The position numbers and the translations under genes are program-made. Under the pieces are notes generated by a model, which saw only the letters and a program-made list of their open reading frames with translations, was not told where the DNA came from and made no database searches. Shown piece after piece: positions 1 to 64,000 of a stretch of DNA of 64,000 nucleotides (position 1 is the stretch's first letter; each line of letters begins with the position of its first letter). This DNA comes from Gentiana macrophylla (lineage: Eukaryota; Streptophyta; Magnoliopsida; Gentianales; Gentianaceae): NCBI GenBank assembly GCA_026214975.1, contig CM047817.1, forward strand, positions 58,834,246 through 58,898,245. The letters run 5' to 3'.

Positions 1-798
1 TTCATGGATGACTTTCGATCTATGGAGACGATTTTGATGAAATTTTAAAGAATCTAGATATGGTACTCCAACGCGTTGTGTTGAGAAAATCTGGTGCTTA
101 ATCGGGAGAAATGCCATTTTCTAGTCGAAGAAGGATTGTTTTGGGACACAAGGTGTCCAAAGTGATGGTATTCAGGTGGATAAGGCTAAAGTAGAAGCCA
201 TTGAGAAAATGTCGTACCCGAAGACAGTGAAGGAGGTACGAGGATTTCTGGGACATGTTGGCTTCTATCGACGTTTCATTAAAGACTTTTCGACGATAGC
301 AAAGCCGTTATCCAACCTGCTTAAAGAGGAAGTGGAGTTCTTGTTTGATGAGAAATGTAAGACAACTTTTAACAAACTTAAAGGATAAGCTAACCAATTG
401 TGCCCCATTTTAATCGCGCCCGATCGACTAAACCTTTTGAATTAATGTGCGATGCCTCTTACTACGCAGTGGGCGCAGTTCTAGGGCAGAGAATTGACAA
501 AAAGTTCAGGCCGATTTACTATGCGAGCCGCACCTTGAACCCGGCTCAATGCAATTACGCCACTACCGAGAAGGAATTCTTGGCAGTCGTTTTTGCTATT
601 GACAAATTCGGTTATCTTTTAGGGTCCAAAGTGGTGGTGTGGACGGATCACGCAAAGACTTTACGCTACCTTATGGGCAAAGCGACGCTAAACCAAGGTT
701 ACTCAGATGGATTCTGATACTACAGGAATTTGACCTTGAAATTAAGGACAAGAAAGGTAGTGATAATGTTGTGGCTGACCACTTATCTCGCCTAGTGA
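1..798 (+). pseudogene. Athila-type reverse transcriptase end and RNase H (element A, broken)
   Basis: C-terminal part of a Ty3/gypsy polyprotein entering from the left edge. The end of the reverse transcriptase palm and thumb is visible (FMDDF at the very start, then EKCHFLVEE and [13 protein letters not shown]), followed by an RNase H domain with its acidic residues in MCDAS, TEKEF, VVWTDH and VVADHLSR. These copy element RNA into DNA and degrade the RNA strand inside the virus-like particle. The wording matches the Athila branch and is paralogous to the minus-strand copies near 10.4-11.3 and 53.2-54.1 kb. The frame shifts several times (before 176, around 388-400 and around 650-700), so no intact protein is possible. 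The integrase remnant follows directly. Confidence 0.9.
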
Positions 799-2450
799 AC
801 GAGGGTGGCGAAGTCCCTAAGGAGATAGGCATTGACTTTCCGACTGAGCAATTAATGAAGCTAGAAACTTTGAGGCCGTGGTATGCTGATTACGTTAACT
901 ACTTAGCAAGTGGGCATTTAGAAGATATGACGTATCAGGAAAATAAGAAATTTTTCAGCGACTTAAAGTATCTTGTTTGGGAGGATCCATATCTGTTTAA
1001 AGTCTGCAAGGACGGGTTGCTTAGAAGGTGCGTTCCGGAGCATGAACAATTGGATATTCTGGAGCAATGTCATAGTGGTCCCGCTGGTGGACACTACGGA
1101 GCACCTAAGACAGTCACAAAAATCCTTCAAGCTGGTTTTTACTAGCCTACCTTGTTTAAAGATGCTTAAGCCTTTTGCAAAGGCTGTGATAAATGCCAAA
1201 GAGTAGGGAGACTCAGTAATAGGATGGAGATGCCTTTGAGGCCTATCTTGGAGTGTGAAGTTTTTGACGTCTGGGGCATTGATTTTATGGGACCGTTCCC
1301 ATCATCATGCTCTAACAAATATATTCTGGTCTGTGTGGACTATGTTTCCAAGTGGGTAGAGGCCATAGCCACCCAAACCAATGATCACAAAGTTGTAAAG
1401 AAATTCTTGCAAAAGGATATCTTTACTAGATTTGGCTTTCCTAGAGCCCTTATCAGTGATGATGGTTCGCATTTCTGTAATGCACCACTGGATAAAATTC
1501 TTGAGAAGTATGGTGTCAAGCATAGAATTGGTACACCATACCACCCCCAAACCAGTGGTCAAGTCGAGGTAAGCAACAGAAGTCTAAAACGGATTTTGGA
1601 GAAAACGGTGAATTCCAATAGATCCAACTGGAGTCTGAAGTTGGACGACGCACTTTGGGCTTATCGCACTGCGTTCAAGACCCCGATGGGCACGTCACCC
1701 TTCCAAATGGTCTATGGCAAAGCTTGCCATTTACCAGTCGAGCTTGAGCACAGAGCCCTCTTGGGCTATTAAATTCTTGAATTTTGATAGCCAACTCGTG
1801 GGGAAAAGAGGTTATTACAATTAAATGAGCTCGATTTAATTTAGACTCAGAGCATATGAGAATTCGAGAATCGTGAAGGAAAGAACGAAGGCACTCCACG
1901 ATGCTAAGATTAAAGATCGGGAATTCAAAGTGGGAGACATGGCTTTGTTTGATAACACCAGGCTCCATCTTTTTCGGGTAAGCTTAAATCTAGATGGTCC
2001 GCCCCTTTGAGATTCTTGATGTTCATCCTGGGGAGCCATTACGTTGAAAGGGTACCGCGATCAACCGTTCAAAGTCAATGGTCACAGGATTAAGAAGTAC
2101 TTTGGGCAACCCAAGGAAAAGCTCAAGTCCTATACTTTCAAAGGAGAAATGAAACGGTTGAGTCGTTTATTTGTGAAGAGATTCCATCCGACTTCTTTGG
2201 AGTGGATGAGGACGTTTATACCCCTATCCTTGCAGATCTTTTCACAATGCTTCGAGCTGTTAGCATACCTCGGCGAGATCCGAGAAACAAGAACAAGAAG
2301 AAAAGAGTCGGTGTTGTCGGAGAGAAAAATTTCATGATCTTCTCGCAAGACTTGACTTGTTGTTGTGGCGAAAACCTTTTCCGTCCTAGTCATTCTAATT
2401 CTGTCGGAGAAGTGGTTAGCCTCAAACCCAAGTGGCCTGATCCAGGTTGA
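799..2450 (+). pseudogene. Athila-type integrase (element A, broken)
   Basis: Integrase inserts the element cDNA into the chromosome. In order: the N-terminal HHCC zinc-binding region ([12 protein letters not shown], then CKGCDKCQ), broken by a TAG after QAGFY at 1143-1145; the DDE core in a 182-residue open stretch (1224-1772) with aspartates in [12 protein letters not shown] and [10 protein letters not shown] and the glutamate in [13 protein letters not shown]; then a frame-shifted C-terminal GPF-type region (FKVNGHRIKKYFGQPKEK). No chromodomain is visible, as expected outside the chromoviruses. The core differs from the ATH-1 integrase at several residues, so the two are independent copies rather than mirror images. 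The frame ends in a stop after KPKWPDPG, the same ending as in ATH-2. Confidence 0.92.
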
Positions 2451-2560
2451 CTTGGTTTACTGTGTCAAGCTAATGACAATAAAGAAGCGCTCCTAGGAGG
2501 CAGCCTAGTCTTTTAAGTATTTCTTTTTAGTTCAGTTTTTAGGTTATTAGGAATAAAACC

Positions 2561-2761
2561 TTGGTGAGTTGTGTGTTGGTTATCCTTGTCCTATTTGTGG
2601 TTGTTTTATGTGTATACATGTTCACTCATATACCCCGTATACCCCGAGATTATCTGTTATGTCAAGTGTTGCAGATACGTTTGAGCAGGTTTGCACGTTA
2701 TTACTTTCAATGTTGTCTGTTCCTGATACGAGTGCAGCGGTTTATTCATGCTCCGGCCTGA
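2561..2761 (+). CDS. hypothetical small hydrophobic ORF after integrase (element A)
   Basis: A 66-codon open frame 110 bases after the integrase stop. The first 20 or so residues are strongly hydrophobic (VLVILVLFVVVL), like a membrane segment or signal anchor, followed by a conserved block (YMFTHIP, PRDY, LLCQVLQI). The same block lies at the same place in ATH-2 (51458-51694, ATG start) and ATH-1 (8448-8648, frame changed). Here the ATG position reads TTG, so it may not be translated. Some Athila elements have an env-like gene after pol and this could be a relic, but no envelope domain is recognisable and similarity by descent alone may explain the conservation. Confidence 0.25.
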   Translation: MVSCVLVILVLFVVVLCVYMFTHIPRIPRDYLLCQVLQIRLSRFARYYFQCCLFLIRVQRFIHAPA

Positions 2762-2850
2762 CCACTGTCAACCTACAGCCCGACAATCATTTTGACAACC
2801 AGCTAAGTATTCTTTTCTTTTATTTGCACATTCTGAGGACATAATGTGAT

Positions 2851-2866
2851 TTAAGTGTGGGGGGGT
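2851..2866 (+). other. internal polypurine-tract-like sequence
   Basis: TTTAAGTGTGGGGGGG followed by TGTCTA, nearly identical to the true 3' PPT of this element at 3907-3921 but 1.05 kb upstream. The tract recurs in ATH-2 (51388-51404, minus) and, degraded, in ATH-1 (8341-8354). It could serve as a second plus-strand primer during reverse transcription; this is inference. Confidence 0.6.
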
Positions 2867-3906
2867 GTCTACATTGGGTATGCTATGTTATCATGCTATA
2901 TTTTTGAAAAGTGAGTAAATGTGATTTTCTCGAAAATTTTAAAATTTTTCAAAGCAAACTTGGATAATTGTAAATCTTGAGCATGTAATTGAAACAAAGG
3001 CTTGCTAGTTGTAGTTTCCTGACGATGATTGTCTGTAACTTCTGTGAGATAGTTATAGCATGTTTTACTGATTTGAGATAGTATTCATTTCACACTCACG
3101 TAAGCCTTTGATATTGAAGCAAGAATTTTGAACTGTATCCTTTCACTATTTTAGTGATTTATCTTAGAGAGATTTGTTCTTAATAGTAACAGTGAAGTGA
3201 TACCTAAGTTCGGAAAGCGTACTGTGAATATCTGAAAGTTTGAATGTGATAAGTGAAACGTGATTAAGTCTTTGAAATAGTAATAAATTGTTTACTTGAG
3301 GTGTTATGCTCAGTGGTCTGTGTTTACTAGAAATATTTTTTTTACCACTGCCAGCCAGAAATCTCTAAGTAATCACATGATTAAATGGTATGTCGGAAGC
3401 TAGTCGATGATTGGAGTGAGGTAGGGTATTATCTCGAAATGTCCTATACCACTATGATGACTAAAAGCTCACGACAGTTAGAAGAAGCTACTTTATGATT
3501 TGAGTAAGGTAGGGTGTTATCACGAAACATCCTATTCTACTATGATGGGTACGAGCTCATTCTAATCTGCGTATAAAAATTAAATTAAAGACTTGGTTAT
3601 CGTTAATCTTATACCTAGTATAAACTGAAAGATATGCTGTAGGGATTATCCTACTGAGTGCTCGGGAAGACTTTGTGTGGAGCAATTCATGTCTCATACC
3701 TAGGATAGTCATTAAATTGTTTGAAAAGATATTTGTTTGAAAGGATTGTGGAGATTGAAAAGGGCTTGTTACACACACCGAATCTATCTCTATGTTGGTA
3801 TTACTTGCTATAGTTGTTGTAAAATTTGTTACGTGAGTTAGGGATCTATTTGGATTACATATAAAGTGAGCTAGTTTTGATTGTTTTGTTCGGGACGAAC
3901 AAAAGT
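2867..3906 (+). other. 3' untranslated region of element A
   Basis: Non-coding stretch between the internal PPT-like tract and the true PPT. It is shared, with divergence, by the second unit at 4977-5930, by ATH-1 and by ATH-2. No gene is seen. It contains a two-copy 88-base repeat, listed separately. Confidence 0.7.
3407..3548 (+). repeat. 88-base-period direct repeat in the 3' UTR
   Basis: Two imperfect copies, 3407-3460 and 3495-3548, each beginning ATGATT-GAGT and containing AGGTAGGGT-TTATC. In the duplicated unit downstream they are collapsed to one hybrid copy (about 5518-5572), as expected from recombination between the copies. Two-copy versions are kept in ATH-1 (about 7745-7890). 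Confidence 0.75.
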
Positions 3907-3921
3907 TTAAGTGTGGGGAGT
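3907..3921 (+). other. polypurine tract of element A
   Basis: Purine-rich TTAAGTGTGGGGAGT immediately before the TG of the LTR at 3922; the primer site for plus-strand DNA synthesis. The same tract lies before the LTR starts at 5946 and, on the minus strand, at 50390-50405. Confidence 0.85.
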
Positions 3922-4974
3922 TGTTTACGACTAATTTTACGGTTTTTATCGAGTTATTTCGTAACATTATCTTCCATGTTTTAGTGATTCTTATAGAAAA
4001 TTACTCGCCAAAAGGATAAACTGAGCAAATGAGTTTTAAAGATAATAAATTGCAAAAGTGGCTGATTTATGTGTTCTTATCGTTGGTTTTATGTTTATTT
4101 GGATGTTGTTACACTTTGCAATATTTTGGATATCTTGTAGATGCATATCTTCGGTCTAAAAGAGGTGTTTAGAGGGTTAGAAGAAGATGCCACAAGTTTA
4201 CGAGTTCAACGGAGCAAATTTTCCTAAGTACTTAAATCGTTACATATTTTCGATAGAGATTTGACCCAGCTTAGAGGCATTTTCAGGGGAGGACTTCTTC
4301 ATGAAAATTGTAGATCTTTGAAAGAGCTTTCCAACGCACTTTGAATTACGTCAAATCGGACTTCTACAACTCAAATGGTGGTCAAGTGGGTAATCAATTT
4401 GGGTAAGTGGAAAATCCCAAAATATACTCGTAATACGACGGGCTAATCAATTTGGGTAAGTGGAAAATCCCAAATATACTCGTAATAATGACGGGCTAAT
4501 CAAAAATGTTTTTGAAGAAGAGTCCTTAATGAAAGTTGTAGAGTTTTCCGAGAGCTTTTTTGGACATTCGGATCATAATTTTGGAGGTCTACAACTCAAG
4601 ATATGAATTTTAGAAGTTTTATTCCAATAAATATCTAATCGAACGGACGTCCAGGAGGTCAACAGAGCGGCCGACATACATAATTTTTTTCAGCCGCCTC
4701 TCAACTCTATTTAAGCAAAGAGCAATACCCAACCCTAAGACAACCAATTCATTCACACAAAATTTAGAGGAGCAGCCGAGCTTTATCAAAAAAGAAGATG
4801 ATTTCTTCCCATCCAATGATCACGATTAACATCATGGTTGTTGGCTAAGCACATCGCGGTGGGACAACGGATGGAACCGATCAACATCAACACCAACTAG
4901 AGAGATTTTTGCTACATGTTTAGTGAGTAAAGTTATAATTTTTCATCAATTGGATATTGTTTTTTATCGTTTAC
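3922..4974 (+). repeat. truncated 3' LTR of element A (U3 type X)
   Basis: Starts TGTTTACGAC right after the PPT and runs into a TATA-like CTATTTAAG near 4708. It stops at 4974, without the R-U5 part and the terminal CA, where it joins a second copy of the 3' region. By alignment with the inverted LTR at 6535-7658 it lacks about the last third of the LTR. Its U3 core is quite different from the GGACGCCCGTCC-rich U3 of ATH-2, so it represents a second LTR subtype. Confidence 0.8.
4391..4496 (+). repeat. 53-base tandem repeat inside LTR
   Basis: Two near-identical 53-base units beginning TAATCAATTTGGGTAAG. The inverted LTR has the same two-copy repeat (about 7083-7188), while the duplicated unit near 6412-6465 has only one copy. 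Confidence 0.85.
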
Positions 4975-4976
4975 GT

Positions 4977-6475
4977 GGTGTCTAAATTGGGTATGCTATG
5001 TTATCATGCTATATTTTTGAAAAGTGAGTAAATGTGATTTTCTCGAAAATTTTAAAAATTTTCAAAGCAAACTTGGATAATTGTAAATCTTGAGCATGTA
5101 ATTGAAACAAAGGCTTGCTAGTTGTAGTTTCCTGACGATGATTGTCTGTAACTTCTGTGAGATAGTTATAGCATGTTTTACTGATTTGAGATAGTATTCA
5201 TTTCACACTCACGTAAGCCTTTGATATTGAAGCAAGAATTTTGAACTGTATCCTTTCACTATTTTAGTGATTATCTTAGAGAGATTTGTTCTTAATAGTA
5301 ACAGTGAAGTGATACCTAAGTTCGGAACGCGTACTGTGAATATCTGAAAGTTTGAATGTGATAAGTGAAACGTGATTAAGTCTTTGAAATAGTAATAAAT
5401 TGTTTACTTGAGGTGTTATGCTCAGTGGTCTGTGTTTACTAGAAAAATAATTTTTACCACTGCCAGCCAGAAATCTCTAAGTAATCACATGATTAAATGG
5501 TATGTCGGAAGCTAGTCGATGATTGGAGTGAGGTAGGGTATTATCTCGAAACATCCTATTCTACTATGACGGGTACGAGCTCATTCTAATCTGCGTATAA
5601 AAATTAAATTAAAGACTTGGTTATCGTTAATCTTATACCTAGTATAAATCGAAAGATATGTTGTAGGATTATCCTACCGAGTGCTCGGGAAGAATTTGTG
5701 TGGAGCAATTCTTTGTCTATACCTAGGATAGTCATTAAATTGTTTGAAAATATATTTGTTTGAAAGGATTTTGGAGATTGAAAAGGGCTTGTTACACACA
5801 CCGAATCTATCTCTATGTTGGTATTACTTGCTATAGTTGTTGTATATTTTGTTACGTGAGTTAGGGATCTATTTGGATTACATATAAAGTGAGCTAGTTT
5901 TGATTGTTTTGTTCGGGACGAACAAAAGTTTAAGTGTGGGGGAGTTGTTTACGACTAATTTACGGTTTTTATCGAGTTATTTCGTAACATTATCTTCCAT
6001 GTTTTAGTGATTCTTATAGAAAATTACTCGCCAAAAGGATAAATCGAGCAAATGAGTTTTAAAGATAATAAATTGCAAAAGTGGGTGATTTATGTGTTCT
6101 TATCGTTGGTTTTATGTTTATTTGGATGTTGTTACACTATGCAATATTTTGGATATCTTGTAGATGCATATCTTCGGTCTAAAAGAGGTGTTTAGAGGGT
6201 TAGAAGAAGATGCCACAAGTTTACGAGTTCAACGGAGCAAATTTTCCTAAGTACTTAAATCGTTACATATTTTCGACGGAGATTTGACCCAGCTTAGAGG
6301 CATTTTCAGGGGAGGACTTCTTCATGAAAATTGTAGATCTTTGAAAGAGCTTTCCAACGCACTTTGAATTACGTCAATCGGACTTCTACAACTCAAATGG
6401 TGGTCAAGTGGGTAATCAATTTGGGTAAGTGGAAAATCCCGAAATATACTCGTAATACGACGGGCTAATCAAAAA
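4977..6475 (+). repeat. duplicated 3' UTR-PPT-LTR unit
   Basis: Almost the same sequence as 2864-4440: 3' UTR, PPT (ending at 5945) and LTR from 5946, truncated at about 6475. The copy starts at GGTGTCTAAATTGGG, exactly the base position that follows the internal PPT-like tract in the first copy. Its left neighbour is the broken LTR end at 4974. It carries no gene. Confidence 0.8.
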
Positions 6476-6534
6476 TAAAAAAAAAATTAAAAAAAAAATT
6501 AAAAATTAAAAAAAAATTTTTTTTTTTTTTTTGG
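6470..6534. repeat. A/T low-complexity junction between two facing LTRs
   Basis: Runs of A with isolated T, then a run of T, separating the truncated + strand LTR on the left from the truncated minus-strand LTR on the right. It forms the centre of a large inverted repeat whose arms are about 4977-6475 and 6535-8340. It could be a real breakpoint or a poorly resolved assembly join. Confidence 0.7.
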
Positions 6535-7658
6535 TCACAACTTGAACAATATTTTTATATAAATTCAAAGCATAAAAGATGGTTTCATCGATCTCTCGAT
6601 TCGAATAAAACGTAAACGATAAAAAACAATATCCAATTGATGAAAAATTATAACTTTACTCACTAAACATGTAGCAAAAATCTCTAGTTGGTGTTGATGT
6701 TGATCGGTTCCATCCGTTGTCCCACCGCTGATGTGCTTAGCCAACAACCATGATGTTAATCGTGATCATTGGATGGGAAGAAATCATCTTCTTTTTTGAT
6801 AAAGCTCGGCCGCTCCTCTAAATTTTGTGTGAATGAATTGGTTGTCTTAGGGTTGGGTATTTGCCGCTTAAATAGAGTTGAGAGGCGGCTGAAAAATTAT
6901 GTATGTCGGCTGCTACTGGTGACCTCCTGGACGTCCGCTCGATTAGATATTTATTGGAATAAAACTTCTAAAATTCATATCTTGAGTTGTAGACCTCCAA
7001 AATTATGATCCGAATGTCCAAAAAAGCTCTCGGAAAACTCTACAACTTTCATTAAGGACTCTTCTTCGTAAAACGCGTTTTTGATTAGCCCGTCAGATTA
7101 CGAGTATATTTCGGGATTTTCCACTTACCCAAATTGATTAGCCCGTCAGATTACGAGTATATTTCGGGATTTTCCACTTACCCAAATTGATTACCCACTT
7201 GACCACCATTTGAGTTGTAGAAGTCCGATTGACGTAATTCAAAGTGCGTTGGAAAGCTCTTTCAAAGATCTACAATTTTCATGAAGAAGTCCCCTGAAAA
7301 TGCCTCTAAGCTGGGTCAAATCTCCGTCGAAAATATGTAACGATTTAAGTACTTAGGAAAATTTGCTTCGTTGAACTCGTAAACTTGTGGCATCTTCTTC
7401 TAACCCTCTAAACACCTCTTTTAGACCGAAGATATGCATCTACAAGATATCCAAAATATTGCAAAGTGTAACAACATCCAAATAAACATAAAATCAACGA
7501 TAAGAACACATAAATCAGCCACTTTTGCAATTTATTATCTTTAAAACTCATTTGCTCAGTTTATCCTTTTGGCGAGTAATTTTCTATAAGAATCACTAAA
7601 ACATGGAAGATAATGTTACGAAATAACTCGATAAAAACCGTAAAATTAGTCGTAAACA
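6535..7658 (-). repeat. truncated 3' LTR at the left end of ATH-1 (U3 type X)
   Basis: In + orientation it ends GTCGTAAACA, the mirror of the LTR start TGTTTACGAC. The expected PPT next to it is missing: about 285 bases relative to element A, including the PPT, are deleted, and the LTR abuts CATATCATTCGG. The R-U5 end is also lost at the A/T junction. Confidence 0.8.
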
Positions 7659-8877
7659 CATATCATTCGGTTTATACTGGGTATAAGGTCAATGATAACA
7701 AAGTCTTGAGTTTATTCTTTTTTTTGACGCACATCAGAATGAGCTATCATCCGTCATAGTAGAATAGGATGTTTCGGGATAACACCCTACCTTACTCAAA
7801 TCATAGGGTAGCTTTTCCTGACTATCGTGAGCTTTTGGTCATCATAGTGGAATAGGATATTTCGAGATAATGCCCTACCGCACTCCAATCATTAACCAGC
7901 TTCCGACATACCCCTTTATTTATTTTTTATATTTTTTTCAAGACATTAGTTACGTTTCACTTATCACATTCAAACCTTCAGATATTCACAGTGCACGTTC
8001 TGAACTTAGGTGTTACTTCACTGTTACTATTAAGACCAAATTTCTCTAAGATAAATCACTAAAATAGTGAAGGATACAGTTCAAAATTTTTGCTTCAATA
8101 TCAAAGGCTTTCGTGAGTGTGAAATGAATACTATCTCAAATCAGTAAAAGCATGCTATAATTATCTCTCAAAGTCACATAAAATCATTGTCAGGAAACTA
8201 CAACTAGCAAGCCATTTGTTTCAATTACATGCTCAAGATTTACAATTATCCAAGTTTACTTTGAAAAATTTTAAAATTGTCGAGAAAATCACATTTACTC
8301 ATTGCCATAAATATAGCATGATAACATACCCAATTTAGACACTTCACACTTAAATCACATGATGTCCTCGAATGTGCAAATAAAAGAAAAGAATACTTAG
8401 TTTGGTTCAAAGTGGTTGTCGGTCAGAGGTTGACAAAGTGGTCGCCGTTACATGAATGAACCACTGCAGCTCGTATCACAAACAGACAACACTAAAAGTG
8501 ATAACTGGCAAAAACCGCACAATAGTATCTGCAACACTCGACATAGCATATAATCTCGGGGTACAAGGGGTATATGAGTAAACATGAATGCACACAGAAA
8601 TGGGCAAATAAAGCATTCACAAATAGGACAGGGATAACCAACACACAAATCACCATGCTTTTATTCCTAATGCCCTAAAAACTTAACTAAAAAGTAACTT
8701 AAAAGACTAAGTCGCCTCCTAGAGCGCTTTCTTTATGTCGTTAGCTTGACATGATTTCAAAGTTAACCCGGATCGGGCCACTGGTTTACTTCGCCACTTC
8801 TTCATCGGAATCAGAATGAAGGACATGGGTGTGGCATAATGAAAGAACAAGTCAAGTGCTCTACTAAGTGTTTGAAC
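7659..8877 (-). other. 3' untranslated region of ATH-1
   Basis: Homologous to 2451-3636 of element A in inverted orientation. It includes the 88-base repeat pair (about 7745-7890), a degraded internal PPT (8341-8354) and a frame-changed copy of the hydrophobic small ORF (8448-8648). Over 7.7-8.3 kb it resembles element A more than ATH-2. No gene is convincing. Confidence 0.65.
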
Positions 8878-10328
8878 TTAACTCTCCGTGATAGCACTCG
8901 ACTCTTCTTTATCTTGTTCTCTGCGCGCAGTTAAGCTTAGGTATACCGACATGTTCGAAGTCTTGGAAGAAGGGTCCTCGCGGGTAAATGTAGAAACGTC
9001 ATCATCCAAATGAAAGAATTCAGATGGGATCTCATCGCAGATCGGAATATCAGTCGTTTCAACCCTCTTTTGAAAGTACAGGGTCTCAGATTTTTCTTTT
9101 GGTTGGCCAAAATATTTTTTGAGTCTTTGACCATTTACCTTAAAGGGTTGATTATCATACCCGTTTAACGTGATCGCTCCACTTGGATTGACATCGAGAA
9201 TCTCAAATGGGCCAGACCATCTAGATTTGAGCTTACCGGCAAACAGATGGAGCCTGGTATTATAAAGCAAAGCCATATCACCCACTTTGAATTCTCGATC
9301 CTTGATTTTAGCATCATGGAGTACCTTAGTTCTTTCCTTACTGATTCTGGCATTCTCATATGCTCTGAGTCTAATTCGTCGAGTTCATTTAATTGCAATA
9401 ACCTCGTTTCCCCACAGAGTTGGCTATCGAAATTCAAGAATTTAATGGCCTAGTAAGCTCTGTGTTCAAGCTCGACTGGTAAATGGCATGCCTTGCCATA
9501 AACCATTTGGATGGGTGACATGCCCATAGGGGTCTTAAATGCAGTGCGATAGGCCCAAAGCGCGTCATCCAACTTTAGACTCCAGTTGGATCTGTTTGCG
9601 TTCACGGTCTTTTCTAGAATCCTTTTAAGGCTCCGGTTGCTTACCTCGACTTGGCCACTTGTTTGGGGATGATACGGTGTACCGATTTTATGTTTGACAC
9701 CATATTTATCAAGAATTTTATCAAGCGGCGCGTTGCAAAAATGAGTACCTTCATCACTAATGAGGGCTCTAGGACAGCCGAATCTAGTGAAGATATTCTT
9801 TTGCAAGAATTTCTTCACAACTTTGTGATCATTAGTTTGGGTGGCTATTGCCTCCACCCACTTGGAAACGTAGTCTACACAGACGAGAATGTATTTATTG
9901 GAGCATGAAGATGGGAAAGGGCCCATGAAATCAATGCCCCACACGTCGAAGACTTCGCATTCCAGAATGGGCCTAAGTGGCACTTCCATCCTATTACTTT
10001 GCCTCCCAATCCTCTGGCACCTATCGCAACCTTTACAAAAGGCTTCTGCATCTTTAAAAAGAGTTGGCCAATAAAATCCAACTTGGAGGATTTTTGCAAC
10101 GATCTTGGTGTTCCGTAGTGTCCTCTGCGGGACCACTATGACATTGCTCGAGAATATCCCATTGCTCATGTTCCGGAACACACCTTCTAAGCAACCCGCC
10201 TTCTGGACCTTGAACAAATAAGGATCCTCCCACACGAGATACTTTAAATCGTAAAAGAACTTCTTCCTCTCACGACACGTCATTTCCTCTAAATGCCCAC
10301 TTGCTAAATAGTTTGGCGTAATCAGCAT
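8878..10328 (-). pseudogene. Athila-type integrase (ATH-1)
   Basis: A 292-residue open stretch (10328 to 9450) holds most of the integrase. The zinc-binding end is damaged: the histidine block before [11 protein letters not shown] is frame-changed, reading [13 protein letters not shown] where element A has [11 protein letters not shown]. The DDE core is intact, with aspartates in [12 protein letters not shown] and [10 protein letters not shown] and the glutamate in [14 protein letters not shown] frame change near 9450 separates the C-terminal domain, which continues at 9285-8878 with LKSRWSGPFEILDVNPSG, the GPF signature of Ty3/gypsy integrases. No chromodomain is seen. The enzyme would integrate Athila cDNA. 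The sequence is closer to ATH-2 than to element A, consistent with a type-Y internal region joined to a type-X 3' end. Confidence 0.92.
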
Positions 10329-10414
10329 CCCGGCCTAATCTGTATCAAGCTTCATCAATTGCTCAAGAGGGAAATCGATGCCTATTTCCTTGTCATTTTC
10401 GCCACCCTCATTTA

Positions 10415-12166
10415 CTAGGCGAGAGACAGGTGATCAGCCACAATATTTTCACTACCCTTCTTATCTTTGATCTCCAGGTCAAACTCTTGCAAAATTAGAA
10501 TCCATCTGAGTAACCTTGGTTTTGCATCTGCTTTGTCCATAAGGTAGCGTAGGGCTGCATGGTCCGTCCAAACCACAACTTGAGACCCTAGAAGGTAACT
10601 TCTAAACTTGTCGATAGCAAAAACGACGGCCAAGAATTCCTTCTCAGTCGTGGTGTAATTGCATTGAGCCGGGTTCAAGGTGCGGCTCGCATAGTAAATG
10701 GGCCTGAACTTTTTATCAATTCTCTGGCCTAAAATTGCACCCACTGCGTAGTTAGAGGCATCGCACATTAATTCAAAAGGCTTAGTCCAGTCAGGTGCGA
10801 TTAAGATAAGGGCACTTATCAGCTTATCCTTTAGGCAATTGAAAGCTTCCTTGCATTTCTCATCAAACAAGAACTCAACATCATCTTTCAGAAGGTTAGA
10901 TAAGGGCTTGGCGATGGTGGAAAAGTCCTGAATAAACCTCCTGTAGAAGCCAACATGACCTAGAAAACCTCGTACCTCTTTCACTGTTTTCGGGTACACC
11001 ATCTTTTCAATGGCCTCTACTTTAGCCTTACCTACCTGAATACCAGTACTGGACACCTTGTTTCCTAGAACAATTCCTTCATCTACTAGAAAATGGCATT
11101 TCTCCCAGTTAAGTACTAAATTCTTTTCAACACAGCGTTGAAGTACCATATCTAGATTTTCCAAAATCTCATCAAAGCTATCGCCATAGACTGAGAAGTC
11201 ATCCATGAAGACTTCCATACATTTCTCCACAAGTCCATCGAAAATGGCCAACATGCACCGTTGGAATGTTACTGGTGCATTGCATAACCCGAAAGGCATT
11301 CTGCGAAAAGCAAAAGTGCCTGATGGACACGTAAACGTAGTCTTCTCCTGGTCATTAGGGTCGATGGCTATCCGGAAGTAACGAGAATATCCATCGAGGA
11401 AACAATAATACTTATGACCACTCGCCTTTCAAGAAATTTGGTCAATGAAAGGTAAGGGAAATGGTCTTTGGCGACTTCATTCAATCTGCGATAATCAATG
11501 CAGCACCTCGTAGCTAGTCACAAGGCGTAAAGCTACTTCTCCCCCTTTTCATTCTTTTCCACGGTAATACCTCCTTCTTTGGCACAACTTGAGTGGGGCT
11601 AACCCACTCACCGTCGGGCGATTGCATAGATGATTCCCATGTCTAACCATTTGATGACTTCTTTCTTGACAACCTCCCCTCTGCGTATGCGGATTCAAAT
11701 TTTCGCGAGGTTGTCGACGACTTTCTTAGCTCCTTTCTCCGTTCGGATTTTATGCATGCACACTTGGGGGCTGATTCATCGGATATCACCCACTTGCCAT
11801 CCGAACGCGAGGATGTTCTTTTCAAACACTTTTATCAGCAATGCTTCTTGCTCGGGCTCGAGTTTTGAAGAGATGATCAAGGGTAACTTATCACCATCCT
11901 TAAGAAAAATGTACTTAAGGTGTTGCGGAAGCGGTTTAAGCTCCAAGTCAGTAGGTGGTTGCTCAATACTGGATTTTAAGGGGCCACCTTTTTCCTTAAG
12001 GGCTTGAAGTGGTTGACTGAAGAATACCTCATCTTCCCGAGGAATAACCCCAGAAAGGTACTGGATCACATCATCCATAGGGATCCTTCTATCAGCACCC
12101 GCTTTCTCCTTCTTATGCTTGATCATCTTTCTCAACTCTTCTTCTTCTAGCTCCTCTGCTAGCTGT
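10415..12166 (-). pseudogene. Athila-type reverse transcriptase and RNase H (ATH-1)
   Basis: The 5' part (12135-11776) encodes the protease-RT linker typical of Athila (RIPMDDVIQYLSG, EPEQEALLIKV). It then shifts frame through the RT fingers (CIDYRRLNEV) into a 294-residue open stretch from 11299. That stretch begins MPFGLCNAP, has the catalytic FMDD at residues 31-34, the thumb [13 protein letters not shown], and RNase H acidic blocks [31 protein letters not shown] and NIVADHLS. It is the best preserved RT-RNase H in the window, but it lacks the N-terminal RT motifs in frame. Its upstream continuation is cut by the solo LTR at 12167, beyond which the linker resumes at 15118. Confidence 0.92.
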
Positions 12167-15117
12167 TGTTGGACCGTAAACGCGCAATAAATTACTCTAG
12201 AGGGGGGTGAATAGAGTAATTACCAATTTTTCGATTTTATTTCGATTAAGCACAAATCAGAGTTCCAACTTAGTTTCAGTCAATTAAACAGGCGGAAGAC
12301 TGTTTAATTTAACTGTATGAAAACTAAGTTATCCTAGTTGTCTAGGTGATCTAGTTCAGCCTAACATGCTTCAGTCAAGCAAATTTTAATTCAGATAGGT
12401 TGAATTAACTAGCATGCAGATTCAGCCCAAGTGTTTAAGTTGATAAGGTGAAACAAACACTTTGTAGATTTTAGTTCTTTAGACTAGCATGCAGAACCTA
12501 AGTGATAGAAACAACAAAACAAAAACCAAATCAAGGAAAACAAACCACAAGGGTAAGTTTTACTTGAATCACACCAAGTGTTAGTCCAAGCCAAGCTTAG
12601 AACAACATTTTGAGCTCAGATTCAAGTATAACTAAACCAAGTTACACTGAATCTACACTACTACAAGAGTGATACAAAGGTTACTAAAAAGCGAAGCCTA
12701 CAACTCCAGAGAGACGACAAAGAATGTGAGACCGCCTCTCGAACAGCCCGGTCCTTCAAAGACATCCCAACACACACAGACCTTGTGTGTTGAATCACCA
12801 AGCCTCGAGGAAGCCCTATCTACTCCAAACTTGATGAACCCGATTGCAATGACAAGCAAACAAATGACTCTCTTCAATATTCTAACACTCACAGCTCACT
12901 TAATTTCTAACTCATGAATGTAAATACAAGGCTTTCCTCACCAAATACAATCGTGCCTCACAAATGACACTCCGAACTCTCAAACACTCAACACTAACTA
13001 CACACTTCCTAATTCCTAAGTCTTCAAGCTTCCAAATGCAGCCCTGCACTTTGGACGACCCCGCAAGCACTCACAAGATAAAGAAAGTTTAGTTTGAAAG
13101 GGGGTGTTTGACCAAGAGAATGGGAGTTCAATTGCTTGGTCAATTTTGATGTATAGCTGGTATTTATACTACTAAACAACTAGTGTTTATAGTATGGGGG
13201 TAAAGTAGTCATTTAACAAACAAGGGCCCAGCTATGATGCATATGATGCATGAGAGAAAGAGTGACATACATAGCAAAGATTGTGCACACATTGGAGTAA
13301 AGAGTGCGTGTTAATGCGGTGAATTTAGAATGATGTATGAATGTAGGTGAATGTGAGAGATTATACTAATGGCATACAAGATTAAGTTATGATTGTGTGT
13401 GTGACATACTAGAAATGATGAAATGAAGTACTTATACAAGTCATCTATTTTAAAAGGTAATTTACGAAATGCTCTACTAACATCAAGCATTCAAAAACAT
13501 CTTTTATCAAAAAGACAAACTTGTAATAAGTGTGTAAATTCAGTAAATGCAATTCGAGATATCACATAAGCACATAACAAGCAAAATATAACTTCTAATT
13601 TTATATGTAGCACGGTTTCAGACTTAGTAAAGTGTGACAAACTCACAAAGGCATAACACTTATTTATGAGAGACATATTTTCATTAATCAATTCAAAATA
13701 CATATATTAAATAATTCATAAAACAAGATGCATTAAGACTTGCAAAGAAAATCATCTATTAAAGTACTATACATACGAGATGCACAAACAGAAAAAAAAT
13801 ATATACTTTGACATGCAATTCTGAGACTTCACATTTTATGTATAAGGGAAAAAAAAGGCGAGACAAAAGACTAAAAGCATGTAAAACAAATATTTTACCA
13901 AGACTTATTAGACAAGCATTTAAATTGTCTCATATATGGACAAACACAAAGAAAGATAAAATATTTTACTGCAGAAACATATTAATACTAATATTATATA
14001 AAAAGGAAACATTTATTTAAAAAGAAATTAGCTAACTGATAGAAGACAAAAGAATGATTCATATATTACTTTTCATAAAATCTGTAAAAGTAGATTAATA
14101 CGTGGAAACCACAATTTACGCAATAGCAATTAGGATAAAGAAGTTAACCAAAAAGACTTAGATCTAAGACATGCATTTCGATTAACACAGATTTGGAAGA
14201 AGACTCGATGAACACATTAGTAATACAGATTACGACTTCTCCTTGACTCGAAAAGAGAGGAAGCAAGACAGATACAGTCAATGGGCATATAGAAACGATT
14301 AAGACAGGAGAGATTTAGAGATTTACCAAAATATGAAAGGAAAGATGTTACCTTTTGACCGAGAGTTCTGAGATAGATTGATTTTGGGCATCATTGACCT
14401 CGCTTTCTGACCTCATCGGTCTCAAAGATGTCGATTTCAAAGATCAAGATCGATGCATTTCATCAAAAGCTCGCCATCTAAGCAACAACGGCTTCAAATG
14501 TAGGAATAGCTTTATGAACATCTCCGCACGAGCCACACAGATACCATGGTTTGCAGAGAATCAGTAAATGGCTCAACTTTTTCTTCAAATCTCGAGAGAG
14601 GCAACAAAGAAGTGAAAAGGCTCTTCATTTCCAAACTGAAAATAGAAGATAGATCAAAGATTTTAGAGAAAACAGAGAAGCAGAGAGGCGTTTATGGGGG
14701 AAGGGAAAGTTTTTCTAGAGAAAGAGGAGAAATAAGGATGGGTGATTAAAGAGAAAGGTGGAAGCTTCAGGCAATTGTAGTAGTAGGGGCGGCATATAAG
14801 AAGTAGGGGTGAGTTGTATATAAATTAGATTGAAAAATATTTGGGCTAAAAGGGGGCTGATCAAAATAAAATGGTAGACCTTATATATAAAGGCAAAATG
14901 ACAAGACACTATAATAAGTATAATAAATAATATAATAAGGTAAAATTAATAAGAAGATAATAATAAAGATAAGACACTTATATTATGTGACACTAATAAT
15001 AAAATAAGATACTTGATAATTTTCAAACATGTCACAATACAACTAATCGTAAAAATAGTTATGTGATATATCCCAAAAATAAATATTTTGAAATATATCA
15101 ATACAAAATACTCAACA
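12167..15117 (-). mobile_element. solo LTR of a SIRE/Maximus-type copia element
   Basis: Insertion with ends TGTTGGACC and CTCAACA, flanked by the 5-bp duplication GCTGT (12162-12166 and 15118-15122). ATH-2 shows the empty site CTAGCTGTTCCCAATC near 55208. Only one LTR and no internal coding region is present, so it is a solo LTR of about 2.95 kb. The minus orientation is deduced from a C-rich hairpin next to the 12167 end that matches the 3' ends of the SIR-1 and SIR-2 LTRs. TATA-like AGTATAAATA (near 13161, minus) and TATATATAAGG (near 14880, minus) are candidate promoters. Open frames inside are short and look accidental. Confidence 0.85.
12190..12221 (-). repeat. LTR-end hairpin with C-rich loop (SIRE solo LTR)
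   Basis: Stem AATTACTCT (12190-12198) pairs with AGAGTAATT (12213-12221). On the minus strand the loop reads ATTCACCCCCCTCT. The hairpin edge is 23 nt from the LTR end, as in SIR-1 and SIR-2, although the stem sequence is different. Confidence 0.8.
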
Positions 15118-15122
15118 GCTGT

Positions 15123-16418
15123 TCCCAATCATCAACCTCCCAATGAGTAGTCTCTCTCCAGAAATCCACTTCATCCCAACTACCCATCAGGGCTTCCTCT
15201 TCTACAGGGGTTAAAGTCTTCCTGATGCAGCTCTTTGAAATCATCGTTCATTGCTGGGAGTCTCCGTGTTTCTTGTTCATTGACACGCTCAGTGTGAGCA
15301 AGTTGTGAAGACGACTCGTCAGTGACTACGGCCTCTAATGAAACGAGGAAGATGGTCCGATCGACCTTGATCTTTAATGTTTATAGCTTCGAAAACACCT
15401 ATCTCTGTTAGCTCTACCGCTTCTTCAGAGTTGGCATCTTCTTCGTCCTCATAAATTGCTTCGATTGAACGAGATTTCTTCAATCAAGGTTTTCTCGGGA
15501 CTTTTCCTCGTGTGAAGGTAACAGATGTATCATCAACTCTAAGCGTAATCGACCCTTACGAGTAAATCGATGAGGCGGCAGAGGTGTCCAAAAGTGTCGG
15601 CCTAGAATTAGGGGCATCTCTTTGTCGTGGATAGTCTAAGATAACTTGATCAAGAGGAAAACCAAATGTTCAACACGGAGAAGAACATTAGCAACACAAC
15701 CGGCTGCTGAGCGGCTAGATCGGTCTACCATCTGAAGAGAAATAGGGCGTTCCCGCATTCTTTTATCTAAACCAAGCTTTTTGCAGACGTTCAATGGCAT
15801 CACATTTATGGAGGCCCCTGAGTCGTATAAGACGTTTTGGAACATGTGGCCTTCAATCTCATAAGAGATTGAAGGTCTCCCGGGGTCACCTCGCTTAGTA
15901 GCAACTTTTTGTGAAACCATAGAGCAATCTTCTCTTAAAACTTCTTCTGCCATCCCTTGAAGCTTCTTCTTGCTTCCACAAACTTCCTTAAGATACTTAG
16001 AGCACTTGGGCATTTCAGTCAATACCTCAGCTAGGGGTATACTCACTTTGGTATCTCTAAGCATCCTCCTCACACCGTCATATTGTCTGTCATGACTGAG
16101 GGTATTCTCTTTCTTCTTCGGTGGATAAGGAAGGGCTTTATCATTGTTCATGGCTTGATTTTTTTATGGCTTCGTCTTCCTTATCCTTCCATCTGACAAA
16201 CTTTTCCTCCCTCTTCTTTGTCGTGAAGTACAGCCACCGACATTTCCTCATTTCTCTATCGTAATCATTTTCATCACCCGAAGAATCATCATTAAGCTCC
16301 TCCTCCTTTGTTGCTTTCTTCGGTATTTAACTCGATTGCCCCCTCCCGAACTTATGGCGTCGGGAGGGGCTACTCATTTCCGACATCTTTCCGGTCCCAC
16401 ACGCTACCACTTCTTAAA
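15123..16418 (-). pseudogene. Athila gag C-terminus and aspartic protease (ATH-1)
   Basis: An open stretch of 171 codons from 16151 begins MNNDKALPYPPKKKEN and carries the gag-protease linker and a retropepsin-like region with LYDSGASINVMP; the catalytic DSG is at residues 110-112. The protease would cut the Gag-Pol polyprotein during particle maturation. The second half (VDRSSRS, then LL-VEHLVFL) is followed by frame breaks before the SIRE solo LTR. Upstream, acidic linker sequence (EELNDDSSGDEN) runs to the Athila solo LTR, which separates it from the rest of gag. A strong GC-rich hairpin lies at 16339-16370. ATH-2 has the same region uninterrupted by insertions. Confidence 0.85.
16339..16370 (-). 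repeat. GC-rich hairpin in the gag-protease linker
   Basis: CCCTCCCGA and TCGGGAGGG pair around a 10-base loop ACTTATGGCG. The same stem with loop ACTTATGGTG is at 56431-56462 in ATH-2. It is embedded in coding sequence, so it may be an RNA signal or simply a coding constraint. Confidence 0.6.
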
Positions 16419-16423
16419 GTAAT

Positions 16424-17990
16424 CATTCGTTAAAAACGTGTTTTAAATTTATATTATCGGAACACCCCAAGTATAAGGCACGTAGTATAAGGTGTTGCCG
16501 AGTCGTCCTAAGGGAATCGTATAGTTATCGAGTTGAGGTATAACTCCTAAGTTGGTTATGTCACTAATTACTTAAAACTAAGATTAATCTAACTATAAAC
16601 TAAACCTAAGAAATAAACTAAAAACTAAAGGAAAGAAAATAAAACAGCAACTAAAAATAAGCAAAAAAAAAACAGAAAGACAGGAAGGTTGGACGAACGT
16701 TCAATTAAATGAACAGCGCCTGGATAAATCGAAGCAGAAAATAGGCGAGAAAAGTTGCGCAGGAACTAGGGTTCTAAAACTAAACTTAAACTAGGGCAAT
16801 TAAGAACGATTTTGATTAATGAGATAATAAAGAGAAGACATTGGAACAGCCAAGATTCAATCACATAATAATCATACAAACGGTTTATGATCCGAATACA
16901 GTTTTATTGGTATGATCAATTGCGAAACCGACTAAATTCCTTTAGATCAATTTCTAGGGTTTGTTTACTTTTCCAAGAAAAACAAATAACATTCATCACA
17001 AGATCAACAATTCGTTCCCAAATTGTAATACCCAACTAACGATATATGATTCCTCAAAACATCATCAATTGTATCGATTGAAAGATAAAGTATTGTTGAA
17101 CTATATTTCCATAAAAATTCAAACACATAGAGTTCCATTGACATTCCTATCTAATAAAACTCATAACGATTAAATCAGATTCAAACGATAAATAAAAGCA
17201 GCGTATTCAAAATCATAACTAAAGATAAACTAACAAATCATGGTTGTGATGACGTTGATGTGATATCCTCCGGTTGTTCCATCGCTATGCGTTTAGCCAA
17301 CAATCATGTTGGTGATCATTGGATCTGGAGGACTCATCTTCATGAAAGGAAGATGCGGGTGAACTCTCTAGAGGCGCAGATTTTTTTATGTGTAGTGCGG
17401 CTCTCAGAAAAAGTATTCTATTAGGGTTGAGTGCTGCTTTGTATTTATAGGAATAAGAGGCGGTTTGTTGAAAGTCGGCGGCGGACGCCCGTCTTCTTTG
17501 GTGGGCCTTTCGTTCATTTCTTTGGGACGGAGATTCGAGACGCTCGTTCGGCTTGCGCCTGGAGACTCAGTATGTAAAATATGACTCTCGACGCTTCATG
17601 GACGCCTTGATTCACTCTGGGCGCTTCGTCTGGATCGATGGACGCCCGCCCAATATCCGAGGATCGGATTTCTTCATAGTTATCCATTCTCCTTCAAGCC
17701 AATTCCATATTTATCTCTTATAATTCGAATTGAGCCTCATTTATCCTCTTTATGCACTCGAAATTAAGCATCTACATAATAGATAAAACATGGAAAACAT
17801 GTAGTCATCCCCAAATAATAATAATTCAATAAATTTAACACATAAAAGCGCCCAAATTACACTTTTGACACTTCTAAACCCATTATTCAAATTCACGCCT
17901 TAAACATATAATTTTCTCTAAAAATTACTAAAATACGAAAGATATTGTTCTCTAGTAATGCGATAAAAACCATAAATTTCACCGAGAACA
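16424..17990 (-). mobile_element. solo LTR of an Athila element inserted in ATH-1
   Basis: About 1567 bases related to the LTRs of ATH-1 and ATH-2 (CACCCCAAGTATAAGG block, TATA as GTATTTATAG near 17441, GACGCCCG-type repeats at 17470-17660). It is flanked by GTAAT (16419-16423) and GTAAC (17991-17995), an imperfect 5-bp duplication. ATH-2 has the uninterrupted site near 56506-56520. The left terminus is CATTCG rather than TGTTCG, so one end has mutated. No coding sequence. Confidence 0.85.
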
Positions 17991-17995
17991 GTAAC

Positions 17996-19426
17996 CTCAT
18001 TCACTCTTTCGTCTCCGTACTCCTATTGAGGTGTGATGGCGGTGCAAACATTGACATACGCTTTAGGATTTCTTTCGGTATAACTTGGAAGTTTACCGTG
18101 GGGTCGCTTGCTTGTTGGTCCGCCATCGACCAACTGTCTCTCTATTGTCTTGACACTAGTAGCCGTGGTCTTCACCATGTCTACTAGCTCATCAAACTTA
18201 TGTTGGGGGACACAAGAGGTGGTTTGGTTATGATGTTGGTTTTGATTCCAACCACCTTGAGGTCTTTGGGAGTTAGGATTGTGAGATTGATTAACCATCC
18301 CAGGAGGTGGTCGTTGATAACTTGAGTTGAAAGAAGGTTTCGAATTGGATGGGCCAGGTGGTGCATTGGCTTGATTAAAATTGGGACGTTGGAATCCGGA
18401 ATGATTCTGGTCCTGATTGAAGTTTCTGAAGGTTTGGTTATGATTCTCCATTAAATTCACTTCCTCATTCATCTCATTTCCCGCCTGCATTCCCAGGTAG
18501 TTCACATCTGATGGCCCTTGTTGCTGCTGCACTTGTAAATTGGCTAGCTGCTTGCTAATTACTTCCATTTGAGCAACTAACACCTTAGTCTCAGAATTGC
18601 TCGCAGCAGATTCCTTCTTATTCCCACTAACATTGGTCTTCCTTGGAGTTGACCACATGTTATTCTTTGCTATAGTTTCAGCTACCCTGTAAGCAACGTC
18701 ATCACCTCCCCGTAGGAAGGATCCATGAGCGGTTGAATCAAGGAAGTCTCTATTTGGTTGAGAGACACCTCTGTAGAATAACTGTAGTAGCTCATGTCTA
18801 CTGTATCCATGGTTGGGGAACTTCCTCATCAACAGATTTAGTCTCTCCCATGCTTTCCCCACACTCTCACCATCAAGTTGTTCAAATGTGGCTATCTCCC
18901 TTTTCATGTCCATGATTGTCCCAGGTGAGACAAACTTCAGAGCAAAGGCTCTTTTGACATCATTCCAGATACGGAGAGAATGATGGGCTAAAGATTTGAA
19001 CCAACGGTTTGCTTCACCCTTTAGAGCAAACGGGAAGAGTTTTAACTTGACAATCTCAGAATCAACACCAGGATAGTGGCCTGCTTCGTAGATTTGAACA
19101 AAGGTGGACAAGAAGTCATGAGGATCTTCGTCAGCAGTGCCATGAAAAGAACTATTCTAGACCAGTCCTACCACTCCATTTTTCAGATCGAAGTTCACTT
19201 GCCCCATGTCTGGAGGGCGAATAGGTCTATGCCCTTCCAGGAAGTCTTGGTCAAGATAGGGAGCATAGGGGTCTTGATTTAATTGGTTTAGCTGGTTCTG
19301 GCGGAACTGTTGAAATTGATTATTTATCCCAGCTTGTTGATTCTGTTGTTGTTGTATTGCATGCATCTGTTGAAGGATCAGATTTATTTGGGCTTGAGGA
19401 TCTGGATTTTGAACTTCGTTAGCCAT
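17996..19426 (-). pseudogene. Athila Gag (ATH-1)
   Basis: Structural protein of the virus-like particle. It starts at 19426 with MANEVQNPDPQAQ and a glutamine/asparagine-rich N-terminus (residues 1-60). After an in-frame TAG at 19157-19159 it continues with the retrotransposon gag core (LKLFPFALKGEANRWF, WERLNLLMRKFP, LLQLFYRGV) over about 360 residues. The C-terminal half is again rich in N, Q, P and G (FNQDQNHSGFQRPN), with no zinc knuckle seen. The TAG sits where ATH-2 and the reading context expect glutamine, consistent with a single C-to-T change. The frame runs to 18023 and is then interrupted by the solo LTR at 17990. The start is supported by the conserved ATG at the same place in ATH-2. 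Confidence 0.9.
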
Positions 19427-20137
19427 AATGTCTGGATTAGGGAAGAGCTTCCTCCTCAGATAGATCGCTCAGGTTCGGGATTAAATGTAAGAGGTCCCTT
19501 CTTACTCCTGGTTTGCATAAACCAGAAGAGCAGAACAAGAAGAAATCAACCTTAGGGTTGATGAGAACGAATGTAGAGAAGATTAGAGGGTTAAGAGGTT
19601 TAGAAAGAGAGAAGAGAGAAGAGAGAAGGAGAGAGGTGACAATTTAAGAGATTGAACCGGCGTTCAGTATGAGTGAACGCTGGTTCAGGGGAAATTCTGG
19701 AAGTGGACGCTCGTTCGGTCAACGAACTAGCGTTCTAAGACAAATTAGAAGCGGACGGGCGTTCAAATGCTCGACGCCCGTTCAGAAAGTTTCTTTTTAT
19801 TATTATTAATTTTTTTTTTATTTTTATTTTTTATTTTTAATTCAGAAAAGATATAGAAACAGAAACTGGAAAAGAAACCTACATACGAAAAGTTTAAAAC
19901 AAGAAAAACACTAAGACGGTGAAAAAAAAGTGTTGAAATCTTCTAGGGCTAAAATAGAAGGGAAAACAACAGATTTTGACCTCGAAAACGGTGTTGAACG
20001 GCTTCCCCACGTCGTCGGCGTCGGAACGAGCTGAATTGGGGGTCCCGCGCCAAACGGACACTCGAGCGAAAGTTATGGCCAAAATCTCGCCGACTACGTA
20101 AAAGCGCACTATGAAGAATCCGACAACCGTTACCGAT
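19427..20137 (-). other. 5' leader of ATH-1
   Basis: Untranslated region between PBS and gag. It contains several imperfect palindromes of the GACG-NN-CGTTC type (19660-19790) and a T-rich/A-rich tract near 19795-19845. The equivalent in ATH-2 is 57948-58591. No gene. Confidence 0.7.
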
Positions 20138-20155
20138 TCCCCGGCAACGGCGCCA
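20138..20155 (-). other. primer-binding site, tRNA-Asp (ATH-1)
   Basis: Minus strand TGGCGCCGTTGCCGGGGA, complementary to the 3' end of plant tRNA-Asp(GUC) including CCA. It lies 7 bases inside the LTR edge and primes minus-strand DNA synthesis, as is usual for Athila. Confidence 0.92.
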
Positions 20156-20162
20156 AAAAACT

Positions 20163-21769
20163 TGTTCGGTAAAAACTAGTTTTAAATTTATAAACCGAAA
20201 CACCCCAAGTATAAGGTTCGTAGTAAAGGGTGTTAATGGGTCGTCCTAAGGGAATCGAACGTTTATCGGATTAGAGTACCGTTATTATATCGATTATGTC
20301 ACAGATTACTACCTAAAACTAAGGTTTATGCTACTTGTAATCTAAAAACAATGAAAAGTGACTAAAATAACAGGAAATAGAAAAATTCGATGCTGGACGG
20401 CCGTTCGCTTAAGGTGGACGGGCGTCCGATTACGATCTAAAAACAGAAATATGTAGAAAAAACAGCAGGTAACAACTAGGGTTTTTAAAAGAACTAAACG
20501 TAGCAATCACAATTGATACGAACGAATTTGGTTTATCAAAGATTTAAAATAACGGCAAGGCAACGAGAATCCACCAACCAACCCCAACTAGATTTTGAGC
20601 TAAAAATACGGTTTTTAGTAATGATCAAATCGCGAATTCGATTAAATCTCTTTAATCAATTTCTAGGGTTTTGTTTTCTTTCTCAAGCAAAACTAAACTA
20701 GCATGCATAATAAGATCATGAGATTGTCTCCAATACTCTACTCAACTAATCATGAACAATCTCTTGAATCACAATTAAATGCATCAATTGAAAAGATCAA
20801 AGCTTGAATCAATACTCTCATATAAATTCAATCAAAAAGATAGTTTCATCGATCTCTCGATTCAAATAAAACATAAACAATATAACAATATCAAATTGAT
20901 GAAAAATCATAAATTTAACTCACTAAGATATAGCTAAAAATCCTCTAATTGGTGTGGTTGTTGATTGGTTTCCTCCGTTGTCCCACTGCGATATGCTTAG
21001 CCAACAATCATGTTGGTGATCATGATTGTTGGGATGGAAGAATTCATCTCCTTGTTTGCTTTGGAATATGCGGCTGCTTTGAATGTGATGTGCGGCTGCT
21101 CTCTTGTGTTGTGAATTAGGGTTAAAAAGTTGTGTTGTATTTATAGGAAAGGCAGGTCGGTTTGCTGAGGTCGGCGTCCGGACGCCCGTCCAAAAGGGTG
21201 GACGCTCGTCCAGTGCGTAGAAACTTTACCGAGTCGGGCCGAGTCTCACCAGACACCCGTTCTATGCAAAAGTAAACGCCCGTTTAGCCAAAATCATAAG
21301 ACTCTGAATCAAAATCCACGCTCCTGGGACGCTCGCCCGATATTTCAACGTTCGCCCACCGGAAACTTCTCTTACGTGAATTGAGTAAGCGTCTTTGGGA
21401 CGCGACGTCGATCCTTCAAACGCCCGCCCACTGAGACGGATGCGTGGACTTGATTCGATCCTCAATGTATCTTTATGCCGATCTCAATTTTGTATCTCTT
21501 TCTTGCCATTAAATCTTCAAGTGGACATCTTTTAAGCTCCTTCTCAGACATGCAAGCATACCTACCATATGGTAAACACGAGCAAAGTGTAAAATCGTAC
21601 AAAAACACATAAAAACTACGTAAACAACTCGATTCTTCACTTTTAAACATTTCAAACTTCATTCTCTCAATTTATCCTTTTAGCAAGTGATTTTCTATAA
21701 AAATCACTAAAACACGGAAGATATCGTTACGAAGTAACTCGTTATAAACCATGAAATTTGTCGTAAACA
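20163..21769 (-). repeat. 5' LTR of ATH-1 (U3 type Y)
   Basis: Runs from TGTTCGGTAAAAAC to GTCGTAAACA in + orientation, 1607 bases. Minus-strand TATA is at 21137-21145 (GTATTTATA on the + strand). GGACGCCCGTCC and variants cluster at 21170-21440. The U5 part contains an AACACCC/GGGTGTT inverted pair (20199-20205, 20228-20234). It abuts SIR-1 integrase sequence on the right. Confidence 0.9.
21137..21145 (-). promoter_or_regulatory. TATA box of the ATH-1 5' LTR
   Basis: TATAAATAC on the minus strand, about 625 bases from the U3 start. The equivalent position is conserved in ATH-2 (near 59613 and 49928) and in the solo LTR (near 17441). Confidence 0.6.
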
Positions 21770-24241
21770 TAGTGGTGGATGACTTCTCCAAATTCATCTG
21801 GACAATATTCATGAACAAGAAAATAGAGACACTCAAAAAGCTGTCAGACTTGTTAAGAAGAATTCAAAATGAAAAGGGACTAAAGATCATCAAGATCAGA
21901 TCAGATAGAGCACATAGCTTCTAAATGAAGTTATCAGAACCTACTATGAAGAAAATGGAGTACTGCATCAACTATCAGCAGCAGGGACTCCACAACAGAA
22001 TGGTGTAGCAGAAAGAAGAAACAGGACACTCAAAGAAGCAGTCAGAACAATAACTTCAGAAGCATGCTTACCAAAGAGATTTTGGACTGAAGCAGCAAAT
22101 ACAGCATGCTATACTCAAAACAGATCATTCATCAACAAACATCAAGGAAAAACTCCATATGAATTATGGAATGGAAGAAAACCTAACATCTCATATTTGC
22201 ATATTTTTGGATCAAAATGTTTTGTTTTGAACAGGAATCAGCTGCATATTTTTTATGAAAAACCTGATGAAGCAATCTTTATGGGATACTCAGACACTAG
22301 CAAAGCTTTCAGAGTGCTAAACAAAAGAACATTGATGATTGAAGAATCAATTCATGTAGTCTTTGATGAACCAAACACAAATGGTGAAAGCATTCAAGAA
22401 TTTGAAGAAGTAGTAGGTCAAAGACAGGTTTATATGAATACAACAGTACCAGCTACAATTCTGAATCACAATTTTGAAAATCAAAATGAGCCACCAGTCC
22501 ATACAACAGAAGAGGCACCAGAACAAGAACATGAAGTTGATGCACAAACTGAAGTTATGGAAGCACCAAGTAAAGAACAACTTCAACCTGACCTCAACTG
22601 GCTAAGAGACCATCCTGAATATCAAGTCATTGGAGACATTCATACAGGAGTCAAAACCAGAAAACAATTGGAGAATATGCTAACATGTTTTCTATCACAA
22701 GTGGAACCCAAGACAATAGATGATGCAATCCAAGATACTGACTGGATTATAGCCATGCAAGAAGAACAAAATGAATTTGAATGAAATGAGGTCTGGGAAC
22801 TTGTTGACAGACCAGACATAGCCAACATCATTGGAAAAAAAATGGGTATTCAGAAACAAGATGGATGAACAAGGGACAGTTGGTAGAAACAAAGCAAGGC
22901 TAGTTGAAAAAGGATACTCTCAAGCAGAAGGCATAGATTATGATGAAACCTTTGCTCCAATAGCAAGACTGGAAGAAACCAGACTATTTCTGGCCTTTGC
23001 AGCCCACAAAGACTTCAAAGTTTACCAAATGGATGTCAAGAGTGCATTTCTGAATGGAATTTTGGAAGAAGAAGTATATATGGAACAACCTCCTGGTTTT
23101 CAACTAAAAAGGGAAAGAAGATAAAGTATACAAGCTCAAAAAGGCACTTTATGGACTCAAACAGGCGCCCAGAGCCTGGTATGAAACACTAACACAATTC
23201 CTGACCAACAATAGATTCAACAAAAGAACCATTGACAAGACTCTCTTCAAGCTAGAGGAAGGAACAAGCACACTGTTAGTCCAAATTTATGTTGATGACA
23301 CTATCTTTGGATCAGAAGATGAAAAGCTATGTGAAAAATTTGCAAACCTAATGAAAAGAAAATTTCAGATGAGCATGATGGGAGAACTAATTATTTCTTG
23401 GACTACAAGTAAAGCAAATGAAAGATGGCATGTTTATCAATCCAGCCAAGTACACAAAAGACTTCATACACAAGTATGGCATGGACACAAGTGGGACCAA
23501 CAATTGGTAGCAGAGCTATTAGATACACCAATGTGTGCAAGAGCTATTCTTGGAAAAGATGAAACTGGAAAAGATGTAGATCAGAAGCTTTATAGAGGAA
23601 TCATTGGATCCCTACTTTATTTAACTGCAAGCAGACCTGATATAGCATTTGTAGTAGGAGTATGTGCAAGATTTGAAGCTCAACCAAAAGAATCACATCT
23701 TCTAGCAGCCAAAAGAATAATCAAATATCTGAAGAACACCATCAATGTTGGAATTTGGTATAAAAAAGATGGAGGATTTAAGTTGCTCTCATATTCAGAC
23801 TCTGATTATGCTGGATGCAAGATAAATAGAAAAAGCACTTCTGGAACATGTCAAATGTTAGGCAGTAGGCTAGTATCATGGTTTAGCAAAAAGAAAAATT
23901 CTATATCCACATCAACAGCTGAAGCAGAATATATAGCAGCACGCAGTTGCTGTGCACAAATACTATGGATCAGACAACAGGTAAGGGATTATGGAATGGA
24001 GGAGAAGACAATTCCAATTATGTGTGACAACACAAGTGCAATTTCTATCACTGAAAATCCAGTATTACATTCAAGAACAAAGCATACTGATATAAGACAT
24101 CATTTTATTAGAGATCATGCTGAAAAAGGAGATGTCATTCTAAGTATATACCTACTGAAGGTCAATTGGCGGACATTTTCACAAAACCACTCAGTCATGA
24201 AAGTTCAAGTTGAAAACTTAGTTGGGAATGATAGAAATTGA
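21770..24241 (+). pseudogene. copia polyprotein: integrase core, RT and RNase H (SIR-1)
   Basis: Begins inside integrase (VVDDFSKFIWTIF) and includes the glutamate block QNGVAERRNRTLKEAV. The integrase C-terminus and linker form an open frame 22197-22784. RT follows with [28 protein letters not shown] and the catalytic YVDD (IYVDDTIFGS near 23285), then RNase H with [26 protein letters not shown] and DNTSAIS. This is the order expected of Ty1/copia (integrase before RT). Frame breaks near 22785, 23124, 23390 and 24150 make it non-functional as read. It is very similar to SIR-2. The C-terminal part that follows in SIR-2 (EDQLADIFIKPL) is frame-shifted here. Confidence 0.93.
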
Positions 24242-24503
24242 CTAAGTGCTAAAGAGAAGCTAACTAGAGTAATCGGCTAAGTAACTTCATCAGCTGACTG
24301 AACCTTTGCCGTTATGAGTAAACTCATATGGCAGGTAAGACACTGGTACTCAGTGAAGTCAACTAAACTGATTGTTAAGAATAGTTATATCAGCAGCTCA
24401 GTTAAGAAGTCAATAACCCGGCTTAGTGACCAGCAAGGTCACTCCACCGAAATATGCATTGGAGTAAACATCAAACTAAAGTGTGAACTAAATCAGTTTT
24501 ATA

Positions 24504-24762
24504 CACGTGGAAAATCAAAAGTTATGGAGGATTATACTGTGGAAAATTACTCACGTGGAGATCAATTCATAATCGTGGAGGTAACTATGTTATTTTTTGA
24601 ATTACAATCGCCTCGATTCTAGGGATTTATCATTACTTACCTCAATCCACTCCCCCACTACACTCAAATACCATGATTTATATACATAAAATCACGCCAT
24701 TACGTCAAAAATTCCTTCCATATTCAACCACGTTCACACTACCAAAAAGCATCATATATAAA
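24504..24762 (+). promoter_or_regulatory. candidate internal promoter of SIR-1 (two G-boxes and TATA)
   Basis: CACGTGG at 24504-24510 and 24552-24558, then TATATAAA at 24755-24762, 106 bases before the ATG of the extra ORF. The same three sites with the same 197-base G-box-to-TATA distance are found in SIR-2. G-boxes and TATA boxes are standard plant promoter parts; activity here is inferred. Confidence 0.5.
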
Positions 24763-24867
24763 CCACACTTAGAGGTTTTTCAGTAATCTTTACACTCTCT
24801 TGCAAAACATAAACCCTATCTCGCAAAATCAAAGTTTCTTCCAACAAACTCAAACTCTTTCAAAGAA

Positions 24868-26772
24868 ATGACATCATCTTCTTCAAATCCCTACCACAGA
24901 AAAATATTACAAAAATCGATCATTACTGGATCGTTTTTCAGGCCTGAAAACTATCTACCTTTTGGCGAAAACGATGCATAGGCCAGACATTTAGTTGATG
25001 GCTGTGCTAATCTAGGGTTAATGACCTTTCTAAACCCCCCAATCACTAGGATATGCTATGAGAAGCTGATTGCATTCTGGAAAAATGCAAAATTTGTACC
25101 CAGCACAAAGAAAACCGATCTAGACTGTATCAAGAGTACATTATTTGGAAAAGAGGTTGTTATCACACCTGGTCTTCTTAACATATTTATCAATCTCCCC
25201 AAAACTGGTCCGGTTGATGTTAAAAACATACAGATCGACATCAACACATTCTGGGCCAAAATAGCCAAGAATCCTAGAAAGAATAGCAAGACATACAACC
25301 TCCCAAGATCAACACTCAAACGTTCATTTGCTGAACTTACACCAGTAATCACCAAAAACATTGAAGGAAGAAAATGGTCGATGGAGAACTTGACTGAGCT
25401 ACGGGTCAAGTTAATGGTGATTATCTATCAAGGTATTTCCTTTGACTGGTCACAATTTGTCTTCAATAGGTTGAAAGGTCAAATCCAGAAGTAAATTGAT
25501 TTGGCAATTACGGCACAAAGCAAGGGTTTGCAGAAGAAAGGTGAGTTTTGGGAGAGGAAATCTTATGGGTTCGCACTTCAACACCTGTTTGATAAATTGA
25601 ATGTGAAACCCATCTCCCTGCATCCTCCACACAAGGCCAAGGTGATGTTTACTTATGTAAAGGCATCACAGAAACCCAAACCCACTACCGGTAGAAAAAG
25701 GAAAGAGCCTGAAAGCAGCAGATCAGGAGTGGGAAGAAGAACCAGATCTCAAAAGGCACAAGATGATACCCCTGTAATCAGTGCCAGCAACCAGGATAGC
25801 CCAGTGGTGATCGGTGATGGTGTAGCAACTGAGGAAGAGAAACAAGAAGAAGTCACCTATCTGGAAGAAGGTGAAGAAGGATATCGTCTTACTTCATAGG
25901 ATGAAGAAGACAGTGAAGATGAAGAAATTGCTACTGAAAGTGAGGCAGAAAAGGTACAGAAGAACCACAGGAAGGAGATCATTTAGAAAGAGATCAAGAA
26001 AAGATGAATATTTCTGATGATGATCTGACAATTCAAGAGGTACTCCTTCGGAGTCTCAGCAAAGTGGCCAAACAGCTGAGTGAGCCAGCTGATCAAGCTC
26101 ACTCTGCCGAACTTGTCCACACCCCCAGCATTAATCAAGGGGGAAAACCAGCCAAAGAAATTCAGTCTCCGGCTCATGAAAAAGAAAACCAGCTATCATA
26201 GGGCCAGGCAACAACAAGCCACTCTCAGCCTCCCTCTGACCCTGAGACTGCTGAAGAAGAAAATGAAAAAAAAAAGAAGAAAAGGACAAAAAAGAAAGTG
26301 AGGAAACTGAAGAAGAAGATAGTGATGCTTTAGAACCAGCAGAATTGATCCAGAAAGAATTTTCAATCTGGATATTCAACCCTTAATTGTGGACATGGAA
26401 AATCAGTATCACAGCAGGCAAAACCTGAATGCTGCTTGAAGGAGTAATGCAACCTCCTTAAATCACAAAATTGAGACCCCCATCAGTCACATTAAGGTTC
26501 AAGATGAGGTGATGGAGAAACAGGGCAGCTCACTTTTCAATCTACAGCATATCATTCCCTACCATGTCCAAACAAATCTCGAATTTCATGATGACAAGAT
26601 TGATGACAATATCAAACCATTGATGGATACCTTGAATGCTCACACACAACAACTCCACCATCTAAATGAGGTTATGAACTATTCTGGCCAGCAACTCAAC
26701 ACCCTCATCAATGTCACTGAAGCAAACAACAAAATTCTAGAGAAAAAAATATGGTCCTCTCCCAGAGTCTGA
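24868..26772 (+). pseudogene. extra ORF after pol (SIR-1), unknown function
   Basis: Starts MTSSSSNPYH at 24868, has a stop at 24979-24981, and continues as a 157-residue folded-looking domain (25021-25494: FLNPPITRICYEKLIAFW, GKEVVITPG). A single TAA separates this from a 132-residue continuation (25501-25899: WERKSYGFALQHLFDKLN) that becomes lysine-rich and then very acidic (EEGEEGY, DEEDSEDEE). A coiled-coil-like end (26509-26772: LNAHTQQLHHLNEVM) follows. SIRE-type elements are known to carry an additional, sometimes env-like, ORF after pol. Here no signal peptide, membrane segment or envelope domain is seen, and the function is unknown. SIR-2 has the homologue at 40101-42230. The N-terminal domain is clearly conserved between them, with several indels. 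Confidence 0.65.
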
Positions 26773-27089
26773 GGCAGCAAACAAAATTCTTGAAGCACGG
26801 TTTGGTGCTGCCAAAAAGGGGGAAGGAAGCTCAAAACCAAAAATCTCCAGTGGAAAGAAGGAAATCCCTATAGATAAGGGCAAGGTCATCAAAGGCAAGG
26901 GCATCAAGTTTGAAGAAAGAAGAAATAGTCATTTTCATAATTTTTTAATTTACTATATGCCTTTGATTCTTATTGAAAGATGCAATATCTTATTGCCCTT
27001 GAATGTTTGAATAAAATAATTGTGTCTTATTCTGTTGATTTTTATGAAAAATTTGGTACACTTATGTTCAGGCTTATAAGGGTTTTGGC
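26773..27089 (+). other. short non-coding end of SIR-1 before the PPT
   Basis: Lysine-rich remnant of the extra ORF (SSKPKISSGKKEIP), then A/T-rich sequence. The equivalent part of SIR-2 is about 0.8 kb longer and holds a further open frame (42416-43203) that is absent here. Confidence 0.5.
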
Positions 27090-27140
27090 ATCATCAAAAA
27101 GGGGGAAATTGTTAGGAACATTTTATTATGTTTTGATGAT
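27090..27140 (+). repeat. inverted repeat bracketing PPT and LTR start (SIR-1)
   Basis: ATCATCAAAA (27090-27099) pairs with TTTTGATGAT (27131-27140). The 31-base loop holds the PPT (AGGGGGAAAT) and the LTR start TGTTAGGAAC at 27110. SIR-2 has the same arrangement at 43320-43370. Confidence 0.75.
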
Positions 27141-28488
27141 GGTCGTACTAGCTGTTATAGCAAGCCTGAAATAAGTTAGAATTCTCTGTATAAGTCTTTA
27201 CTTAGTGTCTGACATGTTGTATAAGTTGAGTCAGACAAGTATTGTACTAGTTGGTAGGACGGCTAAGTAAAAATAGATACCCGGTAGAGTGAAGCCAGCC
27301 AAGTACCAGCAGAGAAGCATGAAGACATTATGGTTAGACTTATAACCAAGGAAGTCTGTGATGACCTTGCATAAGTCTAAGTAATGAAATACATTGTCAA
27401 ATATGGTGGTACACTGATCTCACCCAAATCAAGGATTATTGAAGTACAAAAAGTACTCCAAAGAATTAAAGAAAACAACAAAGCAGTAAACCGGAAAAGT
27501 AAACTAACTTTCGGCTAAGTAAAGACAGAGCAGTGAAGAAAGAACCAAATAGCCAAGTCAGAAGAATCACTTAACCGTTCAAGGAACGATCAAGTAAACT
27601 GTACTCATTCAGATTTCAAATGATGAAGATCAAGCATTAAATGCACAATCAATTGAGGATCAATCAAAGACGGATTTTCTGATAAACGTTTGAGGAAAAA
27701 TCCGATCATTGAAGTCAAGGAGAATATAATTAAGGGGGAATCAAGAATTAAATCAAGGATAATTCTCAACATTAAATAGCCAACGGACGGAAATTCAAAT
27801 AAAGGATTATCAAAGCTATAAATAGAAGGCATTGACAGACAAGAAAAATACAACGAAAAAACTGATAATAAACAAGCAAAAGTTTTGTCAATTTGAAAAG
27901 CCTTCAATTTGTAATTAAAAGAGACATCTAGAGATCAACTCAGAAATCAGAGCTCAAATTCCACGTCAAGCACTGAGATTGATCACAAGTCAATGAATCC
28001 ATTTCGTACCAACTGAGGCAATTGAATCAGAGGAAACTGAGAAGGAGTTGCAACCTTTGTGATAGATGCTGAAAGATTTGTTCTCAATGAGCAGTGATAG
28101 AGACTGAGTCACTTAAGCTTTTGAAGCCAGGGAGTGATAGTCTTAAAGATTTTGAATCTTGTGTAGTCAAGGACAATCGCACTATTGTATCTATGAAAAC
28201 AATAGTGAATTTCCCCAATCATCACAGGAGAAGAGTGGATTAAGGGATTACACCCCCCTTAACCACTATAAACATTTGTGTCTATTTACCTTCAGCAATT
28301 TACTTTGCAGCACTGTATTTCATTATACACTTTATATCTGTGATTGCATAAACTACTTTGAAACAACATTTTAAGAAGGGACTTATCTGCTGCCCAAACG
28401 GTTTTAAATATAAGAAAAGTTTTTGAAACTCCACTATAGTCATTCACCCCCCTTCTGACTATAGTTTTACCCTTCTCTGGGACCAATA
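27110..28488 (+). repeat. 3' LTR of SIR-1
   Basis: About 1379 bases, TGTTAGGAAC to CCAATA. TATA box CTATAAATAG at 27816-27825. It is homologous to the SIR-2 LTRs, with visible divergence and small deletions. Confidence 0.9.
28433..28465 (+). repeat. LTR-end hairpin with C-rich loop (SIR-1)
   Basis: ACTATAGTCA (28433-28442) pairs with TGACTATAGT (28456-28465) around TTCACCCCCCTTC. The stem ends 23 nt before the LTR end. Confidence 0.85.
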
Positions 28489-28518
28489 GTTATCAGGTCT
28501 GAGATTCAATTGGAGCTA

Positions 28519-29950
28519 CTACTGAGATGGAAAAAAATTTATTAATCGGGGAAAACTCTGCCTGATCTCAGTCGATTTCTCTTCTTCTAAAAAAGTTAAT
28601 CTTGACAGGTGATCAGCCACCTGGTTCTCAGATCCTTTTTTGTCATTGATCTCGACATCAAACTCTTGTAAGAGTAGAATCCATCTCAATATTCTCAGCC
28701 TGATGTCTTGTTTGGTTAGAAGGTATTTCAGAGTTGCATGGTCAGTAAATACAGTGACTTTCGATCCTATCATATATGGTCGAAACATGTCAAATGTGAA
28801 TATAACAACTAAGAGCTCCTTCTCTGTAGTTGTATAATTCCTCCATGCACTATTGAGGGTACGACATGAGTAATAGATAGGCTTAAAGATTTTATTCTCC
28901 CTTTGTCCCAGGGCTGCTCCAACTGCCGTGTCGCTTGCATCACACATAAGCTCGAAAGGTTTGTTCCAATCTGGGGCTATTAGAATTGGGGCAGTTATAA
29001 GCATTTGCTTTAATGTCTCAAATGCTTGCTTGCACTCCTTTCTGAATACAAAAGGCACATCCTTTGCAAGTAATTCCTTCAAATGTCTAGAAACTTTAGA
29101 GAAATCCATAATTAACCTCCTATAGAAACTTGCGTGGCAAAGAAAGGCTCACAATATCTTTAAGTTTCTTGGAGGGGGTATCTTCTTTATTACCTCTATC
29201 TCTGTCTTATCAACCTCCATTCCTTTCCATGAAATCTTATGACCCAACACTATTCCTTCTGTTACCATGAAATGACATTTATCCCAGTTAAGTACAATGT
29301 TGGTCTCTTCACATCCATTCAGCACACTACTCAAGTTGTCCAAGCATTTATCAAAGCTATTTCAAAATACAGAAAAATCATCCATGAAAATCTCTAGAAA
29401 GTCCTCCACCATGTCCGCAAATAATGACATCATGCACCTTTGGAATGTTGCTGGTGCATTACAAAGTCCAAAAGGCATGCGATTGTACGCAAAAGTTCCA
29501 TAGGGCCATGTGAAAGTTGTTTTCTCATGGTCCTCAGGGGAAATATGGATATGATAGTAACCAGAATATCCATCTAAGAAACAATAAAAAGCATGACCGC
29601 TTAACCTTTCTAACATCTGGTCAATGTATGGTAGGGAAAATGATCTTTACGAGTTGCGTCATTCAGTTTCCTGAAACCAATGCAAACTCGATGTCCAGTA
29701 ATTAGCCTCATAGGGATTAACTCATCGAACTCATTAGGTTGGGTAGTGAATCCTCCTTTCTTGGGCACTACATGAATCGGGCCCACCCATTCACTGTTTG
29801 CAATTGGGAAATGATTCCCATTTCAAACATCTTTATAATCTCCTTCCTAGAAACATACTTCAGTTGTGGTGTCAGCCTCCATTGAGGTTGTGCTACCGCT
29901 TTCTTCTCGGGGTCTATAGAGATTTAATAAATGCACACCTATGTGTTTAT
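28519..29950 (-). pseudogene. Athila-type reverse transcriptase and RNase H (ATH-4)
   Basis: RT is read from 29616 as [29 protein letters not shown] and the catalytic block IFMDDFSVF, then (29343) LNWDKCHFMVTEGIVLGH. After a frame break it continues from 29109 into RNase [38 protein letters not shown] and [10 protein letters not shown]. All RNase H acidic residues are present. An in-frame TGA or frame change occurs at about 29360 and another at about 29130. The protein ends near 28519, where the integrase should follow but SIR-1 begins. The sequence is well apart from ATH-1/ATH-2 (for example PPPRNLKIL in place of YPKTVKEV). Confidence 0.9.
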
Positions 29951-30775
29951 TCCTCTAATATCTGCAATCGTCCATCCGTAGGCTCCCTTATGCTCTCTCA
30001 GTACTCTTAAAAGTTTCTCCTCCTCTAAAGGTGATAGTAACGTTGAAATTATGAGGGGAACAATATCATTTTGTAAGTATATGTACTTAAGGTGAGATGG
30101 CAAATGTTTCAACGTTAAGTTCCTTGGTGGCTCTTCCAATGATGATCTTAACAGCTTACCAGTCAATTGTAAGTAAAAGAACTTATGCCATGAAGGTCTA
30201 TGAATTGTTCCTCCTAAATCCACAGAAGATATAGGCTCCACTTCTCGCATTTAACCTTTGCCACACCCAGGCCAGGTTTCCTCATTACTTTCTTCATCTT
30301 CTTTCAGGAGCAAAGTCTCTGCTACTTCAGGGTCTAGTGCCACTTGCTGATATAATTCAAAAACATGCTTGTTTATGGCATCTAGAATGTAACATGCTTC
30401 TCCTTCATCTTGTGCATACCTCATTGTTTTCATCACATTGAATACTACTCTGTCCTCATTTACTCTTAGAATCACCTCACCCTTATGAACATCTATCAAG
30501 GTTTTACATGTCGCTAGGAAAGGTCTTCCTAAGATCAATGGAACATTGTGGTTAGCTTTCATGTCTAGCACTACAAAGTCTATGGGGAATACGAACTTAT
30601 CAACTTTCACCAGAACATCCTTCACCACCCCACATGGTTGCTTCATAGACCTATCGACCAACTGAAGGGTTATAGATGTTTCATTCAACTCTTTCATGCC
30701 TAACTTATAAAAGATGGACAGTGGAATTAAATTCACACTGGCTCCAAGATCACACAATGCTTTATTTAGGCACAT
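29951..30775 (-). pseudogene. Athila-type aspartic protease and protease-RT linker (ATH-4)
   Basis: A 174-codon open frame (30775-30251) carries ALCDLGASVNLIPLSIFYK. The active-site aspartate lies in DLGAS, the form usual in Athila proteases. It is followed by LQLVDRSMKQP, the flap-like VLVKVDKFVFPIDFVV and the second conserved block VPLILGRPFLAT. The linker continues at 30250-29939 (LKHLPSHLKYIYL). The protease would mature the Gag-Pol polyprotein. It is among the better preserved regions of this old element. A stop separates protease from linker at 30251. Confidence 0.9.
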
Positions 30776-32376
30776 TCCTCCAATTGTGCAAGATGGAGGA
30801 AGCTCCCAGGATCTTTACACTTAGGAGGTAGTTTACGTTGCAAAACTGCCAAGCATTCCTCGTTAAGTCAAATAGTATCAAGGTCTAACAATTTACTTTT
30901 GGTAGAGACAAATTCTTTCACGAATTTCACATATTCTGGCATTCCGGCCAGAACTTCTACCAAAGGTATATTCACTTGCAATTTCTTAAACATCTCTATG
31001 AACTTTTTATAACGAGCATCGTTATGATTCGGTTTTTATTTCCTAGGGAATAGGTAAAGTAGCAGGATTAATAGTTACAGTTTGAGAAGGCTTACCTGCT
31101 GCCTGCTGCTGCTATGCCTGCTCAGCTGTTGAATTTTCAGACGCCCGGTTAATCGGCATGGTGTCCCGATTTACCGGCCCCTCCTTTTCTCCCGATTCTA
31201 CTACGTTATGATGCTGAGTGCTTTTTGATTCTTCTTGGATAGTTGGTATAAATGGTATAGGCAGTTCCTTTCCGTATCTAGTCATAATTGCATTCATGTC
31301 CTTCGGATTATTTTTTGTGTTACGGCGATTCTCACGGAGGACAAGCTGACACTTGTTCAGCGATTTGCCCCACTTAGTGTGACAGATTCTGCACTAAGGC
31401 TTCTTGATTGGTTAGCTTGTATCATTCTTCTGACAATATATGGTGAAGTTCGCATTCAGCTCAGTCACGGATTTTGTGAGTTGATTGACCGTGTCGGTCA
31501 CAGTTGAGCTCATTTTATCCATGGTTGCTTCTCAACCACCTGACTTGTTGAATTAAGGCATGAATCCACCAGTTTGTCTTGGTCTCTCTCCACCTATAGG
31601 ATCACTTATTCGAAAACCAGGGTGGTCGTGCTAACCTGGGCGATATCCACCCCTATAAGGATTTTCTTGCCTCCCTAGATAGTTCACATCTTCGGTGTTG
31701 GTTACTTCAACTTCTTGAACTTTCTCTACCTTGGAAAGGCAATCATGCATGCCATCTATTTTCTCATTCATCGACATTAGCAAGTATAAGATCTTCTAAG
31801 ATGTATCTTCTCCAAATATGCCTTCAGCTACCTTTCAAGTCTCAATTTGATGCGTTCCTTATTGGCTTGTAAGTGCTATTTGCTCCAACTTTTCATCAGC
31901 TTCTTCAGGTGATAGCTATGCAAAACATCCATTGCTCGATGCGTCAACTCTCATTTGTTCACTTGGACATAATCCATGATAGAAACTATGCATTCAAACA
32001 GGCAAAGTGATATCACGGTGAGGGCATCTCATTTGTTCTTCCGTAAACATTTCCCAAGCTTCTTCGAAAGATTCGGTTGGTTTTTGCTTGAAATTCTTGA
32101 TGTCTTGACTTATCTGTAGTGACTTCCCAGGTGGGCAGTACTTGTTCATAAATTTCTACAGTAGACCAGTGCAAGTTTGCATCGATCCCGGTGCTAGAGA
32201 CAATAACCATATTATCGCCTAGTCTTTCAGAGTGAATGGAAACAACTTCAGCTTAATGTTATCTTCAGGTACTCCTGCTGGTTTGACTGTGCTGAATATC
32301 TCCAAGAAGTTAGTGACGTGTACACTAGGATCTTCGTCCGGTACTCTATGGAAGGTAGTGTAGTTGGTCACCATCT
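30776..32376 (-). pseudogene. Athila Gag, main part (ATH-4)
   Basis: Reads from the hAT duplication site: QMVTNYTTFHRVPDEDPSVH, then KLKLFPFTLKD and, after a stop, the WLLSLAPGSMQT core. It continues with interrupted segments (EEAWEMFTEEQMRCPHRD, FYHGLCPSEQMRVDASSNG) and a low-complexity C-terminal half, including the open frame 31297-31112 (MTRYGKELPIPFI). At least ten stops or shifts are present, so this is an old pseudogene. The N-terminus lies beyond the insertion at 45153-45229, and the two halves rejoin exactly when one copy of the 8-base duplication is removed. Confidence 0.85.
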
Positions 32377-33402
32377 GTATCACGTAGAGACGAGCAAAAT
32401 AACTAATAAACCAATCCAAATCATAAATCAATCCAAACCAATCTGAATTAACCCAATGAATTTCTTTGGTTTGGAACCAAACCAAATCGCATTGGGTTGG
32501 TTTCAGATATTTTTAATTATACCCAATCCAATCCGAACCAAACCAAAATTTTCATACATTAATTATATATATTATATCTATTACCCAACCGACCCAATAT
32601 AATCCAATTTTTTACAATATAACCCATTATATAACAATCTTAGACTCTCGGTCCACTTATCCCAAAAGTATAGTTTAGTTCTTGTTAGGAACATTTTATT
32701 ATGTTTTGATGATGGCCACACTAGCTGTTATAGCAAGCCTAAAAATAAGTTAGAATTCTCTGTATAAGTCTTTACTTAGAGTCTGACATGTTGTATAAGT
32801 TGAGTCAGACAGTTATTGTACTAGTTGGTAGGACGGCAAAGGAAAAACAGATATTCGGCAGAGTGAAGCCAGCCAAGCACCAGTAGAGAAGCAATGCAGA
32901 TATTAAAGGTCTGACTTGTAACCAAGGAAGTCTGTGATGACCTTGGACAAGTCTAAGTTATACTACAAGTGATGTACATTAATATTCAAATATGGTGTAC
33001 ACTGATCTCACCCCAATTTAAGATCAGTGAAGTACAAAGATTCTCCTTCAACTTAAGCAAAGAAGAAAACTGTGAACCGGCAAAGTAAACTGACTTTCGG
33101 CTGAGTGAAGACAAAACGGTGAAGGAAGATCTAAATCGGCTAAGTCAGAAGGATCGCTCGACCGTTCTGAAAACGGCGAAGGAACACTTACAGATCAGAT
33201 TTAATATACAGAAGATCATGCATTAAATGCACAATCAATAGAGGATCAATCAAGGACGGATTTCCGCTATACGTTTGAAGAAAGAATCCGATCCCTTGAA
33301 ATCAAGGAGAATGCAATTAAGGGGAATCAAGAATAAAATCAAGGATTATTCCCTCATTAATATAGCCAACGGACGGAATTTCAAAATCAAGGTTATTCAA
33401 GG

Positions 33403-33412
33403 CTATAAATAG
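33403..33412 (+). promoter_or_regulatory. TATA box of the SIR-2 LTR
   Basis: CTATAAATAG in the middle of the LTR. It is conserved at 44058-44067 in the 3' LTR and at 27816-27825 in SIR-1, and would start the genomic RNA about 30 bases downstream. Confidence 0.7.
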
Positions 33413-34030
33413 AAGGCATTGACAGACAGAGAATGTGGAAGAACGGAACAAAAAAATCAAGTGAAAACTCTGTCAATTTAAAAAGCCTTCTCTCTGAACT
33501 TACAAGAAAACATCTAGTTATCAAGTCAGACATCAGAGCTTCAAAATCATACTCGACCTTGAGTTTGATCAACCAAGTGTGTGAATCACATTCACATCAA
33601 GCTCAAGCAATGAATCGGAGGCAATCGAGAAGGAGTTGAATCTGTGATATTTGTTGAAGGATTTTGATCTTAGGGAGCAAACAAGAAAGAGCTGATCAAT
33701 CATGAAGGCTATTGCGGTCAAGGAGTGATAGTCTTGTAGATTGTGAAGCTTGGAAAGCCAAGGACAATCATACTATTGTATCTGTGAAAACAATAGTGAA
33801 TTCCTCCGATCATCACGGGGAGAAGAGTGGATTAAGGGATTACACCACCCTGAACCACTATAAGCCTTGTGTCAATTTAATTTTCGCAATTTACTTTACT
33901 GACATTTATTTGATTTGCCTACACCATAACTTATTTTCGTGATTGTGCGAATCGATTTGAAAACAACTTAGTAAGAAGGGACTTATCCACGCCCAAAAGC
34001 TTTTAAATAAAAGAAAAGTTTTGAAACTCC

Positions 34031-34062
34031 ACTATAGTCATTCACCCCCCCTCGACTATAGT
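34031..34062 (+). repeat. LTR-end hairpin with C-rich loop (SIR-2 5' LTR)
   Basis: ACTATAGTC (34031-34039) pairs with GACTATAGT (34054-34062) around a TTCACCCCCC loop. One T is missing compared with the 3' LTR copy. Confidence 0.85.
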
Positions 34063-34088
34063 TTTACCGCTTCTCTGGGACCAACAAT

Positions 34089-34103
34089 TGGTATCGAGAG
34101 CGG
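34089..34103 (+). other. primer-binding site, initiator-Met tRNA (SIR-2)
   Basis: TGGTATCGAGAGCGG two bases after the LTR. The usual copia site is TGGTATCAGAGC, so this copy has one extra base inside the site, which could be an error or a defect. Confidence 0.85.
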
Positions 34104-34223
34104 TGTTCTAGTATCGAACCTGCTCAGATCTAATTTACAGTAACAAGGAGATCACATATTTTCAAAGTAGTTTTCAAATCTGAGTTTTCTATACATTTAC
34201 ATTTATATCTTCATTTGTAATTG

Positions 34224-35689
34224 ATGGATTCCTCAAACTTCTTGTCGAAAGTACTGTTTTTAATGTCAATAATTTTGATGAATATAGAATAAGAATGCTA
34301 TCTCATCTTGCAAACAACTCATGAAGAGATCTTTGGATGTAATTAATGATGGACCAATCACAATCACTACTGTGGTAGGCACAGGGAGCGAGATCAAGGA
34401 AAGGAAATTGACAAACCTAAAAGGATTGGACCAAGGATGACAGGAGAAGAGCAAACCTGGACTTTGTTGCAAAAGACATGATCTTGAAGACCCTAGATAG
34501 CAACATGTTCATGAGAATCAAAGGCGCAAAACAAAGAAAGGAGATGTGGGACAAGCTATCATTGATAAATGAAGGATCTCAAGCGATTAAAGAAAACAAA
34601 TTATCTGTTGCAAAAGCGAAGTTTGAAAACTTCAAAATGAAGGCCCGGTGAATCCATAGATCAAATGGACAATGAGACTCTCAAGCATCATCGATGGCGC
34701 AATGACTTGGACACACATATCCCCAAAAAGAAGTATGCTTGAAGATCTTGAGAGGACTACGAAAGATGGAAGATCATAACATCCGTAATCAGAGGAACAA
34801 CAAATCTTGCAAGCACTGACACTCTGCCACTGATGTCCCAATTAAAAGCTCATGAATTCGAATTGAACGGTGAAGATGGTGCTCCGGGAGAGACACAAAA
34901 ACTCACTGCACTGGTTGTACCCCAGCAAAGTAACTTTGCCGAGTACATCAAACAAAGAAACACATGAACTTAAAAGAATGTAGCTTTATTGGTTAAACGC
35001 TTTGACACGTTTAGCAAAAAGAAGCCCTTCAAAGGAAATTCATCATCAAACAAGAGGTCAAGCTCAAACAGAGACATGAAGAAGAAAGATGATGAATACA
35101 GATGCTTCAATCTGCAACAAGAAAGGTCACTTCAAGGTGATTGTCTCAAGAAAATGACAAAGATGATGAGAAGAAGAAATACAAAGCATTTGAAAAGAGA
35201 AAAAGCAAGAAGGCACTCAAGGCAGAATCCCGCAGTGAGAAGAATGAAGAATCATCTGATAATGATTCAGATGATAGTGATGAAGAAGACAGCTCAGAAA
35301 AAGAGAAAGCATGCATATGCCTCATGACCAAAGAATTGGATGAAGATGATAGTTCAGACACTGAAGAAACAAGCCTATGTCTAATGGCTAAAGAATCAGA
35401 TGAATCTGAGGTATTATCTAGCTCTTACTCTTCATCTAATACATCCACATCTGACACTGCACAATCTTCTACTCTCCCATTAGATACAGCAGAACTGGTC
35501 CAAAATCTCATGACTAAATTTGATGAAATTGAAAAGAATCATGAAATTCTGGAAAAGGAATGCAAGGATCTAAGAAAAGAAAATAAGAGATTGAATAAAG
35601 AACTGGATAAAACAAAAGCTGAATTAACTAGTAATGAGACCTACTTAAATGATCAACAAAAAGTAGATGATCATACATCATATTATTGA
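34224..35689 (+). pseudogene. SIRE-type Gag (SIR-2)
   Basis: Starts MDSSNFLSK at 34224, 120 bases after the PBS. The gag core can be followed through several frames (NNFDEYRIRMLSHLANNS, PITITTVVGTGSE). A CCHC zinc knuckle near 35104-35150 can be recognised across frames (RCFN, then GHF and DCLKK) but is disrupted by small insertions. From 35141 a 182-residue open stretch has the acidic, serine-rich tail typical of SIRE Gag (NDSDDSDEEDSSEKEK, with repeated CLMAKE-type blocks), followed by a coiled-coil segment (EILEKECKDLRKENKRLNKE). Gag would form the particle shell and bind RNA. As read, it cannot be made as one protein. Confidence 0.85.
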
Positions 35690-35788
35690 TGATCGATTAA
35701 GAAAATCTCCTCACCAATAAAGGTAACCCTTTGCACCACTAAAGGCACCGACACAAACCCTCAAAAGGTTTGGATCTCAGATCTGGTC

Positions 35789-37927
35789 TTGGCTACAATG
35801 ATCGAGGATGAAAGTAGGAATAATGGTCAACACAATTCTAAATTCAGGACCATTAATGGACCAAAATTTAGAAAGGGATGCACCATAGTTTCAACAGATC
35901 ATCTGTTCGGTGAAGTCAAAACCCAATGCGATAAAGCAATGAGACTAAATCCTCATTCCAGTCAATCAAGAACAATGACCATCTGAAAGGTAAAGGCGGA
36001 CTTTACTCTTGAGAGGATGATTGGAATGTTGCACCTCCAAAATACAAGAAACCATTCAACAAAATGCATCATGTGACTAAGAAAACCAATCTGTTCTAGA
36101 CACTTGAAGCAAGAAAGGTTTTCTTGCATATTGGAAAGTGAAGAAGGATGTAAATGCACCAAAAGGTGGAGAAAAGTATCAGAATACCTGCAGCAAGAAT
36201 ATTAGAAGCTATTCTGCCATGCCTTATACATATGAAGTTGATGACTTCAATTATCCAAAAAGAAGACCTTTTGGATACACACTTGGTATGGGAGGCATGA
36301 TTGCTAGCAAGTATGGACCCAAACGGTGTTGGGTACCTAAACTTAATTGTCTGTTTTGTAGGATGTCCGGTACATAGGCGGTGGATGTTCCGCATACATG
36401 AGAGGAAACAAGAAATGGCTCATGACTTCAAGGCCTTTGATGGACCCAAAGTCACATTTGGAGGCAAAGAAAACCCTGGCAAGATTAAGGGGAAGGCATA
36501 ATACTCAAGAACAATTTGAAGATTCAAAATGTGGCATATGTCAAGGGACTAAATTTCAATCTGATGAGCATTAGTCAATTTTGTGACAAAGGCTACAATG
36601 TGCACTTCAACAAAGAAGGATGCAAAGTGATTCACAGCCAAACCAACACAGTGGTTCTTGCAGGTAGAAGACAAGACAACATGTATGTTGTGGACTGAAA
36701 AAATGACCAAAGCGAAACATGTCTCACTGGTCAAAAACAAACAATCTACAAGCTGGATTTGGCACAGAAGATTAAATCATCTGAATTTCAAGACCATCAA
36801 CAAACTATCAAAGAACAAGTTAGTTGAAGGTTTTCCAGAGATCACATACAAGAAAGAAAGTCTATGTGATGCATGTCAGAATGGAAAACAGATCAAAAGT
36901 TCATTCAAGTCAAAGCCTTATCAATCTACAACAAGAATTCTACATCTGTTACACATCGACTGTTTGGACCACCACACCAAGAAGTGTGAGTGGTAAGAAA
37001 TACACCCTTGTAGTGGTGGATGACTTCTCAAAGTAAACCTGGACCATTTTCATGAACAAGAAGAAAGAGACACTCAAAAAGCTGCCAGATTTGCTGAGAA
37101 GACTCCAAAATGAGAAAGAACTAAAGATCATAAAGATCAGATCAGACAGAGGCACTGAATTTCTAAATGAAATCATCGAGAACCTCTGTGAAGAAAATGG
37201 AGTTCTACATCAACTATCTGCGGCAGCAGCACTCCACAACAAAAAAAGGTGTAGTAGAAAGAAAAGCAGAACTCTCAAAGAAGCGATTAGAACAATGATT
37301 TTTGAAGCATGCTTGCCAAAGAGATTTTGGGTCAAGCAAACAAACACGACATGTCATACACAAAAGCAGATCAATCATCAACAAATATCATGGAAAGACT
37401 CCATATGAAATATGGAATGGTAGAAAAACCCAATATCTCATATTTTCATATGTTTGGATCAAAATGTTTGTCTTAAACAGGAACCAGCTGCATACCTTTG
37501 ATGAGAAGGTCGATGAAGCAATCTTCATGGGATACTCAGTCACCAAAGACAAAGCATTTGAGTACTCAATAAAAGAACATTGGTGATTGAAGAATCAATA
37601 CATGTGGTTTTTTATGAACCAAATACAAATGGTGAAGATCTTCATGACCAAGAAGAGAAAGCAGCACAGAAGGAAATCTATACAAATGCAACCATACCAG
37701 CTACTATCCTGAATCATCACTTTGAAAATCAAGAGGAGCCACATATCAATACAACAGAAGAAGTACCTGAAGTTGAAGTTCATACTCAGCATGAAGGTAT
37801 GGAAGCACCAAGTGAAGAACAACTTCAACCAGATCTAAATTGGCTAAGAGACCATCCTGAAGAACAAGTTATTGGAGATATTCACATAGGAGTTAGAACC
37901 GTAAGACAAGCTGCAAAGACATGCTAA
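35789..37927 (+). pseudogene. copia protease and integrase (SIR-2)
   Basis: Protease remnant near 36365-36500: the active-site region reads YIGGGCSAYMRGNKK, so the usual DSG catalytic triad is not present. It is followed by VTFGGKENPGKIKGKA. Integrase follows: a zinc-binding block (WHRRLNHLNF, then CDACQNGKQ, HHCC all present), a core with VVDDFSK broken by a stop after K, IKIRSDRGTEFLNE with the second aspartate, and a frame-disturbed region where the glutamate block is altered. The integrase C-terminus and linker to RT run to 37927 (DLNWLRDHPEEQVIGD). In-frame stops and shifts occur roughly every 200-400 bases. SIR-1 retains a better integrase glutamate block. Confidence 0.88.
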
Positions 37928-38037
37928 CTTGCTTTCTATCACAAGTGGAACCTAAGACCATAGATGATGCAATCCAAGATGCAGATTGGATCACAGCCAT
38001 GCAAGAAGAACTAAATGAATTTGAAAGAAATTAAGTC

Positions 38038-39474
38038 TTGGAACTTGTCGACAGACCAGATATGGCCAACATCATTGGTGCAAAATGGGTGTTCAGGAAC
38101 AAGATGGATGATCAAGGAACTGTTGTCAGAAACAAAGCAAGGCTAGTTGCAAAAGGCTATTCTCAAGCAGAAGGAATAGACTATGATGAAACATTTGCAC
38201 CAGTATCAAGATTGGAAGCAATCAGACTCTTTCTAGCTTTTGCTGCATACAAAGACTTCAAAGTCTATCAAATGGATGTCAAGAGTGCATTCCTAAATGG
38301 ACTTTTGGAAGAAGAAGTTTATGTAGAACAACCTCCTGGATTTCAAATCAAAGGAAAAGAAGACAAAGTATACAAACTCAAGAAGGCCCTCTATGGCCTC
38401 AAACAGGCACCTAGAGCCTGGTATGAAACACTATCACAATTTTTGATCAAAAATGGATTCAACAAGGGAACTATTGACAAGACTCTATTCAAACTAGAGG
38501 AAGGAGCAAGCACGTTGCTAGTACAAATCTATGTTGATGATATAATCTTTGGATCAGAGGATGAAAAGCTTTGTGAGAAATTTGCAAACCTGATGAAGAG
38601 CAAATTTCAGATGAGCATGATGGGTGAATTAAACTATTTCCTTGGCTTTCAAGTAAAGCAAATGAAGGATGGCATTTTCATTAGTCAAGCCAAGTACACA
38701 AGAGATTTGATACACAAGTATGGGATGGATACAAGTGGCACAGCAGACACACCAATGTGTGCCAGAGTCATACTAGGAAAAGATGAAGCAGGAAAGGATG
38801 TTGATCAGAAAATGTATAAAGGAATCATTGGATCCATATTATACTTAACTACAAGTAGACCTGATATAGCATTTACAGTAGGAGTATGTGCAAGATTTCA
38901 AGCTCAACCAAAAGAATCACATCTTCTAGCAGCCAAAAGGATAATCAAATATTTGAAAAACACTATAAATGTTGGAATTTGGTATCCAAAAGATGGAGGT
39001 TTTAAATTGATATCATATTCAGACTCTGACTATGCTGGATGCAAAATAGATAGAAAAAACACCTCTGGAACATGTCAAATGCTAGGAACTAGACTAGTCT
39101 CTTGGTTCAGCAAAAAGCAAAACTCCATATCTACATCATCAATTTGAAGCGAATATATATAGCAGGTAGTCAGCTGTGCTCAAGTACTTTGGATAAGACA
39201 ACAGCTAAGGGACTATGGAATGGAAGAGAAAACAATTCCAATCATGTGTGATAACACAAGTGCAATATCTATTACTGAAAATCCAGTATTGCATTCAAGA
39301 ACAAAGCACATTGATGTGAGACACCATTTTATCAGAGACCATGTTGAAAAGGGAGATGTCATCCTAAAATACATACCTACTGAAGATCAATTGGCTGACA
39401 TCTTCATAAAACCACTCAGCTATGAAAGATTTAGTATGTTGAGAACTGAGTTAGGAATGATTGAAATTGACTAA
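38038..39474 (+). pseudogene. copia reverse transcriptase and RNase H (SIR-2)
   Basis: The longest intact domain of this element: 369 residues open from 38038. RT blocks are [51 protein letters not shown] and the catalytic YVDD ([10 protein letters not shown] near residue 165). [19 protein letters not shown] and RNase H with SRPDIAF and SDSDYAGCK follow. A frame shift at about 39145 breaks the RNase H block that reads STAEAEYIA in SIR-1. The end resumes at 39220-39474 (CDNTSAISITENPVLHS, EDQLADIFIKPL) and stops cleanly. It would reverse-transcribe the element RNA if expressed as part of Pol. Confidence 0.95.
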
Positions 39475-40100
39475 GTATCAAGGAGTGGCCAACTGGAGTA
39501 ATCGGCTAAGTGACTTCATCAACTGGTACAACCCTTGCCGCTACAAGTGTACATGTGCAAGGCAATCGGGCATCCAAATGAAGGTAACTTAAGCGATTGT
39601 TAGGAGCAGATTAAATGGAGCACTCAATGAAGAACCCATTTGATCGGCTAAGTGGCCAGCCAAGGCACTTCACCGAAATAAAGACTTGGATAAATTAAAA
39701 GTGTGAACAAAATCAACTCTGATTACACGTGGAGAATAAGGCAATTATAGAGGATTATTCTGTGAAAGATTACACACGTGGAGAGCAATTTATGATCATG
39801 GAGGTAATTGTATTATTTTTCGAATTGAAAATTCCTCGATTTCTGGGCTCTATCATTACTTACCTCAAACCACTCCCCCATTACGCTCGAATATCGCAAT
39901 TCACATACACAAAATCACGCCATGATGTCACAAAATCCTTCCATATTCAAACCACGTTCACACTACCCAAATCACACTATATAAACCAGACCTAAAGATT
40001 TTCAGAAATCTTTACGCTCTTTTGAAAATTACAAACCCTACTCTTGTTTCTCTCTATTGCAAATTCAAGTCCATTTTCAAACCCCCTCTCCTCTTCAACA
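39475..40100 (+). other. intergenic region between pol and extra ORF (SIR-2)
   Basis: About 0.6 kb without coding potential. It contains CGGCTAAGTG motifs (39507, 39650) and the candidate promoter at 39726-39985. Homologous to 24242-24867 of SIR-1. Confidence 0.6.
39726..39985 (+). promoter_or_regulatory. candidate internal promoter of SIR-2 (two G-boxes and TATA)
   Basis: CACGTGG at 39726-39732 and 39775-39781 and TATATAAA at 39978-39985, 116 bases before the ATG at 40101. Spacing between the second G-box and the TATA box is identical to that in SIR-1. Confidence 0.5.
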
Positions 40101-42230
40101 ATGGCATCATCTTCCTCAATCACCCAAGCTGGGTATGAAAAATCGATTGCCACTGGTTCATTCTTCCGAGCGTAACACTACACAAATCGTATGCGGAAAT
40201 GACGAGCATGCCAAACGGTTGGCAGCAGGCTATGAAAATCTAAAACTATCAACCTTTCTCAATCCTCCAATAACCGATGTGTGTTATGAAAATCTCATAT
40301 CCTTCTGGAAATCTGCACAATATGTATCTGGGCTCCTAGCTGAAGAAGGTGATGAGTGGGAAGCGGACAAGATCGTTGCATCTGTCAACGGCAAAGAAGT
40401 GGTGATCACAGAAAAGGTAATTCGAAAACATCTCAAACTTTCAAATGAAGGTCAAGAAAAAGTAACATTGGTATCACAAAACTTGGATGATTTCTGGGCA
40501 ACTATCGCCAAAACGGAAAACCCAGAATCTACAAAAGTCAACTGTCTGAGATCTGCATTGAAGAAACCATTCAATGAATTTAGTGCCCTAATTGGCAAAA
40601 CCATTGAAGGAAAGTTGGGCGCAAATAATGCCATGACAGAAATTAGAATACGGCTAATGTGAATCATTTACAACAATTTACAATTCAATTGGGCAAAATA
40701 CTTCTTCCTACGAATCAAAGAGCAAATCCAAGGGGAAGTAAAAGCAGAAAAGAAGGGGATAAAAGAGGGAAAGACAAAGAAAGGCCAATTCTGGGTGAAA
40801 AAGTCATATGGGATTCAATTACACTATCTAATGCAATGTCTTAACGTCCCTCCTGTTCAACTCCACAAACTGCATGAATCCAAAGTCATGTTTACCTATC
40901 TTAAACAACAAAAGAAGACAGGAGACGGAAAAAGGAAGAAATCCACACAAATCACTACCAGTCAAAGAAAGAAGCAAAGGTTGTTGAAATCTGGACAAGA
41001 CAGACTTTGGAAAATTAATTGATGAAGAGGCAGAGGATTTCAGGCGAGATGGAGCAACAGGAAGAAGAGAATGACAGTGAGGATGAGCAACATCCTAATA
41101 GGGAAGATACTGGAGATGATGAGGCATCTCCAGAAGAAGCTGCACACTTGTCTGCAAACGATATAGATGATCGAATTGCAGATTATCTTGAGTGGAATGA
41201 GGGGGATTCCAGAAAACAACTTCAAGACTCAGACCACATGCTTGCTGAAGAAGCATGGCTATTTAATTTTCTGGGAATCACAACTCTGGTAGGTGTACTT
41301 GATGAATCGCCTCTATGGGACTTGGTTGATGCAGCCAAGACAAAACTGCCCCAGGCCTCTGGGAGACAGAGTGATGACTCAGATGATGATCATGATCATG
41401 ATGATGATGATGATGATCATGATGATGATGATGATAATGATGGTGACTTTGATAAAGACAGAGAAGAGGATGCTCCTGCACCAGATGCACTTGATGATAC
41501 AACTCTTCTCCGTACATTCTTGAAACCACAAGCATCAAACAAGTCCTCAACTCCGGCAAAGGCAGCCACTCAACCACTGACTGTGAATGTTCCAGCTGAC
41601 AGCACACACATTGTGGACACTGGTTCAGCTGCTGCCATGCCAGTTAAAGCAACCCCCGGCATAGAGATAGGGGGAACTGCAACTCCAGCATATACATCTA
41701 CCCAAATTCTTGATGATTTGGAAACTGGAGTAGATGTCACTCAACATCAAGACAAGGGACAGCAAACAGAACCAGAACCAGCTGACACAAGGCACAAACT
41801 CTCTCAGCTGGCAACTGGCATTACAAATGAAACTTTTGAGTAAGCAGCAGACCTGCTGGCTGAAGAATTGGAGCAGCAAGCCATGTATCTCAGATCCATG
41901 ACTTCAGCATTTAATGACAAAAGTTCCTCCATTGAACACAAGTTTTAGGCCATTGCAGAGTACATTGATGCACAAAACATTGTGATTCAACAACAGGGAA
42001 ATCTGATGAAGCAGCTTAATATCAATATCACCAACAATCTTGCAGGGCTCAAACAGCATATTTCCCAAGAAAATGAATCAATGGCAGTGGCCTTTGGCAC
42101 TAAATTTCATAGTGTGAATGAGAAACTGAATGATCATCACCACAGATTCACATCTATTGAATCAAAGCTTGACTCTCTGATCGGCACGGCAGAGGCCACA
42201 ACAAAGATCTTACTCCAAAGAAAGGGATGA
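40101..42230 (+). pseudogene. extra ORF after pol (SIR-2), unknown function
   Basis: Starts MASSSSITQAGYEKS at 40101. A shift after SFFRA leads into a well-kept domain (to 40662: STFLNPPITDVCYENLISFW, GKEVVITEKVIRKHL, DDFWATIAK). A stop and a shift follow, and 40795-41022 corresponds to KKSYGIQLHYLMQCLNVPP. The next stretch (41019-41843) is strongly acidic, with an aspartate/histidine run and an S/T/P-rich tail. The end (41982-42230) looks like coiled coil (NLMKQLNINITNNLAGL, FHSVNEKLNDHH). No membrane segment, zinc finger or enzyme motif is recognised. The gene lies downstream of its own candidate promoter. SIR-1 has the homologue. It may be a structural, nuclear or env-replacing protein; function unknown. 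Confidence 0.65.
41382..41442 (+). repeat. GAT/CAT trinucleotide run (Asp/His codons)
   Basis: Near-perfect GATGATCAT-type microsatellite inside the extra ORF of SIR-2, giving a run of Asp with interspersed His. It is absent from SIR-1, where the acidic part is Glu-rich instead. Confidence 0.9.
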
Positions 42231-42415
42231 TCTTTCGCCAAAAAGGGGGAAAATCAGGATAAGCCTGAACCTGAAGGATCAAAAATCAGACCCCCAAATT
42301 TTACTGAAGAACAACTGAGAGCAAGAGACAGAGAAATAAGAATCGAAATGAAGCGTAAGAACAAAGCAAAGAAGAGTCGAGAAGAAAAGAAAAGGCCCTA
42401 AAAGAACTCCCTGCA

Positions 42416-43203
42416 TTGGATTTCTCATCCTATCAAAGAAGAGATGATGATAGAGACAGATCCGGCAGAGGCGGCAAAGGCCTGGATCTAGTCAAACAAA
42501 TAGGATCAGCTAGTCAACACAAACTCAAAGACGGAGGAAACACCAGCAGAGGCAAGGCAGCAGCCTCCAGGATATCTTGGGAACACAGAACTTACACTGG
42601 TCACCAAAGCAAAGCGAGAATATGATGCAGATGTCTTTGGACCATGTAAGAGAATTTTTCGAGTACAGAAGGACTTTATACTCACTTCTCACAAGATGAA
42701 GCTTGGGCTGATTGGCTAAGCTTATCGAGGATGAAATGATGAGAACCGATATGGCCAAACTCTACAATGAAGTCAAAAGAGAGTTTGCACTTCTCAAACA
42801 AACCAACAACAAACCAAGCTCAGCCATACCACTATCTCAAAAGGACGGAAGACACGCCAATTTGAACAACAAGAAGAATTCAAATATATGGCAAAATTCT
42901 TCAATCCTATGGGAAGAGTGGAGAAACAGAGCAAAGTGGAGTCTCTACAAAAGCCTCAAGTTTGCAGATTCACATATTGTTGAGGCTAGGAAAGACTTGA
43001 AAAATATTTTGGAGAACCTAAGGCAAATGAGACCATGCCACGATTTCAACAGACTTTTTGCCAAAAGAGTTTTTCAGGGTGTATCTGAATACACAGCTTT
43101 GGCTTACTGGAAGTGGAAGTTTCCAGAAATTGATTGGAAAGACATTGAAGAGGTTCAGACTACAAAGTTCAAGAGGTACAAGGCTGAATTAAGCAAAATG
43201 TAG
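42416..43203 (+). CDS. hypothetical ORF before the SIR-2 3' LTR
   Basis: Two open stretches in different frames. The first (42416-42625, MDFSSYQRRDDD) is rich in D, R and G. The second is 163 residues (42712-43203), begins MAKLIEDEMMRTDMAKLYNE and contains WEEWRNRAKWSLYKSL, LENLRQMRPCHDFN and YWKWKFPEIDWKDIEE before a clean stop 136 bases from the LTR. It is probably the C-terminal part of the extra ORF or a separate small gene. SIR-1 lacks it completely, so it was deleted there or gained here. No family recognised; the Trp- and Lys-rich helical pattern suggests a structured domain. Confidence 0.45.
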
Positions 43204-43319
43204 TTTGTAACATTTGAATAAAGTTTTAGAACTTATTGCCCTATGATGGATGAATAAAACTGTTGAATTTTTGTTCTATTATTTCGATTACTTATATTCA
43301 GGCTTATGAGGGTTTTGGC

Positions 43320-43370
43320 ATCATCAAAAAGTGGGAAATTGTTAGGAACATTTTATTATGTTTTGATGAT
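43320..43370 (+). repeat. inverted repeat bracketing PPT and LTR start (SIR-2)
   Basis: ATCATCAAAA (43320-43329) pairs with TTTTGATGAT (43361-43370). The PPT (GTGGGAAAT) and the LTR start (43340) lie in the loop. It exists only at the 3' end, because the left arm is internal and the right arm is in the LTR. Confidence 0.75.
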
Positions 43371-44743
43371 GGCCACATTAGCTGTTATAGCAAGCCTGAA
43401 AATAAGTTAGAATTCTCTGTATAAGTATTTACTTAGAGTCTGACATGTTGTATAAGTTGAGTCAGACAAGTATTGTACTAGTTGGTAGGACGGGAAAGGA
43501 AAAACAGATATTCGGCAGAGTGAAGCCAGCCAAGCACCAGCAGAGAAGCAATGCAGATATTAAAGGTCTGACTTGTAACCAAGGAAGTCTGTGATGACCT
43601 TGGACAAGTCTAAGTTATACTACAAGTGATGTACATTAATATTCAAATATGGTGTACACTGATCTCACCCCAATTTAAGATCAGTGAAGTACAAAGATTC
43701 TCCTTCAACTTATGCAAAGAAGAAAACTGTGAACCGGCAAAGTAAACTGACTTTCGGCTGAGTGAAGACAAAACGGTGAAGGAAGATCTAAATCAGCTAA
43801 GTCAGAAGGATCGCTCGACCGTTCTGAAAACGGCGAAGGAACACTTACCAGATCAGATTTAATATATAGAAGATCATGCATTAAATGCACAATCAATAGT
43901 CAATCAAGGACGGATTTTCTGCTATACGTTTGAAGAAAGAATCCGATCACTGAAATCAAGGAGAATGCAATTAAGGGGGAATCAAGAATAAAATCAAGGA
44001 TTATTCCCTCATTAATATAGCCAACGGACGGAATTTCAAAATCAAGGTTATTCAAGGCTATAAATATAAGGCATTGACAGACAGAGAATGTGGAAGAACG
44101 GAACAAAAAAATCAAGTGAAAACTCTGTCAATTTAAAAAGCCTTCTCTCTGAACTTACAAGAAAACATCTAGTTATCAACTCAGACATCAGAGCTACAAA
44201 ATCATACTCAGCACTGAGTTTGATCAACCAAGTGTGTGAATCCCATTCACATCAAATCAAGCAAATCGAATCGAGGCAATCCGAGAAGGAGTTGAATCTG
44301 TGATATTTGTTGAAGGATTTTGATCTCAAGGAGCAAAGAAAGAAAGATGAATCATCAAGCTGCATTGCGATCAATGATCGATAGTCTTGTAGATTGTGAA
44401 GCTTGGGAAGCCAAGGACAATCATACTATTGTATCTGTGAAAACAATAGTGAATTCCTCCGATCATCACATGAGAAGAGTGGATTAAGGGATTACACCAC
44501 CCTGAACCACTATAAGCCTTGTGTAAATTTAATTTCTGCAATTTACTTTACAACATTTATTTGATTTGCCTACACCATAACTTATTTCTGTGATTGTCTG
44601 AACTGATTTGAAAACAACTTAGTAAGAAGGGACTTATCCGCTGGCCAAAAGCTTTTAAATAAAAGAAAAGTTTTTGAAACTCCACTATAGTCATTCACCC
44701 CCCCCCCCTCTGACTATAGTTTTACCCTTCTCTAGGACCAACA
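43340..44743 (+). repeat. 3' LTR of SIR-2
   Basis: Same length as the 5' LTR, TGTTAGGAAC to GGACCAACA, TATA at 44058-44067, followed by the duplication GTTCT at 44744-44748. Confidence 0.95.
44684..44720 (+). repeat. LTR-end hairpin with C-rich loop (SIR-2 3' LTR)
   Basis: ACTATAGTCA (44684-44693) and TGACTATAGT (44711-44720) form a 10-base stem. The C run in the loop is longer than in the other copies. The stem ends 23 nt before the LTR end. Confidence 0.85.
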
Positions 44744-45152
44744 GTTCTGTCTTTTCCTTTTTTGATGTAAATATATAAATCAGTAAATGCATGTATGTAA
44801 GTATGCAACTATGGAGGATTGATTGTAACTGAATTCTATTGTAATGTGTAGTTACTTGTTAGTTGTTTTATGTTTTTTCTTTTATCATTTTGGTTGGTAA
44901 TTTATTTTAGTTTGAATATATCTATTTAAAGTTTATGTAAAAAAGGTTGGTTTTGTCATTTTTTTTAAAGATTAGGCTTGTTAAACCGAAACCAACTCAA
45001 TACAAATTGAAACCAATTCGAACCAAACCATTGGGGTTTACTTCATTTTGGTTTGGTTTGAGGAACGAATTATGGCGCCCCAAACCGGCCCGAGTCTTTC
45101 AAAACCAATCCAAACCCAGTAAAACCAATCCAAGCTCAGCCCTAGTATCACG

Positions 45153-45229
45153 TTTGGATTTGGGTGAAAGACCTCAGCCGCATTCTCTGGCTGAACAATC
45201 ACTGGCACAAATTGCTCAATCATCGGCAT
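45153..45229 (-). pseudogene. Gag N-terminus of ATH-4
   Basis: Starts MPMIEQFVPVIVQPENAAEV at 45229 and reaches FHPNPNVI, whose last codons fall in the 8-base hAT duplication. It then joins in frame to QMVTNYTTFHRVPDEDP at 32376. The continuity across 12.8 kb of inserted DNA confirms the nesting. The acidic/Gln N-terminus is shorter than in ATH-1. Start chosen as the only ATG in frame before the leader. Confidence 0.75.
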
Positions 45230-45804
45230 TGCATAACTCTATAGAGTTCTTCTATCTGCTTGTACCACAATTCCTTCTCTGTTTTCTCTCCTGTTCACAC
45301 CGTTTTGTCCATTCTGTGCCATGTTGTTTTATGTATCATCCAAAGGTGGAATGTCTTCCTCCTTCTTGCTGTAATCTTCTTCGTGTGAACTCACATCGTC
45401 CGCTATCCTAACAGTATTCTTTCGAGCTTCCTTTCTCTTTTATCTAGCAAACGTTTTGATAGCAGGTATGAATCTCTCGAGTTTTGCTGCTTAACTTCAT
45501 GTAGCGTACTACAGGTCACAAAAAGAATAAAAATTTAGTGACTTGCCTCGGCGGCTGTTACACTTGCCTGACGGACTCAAAAATACAGACTCTGACTACT
45601 GACTCGACGCTGAACTTACAGAACCGACTCTGCCGAATCTGGAAGCCTCGATTTATCGTGGGTAATCCCCGATAAATTGGATGCAATTTTTTTTCTAGAT
45701 TTAGACAGAACTGACACAGTACGACTCCAATATAAACAGACTATAAAACAGACTTTAATATGTACAGACACTCAATCTCAAATAAAGAGTATTCTTGACA
45801 CGAG
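45230..45804 (-). other. 5' leader of ATH-4
   Basis: Non-coding sequence between PBS and gag. An 8-base inverted pair ATTTATCG / CGATAAAT (45651-45658, 45670-45677) could form a small hairpin. Nothing else is recognised. Confidence 0.6.
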
Positions 45805-45825
45805 TCCCCGGCAACGGCGGCACCA
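45805..45825 (-). other. primer-binding site, tRNA-Asp-like (ATH-4)
   Basis: Minus strand TGGTGCCGCCGTTGCCGGGG, close to the tRNA-Asp complement TGGCGCCGTTGCCGGGGA but with three extra bases near the CCA end. It lies five bases inside the LTR. Confidence 0.8.
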
Positions 45826-45830
45826 AATCT

Positions 45831-47100
45831 TGATCGCGTGAGCACTTACTAGCAATAGGAATTGGTCTATCGTAGTAGAGTACTGGCGAGTCAAGGTCGA
45901 TCCCATAGAGACTCGTAAGAACGCAAATTCTCGAGATTGAGCTTGTCACAAATACGGTCTACGACCAACTATATTATAGACAAAAGTAAAATTGGTGCCA
46001 TAAATAACAATACTACGCTAGTTCACACGGAGTAAACAAGAGTTTCTAAAGCATTAGTCTAATTATGAGAGATTAGTTATTCCCCCCACACATGAAATAG
46101 TCCTCCCTATTGGTAAATTTTAATTCATTGTCAGCTACGGGTTCAACTTCTAACCTTATCTACTCCGACTATGGCAGCAGACAATTGATACGCAAGGTAC
46201 CCTCCTTAATTGGTCTGTAATAGCCCATACACAATAAGTTCTAGAGTTGCTAGCATTGAGCGTTAACCCATAACGCTAACCTGCATAAGCAGCTATCGGC
46301 AATGACTAGCACGTTCCTAGGGTCCATCAAGACAATGTCCAAATTAGCACTTCACTAACAGTCCTTCATGCTAATTTACGATGACATGCAAATAGTTGAT
46401 CATGCTACTAATATGTAAATTAAATCTGTCGATCAACGTAGCTAGCGCCGATTATCATGAACTAGTAATTTACTAGGTATTCAGATCTAGCGATATGAAC
46501 TAGTAATTTACTACTAACACTACTTTATGATTTCTTCACCAACGAATTGGATCTATACATACATGGGTAAAATAAACTAACTACTACATAATTAAACTAA
46601 ATAAACAGTTTGCACATACTAGTCAAGTAGAACAATGACAGATCTACATCTTGGAAAAGACAGAAAATCATACCCTTGAAGATGAGTGTAGATCTCTCTT
46701 GGATCTATTCCTAGGCGGCGACTCGGTCGTCTCTCTGAGCAGAACTCATAAATTAAATAAAGAACTTTTATTGCATAATAATTGTAAATTTTGAGGTACA
46801 ATGAACTCAAAAGTGGACGTACAGAATTCTGAGGCGATGCCTCTTATTTATAGCTACATAAACCGACTTAGAGACACCTAGATCTACCCCTCCTCCAAGA
46901 AAATGCGTTTCAGAAGATTCTGGAGCCTCGGTAAATCGGTGGCACCTCCCTGTAAACCGGGTGTATTTTCGTCTTTTTCTTTCTACCGACTTAGCATGGA
47001 TGGTTCTGGAATACCCTAGACCCAATCCTTTAACTCAGTCCACTGCAGATTCCTCCACAATGCTCAGCCCATTATCTCGTATCCTGAAAATAATCAAATA
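45831..47100 (-). repeat. 5' LTR of ATH-4 (outer boundary approximate)
   Basis: Inner edge TGATCGCGTG at 45831. A U5-like block AGTCAAGGTCGATCCC resembles the other Athila LTRs (GGGTCGTCCTAAGGG). TATA-like TATAAATAAG on the minus strand is at 46843-46852. The outer end cannot be fixed because the partner LTR is not in the window. Confidence 0.6.
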
Positions 47101-47383
47101 ATGCACGAAATAATATCGAAATAGGGAAAATAAATGTTAAGTGCAGATTACTCGATTCACGAACCCGATGTATGCTATTCAACTCAAATGGTTCACATTT
47201 ATAGGTCGAAACAACTATTTTTAGCTCATAATGGATAGAATGTTGATGTCGTAGGATAGACTATTTTAAGCGTCATTACTACGGGATCTTCAATTCAAAT
47301 TCTGTGGGTGTAGTGTTATGGTACTTTGTGGTGCGTTTGAATGCACTAATCAATATGAAGCAAACATAGAGTGCAGATCATAC
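47101..47383. other. unassigned sequence next to the RBOH fragment
   Basis: A/T-rich, no gene recognised; may hold the outer end of the ATH-4 LTR or decayed intron. Expected downstream RBOH blocks are not found. Confidence 0.4.
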
Positions 47384-47674
47384 TTTGGTCCCGGATAAGA
47401 TGTCGACTATTTTTACCATGGTTAAGTGCTTGGATCATGGTGATAAGAGTGGACCTTGCATCCCCTTTATCATAAACACTTGTAAGGTAATTATGCATGT
47501 CTATCTGACCCTGTTTTGCGTAATCAAGAAAGAAAATCAATCAACATTTAGTTGCTAAAATAGCCTTTAAATGTTAAGGGTTTTTGTTTTTACTTGGGGA
47601 TCCATATCTGCAACTTCATTCATTACCCCTTTAAACCATTCAAAAGATCCAGGTTCCTTGGTGACCCACTAGAA
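47384..47674 (-). pseudogene. fragment of a respiratory burst oxidase (NADPH oxidase, RBOH) gene
   Basis: Two adjoining exons on the minus strand. The first ends at 47594 and reads [20 protein letters not shown]. An 83-base intron with GT and AG ends lies at 47511-47593. The second exon (47510-47384) reads [20 protein letters not shown] and continues [13 protein letters not shown], then, after a one-base shift, VDILSGTKV before a GT. These blocks are characteristic of the C-terminal NADPH-binding half of plant RBOH proteins, which make superoxide at the plasma membrane. A TAG stands just before the first W, where the family has tyrosine. No other RBOH exons are seen nearby. The stop and shift mark a pseudogene fragment or sequencing errors. 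The piece lies between ATH-4 and ATH-3. Confidence 0.8.
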
Positions 47675-48115
47675 TTTGCCTTTTTGGCTCTCTATAGTTA
47701 CTTTTTCCCACTCGATACCGTTCTCGATCAGATGTACCAGCTTCTCTATTTGACTCAAGTTCAGATTGGTAGGACATATATAAAGTGTTTAGCAGGTGTA
47801 AAAGTGATTGAAATAAAAATTATAAAGTTTGTGGATTATATATAGTACAAAGATATCTTCTGATATTGTATAGTCTAAATAATCTTTAAGGAGAAACCCT
47901 AAATTCTCCTTAGGTACATTTTTAATCATCTTTATGCACGAATTCTTCTGCTTTTTCTGTTACACAATAGGCAAAAGTCAATAACCTAAGTTATCTCAGA
48001 TTTCATTCAAAAGTCCATAACCTATGTTATCTCGAGATTCATCTTTGTTCTTGTAATGAGGGAATTTTTTTTGGTTATAGTTTGATTTTTGTAATTATTG
48101 TCTTACATAATATAG
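47675..48115. other. unassigned A/T-rich sequence
   Basis: No reading frame with recognisable similarity. Possibly an upstream intron of the RBOH fragment. Confidence 0.4.
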
Positions 48116-48337
48116 TCATACAAATTCATGCTGCGTTTCAAGTCTTGATTCTACTTCAAGGGTAGTTCTTTCTATAATTTGTGCAAAGGCATTGATGAAG
48201 GCAGGGACAGGTCCCCATACCCTACTCATCAGGTTCTCAAGGATCTTGAAGGCAACTTTGGATTTGTCATCATACCCTTCATCCATCTCTCTATCTCTCT
48301 CTTTTTTATTTTGGCAATTGGCGCAAGTGCATAGCAT
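48116..48337 (-). CDS. hypothetical protein fragment, 73 residues
   Basis: Open frame starting MLCTCANCQNKKERDREMDE with two CxxC-spaced cysteines, then a helix-like stretch (VAFKILENLMSRVWGPVPAF) and a charged tail ending LETQHEFV. Composition looks protein-like rather than random. It lies on the same strand as, and upstream of, the RBOH exons, but does not match an RBOH block I recognise. It could be an exon of a host gene, a gag-like relic or chance. Confidence 0.3.
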   Translation of the reverse strand: MLCTCANCQNKKERDREMDEGYDDKSKVAFKILENLMSRVWGPVPAFINAFAQIIERTTLEVESRLETQHEFV

Positions 48338-48834
48338 GTTTTGTTAGTGAATCTTCCTTAGGGAAGGGCAGTTAACTTGGCATAAGGTGTTAGGAGAGAG
48401 TTGTTCAGACCTTAGCACCGAGATTAGGAGTTTGCACCCGTGCAATTGAATGCGAGAGTCCGTTTGCCTTAATGCACACTCCCGGTTTTGTCTATCCTTG
48501 GGGTTGAAACTATCTATTTTGATCATGGTTCGGCTATGTCCCTTAATCAATCTTTAAAACTTAGTAGTTTAATCTTCTTTCTTTCTTTTCTATCTTTAGA
48601 CTTGTTAGTATAAATCACTTTAGTGTCGTTGTAGTAAACAAACACTTTAAAAAGATTGATCACCTAGACTAAGTAACACGTTCACTTTGGTACTCACTTA
48701 ACACTTTTCCTTGGGTTCGACCTCGTACTCTGTAGCTATTCTAGCAATCGACCCGGTACACTGCCGGTTAGAGAGTTAGTTTACCCACGGTTTCGAGTCT
48801 TTATAAATTGTTTTTGAAGGGTGAATTTAGCTCC
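48338..48834 (+). other. U5/leader-like sequence of ATH-3
   Basis: Contains CCTTGGGTTCGACCTCG and CAATCGACCCGGTACACTGC, a pattern common just before the PBS in Athila-type elements. A tRNA-Asp site is not visible where expected, so it is either deleted or mutated. The matching LTR start (TGATGGGAG, as at 63411) is not found upstream. Confidence 0.45.
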
Positions 48835-48929
48835 AATCAACCACTCACCTAATGAAACCAACAGAGCAAATTTGTCTAAGGCTCTTGTCAACAACAATGC
48901 ACAAGGAGGTTGGAATGGACAAGGAAATA
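48835..48929 (+). pseudogene. Gag N-terminus of ATH-3
   Basis: Open in frame as VNLAPINHSPNETNRANLSK up to GGWNGQGN. It joins in frame to NIGNVNEQMPHNG at 60081 when ATH-2 and one AAATA copy are removed. No ATG is seen, so the true start is probably lost. Confidence 0.75.
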
Positions 48930-50389
48930 TGTTCGGTAAAAACTAGTTTTAAATTTATAAACCGAAACACCCCAAGTATAAGGCTTGTAGTAAAGGGTGT
49001 TAACGGGTCGTCCTAAGGGAATCGAATGTTTATCGGATTAAGATGCAGTTATTATATCGATTATGTCACAAATTATTATCTAAAACTAAGGTTTATATTA
49101 ATTGTAAAATAGAAACGAAGAACAGTGACTAAAATAGCAGAAAACAGAAAAATTCAACACTGGACGGCCGTTCATTGAGGGTGGACGGGTGTCCGTGACG
49201 TCTTTGGAAAACGTAAATATGCGTAAAAACAAATGGGTAACAACTAAATTTCTTGAAATAACTAGTCGTAGCAATCACAATTGATACGAACAAATTGGTT
49301 TATCAAAGAATTAAAAGAACGGCAAGGCAACTAGAATCCACCAATCAACCAACCAACCCCAACTAGATTGTGAGTTAAAGGTACGATTTCTAGTAATGAT
49401 CAAATCACAAATTCGATTAAATATCTTTAATCAATTTCTAGGGTTTCGTTTTCTTTCTCAAGCAAAACTAAACTAGCATGCATAACACGATCATGAGATT
49501 GTCTCCAATACTCTACTCAATTAATCATAAACAATCTCTTGAATCACAATTAATTGCTTCAAATGAAAGAAATCACAACTTGAATAATATTCTCATATAA
49601 ATTCAATTAGAACGGTAGTTTCATCGATCTCTCGATTCAATAACATAAACAATTATTACAAAATTCAATTGATGAAAGACAGTAAATTTAACTCACTAAA
49701 GATATAGCTTAAAATCTTATAGTTGGTGTGGTTGTTGGTTGGTTTCCTCCGTTGTCCCACCGCAAGATGCTTAACCAACAATCATATTGGTGATCATGAT
49801 TGTTGAGATGGAAGAATTCATCTCTGTGTTTGCTGTTTGTGGAATATGCGGCTGCTAGGATATAGGCGGCTGCTGTGAATTTCTGAATGAATGATATGAT
49901 GCCTCCTTAGGGTTTGATATGCGCTGGTATTTATAAGACTTTGAGGCGGCTAGGGTTAAGTCGGCGATTGGACGACCGTCCAACAAGGTAGACACCCGTC
50001 CAGTCTTCACAAAATTCATCGAGTCGGGCCGAGTCTTCTTGGACGTCCGTCCTATGCAAAAAATGGACGCTCGTCCACTGGAATTTTCAAAACTCTGAAT
50101 CAAGTTTCCTCTCCTAAATGCTCGTCTGGTCCTTCAAACGCCCGTCCACTGGACGGGACTCAGACGCCAGTTCAGCCATCAATGTGTCTTCATGCCAATA
50201 GCAAAGTGTAAAATCGTACATAAACACATAAAAAAAACACATACACAACTCGATTTTCACTTTTAAACATTTCGAACTTCATTATCTCAATATTTCAATT
50301 AAACTCCTACTTTTCTATAAAAATTAATAAAATACGAAGAATATTGTTACGGAATAAAGCGATAAAAACCATAAAATTCACCGTTAACA
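48930..50389 (-). repeat. 3' LTR of ATH-2 (U3 type Y)
   Basis: TGTTCGGTAAAAAC to CACCGTTAACA. TATA on the minus strand near 49927-49935. GGACG-CCGTCC palindromes at 49965-50180 and 49155-49200. AACACCC/GGGTGTT inverted pair at 48966-48972 and 48995-49001. Confidence 0.95.
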
Positions 50390-50405
50390 ACTCCCCCATA
50401 CTTAA
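50390..50405 (-). other. polypurine tract of ATH-2
   Basis: Minus strand TTTAAGTATGGGGGAGT directly before the LTR start TGTTAACGG; followed inwards by GTTCGGGACGAAC, as in element A. Confidence 0.85.
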
Positions 50406-51801
50406 ACTTTTGTTCGTCCCGAACAAAATAATCAAAAATAGCTCACTTTCATGCAATCCATATAGATTCCCAACTCACGTAACAAAAGATACGACAAATA
50501 TAGCAATTAATAGCAACATAGAGATAGATTCTGTGTGTGTGAAAAGCCCTTTTCAATCTGCACTATTCTTTCGCACAAAATCCGTTCAAATAATCCTAAT
50601 GACTTTCCTAGGTATAGGCAGTAACCGTTCCACAAAAAGTCTTCCCGTGTACTTATTAGGATAATCCCTAAAACATATCATTCGGTTTATACTGGGGATA
50701 GTTAGAAGATAACTACGGTCCCTACCAACTTTCCATAGTACCATTTGCCAAATTTTCTTTAAGATTAACTTAATTCCACATATATAGCATATGCCCTCAT
50801 TCCCAGAATAGGATGTTTCGTGATAACACCCTTTGCTGGACTACTATCATCAGCAATGGGAGCTATTGAACCTCATAGTGGTATAGGACATTTCGTGATA
50901 ATGCCCTACCGCACTCAAATCATTGGCAGCTACATCCGACATACACATATTTTATTCATATTATTCATCTTAGATTGGTGTACAAACCTTAAGATATATC
51001 CCTCCAATCACATTCAAACCTTCAGATATTCACAGTACACGGTTAGAAATTAGGTGTAATGTTTACCGTTACTATTAAGCACAAGTCTCTCTAGGATAAA
51101 TCACTAGGATAGTGAATGGATAAAGTTTAAAAATGTCGCTCAATTTCAAAGGCTTACGTGAATATGAAATGAATACTATCTCATATTAGTAAAAGCATGC
51201 TATAACTATCTCACGAGTCTGAGACAATCATCGTCAGGAAACTACAACTAGCGAGCCTTTTGTTTCAATTACATGCTCAAGATTTACAATTATCCACGTT
51301 TACTTTGAAAAATTTTAAATTTTTGCCAAGGACTTAACATTTGCTCGCTTTTCGAAATATAGCAAGATAACATACCCAATTTAGACACCCCCCCACACTT
51401 AAATCACATTATGTCCTCAGAATGTGCAGATAAGAGAAAAGAATACTTAGCTAGTTTTCAAAATGATTGTCGGGTTGTAGGTTGGCAGAGTTCAGGCCGT
51501 AGCATGAATGTACCGCTGCAACTCGTAGCATGAACAGACAACACTAAAAGTGACAACTGGCAAAAACCGCGCAACAATATCTGCAACACTCGACATAGCA
51601 TATAATCTCGGGGTACAAGGAGTATATGAGTAAACATGTAGGCATGTAAAGCATTCACAAATAGGACAACGATAACCAACACACAAATCACCATGGTGTA
51701 TTCATAATGCCCTAAAAACTTAACTAAAAAGTAACTTAAAAGACTAGGCTGCCTCCTAGGAGCGCTTCTTTTATGTCATTAGCATGACACAGATTTCAAT
51801 G
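50406..51801 (-). other. 3' region of ATH-2 with internal PPT and small hydrophobic ORF
   Basis: Non-coding apart from a 78-codon frame at 51694-51458 that starts MVICVLVIVVLFVNALHAYM and carries the same THI-x-x-VPRDYMLCRVLQI block as in element A. Internal PPT-like AAGTGTGGGGGGGTGTC lies at 51388-51404, about 1 kb before the true PPT. Confidence 0.6.
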
Positions 51802-53210
51802 TTAACCCGGATCGGGCCACTTCGGTTTACTTCTGGCCACTTCTTCATCGGAATCAGAATGGAGGACAGGGGTGTGGCCGCAACAGCAACAGGTCAAGTG
51901 CTCTACTAAGGGTTTGAACTTAACTCTCCAGATAGCACAGACTCTCTTCTTCGTCCCGTTCTTGTGCAGGTTACGCTTAGGTATACTGACATGTTCAGAT
52001 GTCTTGGAAGAATGGTCCTCACGGGTAAATGTAGAAATGTCATCATCCGAATGAAAGAATTCGGATGGGATCTCATCATAGATCAGAATATCAGTCGTTT
52101 CAACCCTCTTTTGAAAGTACAGGGTCTCAGACTTTTCTTTTGGTTGGCCAAAATATTTTTTGAGTCTTTGACCATTTACCTTAAAGGGTTGATTATCATA
52201 CCCGTTTAACGTGATCGCTCCACTTGGATTGACATCGAGAATCTCAAAGGGGCCAAACCATCTAGATTTTAGCTTACCGGCAAACAGATGGAGCCTGGTA
52301 TTATAAAGCAAAGCCATATCACCCACTTTGAATTCTCGATCCTTGATCTTAGCATCATGGAGTACCTTAGTTCTTTCCTTACTGATTTTGGCATTCTCAT
52401 ATGCTCTGAGTCTAAATTCGTCGAGCTCATTTAATTACAATAACCTCTTTTCCCCACAGAGTTGGCTATCGAAATTCAAGAACTTAATAACCCAGTAAGC
52501 TCTGTGTTCAAGCTCGACTGGTAAATGGCATGCCTTGCCATAAACCATTTGGAAGGGTGACGTGCCCATAGGGGTCTTAAACCTTGAAGGCGATAGGCCC
52601 AAAGCGCGTCATCCAACTTTAGACTCAGATTGGATCTATTTTGCGTTCACGGTCTTTTCTAGAATCCTTTTAAGGCTCCGGTTGCTTACCTCGACTTGGC
52701 CACTTGTTTGGGGATGATATGGTGTACCGATTTTATGTCCGACACCATATTTCTCAAGAATTTTATCAAGCGGGCGCGTTGCAAAATGAGTACCTTCATC
52801 ACTAATGAGGGCTCAAGGACAAACGAATCGGTGAAGATATTCTTTTGCAAGAATTTCTTCACAACTTTGTGATCATTAGTTTGGGTGGCTATTGCCTCCA
52901 CCCATTTGGAAACATAGTCTACACAAGCGAGAATGTATTTATTGGAGCATGAAGATGGGAAGGGCCCATGAAATCAATGCCCCACACGTCGAAGACTTCG
53001 CATTATAGAATGGGCCTAAGTGGCATTTCCATCCTATTACTTTGCCTCCCAATCCTCCGGCACCTATCGCAACCTTTACAAAAGGCTTTCGCATCTTTAA
53101 AAAGAGTCGGCCAAGAAAATCCCGCTTGGAGGATTTTTTGCAACAGCCTTGGGTGTTCCAGTAGTGTCCTCCCGTGGGACCACTATGACATTGTTCCGAA
53201 TATCCCATTG
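51802..53210 (-). pseudogene. Athila-type integrase (ATH-2)
   Basis: Zinc-binding end at 53208 (QCHSGPTGGHYW, then a frame-changed CKGC region), the DDE core spread over several frames ([11 protein letters not shown] and [13 protein letters not shown] can be read on the DNA; one open piece is 52901-52686), and the C-terminal GPF domain in a 174-residue frame from 52326 (MALLYNTRLHLFAGKLKSRW, FGPFEILDVNPSG). This frame runs on into an acidic tail and a cysteine-rich end (LTCCCCGHTPV) before the stop at 51802. Nearly every 150 bases there is a one-base indel relative to ATH-1. The protein would integrate element cDNA. Confidence 0.9.
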
Positions 53211-53211
53211 C

Positions 53212-55343
53212 TCATGTTCCGAACACACCTTCTAAGCAACCCGCCTCTTCTGGACCTTGAACAGATAAGGATCCTCCCACACGAGATACTTTAAATCGTA
53301 AAAGAACTTCTTCCTCTGGCCGACACGTCATTTCCTCTAAATGCCCACTTGCTAAATAGTTGGCGTAATCAGCGTACCACGGCCTAACTGTATCAAGCTT
53401 CATCAATTGCTCAGTAAGGAAATCGATGCCTATTTCCTTGTGATTTTCGCCACCATCATTTACTAGGCAAGACAGGTGATCAGCCACAATGTTATCACTA
53501 CCCTTCTTATCTTTGATCTCAAGGTCAAACTCTTGCAAAATTAAAATCCATCTGAGTAACCTTGGTTTTGCATCTGCTTTATCCATAAGGTAGCGTAGGG
53601 CTGCATGGTCTGTCCAAACCACAACTTGAGACCCTAGAAGGTAACTTCTAAACTTGTCGATAGCAAAAACGACGGCTAAGAATTCCTTCTCAGTCGTGGT
53701 GTATTTGCATTGAGCCGGGTTCAAGGTGCGGCTCGCATAGTAAATGGGCCTAAACTTTTTGTAAATTCTCTGGCCTAAAACTGCGCCCACTGCGTAGTTA
53801 GAGGCATCGCACATTAATTCAAAAGGATTAGTCTAGTCAGGTGCGATTAAGATAGGGGCACTTATGAGCTTATCCTTTAGGCAATTGAAAGCTCCCTTGC
53901 ATTTCTCATCAAACAAGAACTCAACATCATCTTTCGGAAGGTTAGATAAGGGCTTGGCGATGGTGGAAAAACCCTGAATAAAAACTTTGTAGAAGCCAAC
54001 ATGACCTAGAAAACCTCGTACCTCTTTCACTATTTTTCGGCACGCCATCTTTTCAATGTCCTCTACTTTAGCCTTATCAACTGAATACAAGATCTTTGGA
54101 CACCTTGTGTCCTAGAACAATTCCTTCGTCTACTAGAAAATGGCATTTCTCCCGGGTTGAGTACTAAATTCTTTTCAACACAAAGCGTTGAAGTACCATA
54201 TCTAGATTTTCCAAGATCTCATCAAAGCTATCGCCATAGACTGAGAAGTCATCCATGAAGACTTCCATACATTTCTCCACAAGTCCATCGAAAATGGCCA
54301 ACATGCACCATTGAAATGTTCTTTGGTGCATTGCATAACCCGAAAGGCATTCTCTGCGAAAAGCAAAGTGTTCGATGGACACGTAAACGTAGTCTTCTCT
54401 GGTCATTAGTGGTCGATGGCTATCCGGAAGTAACGAGAATATCCATCGAGGAAACAATAATACTTATGACCACTCAGTGTTTCAAGAAGCTGGTCAATGA
54501 AAGGTAAGGGGAAATGGTCTTTGGCGGTGACTTCATTCAATCTGCGATAATCAATGTAGACCTTGTAGCCAGCCACAAGGCGTAAAGCTACTTCTTCCCC
54601 CTTTTCATTCTTTTCCACGGTAATACCTCCTTTTTGGCACAACTTGAGTGGGGCTAACCCACTCACCGTCTGTCGCGATTGCATAGATGATTCCCATGTC
54701 TAACCATTTGATGACTTCTTTCTTGACAACCTCTCGCATGTAATGGATTCAGCCTTCACGAGGTTGTACGACTTTCTTAGCTCCTTTCTCCGTTCGGATT
54801 TTATGCATGCACACATCGGGGTTGATTCCTCGGATATCACCCACTTGCCATCCGAACGCGAGGATGTTTTTTTCAAGCACTTTTATCAGCAGTGCTTCTT
54901 GTTCGGGCTCGAGTTTTGAAGAGATGATTAAGGGCAACTTCTCACCGCCCTTAAGAAAATGTACTTAAGGTGTTGCGAAGCGGTTTAAGCTCCAAGTCAG
55001 TAGGTGGTTGCTCAATACTGGATTTTAACGGGCCACCTTTTTCCTTATGGGCTTGAAGTGGTTGACTGAAGAATACCTCATCTTCCCGAGGCATAACCCC
55101 CGAAAGGTACTGGATCACATCATCCATAGGGATCCTTCTGTCAGCACCCGCTTCCTCCTTCTTATGCTTGATCATCTTATTCAACTCTTCATCTTCTAGC
55201 TCCTTTGCTAGCTGTTCCCAATCATCAACCTCCCAATGAATAGTCTCTCTCCAGAAATCCACTTCGTCCCAACTACCCATCAGGGCTTCCTCTTCTACAG
55301 GGTTAAAGTCTTCCTGATGCAGCTCTTTGAAATCACCGTTCAT
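53212..55343 (-). pseudogene. Athila-type protease-RT linker, reverse transcriptase and RNase H (ATH-2)
   Basis: Linker at 55343-54749 (EALMGSWDEVDFWRETI, RIPMDDVIQYLSG, EPEQEALLIKV). RT is read in four pieces: 54684-54406 (GGITVEKNEKGEEVALRLV, VYIDYRRLNEVTAKDHFPLP), 54457-54164 ([16 protein letters not shown], catalytic FMDD present), 54090-53833 ([13 protein letters not shown]). RNase H is a 200-residue frame from 53814 with [34 protein letters not shown] and NIVADHLS. Gene order and wording match ATH-1, but with more frame breaks, including a stop between IAPD and the RNase H start (near 53835). Confidence 0.92.
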
Positions 55344-55599
55344 CGCTGGGAAATCCCATGTTTCGTGTTCGTTGACAGGCTTAGTGTGAGCAAGTTGTGA
55401 AGACGACTCGTCAGTGACTACGGCCTATGATGAAACAGAAGATGGTCCACAATCAGCTTGATCTTTAGTGTTTATAGCTTTGAAAACACCTATCTCTCGT
55501 TAGCTCTTCCGCTTCTTCTTGAGTTGGCATCTTCTTCGTCCTCATAAATTGCTTCGACGAACGAGATTTCTTCAATCAAGGTTTTCTCAGGACTTTTCC

Positions 55600-56520
55600 T
55601 CGTGTGAAGGTAACAGATGTATCATCAACTCTAAGCGTAATCTGACCCTTACAGAAATCGATGAGGGCGGCAGAGGTGTCCAAAAAGGTCCGGCCTAGAA
55701 TTAGGGGCATCTCTTTGTCAGGCGGATAGTCTAAGATAACCCAGTCGGTAGGAAAACCAAGTCTTCAATTTGGAGAAGAACATTAGTAACACAACTAGGT
55801 GGCCGAGCGGCTAGATCGGGTCTACCATCCGAAGAGAAATAGGCGTTCCGCATTCTTTTATCTAAACCGAGCTTTTTTTGGACTTTCAATGGCATCACAT
55901 TTATAGAGGCCCCGAGTCGCATAAGACGTTTTGGAACATGTGGCCTTCAATCTCACAAGAGATTGAAGGTCTTCCGGGTCACCTCGCTTAGTAGCAACTT
56001 TTGTGAAACCATAGAGCAATTTTCTCTTAAAACTTCTTCCGCCATCCCTTGAAGCTTCTTCTTGCTCCCACAAACTTCCTTAAGATACTTAGAGCACTTG
56101 GGCATTTCAACCAATACCTCGCCTAGGGGTATACTCACTTTGGTGTCTCTGAGCATCCTCCTCACTCCGTCATATTGTCTGTCATGACTGAGGGTATTCT
56201 CTTTCTTCTTTGGTGGATAAGGAAGGGCTTTATCATTGTTCATGGCTTAATTTCTTATGGCTTCGTCTTCCTTATCCTTCCATCTGAAAAACTTTTCCTC
56301 CCTCTTCTTTGTCAGGGGTACAGCCACCGGACTTTTCCTCATTTCTTTATCGAATAATTTTCATCCCCGAAGAATCATCATCATTAAGCTCCTCCTCATT
56401 TGTTGCTTTCTTCGGTGTTTAACTTTGATTGCCCCTCCCGAACTTATGGTGTCGGGAGGGGCTACTGCTTTCCGACATCTTTCCGGGTCCCGCCGCTACC
56501 ACTTCTTAGAGTGACCTCAT
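55600..56520 (-). pseudogene. Athila gag C-terminus and protease (ATH-2)
   Basis: Open stretch from 56243 starting MNNDKALPYPPKKKEN, as in ATH-1, then a frame change near 55960. The protease active site reads CDSG in one frame and continues GASINVMPLKV in the next, because one G is missing at about 55915. Upstream the linker contains the GC-rich hairpin (56431-56462). This is the uninterrupted version of the region that carries a solo LTR in ATH-1. Confidence 0.85.
56431..56462 (-). repeat. GC-rich hairpin in the gag-protease linker (ATH-2)
   Basis: GCCCCTCCCGA and TCGGGAGGGGC form a perfect 11-base stem with a 10-base loop. Confidence 0.7.
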
Positions 56521-57947
56521 CCAACTCTTCGTCTCCATACTCCCACCGAGGTGTGATGGCAAAGTGCAAACATTGATATCTCGCTTTAGATTTCTTTCGG
56601 TATAACTTGGAAGTTTACCGTGAAGTCGCTTGCTTTGTTGGTCCGCCATCGACCAACCTGTCTCTCTATTGCCTTGACACTAGTAGCAAGGGTCTTCACC
56701 ATGTCAACTAGCTCATCAAACTTATGTTGAGGGACACAAGAGGTGGTTTGGTTATGATGTTGGTTTTGATTCCAACCACCTTGAGGTCTTTGGGAGTTAG
56801 GATTGTGAGATTGATTAACCATCCCAGGAGGTGGTCTTTGATAACTTGAGTTGAAAGAAGGTTTTGAATTGGATGGGCCAGGTGGTGCATTGGCTTGATT
56901 TAAATTGGGTCATTGAAATCCGGAATGATTCTGGTCCTGATTGAAGTTTCTGAAGGTTTGGTTATGATTCTCCATTAAATTCACTTCCTCATTCGTCTCA
57001 TTTCCCGCCTACATTCCCAGGTAGATCACATCTGACGGCCCTCATTGCAGCTGCATTTGTAAATTGGCTAGCTGCTTGCTTATCACTTTCATTTGAGCAA
57101 CTAACATCTTAGTCTCAGAATTGCTCGCAGCAGATTCCTTCTTATTCCCACTAACATTGGTCTTTCTTGGAGTTGACCACATGTTATTCTTTGCTATAGT
57201 TTCAGCTACCCTGTAAGCAGCGTCATCACCTCCCCCTAGGAAGGATCCATGAGCGAGTTGAATCAAGGTAGTCTCTATTTGGTTGAGAGACACCTCAGTA
57301 GAATAACTCTAGTAGCTCATGTCTCATCTGATCCATGGTTGGGGCACTTCCTCATCAGAGATTTAGTCTTTCCTATGCTTTCCCACACTCTCACCATCAA
57401 TTTGTTCAAATGTGGCTATCTCCTTTTCATGTCCATGATTGTCCTGTGAGACAAACTTACGAGCAAAGGCTCTTTTGACATCATTCCAGAACGGAGAGAA
57501 TGATGGGCTAAAGATTTGAACCAACGGTTTGCTTCACCCTTTAGAGCAAACGGGAAGAGTTTTAACTTGACAATCTCGTAATCAATACCAGGATAGTGGC
57601 TTGCTTCGCAGATTTGAAAGAAGGTGGACAAGAAGTCATGAGGATCTTCTTCAAAGCAGTACCATGAAAAGAACTATTTTGGACCAGCCCAACCACTCCA
57701 TTTTTCAGATCGAAGTTCAGTTGCCCCATGTCTGGAGGGCGAATTGGTCTATGCCCTTCCAGAAGTCTTGGTCAAGATAGGGGCACAGGGGTCTTGATTT
57801 AATTGGTTTAATTTGGTTTTGACGGAATTGTTGAAATTGATTATTTATCCCGACTTGTTGATTTTGTTGTTGTTGTATTGCTCTGCATCTGTTGAAGGAT
57901 CGATTCATTTGGGCTTGAGGATCTGGATTTGGAACTTCGTTAGCCAT
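56521..57947 (-). pseudogene. Athila Gag (ATH-2)
   Basis: Starts MANEVPNPDPQAQ at 57947 with a Gln/Asn-rich N-terminus. It is read in pieces: 57947-57717, 57631-57416 (LKLFPFALKGEANRWF), 57293-57042 (AYRVAETIAKNNMW) and 56822-56586 (GGWNQNQHHNQTTSCV). The order and content match ATH-1 Gag, which is needed to follow the frame. No zinc knuckle is visible. Gag forms the virus-like particle. Several one-base indels break it. Confidence 0.9.
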
Positions 57948-58591
57948 AATGTCCGGATTAGGAAGAGCTTTCTCCGAGAATAGATCACTCAGGTTCGGGA
58001 TTAAAGGTAAGAGGTCCTTCTCTACTCCCTGGTTTGCATAAACCGGAAGAGCGTATCAGGAAGAAATCAACCTTAGGGTTGATGAGAACGAATGTAGAGA
58101 AGATTAGAGGGTTTAGAGGTTTAGAAAGAGAGAAGAGAGAAGAAGAGAGGTGACAATTTAAGAGATTGAACCGGCGTTCAAAGATGAGTGAACGCCGGTG
58201 TGGAAATTCGAAGTGAACGCTGTTTGAGTCACCGAACGAGCAGCTCGTAAGACAAATTGAAGGGGGCGGGCGTTGAGTCTGGACGCCCGTTCAAAGATAG
58301 AAACCTACCTATGAAAAATTTAAAACAGAAAAAACACTAAGACGGTGAAAAAAAAAACGTGTTGAAATCTTCTGGGGCCAAAAAGGAAGGGAAAACAGCA
58401 GATTTTGCCTCAAAAATGGCATCAAACGGCCTCTGGCAGTTACTCATGTCGTTGGTGTCGGAACGAGCTTTCCGAATTGGGGTCCTGCGCGCCAAACGGA
58501 CACTCGAGCCGAAAGTTATGGCCAGAATACTACCGCGTGCTACACCGACACAGAAAACTGCACTACGAAGAATCCGACAACCGTTACCGAT
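57948..58591 (-). other. 5' leader of ATH-2
   Basis: Untranslated. Holds GAACGCCGGTG / GCGGGCGTTGAG-type palindromic repeats at 58180-58295, as in ATH-1. Confidence 0.7.
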
Positions 58592-58609
58592 TCCCCGGCA
58601 ACGGCGCCA
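58592..58609 (-). other. primer-binding site, tRNA-Asp (ATH-2)
   Basis: Minus strand TGGCGCCGTTGCCGGGGA, six bases inside the LTR edge at 58616. Confidence 0.95.
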
Positions 58610-58615
58610 AAAACA

Positions 58616-60075
58616 TGTTCGGTAAAAACTAGTTTTAAATTTATAAACCGAAACACCCCAAGTATAAGGCTTGAAGTAAAGGGTGTTAACGGGTCGTCCT
58701 AAGGGAATCGAATGTTTATCGGATTAAGATGCAGTTATTATATCGATTATGTCACAAATTATTATCTAAAACTAAGGTTTATATTAATTGTAAAATAGAA
58801 ACGAAGAACAGTGACTAAAATAGCAGAAAACTTAAAAATTCCACACTGGACGGCCGTTCATTGAGGGTGGACGGGTGTCCGGTGACGTGCTGGAAAACAG
58901 AAATATGCAGAAAACAGCGGGTAACAACTAAAGTTCTTGAAATAACTGGTCGTAGCAATCACAATTGATACGAACAAATTGGTTTATCAAAGAATTAAAA
59001 GAACGGCAAGGCAACTAGAATCCACCAATCAACCAACCAACCCCAACTAGATTGTGAGCTAAAGGTACGATTTTTAGTAATGATCAAATCACGAATTCGA
59101 TTAAAACTCTTTAATCAATTTCTAGGGTTTCGTTTTCTTTCTCAAGCAAAACTAAACTAGCATGCATAACACGATCATGAGATTGTCTCCAATACTCTAC
59201 TCAATTAATCATAAATAATCTCTTGAATCACAATTAATTGCATCAATTGAAAGAAATCACAACTTGAATAATATTATCATATAAATTCAATTAGAACGGT
59301 AGTTTCATCGATCTCTCGATTCAATAAAACATAAACAATTATTACAAAATTCAATTGATGAAAAAAAGTAAATTTAACTCACTAAAGATATAGCTTAAAA
59401 TCTTATAGTTGGTGTGGTTGTTGGTTGGTTTCCTCCGTTGTCCCACCGCAAGATGCTTAGCCAACAATCATATTGGTGATCATGATTGTTGAGATGGAAG
59501 AATTCATCTCTGTGTTTGCTCTTTGTGGAATATGCGGCTGCTAGGATATAGGCGGCTGCTGTGAATTTCTGAATGAATGATATGATGCCTCCTTAGGGTT
59601 TGATATGCGCTGGTATTTATAAGACTTTGAGGCGGCTAGGGTTAAGTCGGCGATTGGACGCCCGTCCAACAAGGTAGACGCCCGTCCAGTCTTCACAAAA
59701 TTCATCGAGTCGGGCCGAGTCTTCTTGGATGTCCGTCCTATGCAAAAAATGGACGCTCATCCACTGGAATTTTCAAAACTCTGAATCAAGTTTCCTCTCC
59801 TAAACGCTCGTCTGGTCCTTCAAACGCCCGTCCACTGGATGGGACTCAGACGCCAGTTCAGCCATCAATGTGTCTTCATGCCAATAGCAAAGTGTAAAAT
59901 CGTACATAAACACATAAAAAAAACAGATACAAAACTCGATTTTCACTTTTAAACATTTCGAACTTCATTATCTCAATATTTCAATTAAACTCCTACTTTT
60001 CTATAAAAAGTAATAAAATACGAAGAATATTGTTACGGAATAAAGCGATAAAAACCATAAAATTCACCGTTAACA
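58616..60075 (-). repeat. 5' LTR of ATH-2 (U3 type Y)
   Basis: Same length as the 3' LTR. Minus-strand TATA TTATAAATACCA near 59611-59622. Perfect GGACGCCCGTCC at 59656-59667, with further copies to 59860. Confidence 0.95.
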
Positions 60076-60080
60076 AAATA

Positions 60081-62164
60081 ACATTGGGAATGTGAATGAG
60101 CAAATGCCACATAATGGTCAACATGGGGCCCAAGGAAATCAAATGGATCCCCTTGTTATGCAACAGTTCAATGCATGGATGTTGAACCAATTTCTACAGA
60201 ACCAAAATCAAGCTCACAATCAAGGTGTAAACGCGATGCCTAATTGGTTTAATGGTCAACAAGAACAGAATCAGGGCGGTTTGACTTGTAAAGACTTTGT
60301 GATGGCTCCCACGGCAACCATGGGGCATAGCCCAATTCGAATGCCACCGGTGGCCGCCAATAATTTGGAATTGAATAGAAATATCATACATTTGTTGGGA
60401 GATAATGCTATATTTAGAGGGACCACCACCGAAAATCCTCATATGTTCATTGATCATTTCCTACAAATTGTGCACATTACCAAGATAAATGGAGTCGGTG
60501 AAGAAGCGCTTAAACTTATGCTATTTCCCTTCGCCTTGAAGGAACAAGCCAAGACATGGTATGACTCATTGGCTCATGATTCTTTGCACACTTGGGAGGA
60601 CGTGGTTATGACATTTCTATTCAAGTATTACCCACAATCAAAGACATTGGATATGAAAGAGGCTTTTATCTTGTTTAATGCCTATGAAGGAGAATAATTG
60701 TATGAGTCCTCGGATAGATTTAAAGCGTTATTGAGAGAGTGCCCGGGGCACGGCTTGCGACCTTTTGAAGTAGTTCATGCATTTTTCCGAGGGTTGGAGC
60801 CGGTGCACCAAGGGACCTTGCATGCTTCGTGTAATGGGGATATTATAAGGATGGTATCGGAGGTGGCTATGAATCAAATCGAGAAAATTGCCGAGACCTC
60901 AAAGCAATATGTGTCTTCAAGTAGAAAAGGGCCAAGGAGTAAAAAGCCGGGATTGGTTGAAGTGAAGGAAGTGGAAACAAATGAGCAATGTCAAGCTAAG
61001 ATGCAAACGATGGAGCAAAGGTTGGAGAACCTTGAAAGAGAAAATGAAAAGGCAAGGCTTTGCCAAATATGTGGAGGGAAACATTCGGCTAAAGATGGTG
61101 GGATGACACACAAATCTCAAAATATGTCATATCCACGATCCTCAATGCAAGGACAAGCTACTTTTTCATCACAAGATAGTTCAACCGATCTAGCCAAGAA
61201 AATGATGAACATGTATGCCAAGGGGCAATTGAGTGCGGGGCACTTGGGCTACAATCCGGTTACGAATCAATTTCAAAGCGCCGAACAAGGCCAACAAAAC
61301 GAGCAACCGGTTGTGGATAATTCTCAATGTTATGAGGTGAATTATGTGGGGCAAAGTCAAGTTGGTAATTATGATCAACAAAGTGATGGTTCTTGGAGAA
61401 ATAATAATCAAGGTTGGGATCAAAACCATCAAGGGCAGAATTGGAACCGGTATTTTGACCAAGGCCATAACCAAGCTTATAGGAAAAATCAAAGTTCATT
61501 TTATCAAGCGCCTAACCAACAAGCCCAATACTATCCTCAACAATCTCAACATCAACAACAAGGGGGTACTTACCAAGCAACTCCTCCACCACTTGCTCCC
61601 ATTCCTCAAAAGAGTGCAACCGATGTCATATTGGAGCAAATGAACAAAAACATTGCTGAGATAAAAAAGGACATAGTTGAGATGAACTTCAAACACGGGT
61701 CCGCCATTCGGAATCTCGAAACACACATGGGGCAAATCACCGATAATGCCATGGTGAACTTGAAAGGAGGCTTACCGAGCGACATGGAAAATAATCCCCA
61801 AAATGTGAAGGCCCTATTTTTGAGAAGTGGTAAAGAGGTGAATGTTGATAATGCTCGAGGAGAAAGGACTCAAAATTTGTCAAAGAGAGAAAGGGGTATT
61901 GATGAAGATGATGATTTCTATAGGCAGGTTGAGGAAGAAGACTTGGAAAAAAGAAATATTGAGACAGAGTTGGAAGCAATGAGAAGAGAATTGAAGGCCG
62001 TAAAGGAAGAGTTGGCGAATGCAAAGAAAGAGAAAATGACAGACAAGGAGAAGGAGTTTGTGGCAATTGACATTGAAAAAGAGGAACCGAGTAATGCAAT
62101 GGAGAAGAAGGGCACAAGTGAGACCTCACCTCCACGCGTGAAAGGTCATCCCCGTGGGTTCTAG
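60081..62164 (+). pseudogene. Athila-type Gag (ATH-3)
   Basis: From 60092 the frame MNEQMPHNGQHGAQG leads through a Gln/Asn-rich N-terminus to the gag core (ENPHMFIDHFLQIVHI, LKLMLFPFALKEQAKTWYDS). A single TAA after AYEGE (60695-60697) interrupts it; the frame continues for 488 residues (LLRECPGHGLRPFEV, AFFRGLEPVHQGTLHASCNG). A zinc knuckle remnant is present in the second piece: C122, C125, H129, but the last cysteine is glycine (residue 134). The C-terminal half has LRSGKEV, the usual Athila gag-protease linker motif, and a coiled-coil segment (about 405-440). Apart from the stop, this is the best-kept Gag in the window. It belongs to another family than ATH-1/2/4. No pol follows on this strand. 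Confidence 0.9.
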
Positions 62165-62664
62165 CTCACTCAACCCTAAATTTTCATACAAGGCCCTAGG
62201 CATTAAGCTCACAGAAGCTCCTAGGTCACACAACACATTTTCAATCACAGTATCGCCAATAGTAATAGGGATGGTGAACCCACCTCGATCTCTCATTTTC
62301 GGGGGTATCTTACTATCAAAAATCACCGAACACTCTTCATTCAAACATACCAAACCTTCCATTTTACTCTTATCATTTAACAAGCCTTTTAAGACTTTAC
62401 AATAAGCAGGCATTTTTGCAAGTGCTTCAAGAAAGGGAATGTTCAAGTCAATTTTACGCAAAATTTCAATGAAACGGTTCTGAGCTTGGTTCAAATGACT
62501 TTGTCTATGACCTTTAGGTGGGTAGGGTAAAGTACTTAAATCAAAATCGGGAGAGGTAGGCGGGATTATACCTTTCTTACCTTTCACGGGTGGAGGTGAG
62601 GTCTCACTTGGGTTGGTGTTTCCTCGGTTTTGAGCTATAAGGAGAGGAGGAGCTCATTTGGGCC
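62126..62664 (-). pseudogene. inverted gag-protease fragment of an Athila relative
   Basis: Minus-strand open frame from 62587 (MKGKKGIIPPTSPDF) with LPYPPKGHRQSHLNQAQNRF, then IENVLCDLGASVSLMP, a protease active-site block of the Athila form, and LSELEPTGMT before running into the opposite-strand gag. Further upstream (to about 62664) the minus strand still reads as gag C-terminus (LIAQNRGNTNPSETSPP). Its end overlaps the + strand gag end in inverted orientation: about 31 bases around 62117-62147 mirror 62577-62607. So two related gag copies are joined tail to tail. Confidence 0.82.
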
Positions 62665-63397
62665 TAGTGTTCGGATTTGGCCCAAGAAGAAAAGAAAAAT
62701 CTGTTCATTCTATCAAAAAAAAAACCAAGTACAAAATAAATTAAAAAGTTCTCATTGAATAAGATCTTGGCGTATAGGGAAATAAAGGGTTGGAATCAAA
62801 GAGATGAGCTCAAAAGTTAGCTTTATGATGTTGGAGTTGGGATAGTTAGATAGGTGCTAATGTATTCGATCTCGCCTCATGACACTTGAAACATAGTTGA
62901 GTGTGGCAATGAGTTCGGGTATGTTAGTATCCTATAGTTCCCAAAGTGCTTAAATTAATCAAAGAGGAGTTTGGAAGGTTTGTATAGTAGAGATAAGGTG
63001 GTACATTTGTTGATTAGGTTCACTCGTACTTCTTTTTCTCCAGTTCCCAAAATCCTTTTCGATTAACCGGAATTACCCTAGCCTAATGTTATAACCCTTC
63101 AAGTCCTACCCGATCGTGTCCAAACATAGTGACCTTGATTAGTGGAGAGGCTAGGGTATGAAACGGTTGGTAGACTTTTGGTCGTGATTCAAGCCCCGAC
63201 AATCACTTTGAGCACTTGGCTTTGGCTTGGCACCACACACTCTCCATTTTCTTGATAATGTCATACCGGTGTGTATATGTTCGTGTTTCTTACTTTGTGG
63301 TTACCTCGAGAGTGTGAGTAGTAGCACCTACATCACAAAGTTGAATCCCTTGGTTGGTTTTAAAACGCCTAATTTACTCGAGGGCGAGCAAAGGCTA
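62665..63397 (+). other. 3' untranslated region of ATH-3
   Basis: No gene recognised. It leads to the PPT and resembles the pre-PPT part of Athila elements in position only. RT, RNase H and integrase are missing between gag and here. Confidence 0.5.
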
Positions 63398-63410
63398 AGT
63401 GTTGGGTGGT
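63398..63410 (+). other. polypurine tract of ATH-3
   Basis: AAGTGTTGGGTGG before the TG of the LTR, preceded by GAGGGCGAGCAAAGGCT, matching the GACGAACAAAAGTTT-AAGTGTGGGG layout of the other elements. Confidence 0.7.
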
Positions 63411-64000
63411 TGATGGGAGTCAACTTTACGTGATTCCGGTGCATTTTCCACCCCCGTTTATCCAAATTTTAGCACATTCTCGGTGTTTTTAGAACATTTT
63501 CGGGTAATATCATGAGTTTATAGCACGGGGAGTAAATCCGTCGTTTTGATGGTTTACTACCTCTTTTTAGTGATATTAACCCATTCCCGAGCACTTTTAC
63601 CCTCCGGAATCGTTTGTGTGCGTTGTTCTTTTATGAGATTGTAGGGTCTATGTGTCACGAGAACCTGGAAGGAGAAGATTTATAATGAGAAGTATGATCA
63701 AGGTGCAAGAATGAGCCAAGGAAGAAGAAAAATGAAGAAAAGGAAGAAAAATAGTTGGTATATATCTTCACGCTATGTTATGTTCAGAAGCAATTTTACC
63801 TATGATGGAGGCATTTTCTGGTCATGGTCTCTTCATTAAAGGTTTAGATAATTGAAATATATTTCCAACGCATTTTGAATCACTAAAATCGGAGTTCAAC
63901 ACGCGAAGATATCATAGTTTTACTGCAGCCAGAAAACTGTCAAATCTCAAACGCGCGTTTGGAGGTTTCAAATGTGCGTTTGAACTGCTAATTTTTTAAC
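63411..64000 (+). repeat. start of 3' LTR of ATH-3 (runs off the window)
   Basis: Begins TGATGGGAGTCAACTTTACG. It contains a block (TTTCCAACGCATTTTGAAT ... ATCGGAGTTC) shared with the type X U3 of element A near 4330, and a palindromic AAACGCGCGTTT at 63950. TATA and U5 lie outside the window. Confidence 0.7.

Follow-up and report, generated by a model that had tools for sequence, protein, structure and literature searches.

The 64,000-nt stretch of plant DNA analyzed here (the window) carries, on its forward strand, the 3' LTR of the element SIR-1 (27110..28488), directly preceded by a polypurine tract (27099-27109), and both LTRs of the element SIR-2 (32683..34086 and 43340..44743), which are bordered by the target-site duplication GTTCT at positions 32678-32682 and 44744-44748, respectively. 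The SIR-2 LTRs are about 94.6% identical when the comparison begins 3 bases into each LTR. A Copia reverse transcriptase (RVT_2, E value of 1.7e-80) was recognized at positions 38038-39144. Positions 43317..43374 of the forward strand comprise the polypurine tract of the SIR-2 3' LTR together with the inverted repeat that flanks it, GGCATCATCAAAA / TTTTGATGATGGCC. Such a repeat is a known Sirevirus feature (PMC2829016, cited throughout, like PMC3599292 and PMC4974528, for the available part of its text), and the typical Sirevirus combination of a terminal polypurine tract, AT/TG, and flanking inverted repeat is present in SIR-1 and SIR-2. The primer binding site (PBS) region that follows the SIR-2 5' LTR (34087..34104, forward strand) deviates from TGGTATCAGAGC, the usual form in the junctions of this genome and in PMC2829016; its junction with the LTR end, TATCGAGAGC, likewise departs from the usual Sirevirus form. 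The SIR-1 LTR ends at position 28488 with CCAATA, not CCAACA.

Each of these LTRs encodes a hairpin with a C-rich loop shortly before its 3' end. In SIR-1, the hairpin (28433..28465) consists of a 10-bp stem (arms 28433-28442 and 28456-28465) and a loop of 13 nt (28443-28455), followed by a 23-nt spacer to the LTR end (28466..28488). The SIR-2 5' LTR hairpin (34031..34062, arms 34031-34040 and 34054-34062) has 9 bp, with one T missing from the 3' arm, and a 24-nt spacer (34063..34086), while the hairpin of the 3' LTR (44684..44720, arms 44684-44693 and 44711-44720) has 10 bp, a 17-nt loop that includes a run of 11 C, and a 23-nt spacer (44721..44743); all three are on the forward strand. The fourth hairpin, on the reverse strand (12190..12221, arms 12221-12212 and 12199-12190, 10 bp), belongs to an LTR of a different family that also has the Sirevirus C-loop. 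Its stem is unlike those of SIR-1 and SIR-2, but the loop core is identical, and a 23-nt spacer (12167..12189) separates it from the LTR end at position 12167, after which the bases do not match the usual PBS. Rereading of the window thus reproduced the four hairpins of the earlier note at their positions, as well as its stem-to-end distances of 23, 24, 23, and 23 nt. On both strands of the window, TTCACCCCCC occurs in only four places, which are these hairpins. In single-sequence folding, they were modestly better than shuffled sequences (RNA z-scores of -2.98, -1.74, -3.74, and -0.77), and no Rfam family matched the window at the gathering score. The strong evidence for the hairpin is comparative, rather than derived from single-sequence folding.

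Conservation of the stem across LTR families

The comparison was based on the 1.79-Gb plant genome from which the window comes, so that every C-loop sequence discussed here represents this one genome. The Sirevirus-type junction with the CA end, ATTGG, and TATCAGAGC was found there: the LTR-end/PBS pattern CAACANNTGGTATCAGAGC was detected at 1,960 sites, and TTCACCCCC, located 25 to 54 nt before TGGTATCAGAGC, at 1,216 sites, whereas the reversed patterns yielded none in either case. Junctions were picked solely by the LTR end and the PBS, blind to the loop and the stem. Among the first 100, from a single contig, 74 contained the C-rich loop (variants were allowed in the loop pattern), adding to the four window LTRs that carry this Sirevirus motif near the 3' end; one sequence that is not a C-loop LTR end (L036) was left out before this count. 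Reverse transcriptase matches at 44 to 79%, 58%, and 54 to 62% identity were obtained for families B, D, and F, respectively, and were absent from 7 of 10 stretches fetched from the genome.

At least 7 of the 10 arm positions were paired in all 74 C-loop junctions, taking the best of 12 registers tried. The inner edge of the 3' arm lies 33 nt from the LTR end in 38 rows, 34 nt in 33, and 32 nt in the remaining 3, so that the distance from the 3' edge of the loop to the LTR end is the one most tightly fixed; loop length ranges from 8 to 24 nt. Neither noncomplementary arms in other families nor freely varying spacing, which the earlier note had listed as observations that would speak against it, was seen among these junctions.

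An alignment of 109 distinct anchored LTR ends was used for the analysis of covariation. It excludes a loop match with no LTR end (L268) and two junction rows that are short upstream, and includes the SIR-2 5' LTR row (W34041), which sits one base off register because of its lost T. Pairs 1 to 8 are paired in 94 to 98% of the rows, pair 9 in 78%, pair 10 in 47%, and pairs 11 to 15 in 24 to 44%, with a sharp drop at pairs 9 and 10. Pairing rate alone is a weak discriminator in this alignment, as column pairs taken off register are 39% paired on average, with a maximum of 86%. Stem positions do change identity: pair 5, for example, is GC in 34 rows, CG in 34, TA in 18, and AT in 16. When 750 column pairs are ranked by covariation, the top six all fall on the stem, and two of them individually pass the tree-aware E threshold. 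Against a custom tree-aware null, in which Fitch changes were re-placed in 300 simulations, the fraction of paired cells was 0.937 (null maximum, 0.576) and the summed covariation was 604 (null mean, -3; standard deviation, 49; maximum, 157). Compensatory changes from one pair to another on the same branch numbered 12 (null mean, 1.0; maximum, 5), or 29 when the arms were left out of tree building (null mean, 1.45; maximum, 6); shifted registers gave 0 to 1 and 0 to 5 such changes in the same two set-ups. The stem covariation that the earlier note proposed to look for in aligned LTR ends is found in this genome, beyond the tree-aware null. An independent tool, applied to 15 rows hand-chosen as distinct stems, returned a covariation of 0.964 versus 0.252 for shuffled and 0.09 to 0.30 for slid structures, and 57 versus 18.3 doubly changed cells. 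Two of its five measures did not exceed the shuffles: pairs changed on both sides (80 of 500 shuffles as high) and further pair types (295 of 500).

In this genome, then, compensatory changes maintain the stem from family to family; the core of the loop and the spacing are fixed, and the length of the loop drifts. There is hardly any doubt that the fold at the Sirevirus LTR 3' end is real and preserved. The opposite explanation, a single inverted repeat inherited by all families, or chance, with no selection on the fold, could draw on the modest folding z-scores of individual hairpins and on the broken pairs in many single copies. It is extremely improbable and already contradicted in this genome, as neither the tree-aware null nor shifted registers or slid structures reproduced the covariation, and pairing drops sharply at pairs 9 and 10. 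Individual copies do vary: in a prediction test fixed in advance, 9 of 20 stems turned out broken or incompletely paired, and three copies (L084, L090, and L344) have one uncompensated change in common, which means that a broken pair is tolerated in a subfamily. In 17 of the 74 C-loop ends, the best stem failed to beat 90 of 100 shuffles, and in 3 of the 74 the best-scoring stem lay elsewhere than expected. Swapping of arms among 51 GCGC-type hairpins was uninformative, since these families have the inner stem in common and even exchanged arms frequently form good pairs.

The C-rich loop as a known Sirevirus motif

The loops contain only 4 G in 1,009 letters and start with TTCA in 70 of the 74 C-loop junctions. 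The same C-rich motif, in the same place, has been described by Bousios et al. in 2010 (PMC2829016) as the "polyC-rich integrase signal," a stretch of ~19 bp with a variable C-run, which in 17 Sireviruses lies an average of 21 bp before the end of the LTR. The loop is thus already known. No mention of a stem around this signal was found in the available text of PMC2829016 or in the literature searched; the inverted repeats discussed in that text are those at the polypurine tract/3' LTR and the gag/pol boundary, along with the palindromic repeat boxes that precede the TATA box. A literature search by sequence motif produced nothing relevant among the matches listed. As a negative control for the stem, an IMG/VR search for the same loop with TATTCACCCCCCTCTA returned 14 stretches with 8 distinct flanks, in which 1 to 5 of the 8 outer positions were paired, whereas by the same measure 124 of 128 plant rows had 6 to 8 of 8 paired.

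The reading proposed in 2010, recognition of the motif by integrase in double-stranded DNA, accounts for its location and its conservation in 17 Sireviruses (PMC2829016). As an explanation of the hairpin it seems quite improbable, given the loop length of 8 to 24 nt and the arms that vary freely yet stay complementary, which sequence-specific binding to a duplex would not need. For the latter reason, duplex recognition appears the least favored among priming, packaging, and integrase functions, and free arm sequence with retained pairing seems to fit better with a folded single strand, either genomic RNA or minus-strand cDNA. Wobble pairs do not lean to either strand, as G-T and A-C each occupy 11 of 872 cells.

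A possible role in the start of reverse transcription

Of the proposal that selection acts on structure near the PBS, the fold is strongly supported by covariation, while priming, packaging, and integrase recognition, the functions named along with it, are not separated by sequence. A tentative reading, with a chance that falls somewhat short of even for fold and role taken together, is that the stem-loop acts in the start of reverse transcription. The 3' end of the Sirevirus-type Copia LTR encodes a stem-loop of 8 to 10 bp with a nearly G-free, C-rich TTCA-C(n)-TC loop; the loop-proximal edge of the stem lies 33 to 34 nt before the LTR end and about 35 nt before the tRNA-iMet PBS. The hairpin would work as a folded strand in U5 of the genomic RNA and/or in the first minus-strand cDNA, where it may organize the assembly of template, tRNA primer, reverse transcriptase, and Gag from which reverse transcription begins, with the exposed C-rich loop as the part that is recognized.

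A precedent is the retroviral U5-IR stem-loop, as in Rous sarcoma virus, which lies in U5 immediately before the priming site; a U5-IR-like structure of Tf1 was reportedly described by Lin and Levin in 1998. Similarly, the Sirevirus stem-loop lies in the LTR directly upstream of the PBS, and its fold is conserved rather than its sequence. However, it belongs to another element class and has an invariant C-rich loop, and its part in priming is inferred. The TAR and poly(A) hairpins of HIV-1 lie in R, which is present at both RNA ends; their loops and stems look unrelated to those of the Sirevirus hairpin. TAR and cTAR help the first strand transfer, and a comparable function of the Sirevirus hairpin, if it lay inside R, or a stem at the R/U5 border that steers 3'-end formation, would be an improbable alternative. 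A-rich stretches that precede the stem in the GCGC-type rows, with an A fraction that reaches 0.8 between -20 and -16 relative to the loop, could act as poly(A) signals, but A-richness is lower, at most 0.48, in the PBS-anchored rows. In addition, the "Sire" model of PMC3601003 has the poly(A) site near the TATA box, although that paper separates its elements phylogenetically from the PMC2829016 Sireviruses. With such a poly(A) site, the hairpin, ~600 nt downstream of the TATA box, would lie in U5.

In the 5' leader of Ty1, tRNA-iMet contacts and CYC5:CYC3 pairing have been described (PMC4974528). Ty1 and the Sireviruses are both Copia-type and primed by tRNA-iMet and have paired RNA regions near the primer site, but those of Ty1 lie downstream of the PBS, and the complementarity of the Sirevirus spacer to tRNA-iMet is weak. 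Circularization of the Ty1 genome ends by CYC5:CYC3 pairing also lends some weight to a rather unlikely alternative, in which the loop would serve packaging, dimerization, or genome circularization by binding Gag, a zinc-knuckle protein, or by pairing with G-runs at the 3' end (polypurine tracts or the U3 G-run). The conserved loop is indeed rich in C and has almost no G, runs of five G occur at four places in SIR-2 (41201, 41670, 42245, and 43975), and the polypurine-like tracts of SIR-1 contain five G. On the other hand, pairing of C5 with G5 is generic, the terminal tract of SIR-2 is GTGGG, without five G, and the longest exact complement of the loop inside SIR-2, 8 nt in the reverse transcriptase reading frame, was rejected as a specific partner and is not counted as evidence.

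A role in starting reverse transcription might be expected to involve the spacer, and matches of 6 to 8 nt with tRNA-iMet (its sequence was confirmed in L362) do occur, such as CUGGGACC with GGUCCCAG and UCGAUCC with GGAUCGA. Contiguous matches of 5 to 8 nt were present in 9 spacers, and their summed length exceeded all 2,000 shuffles, but these rows are related. Single spacers gave 0.01 to 0.70, and the signal becomes strong only once related rows are added up. For 16 spacers, the duplex energies with tRNA-iMet were no better than those of shuffles (36 to 253 of 300 as good), and unrelated bacterial tRNAs paired with the spacer equally well in 0 to 3 of 5 cases. Additional base pairing between the spacer and tRNA-iMet is a candidate contact, although not a clear one.

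Sireviruses make up ~21% of the maize nuclear genome (PMC3599292). The structure linked to their replication in the available text of PMC2829016 is the inverted repeat at the polypurine tract. The hairpin near the U5 end, with its strong covariation, would be a second such structure. It offers a concrete target for RNA probing and a family-independent handle for locating LTR 3' ends. It also puts what had been classed as an integrase signal in a new light and allows a test of whether plant Copia elements with tRNA primers rely on a U5 stem-loop the way retroviruses do. A broader and doubtful extension is that plant Copia elements in general have a structure-selected U5 hairpin, with free stems and a lineage-specific loop, a C-run in Sireviruses and 3 to 6 nt long in two other tRNA-iMet-primed groups of this genome. 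The loop would be a lineage tag for primer-complex assembly or packaging, in which case the signal described in 2010 would be the loop of an RNA element.

In sequence searches beyond this genome, CAACAAKTGGTATCAGAGC had no matches and AKTGGTATCAGAGCC was found in at least 120 stretches. A collection of genome contigs gave 7 matches, judged by eye to be four bacterial and three possibly plant sequences; in all seven, the bases that precede the site lack the C-loop.

LTR-end hairpins in the window

The four hairpins of the earlier note, each with a C-rich loop near the 3' end of an LTR, were confirmed in the window at the positions and on the strands claimed, including the one in a minus-strand LTR of another family; their outer stem edges do lie 23, 24, 23, and 23 nt from the LTR end. 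The loop, TTCACCCCCC, is found at these four hairpins only in the whole window. Both Sirevirus-type elements, SIR-1 (3' LTR at 27110-28488) and SIR-2, carry a polypurine tract with a flanking inverted repeat, as Sireviruses are known to do. The SIR-2 insertion spans 32683-44743 and has the target-site duplication GTTCT, LTRs of about 94.6% identity, and a Copia-type reverse transcriptase. Its primer site (34087-34104) reads TGGTATCGAGAGC in place of the usual TGGTATCAGAGC; other copies have related TATCGGAGC forms. The U3 parts of the SIR-2 and SIR-1 LTRs also contain AAGGGGGAAT, which resembles a polypurine tract (at 43973 and 27732, respectively). Elsewhere in the window, direct repeats spaced at 2.0 to 2.1 kb, with inverted copies, occupy 2841-6472 and 6916-7919 and are perhaps nested or rearranged elements.

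LTR ends sampled without regard to the stem

The window's own 1.79-Gb genome was searched for an LTR end followed by a tRNA-iMet primer site, a pattern in which the stem was not a criterion; it yielded 1,960 sites, and the reversed pattern yielded none. Among the first 100 junctions listed, all on contig C1, 74 have a C-rich loop (C-loop) by a pattern tolerating variants, with one row, L036, set aside. These loops are 8 to 24 nt long, begin with TTCA in 70 of the 74 rows, and contain only 4 G residues in 1,009 letters. Comparison of the 10 nt upstream of the loop with the best of 12 registers downstream gave 10 paired positions in 37 rows, 9 in 22, 8 in 14, and 7 in 1; the complementary arms described in the window recur at other LTR ends. 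The near-constant spacing holds as well, the best register being 33 (38 rows), 34 (33 rows), or 32 nt (3 rows) from the LTR end. In a free search of the last 80 nt, the best stem ranked in the top tenth against 100 shuffles in 57 of the 74 rows and was placed elsewhere in 3. A search with the loop pattern TTCACCCCCCTCTAG found 237 sites in the same genome (reversed pattern, 1), from which a second set of 55 was taken and 54 were used. All the C-loop data come from one genome, chiefly from contig C1.

Covariation of the stem

Because the arms adjoin the loop, an ungapped alignment anchored on the loop could be made; it comprised 109 distinct rows out of 130. Pairing reaches 94 to 98% at pairs 1 to 8, 78% at pair 9, 47% at pair 10, and 24 to 44% at pairs 11 to 15. 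The sequence being A+T-rich, the pairing rate by itself would mislead, with off-register column pairs paired at 39% on average and up to 86%; covariation is free of this weakness. Pair 5, for example, is GC in 34 rows, CG in 34, TA in 18, and AT in 16. In a simplified, purpose-made, R-scape-like null, the changes of each column were re-placed on the tree 300 times. The covariation proposed from four hairpins was borne out on this larger set, with 12 same-branch pair-to-pair changes against a null mean of 1.0 (maximum, 5); on a tree built without the arms, there were 29 (null mean, 1.45; maximum, 6). Shifted registers gave 0 to 1 and 0 to 5 such changes on the two trees. The covariation sum was 604 against nulls of -3 (sd 49) and 14 (sd 54), and stem pairs make up all six top-ranked of 750 column pairs, two of which individually pass the tree-aware E threshold.

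For 15 rows hand-picked for distinct stems, whose pairing rate is not a fair one because of that choice, RNAalifold predicted 9 of the 10 stem pairs. Their covariation was 0.964, against 0.252 when shuffled and 0.09 to 0.30 when slid, and two of five measures did not exceed shuffles, namely pairs with changes on both sides and additional pair types. Another 51 distinct sites, of GCGC type, came from 100 rows listed; in its best register each pairs at 7 or more of the 9 arm positions, and one new stem, ACAAGTTCT/AGAACTTGT, is among them. An arm-swap control on these sites was uninformative. Where the C-rich loop occurs in IMG/VR (8 distinct flanks), 1 to 5 of the 8 outer positions are paired, unlike the plant rows, 124 of 128 of which have 6 to 8.

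For 20 sites of which the 3' arm alone was known, the expected 5' arm was written down before retrieval. Four arms proved exactly compensated, three kept pairing through G-U, four were ordinary paired family arms, and nine were broken or just partly paired; L084, L090, and L344 have one uncompensated change in common. These outcomes can be read as free decay of dead copies, one subfamily living with a broken pair, and compensation of several lineage-level changes. Some of the C-loop families appear to be well diverged, given the reverse transcriptase identities of 44 to 79, 58, and 54 to 62% in the 3 of 10 retrieved stretches that matched; these matches yield no lineage tree.

Candidate roles and other hairpins

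Arms that are free in sequence yet complementary fit a folded single strand, either genomic RNA or minus-strand cDNA, which the wobble cells (11 G-T versus 11 A-C of 872) do not separate. The hairpin lies ∼35 nt upstream of the primer site. In place and pattern of constraint, it resembles the retroviral U5-IR stem-loop and the U5-IR-like structure reportedly described in a study of Tf1; owing to this likeness, participation in initiating reverse transcription is the likeliest candidate role. Gag binding or packaging would come second. In 17 Sireviruses, Bousios et al. (2010; PMC2829016) described the C-rich motif as a signal for integrase, and the portion of that text consulted does not mention a stem around it. 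No other report of such a stem was found in the literature searched, which covered a minority of subscription journals and in several searches comprised the best matches only.

Some spacers before the LTR end (e.g., in L119, L051, L127, and L281) contain 7- to 8-nt runs that could base-pair with the T or D arm of the tRNA-iMet encoded in this genome, a suggestive match whose duplex energy is no better than that of shuffles. Three rows with similar flanks (L359, L360, and L361) match the 3' half of tRNA-iMet over 19 bases; ARAGORN finds no tRNA genes in them, and they may be elements whose primer site is longer.

Among the 26 of the first 100 junctions that lack the C-loop, 10 have a stem that outscores 95 or more of 100 shuffles. 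One Copia-like family accounts for eight of them (L025, L026, L045, L048, L049, L060, L074, and L077); within the final 40 nt of the LTR, it has an 8- to 10-bp hairpin with a 4- to 6-nt loop, 17 to 19 nt from the LTR end. In the other two, L059 and L064, a hairpin with the 3-nt loop cca lies near the LTR end, and a comparison of their stems by eye shows a T-A pair replaced by C-G, plus wobbles.
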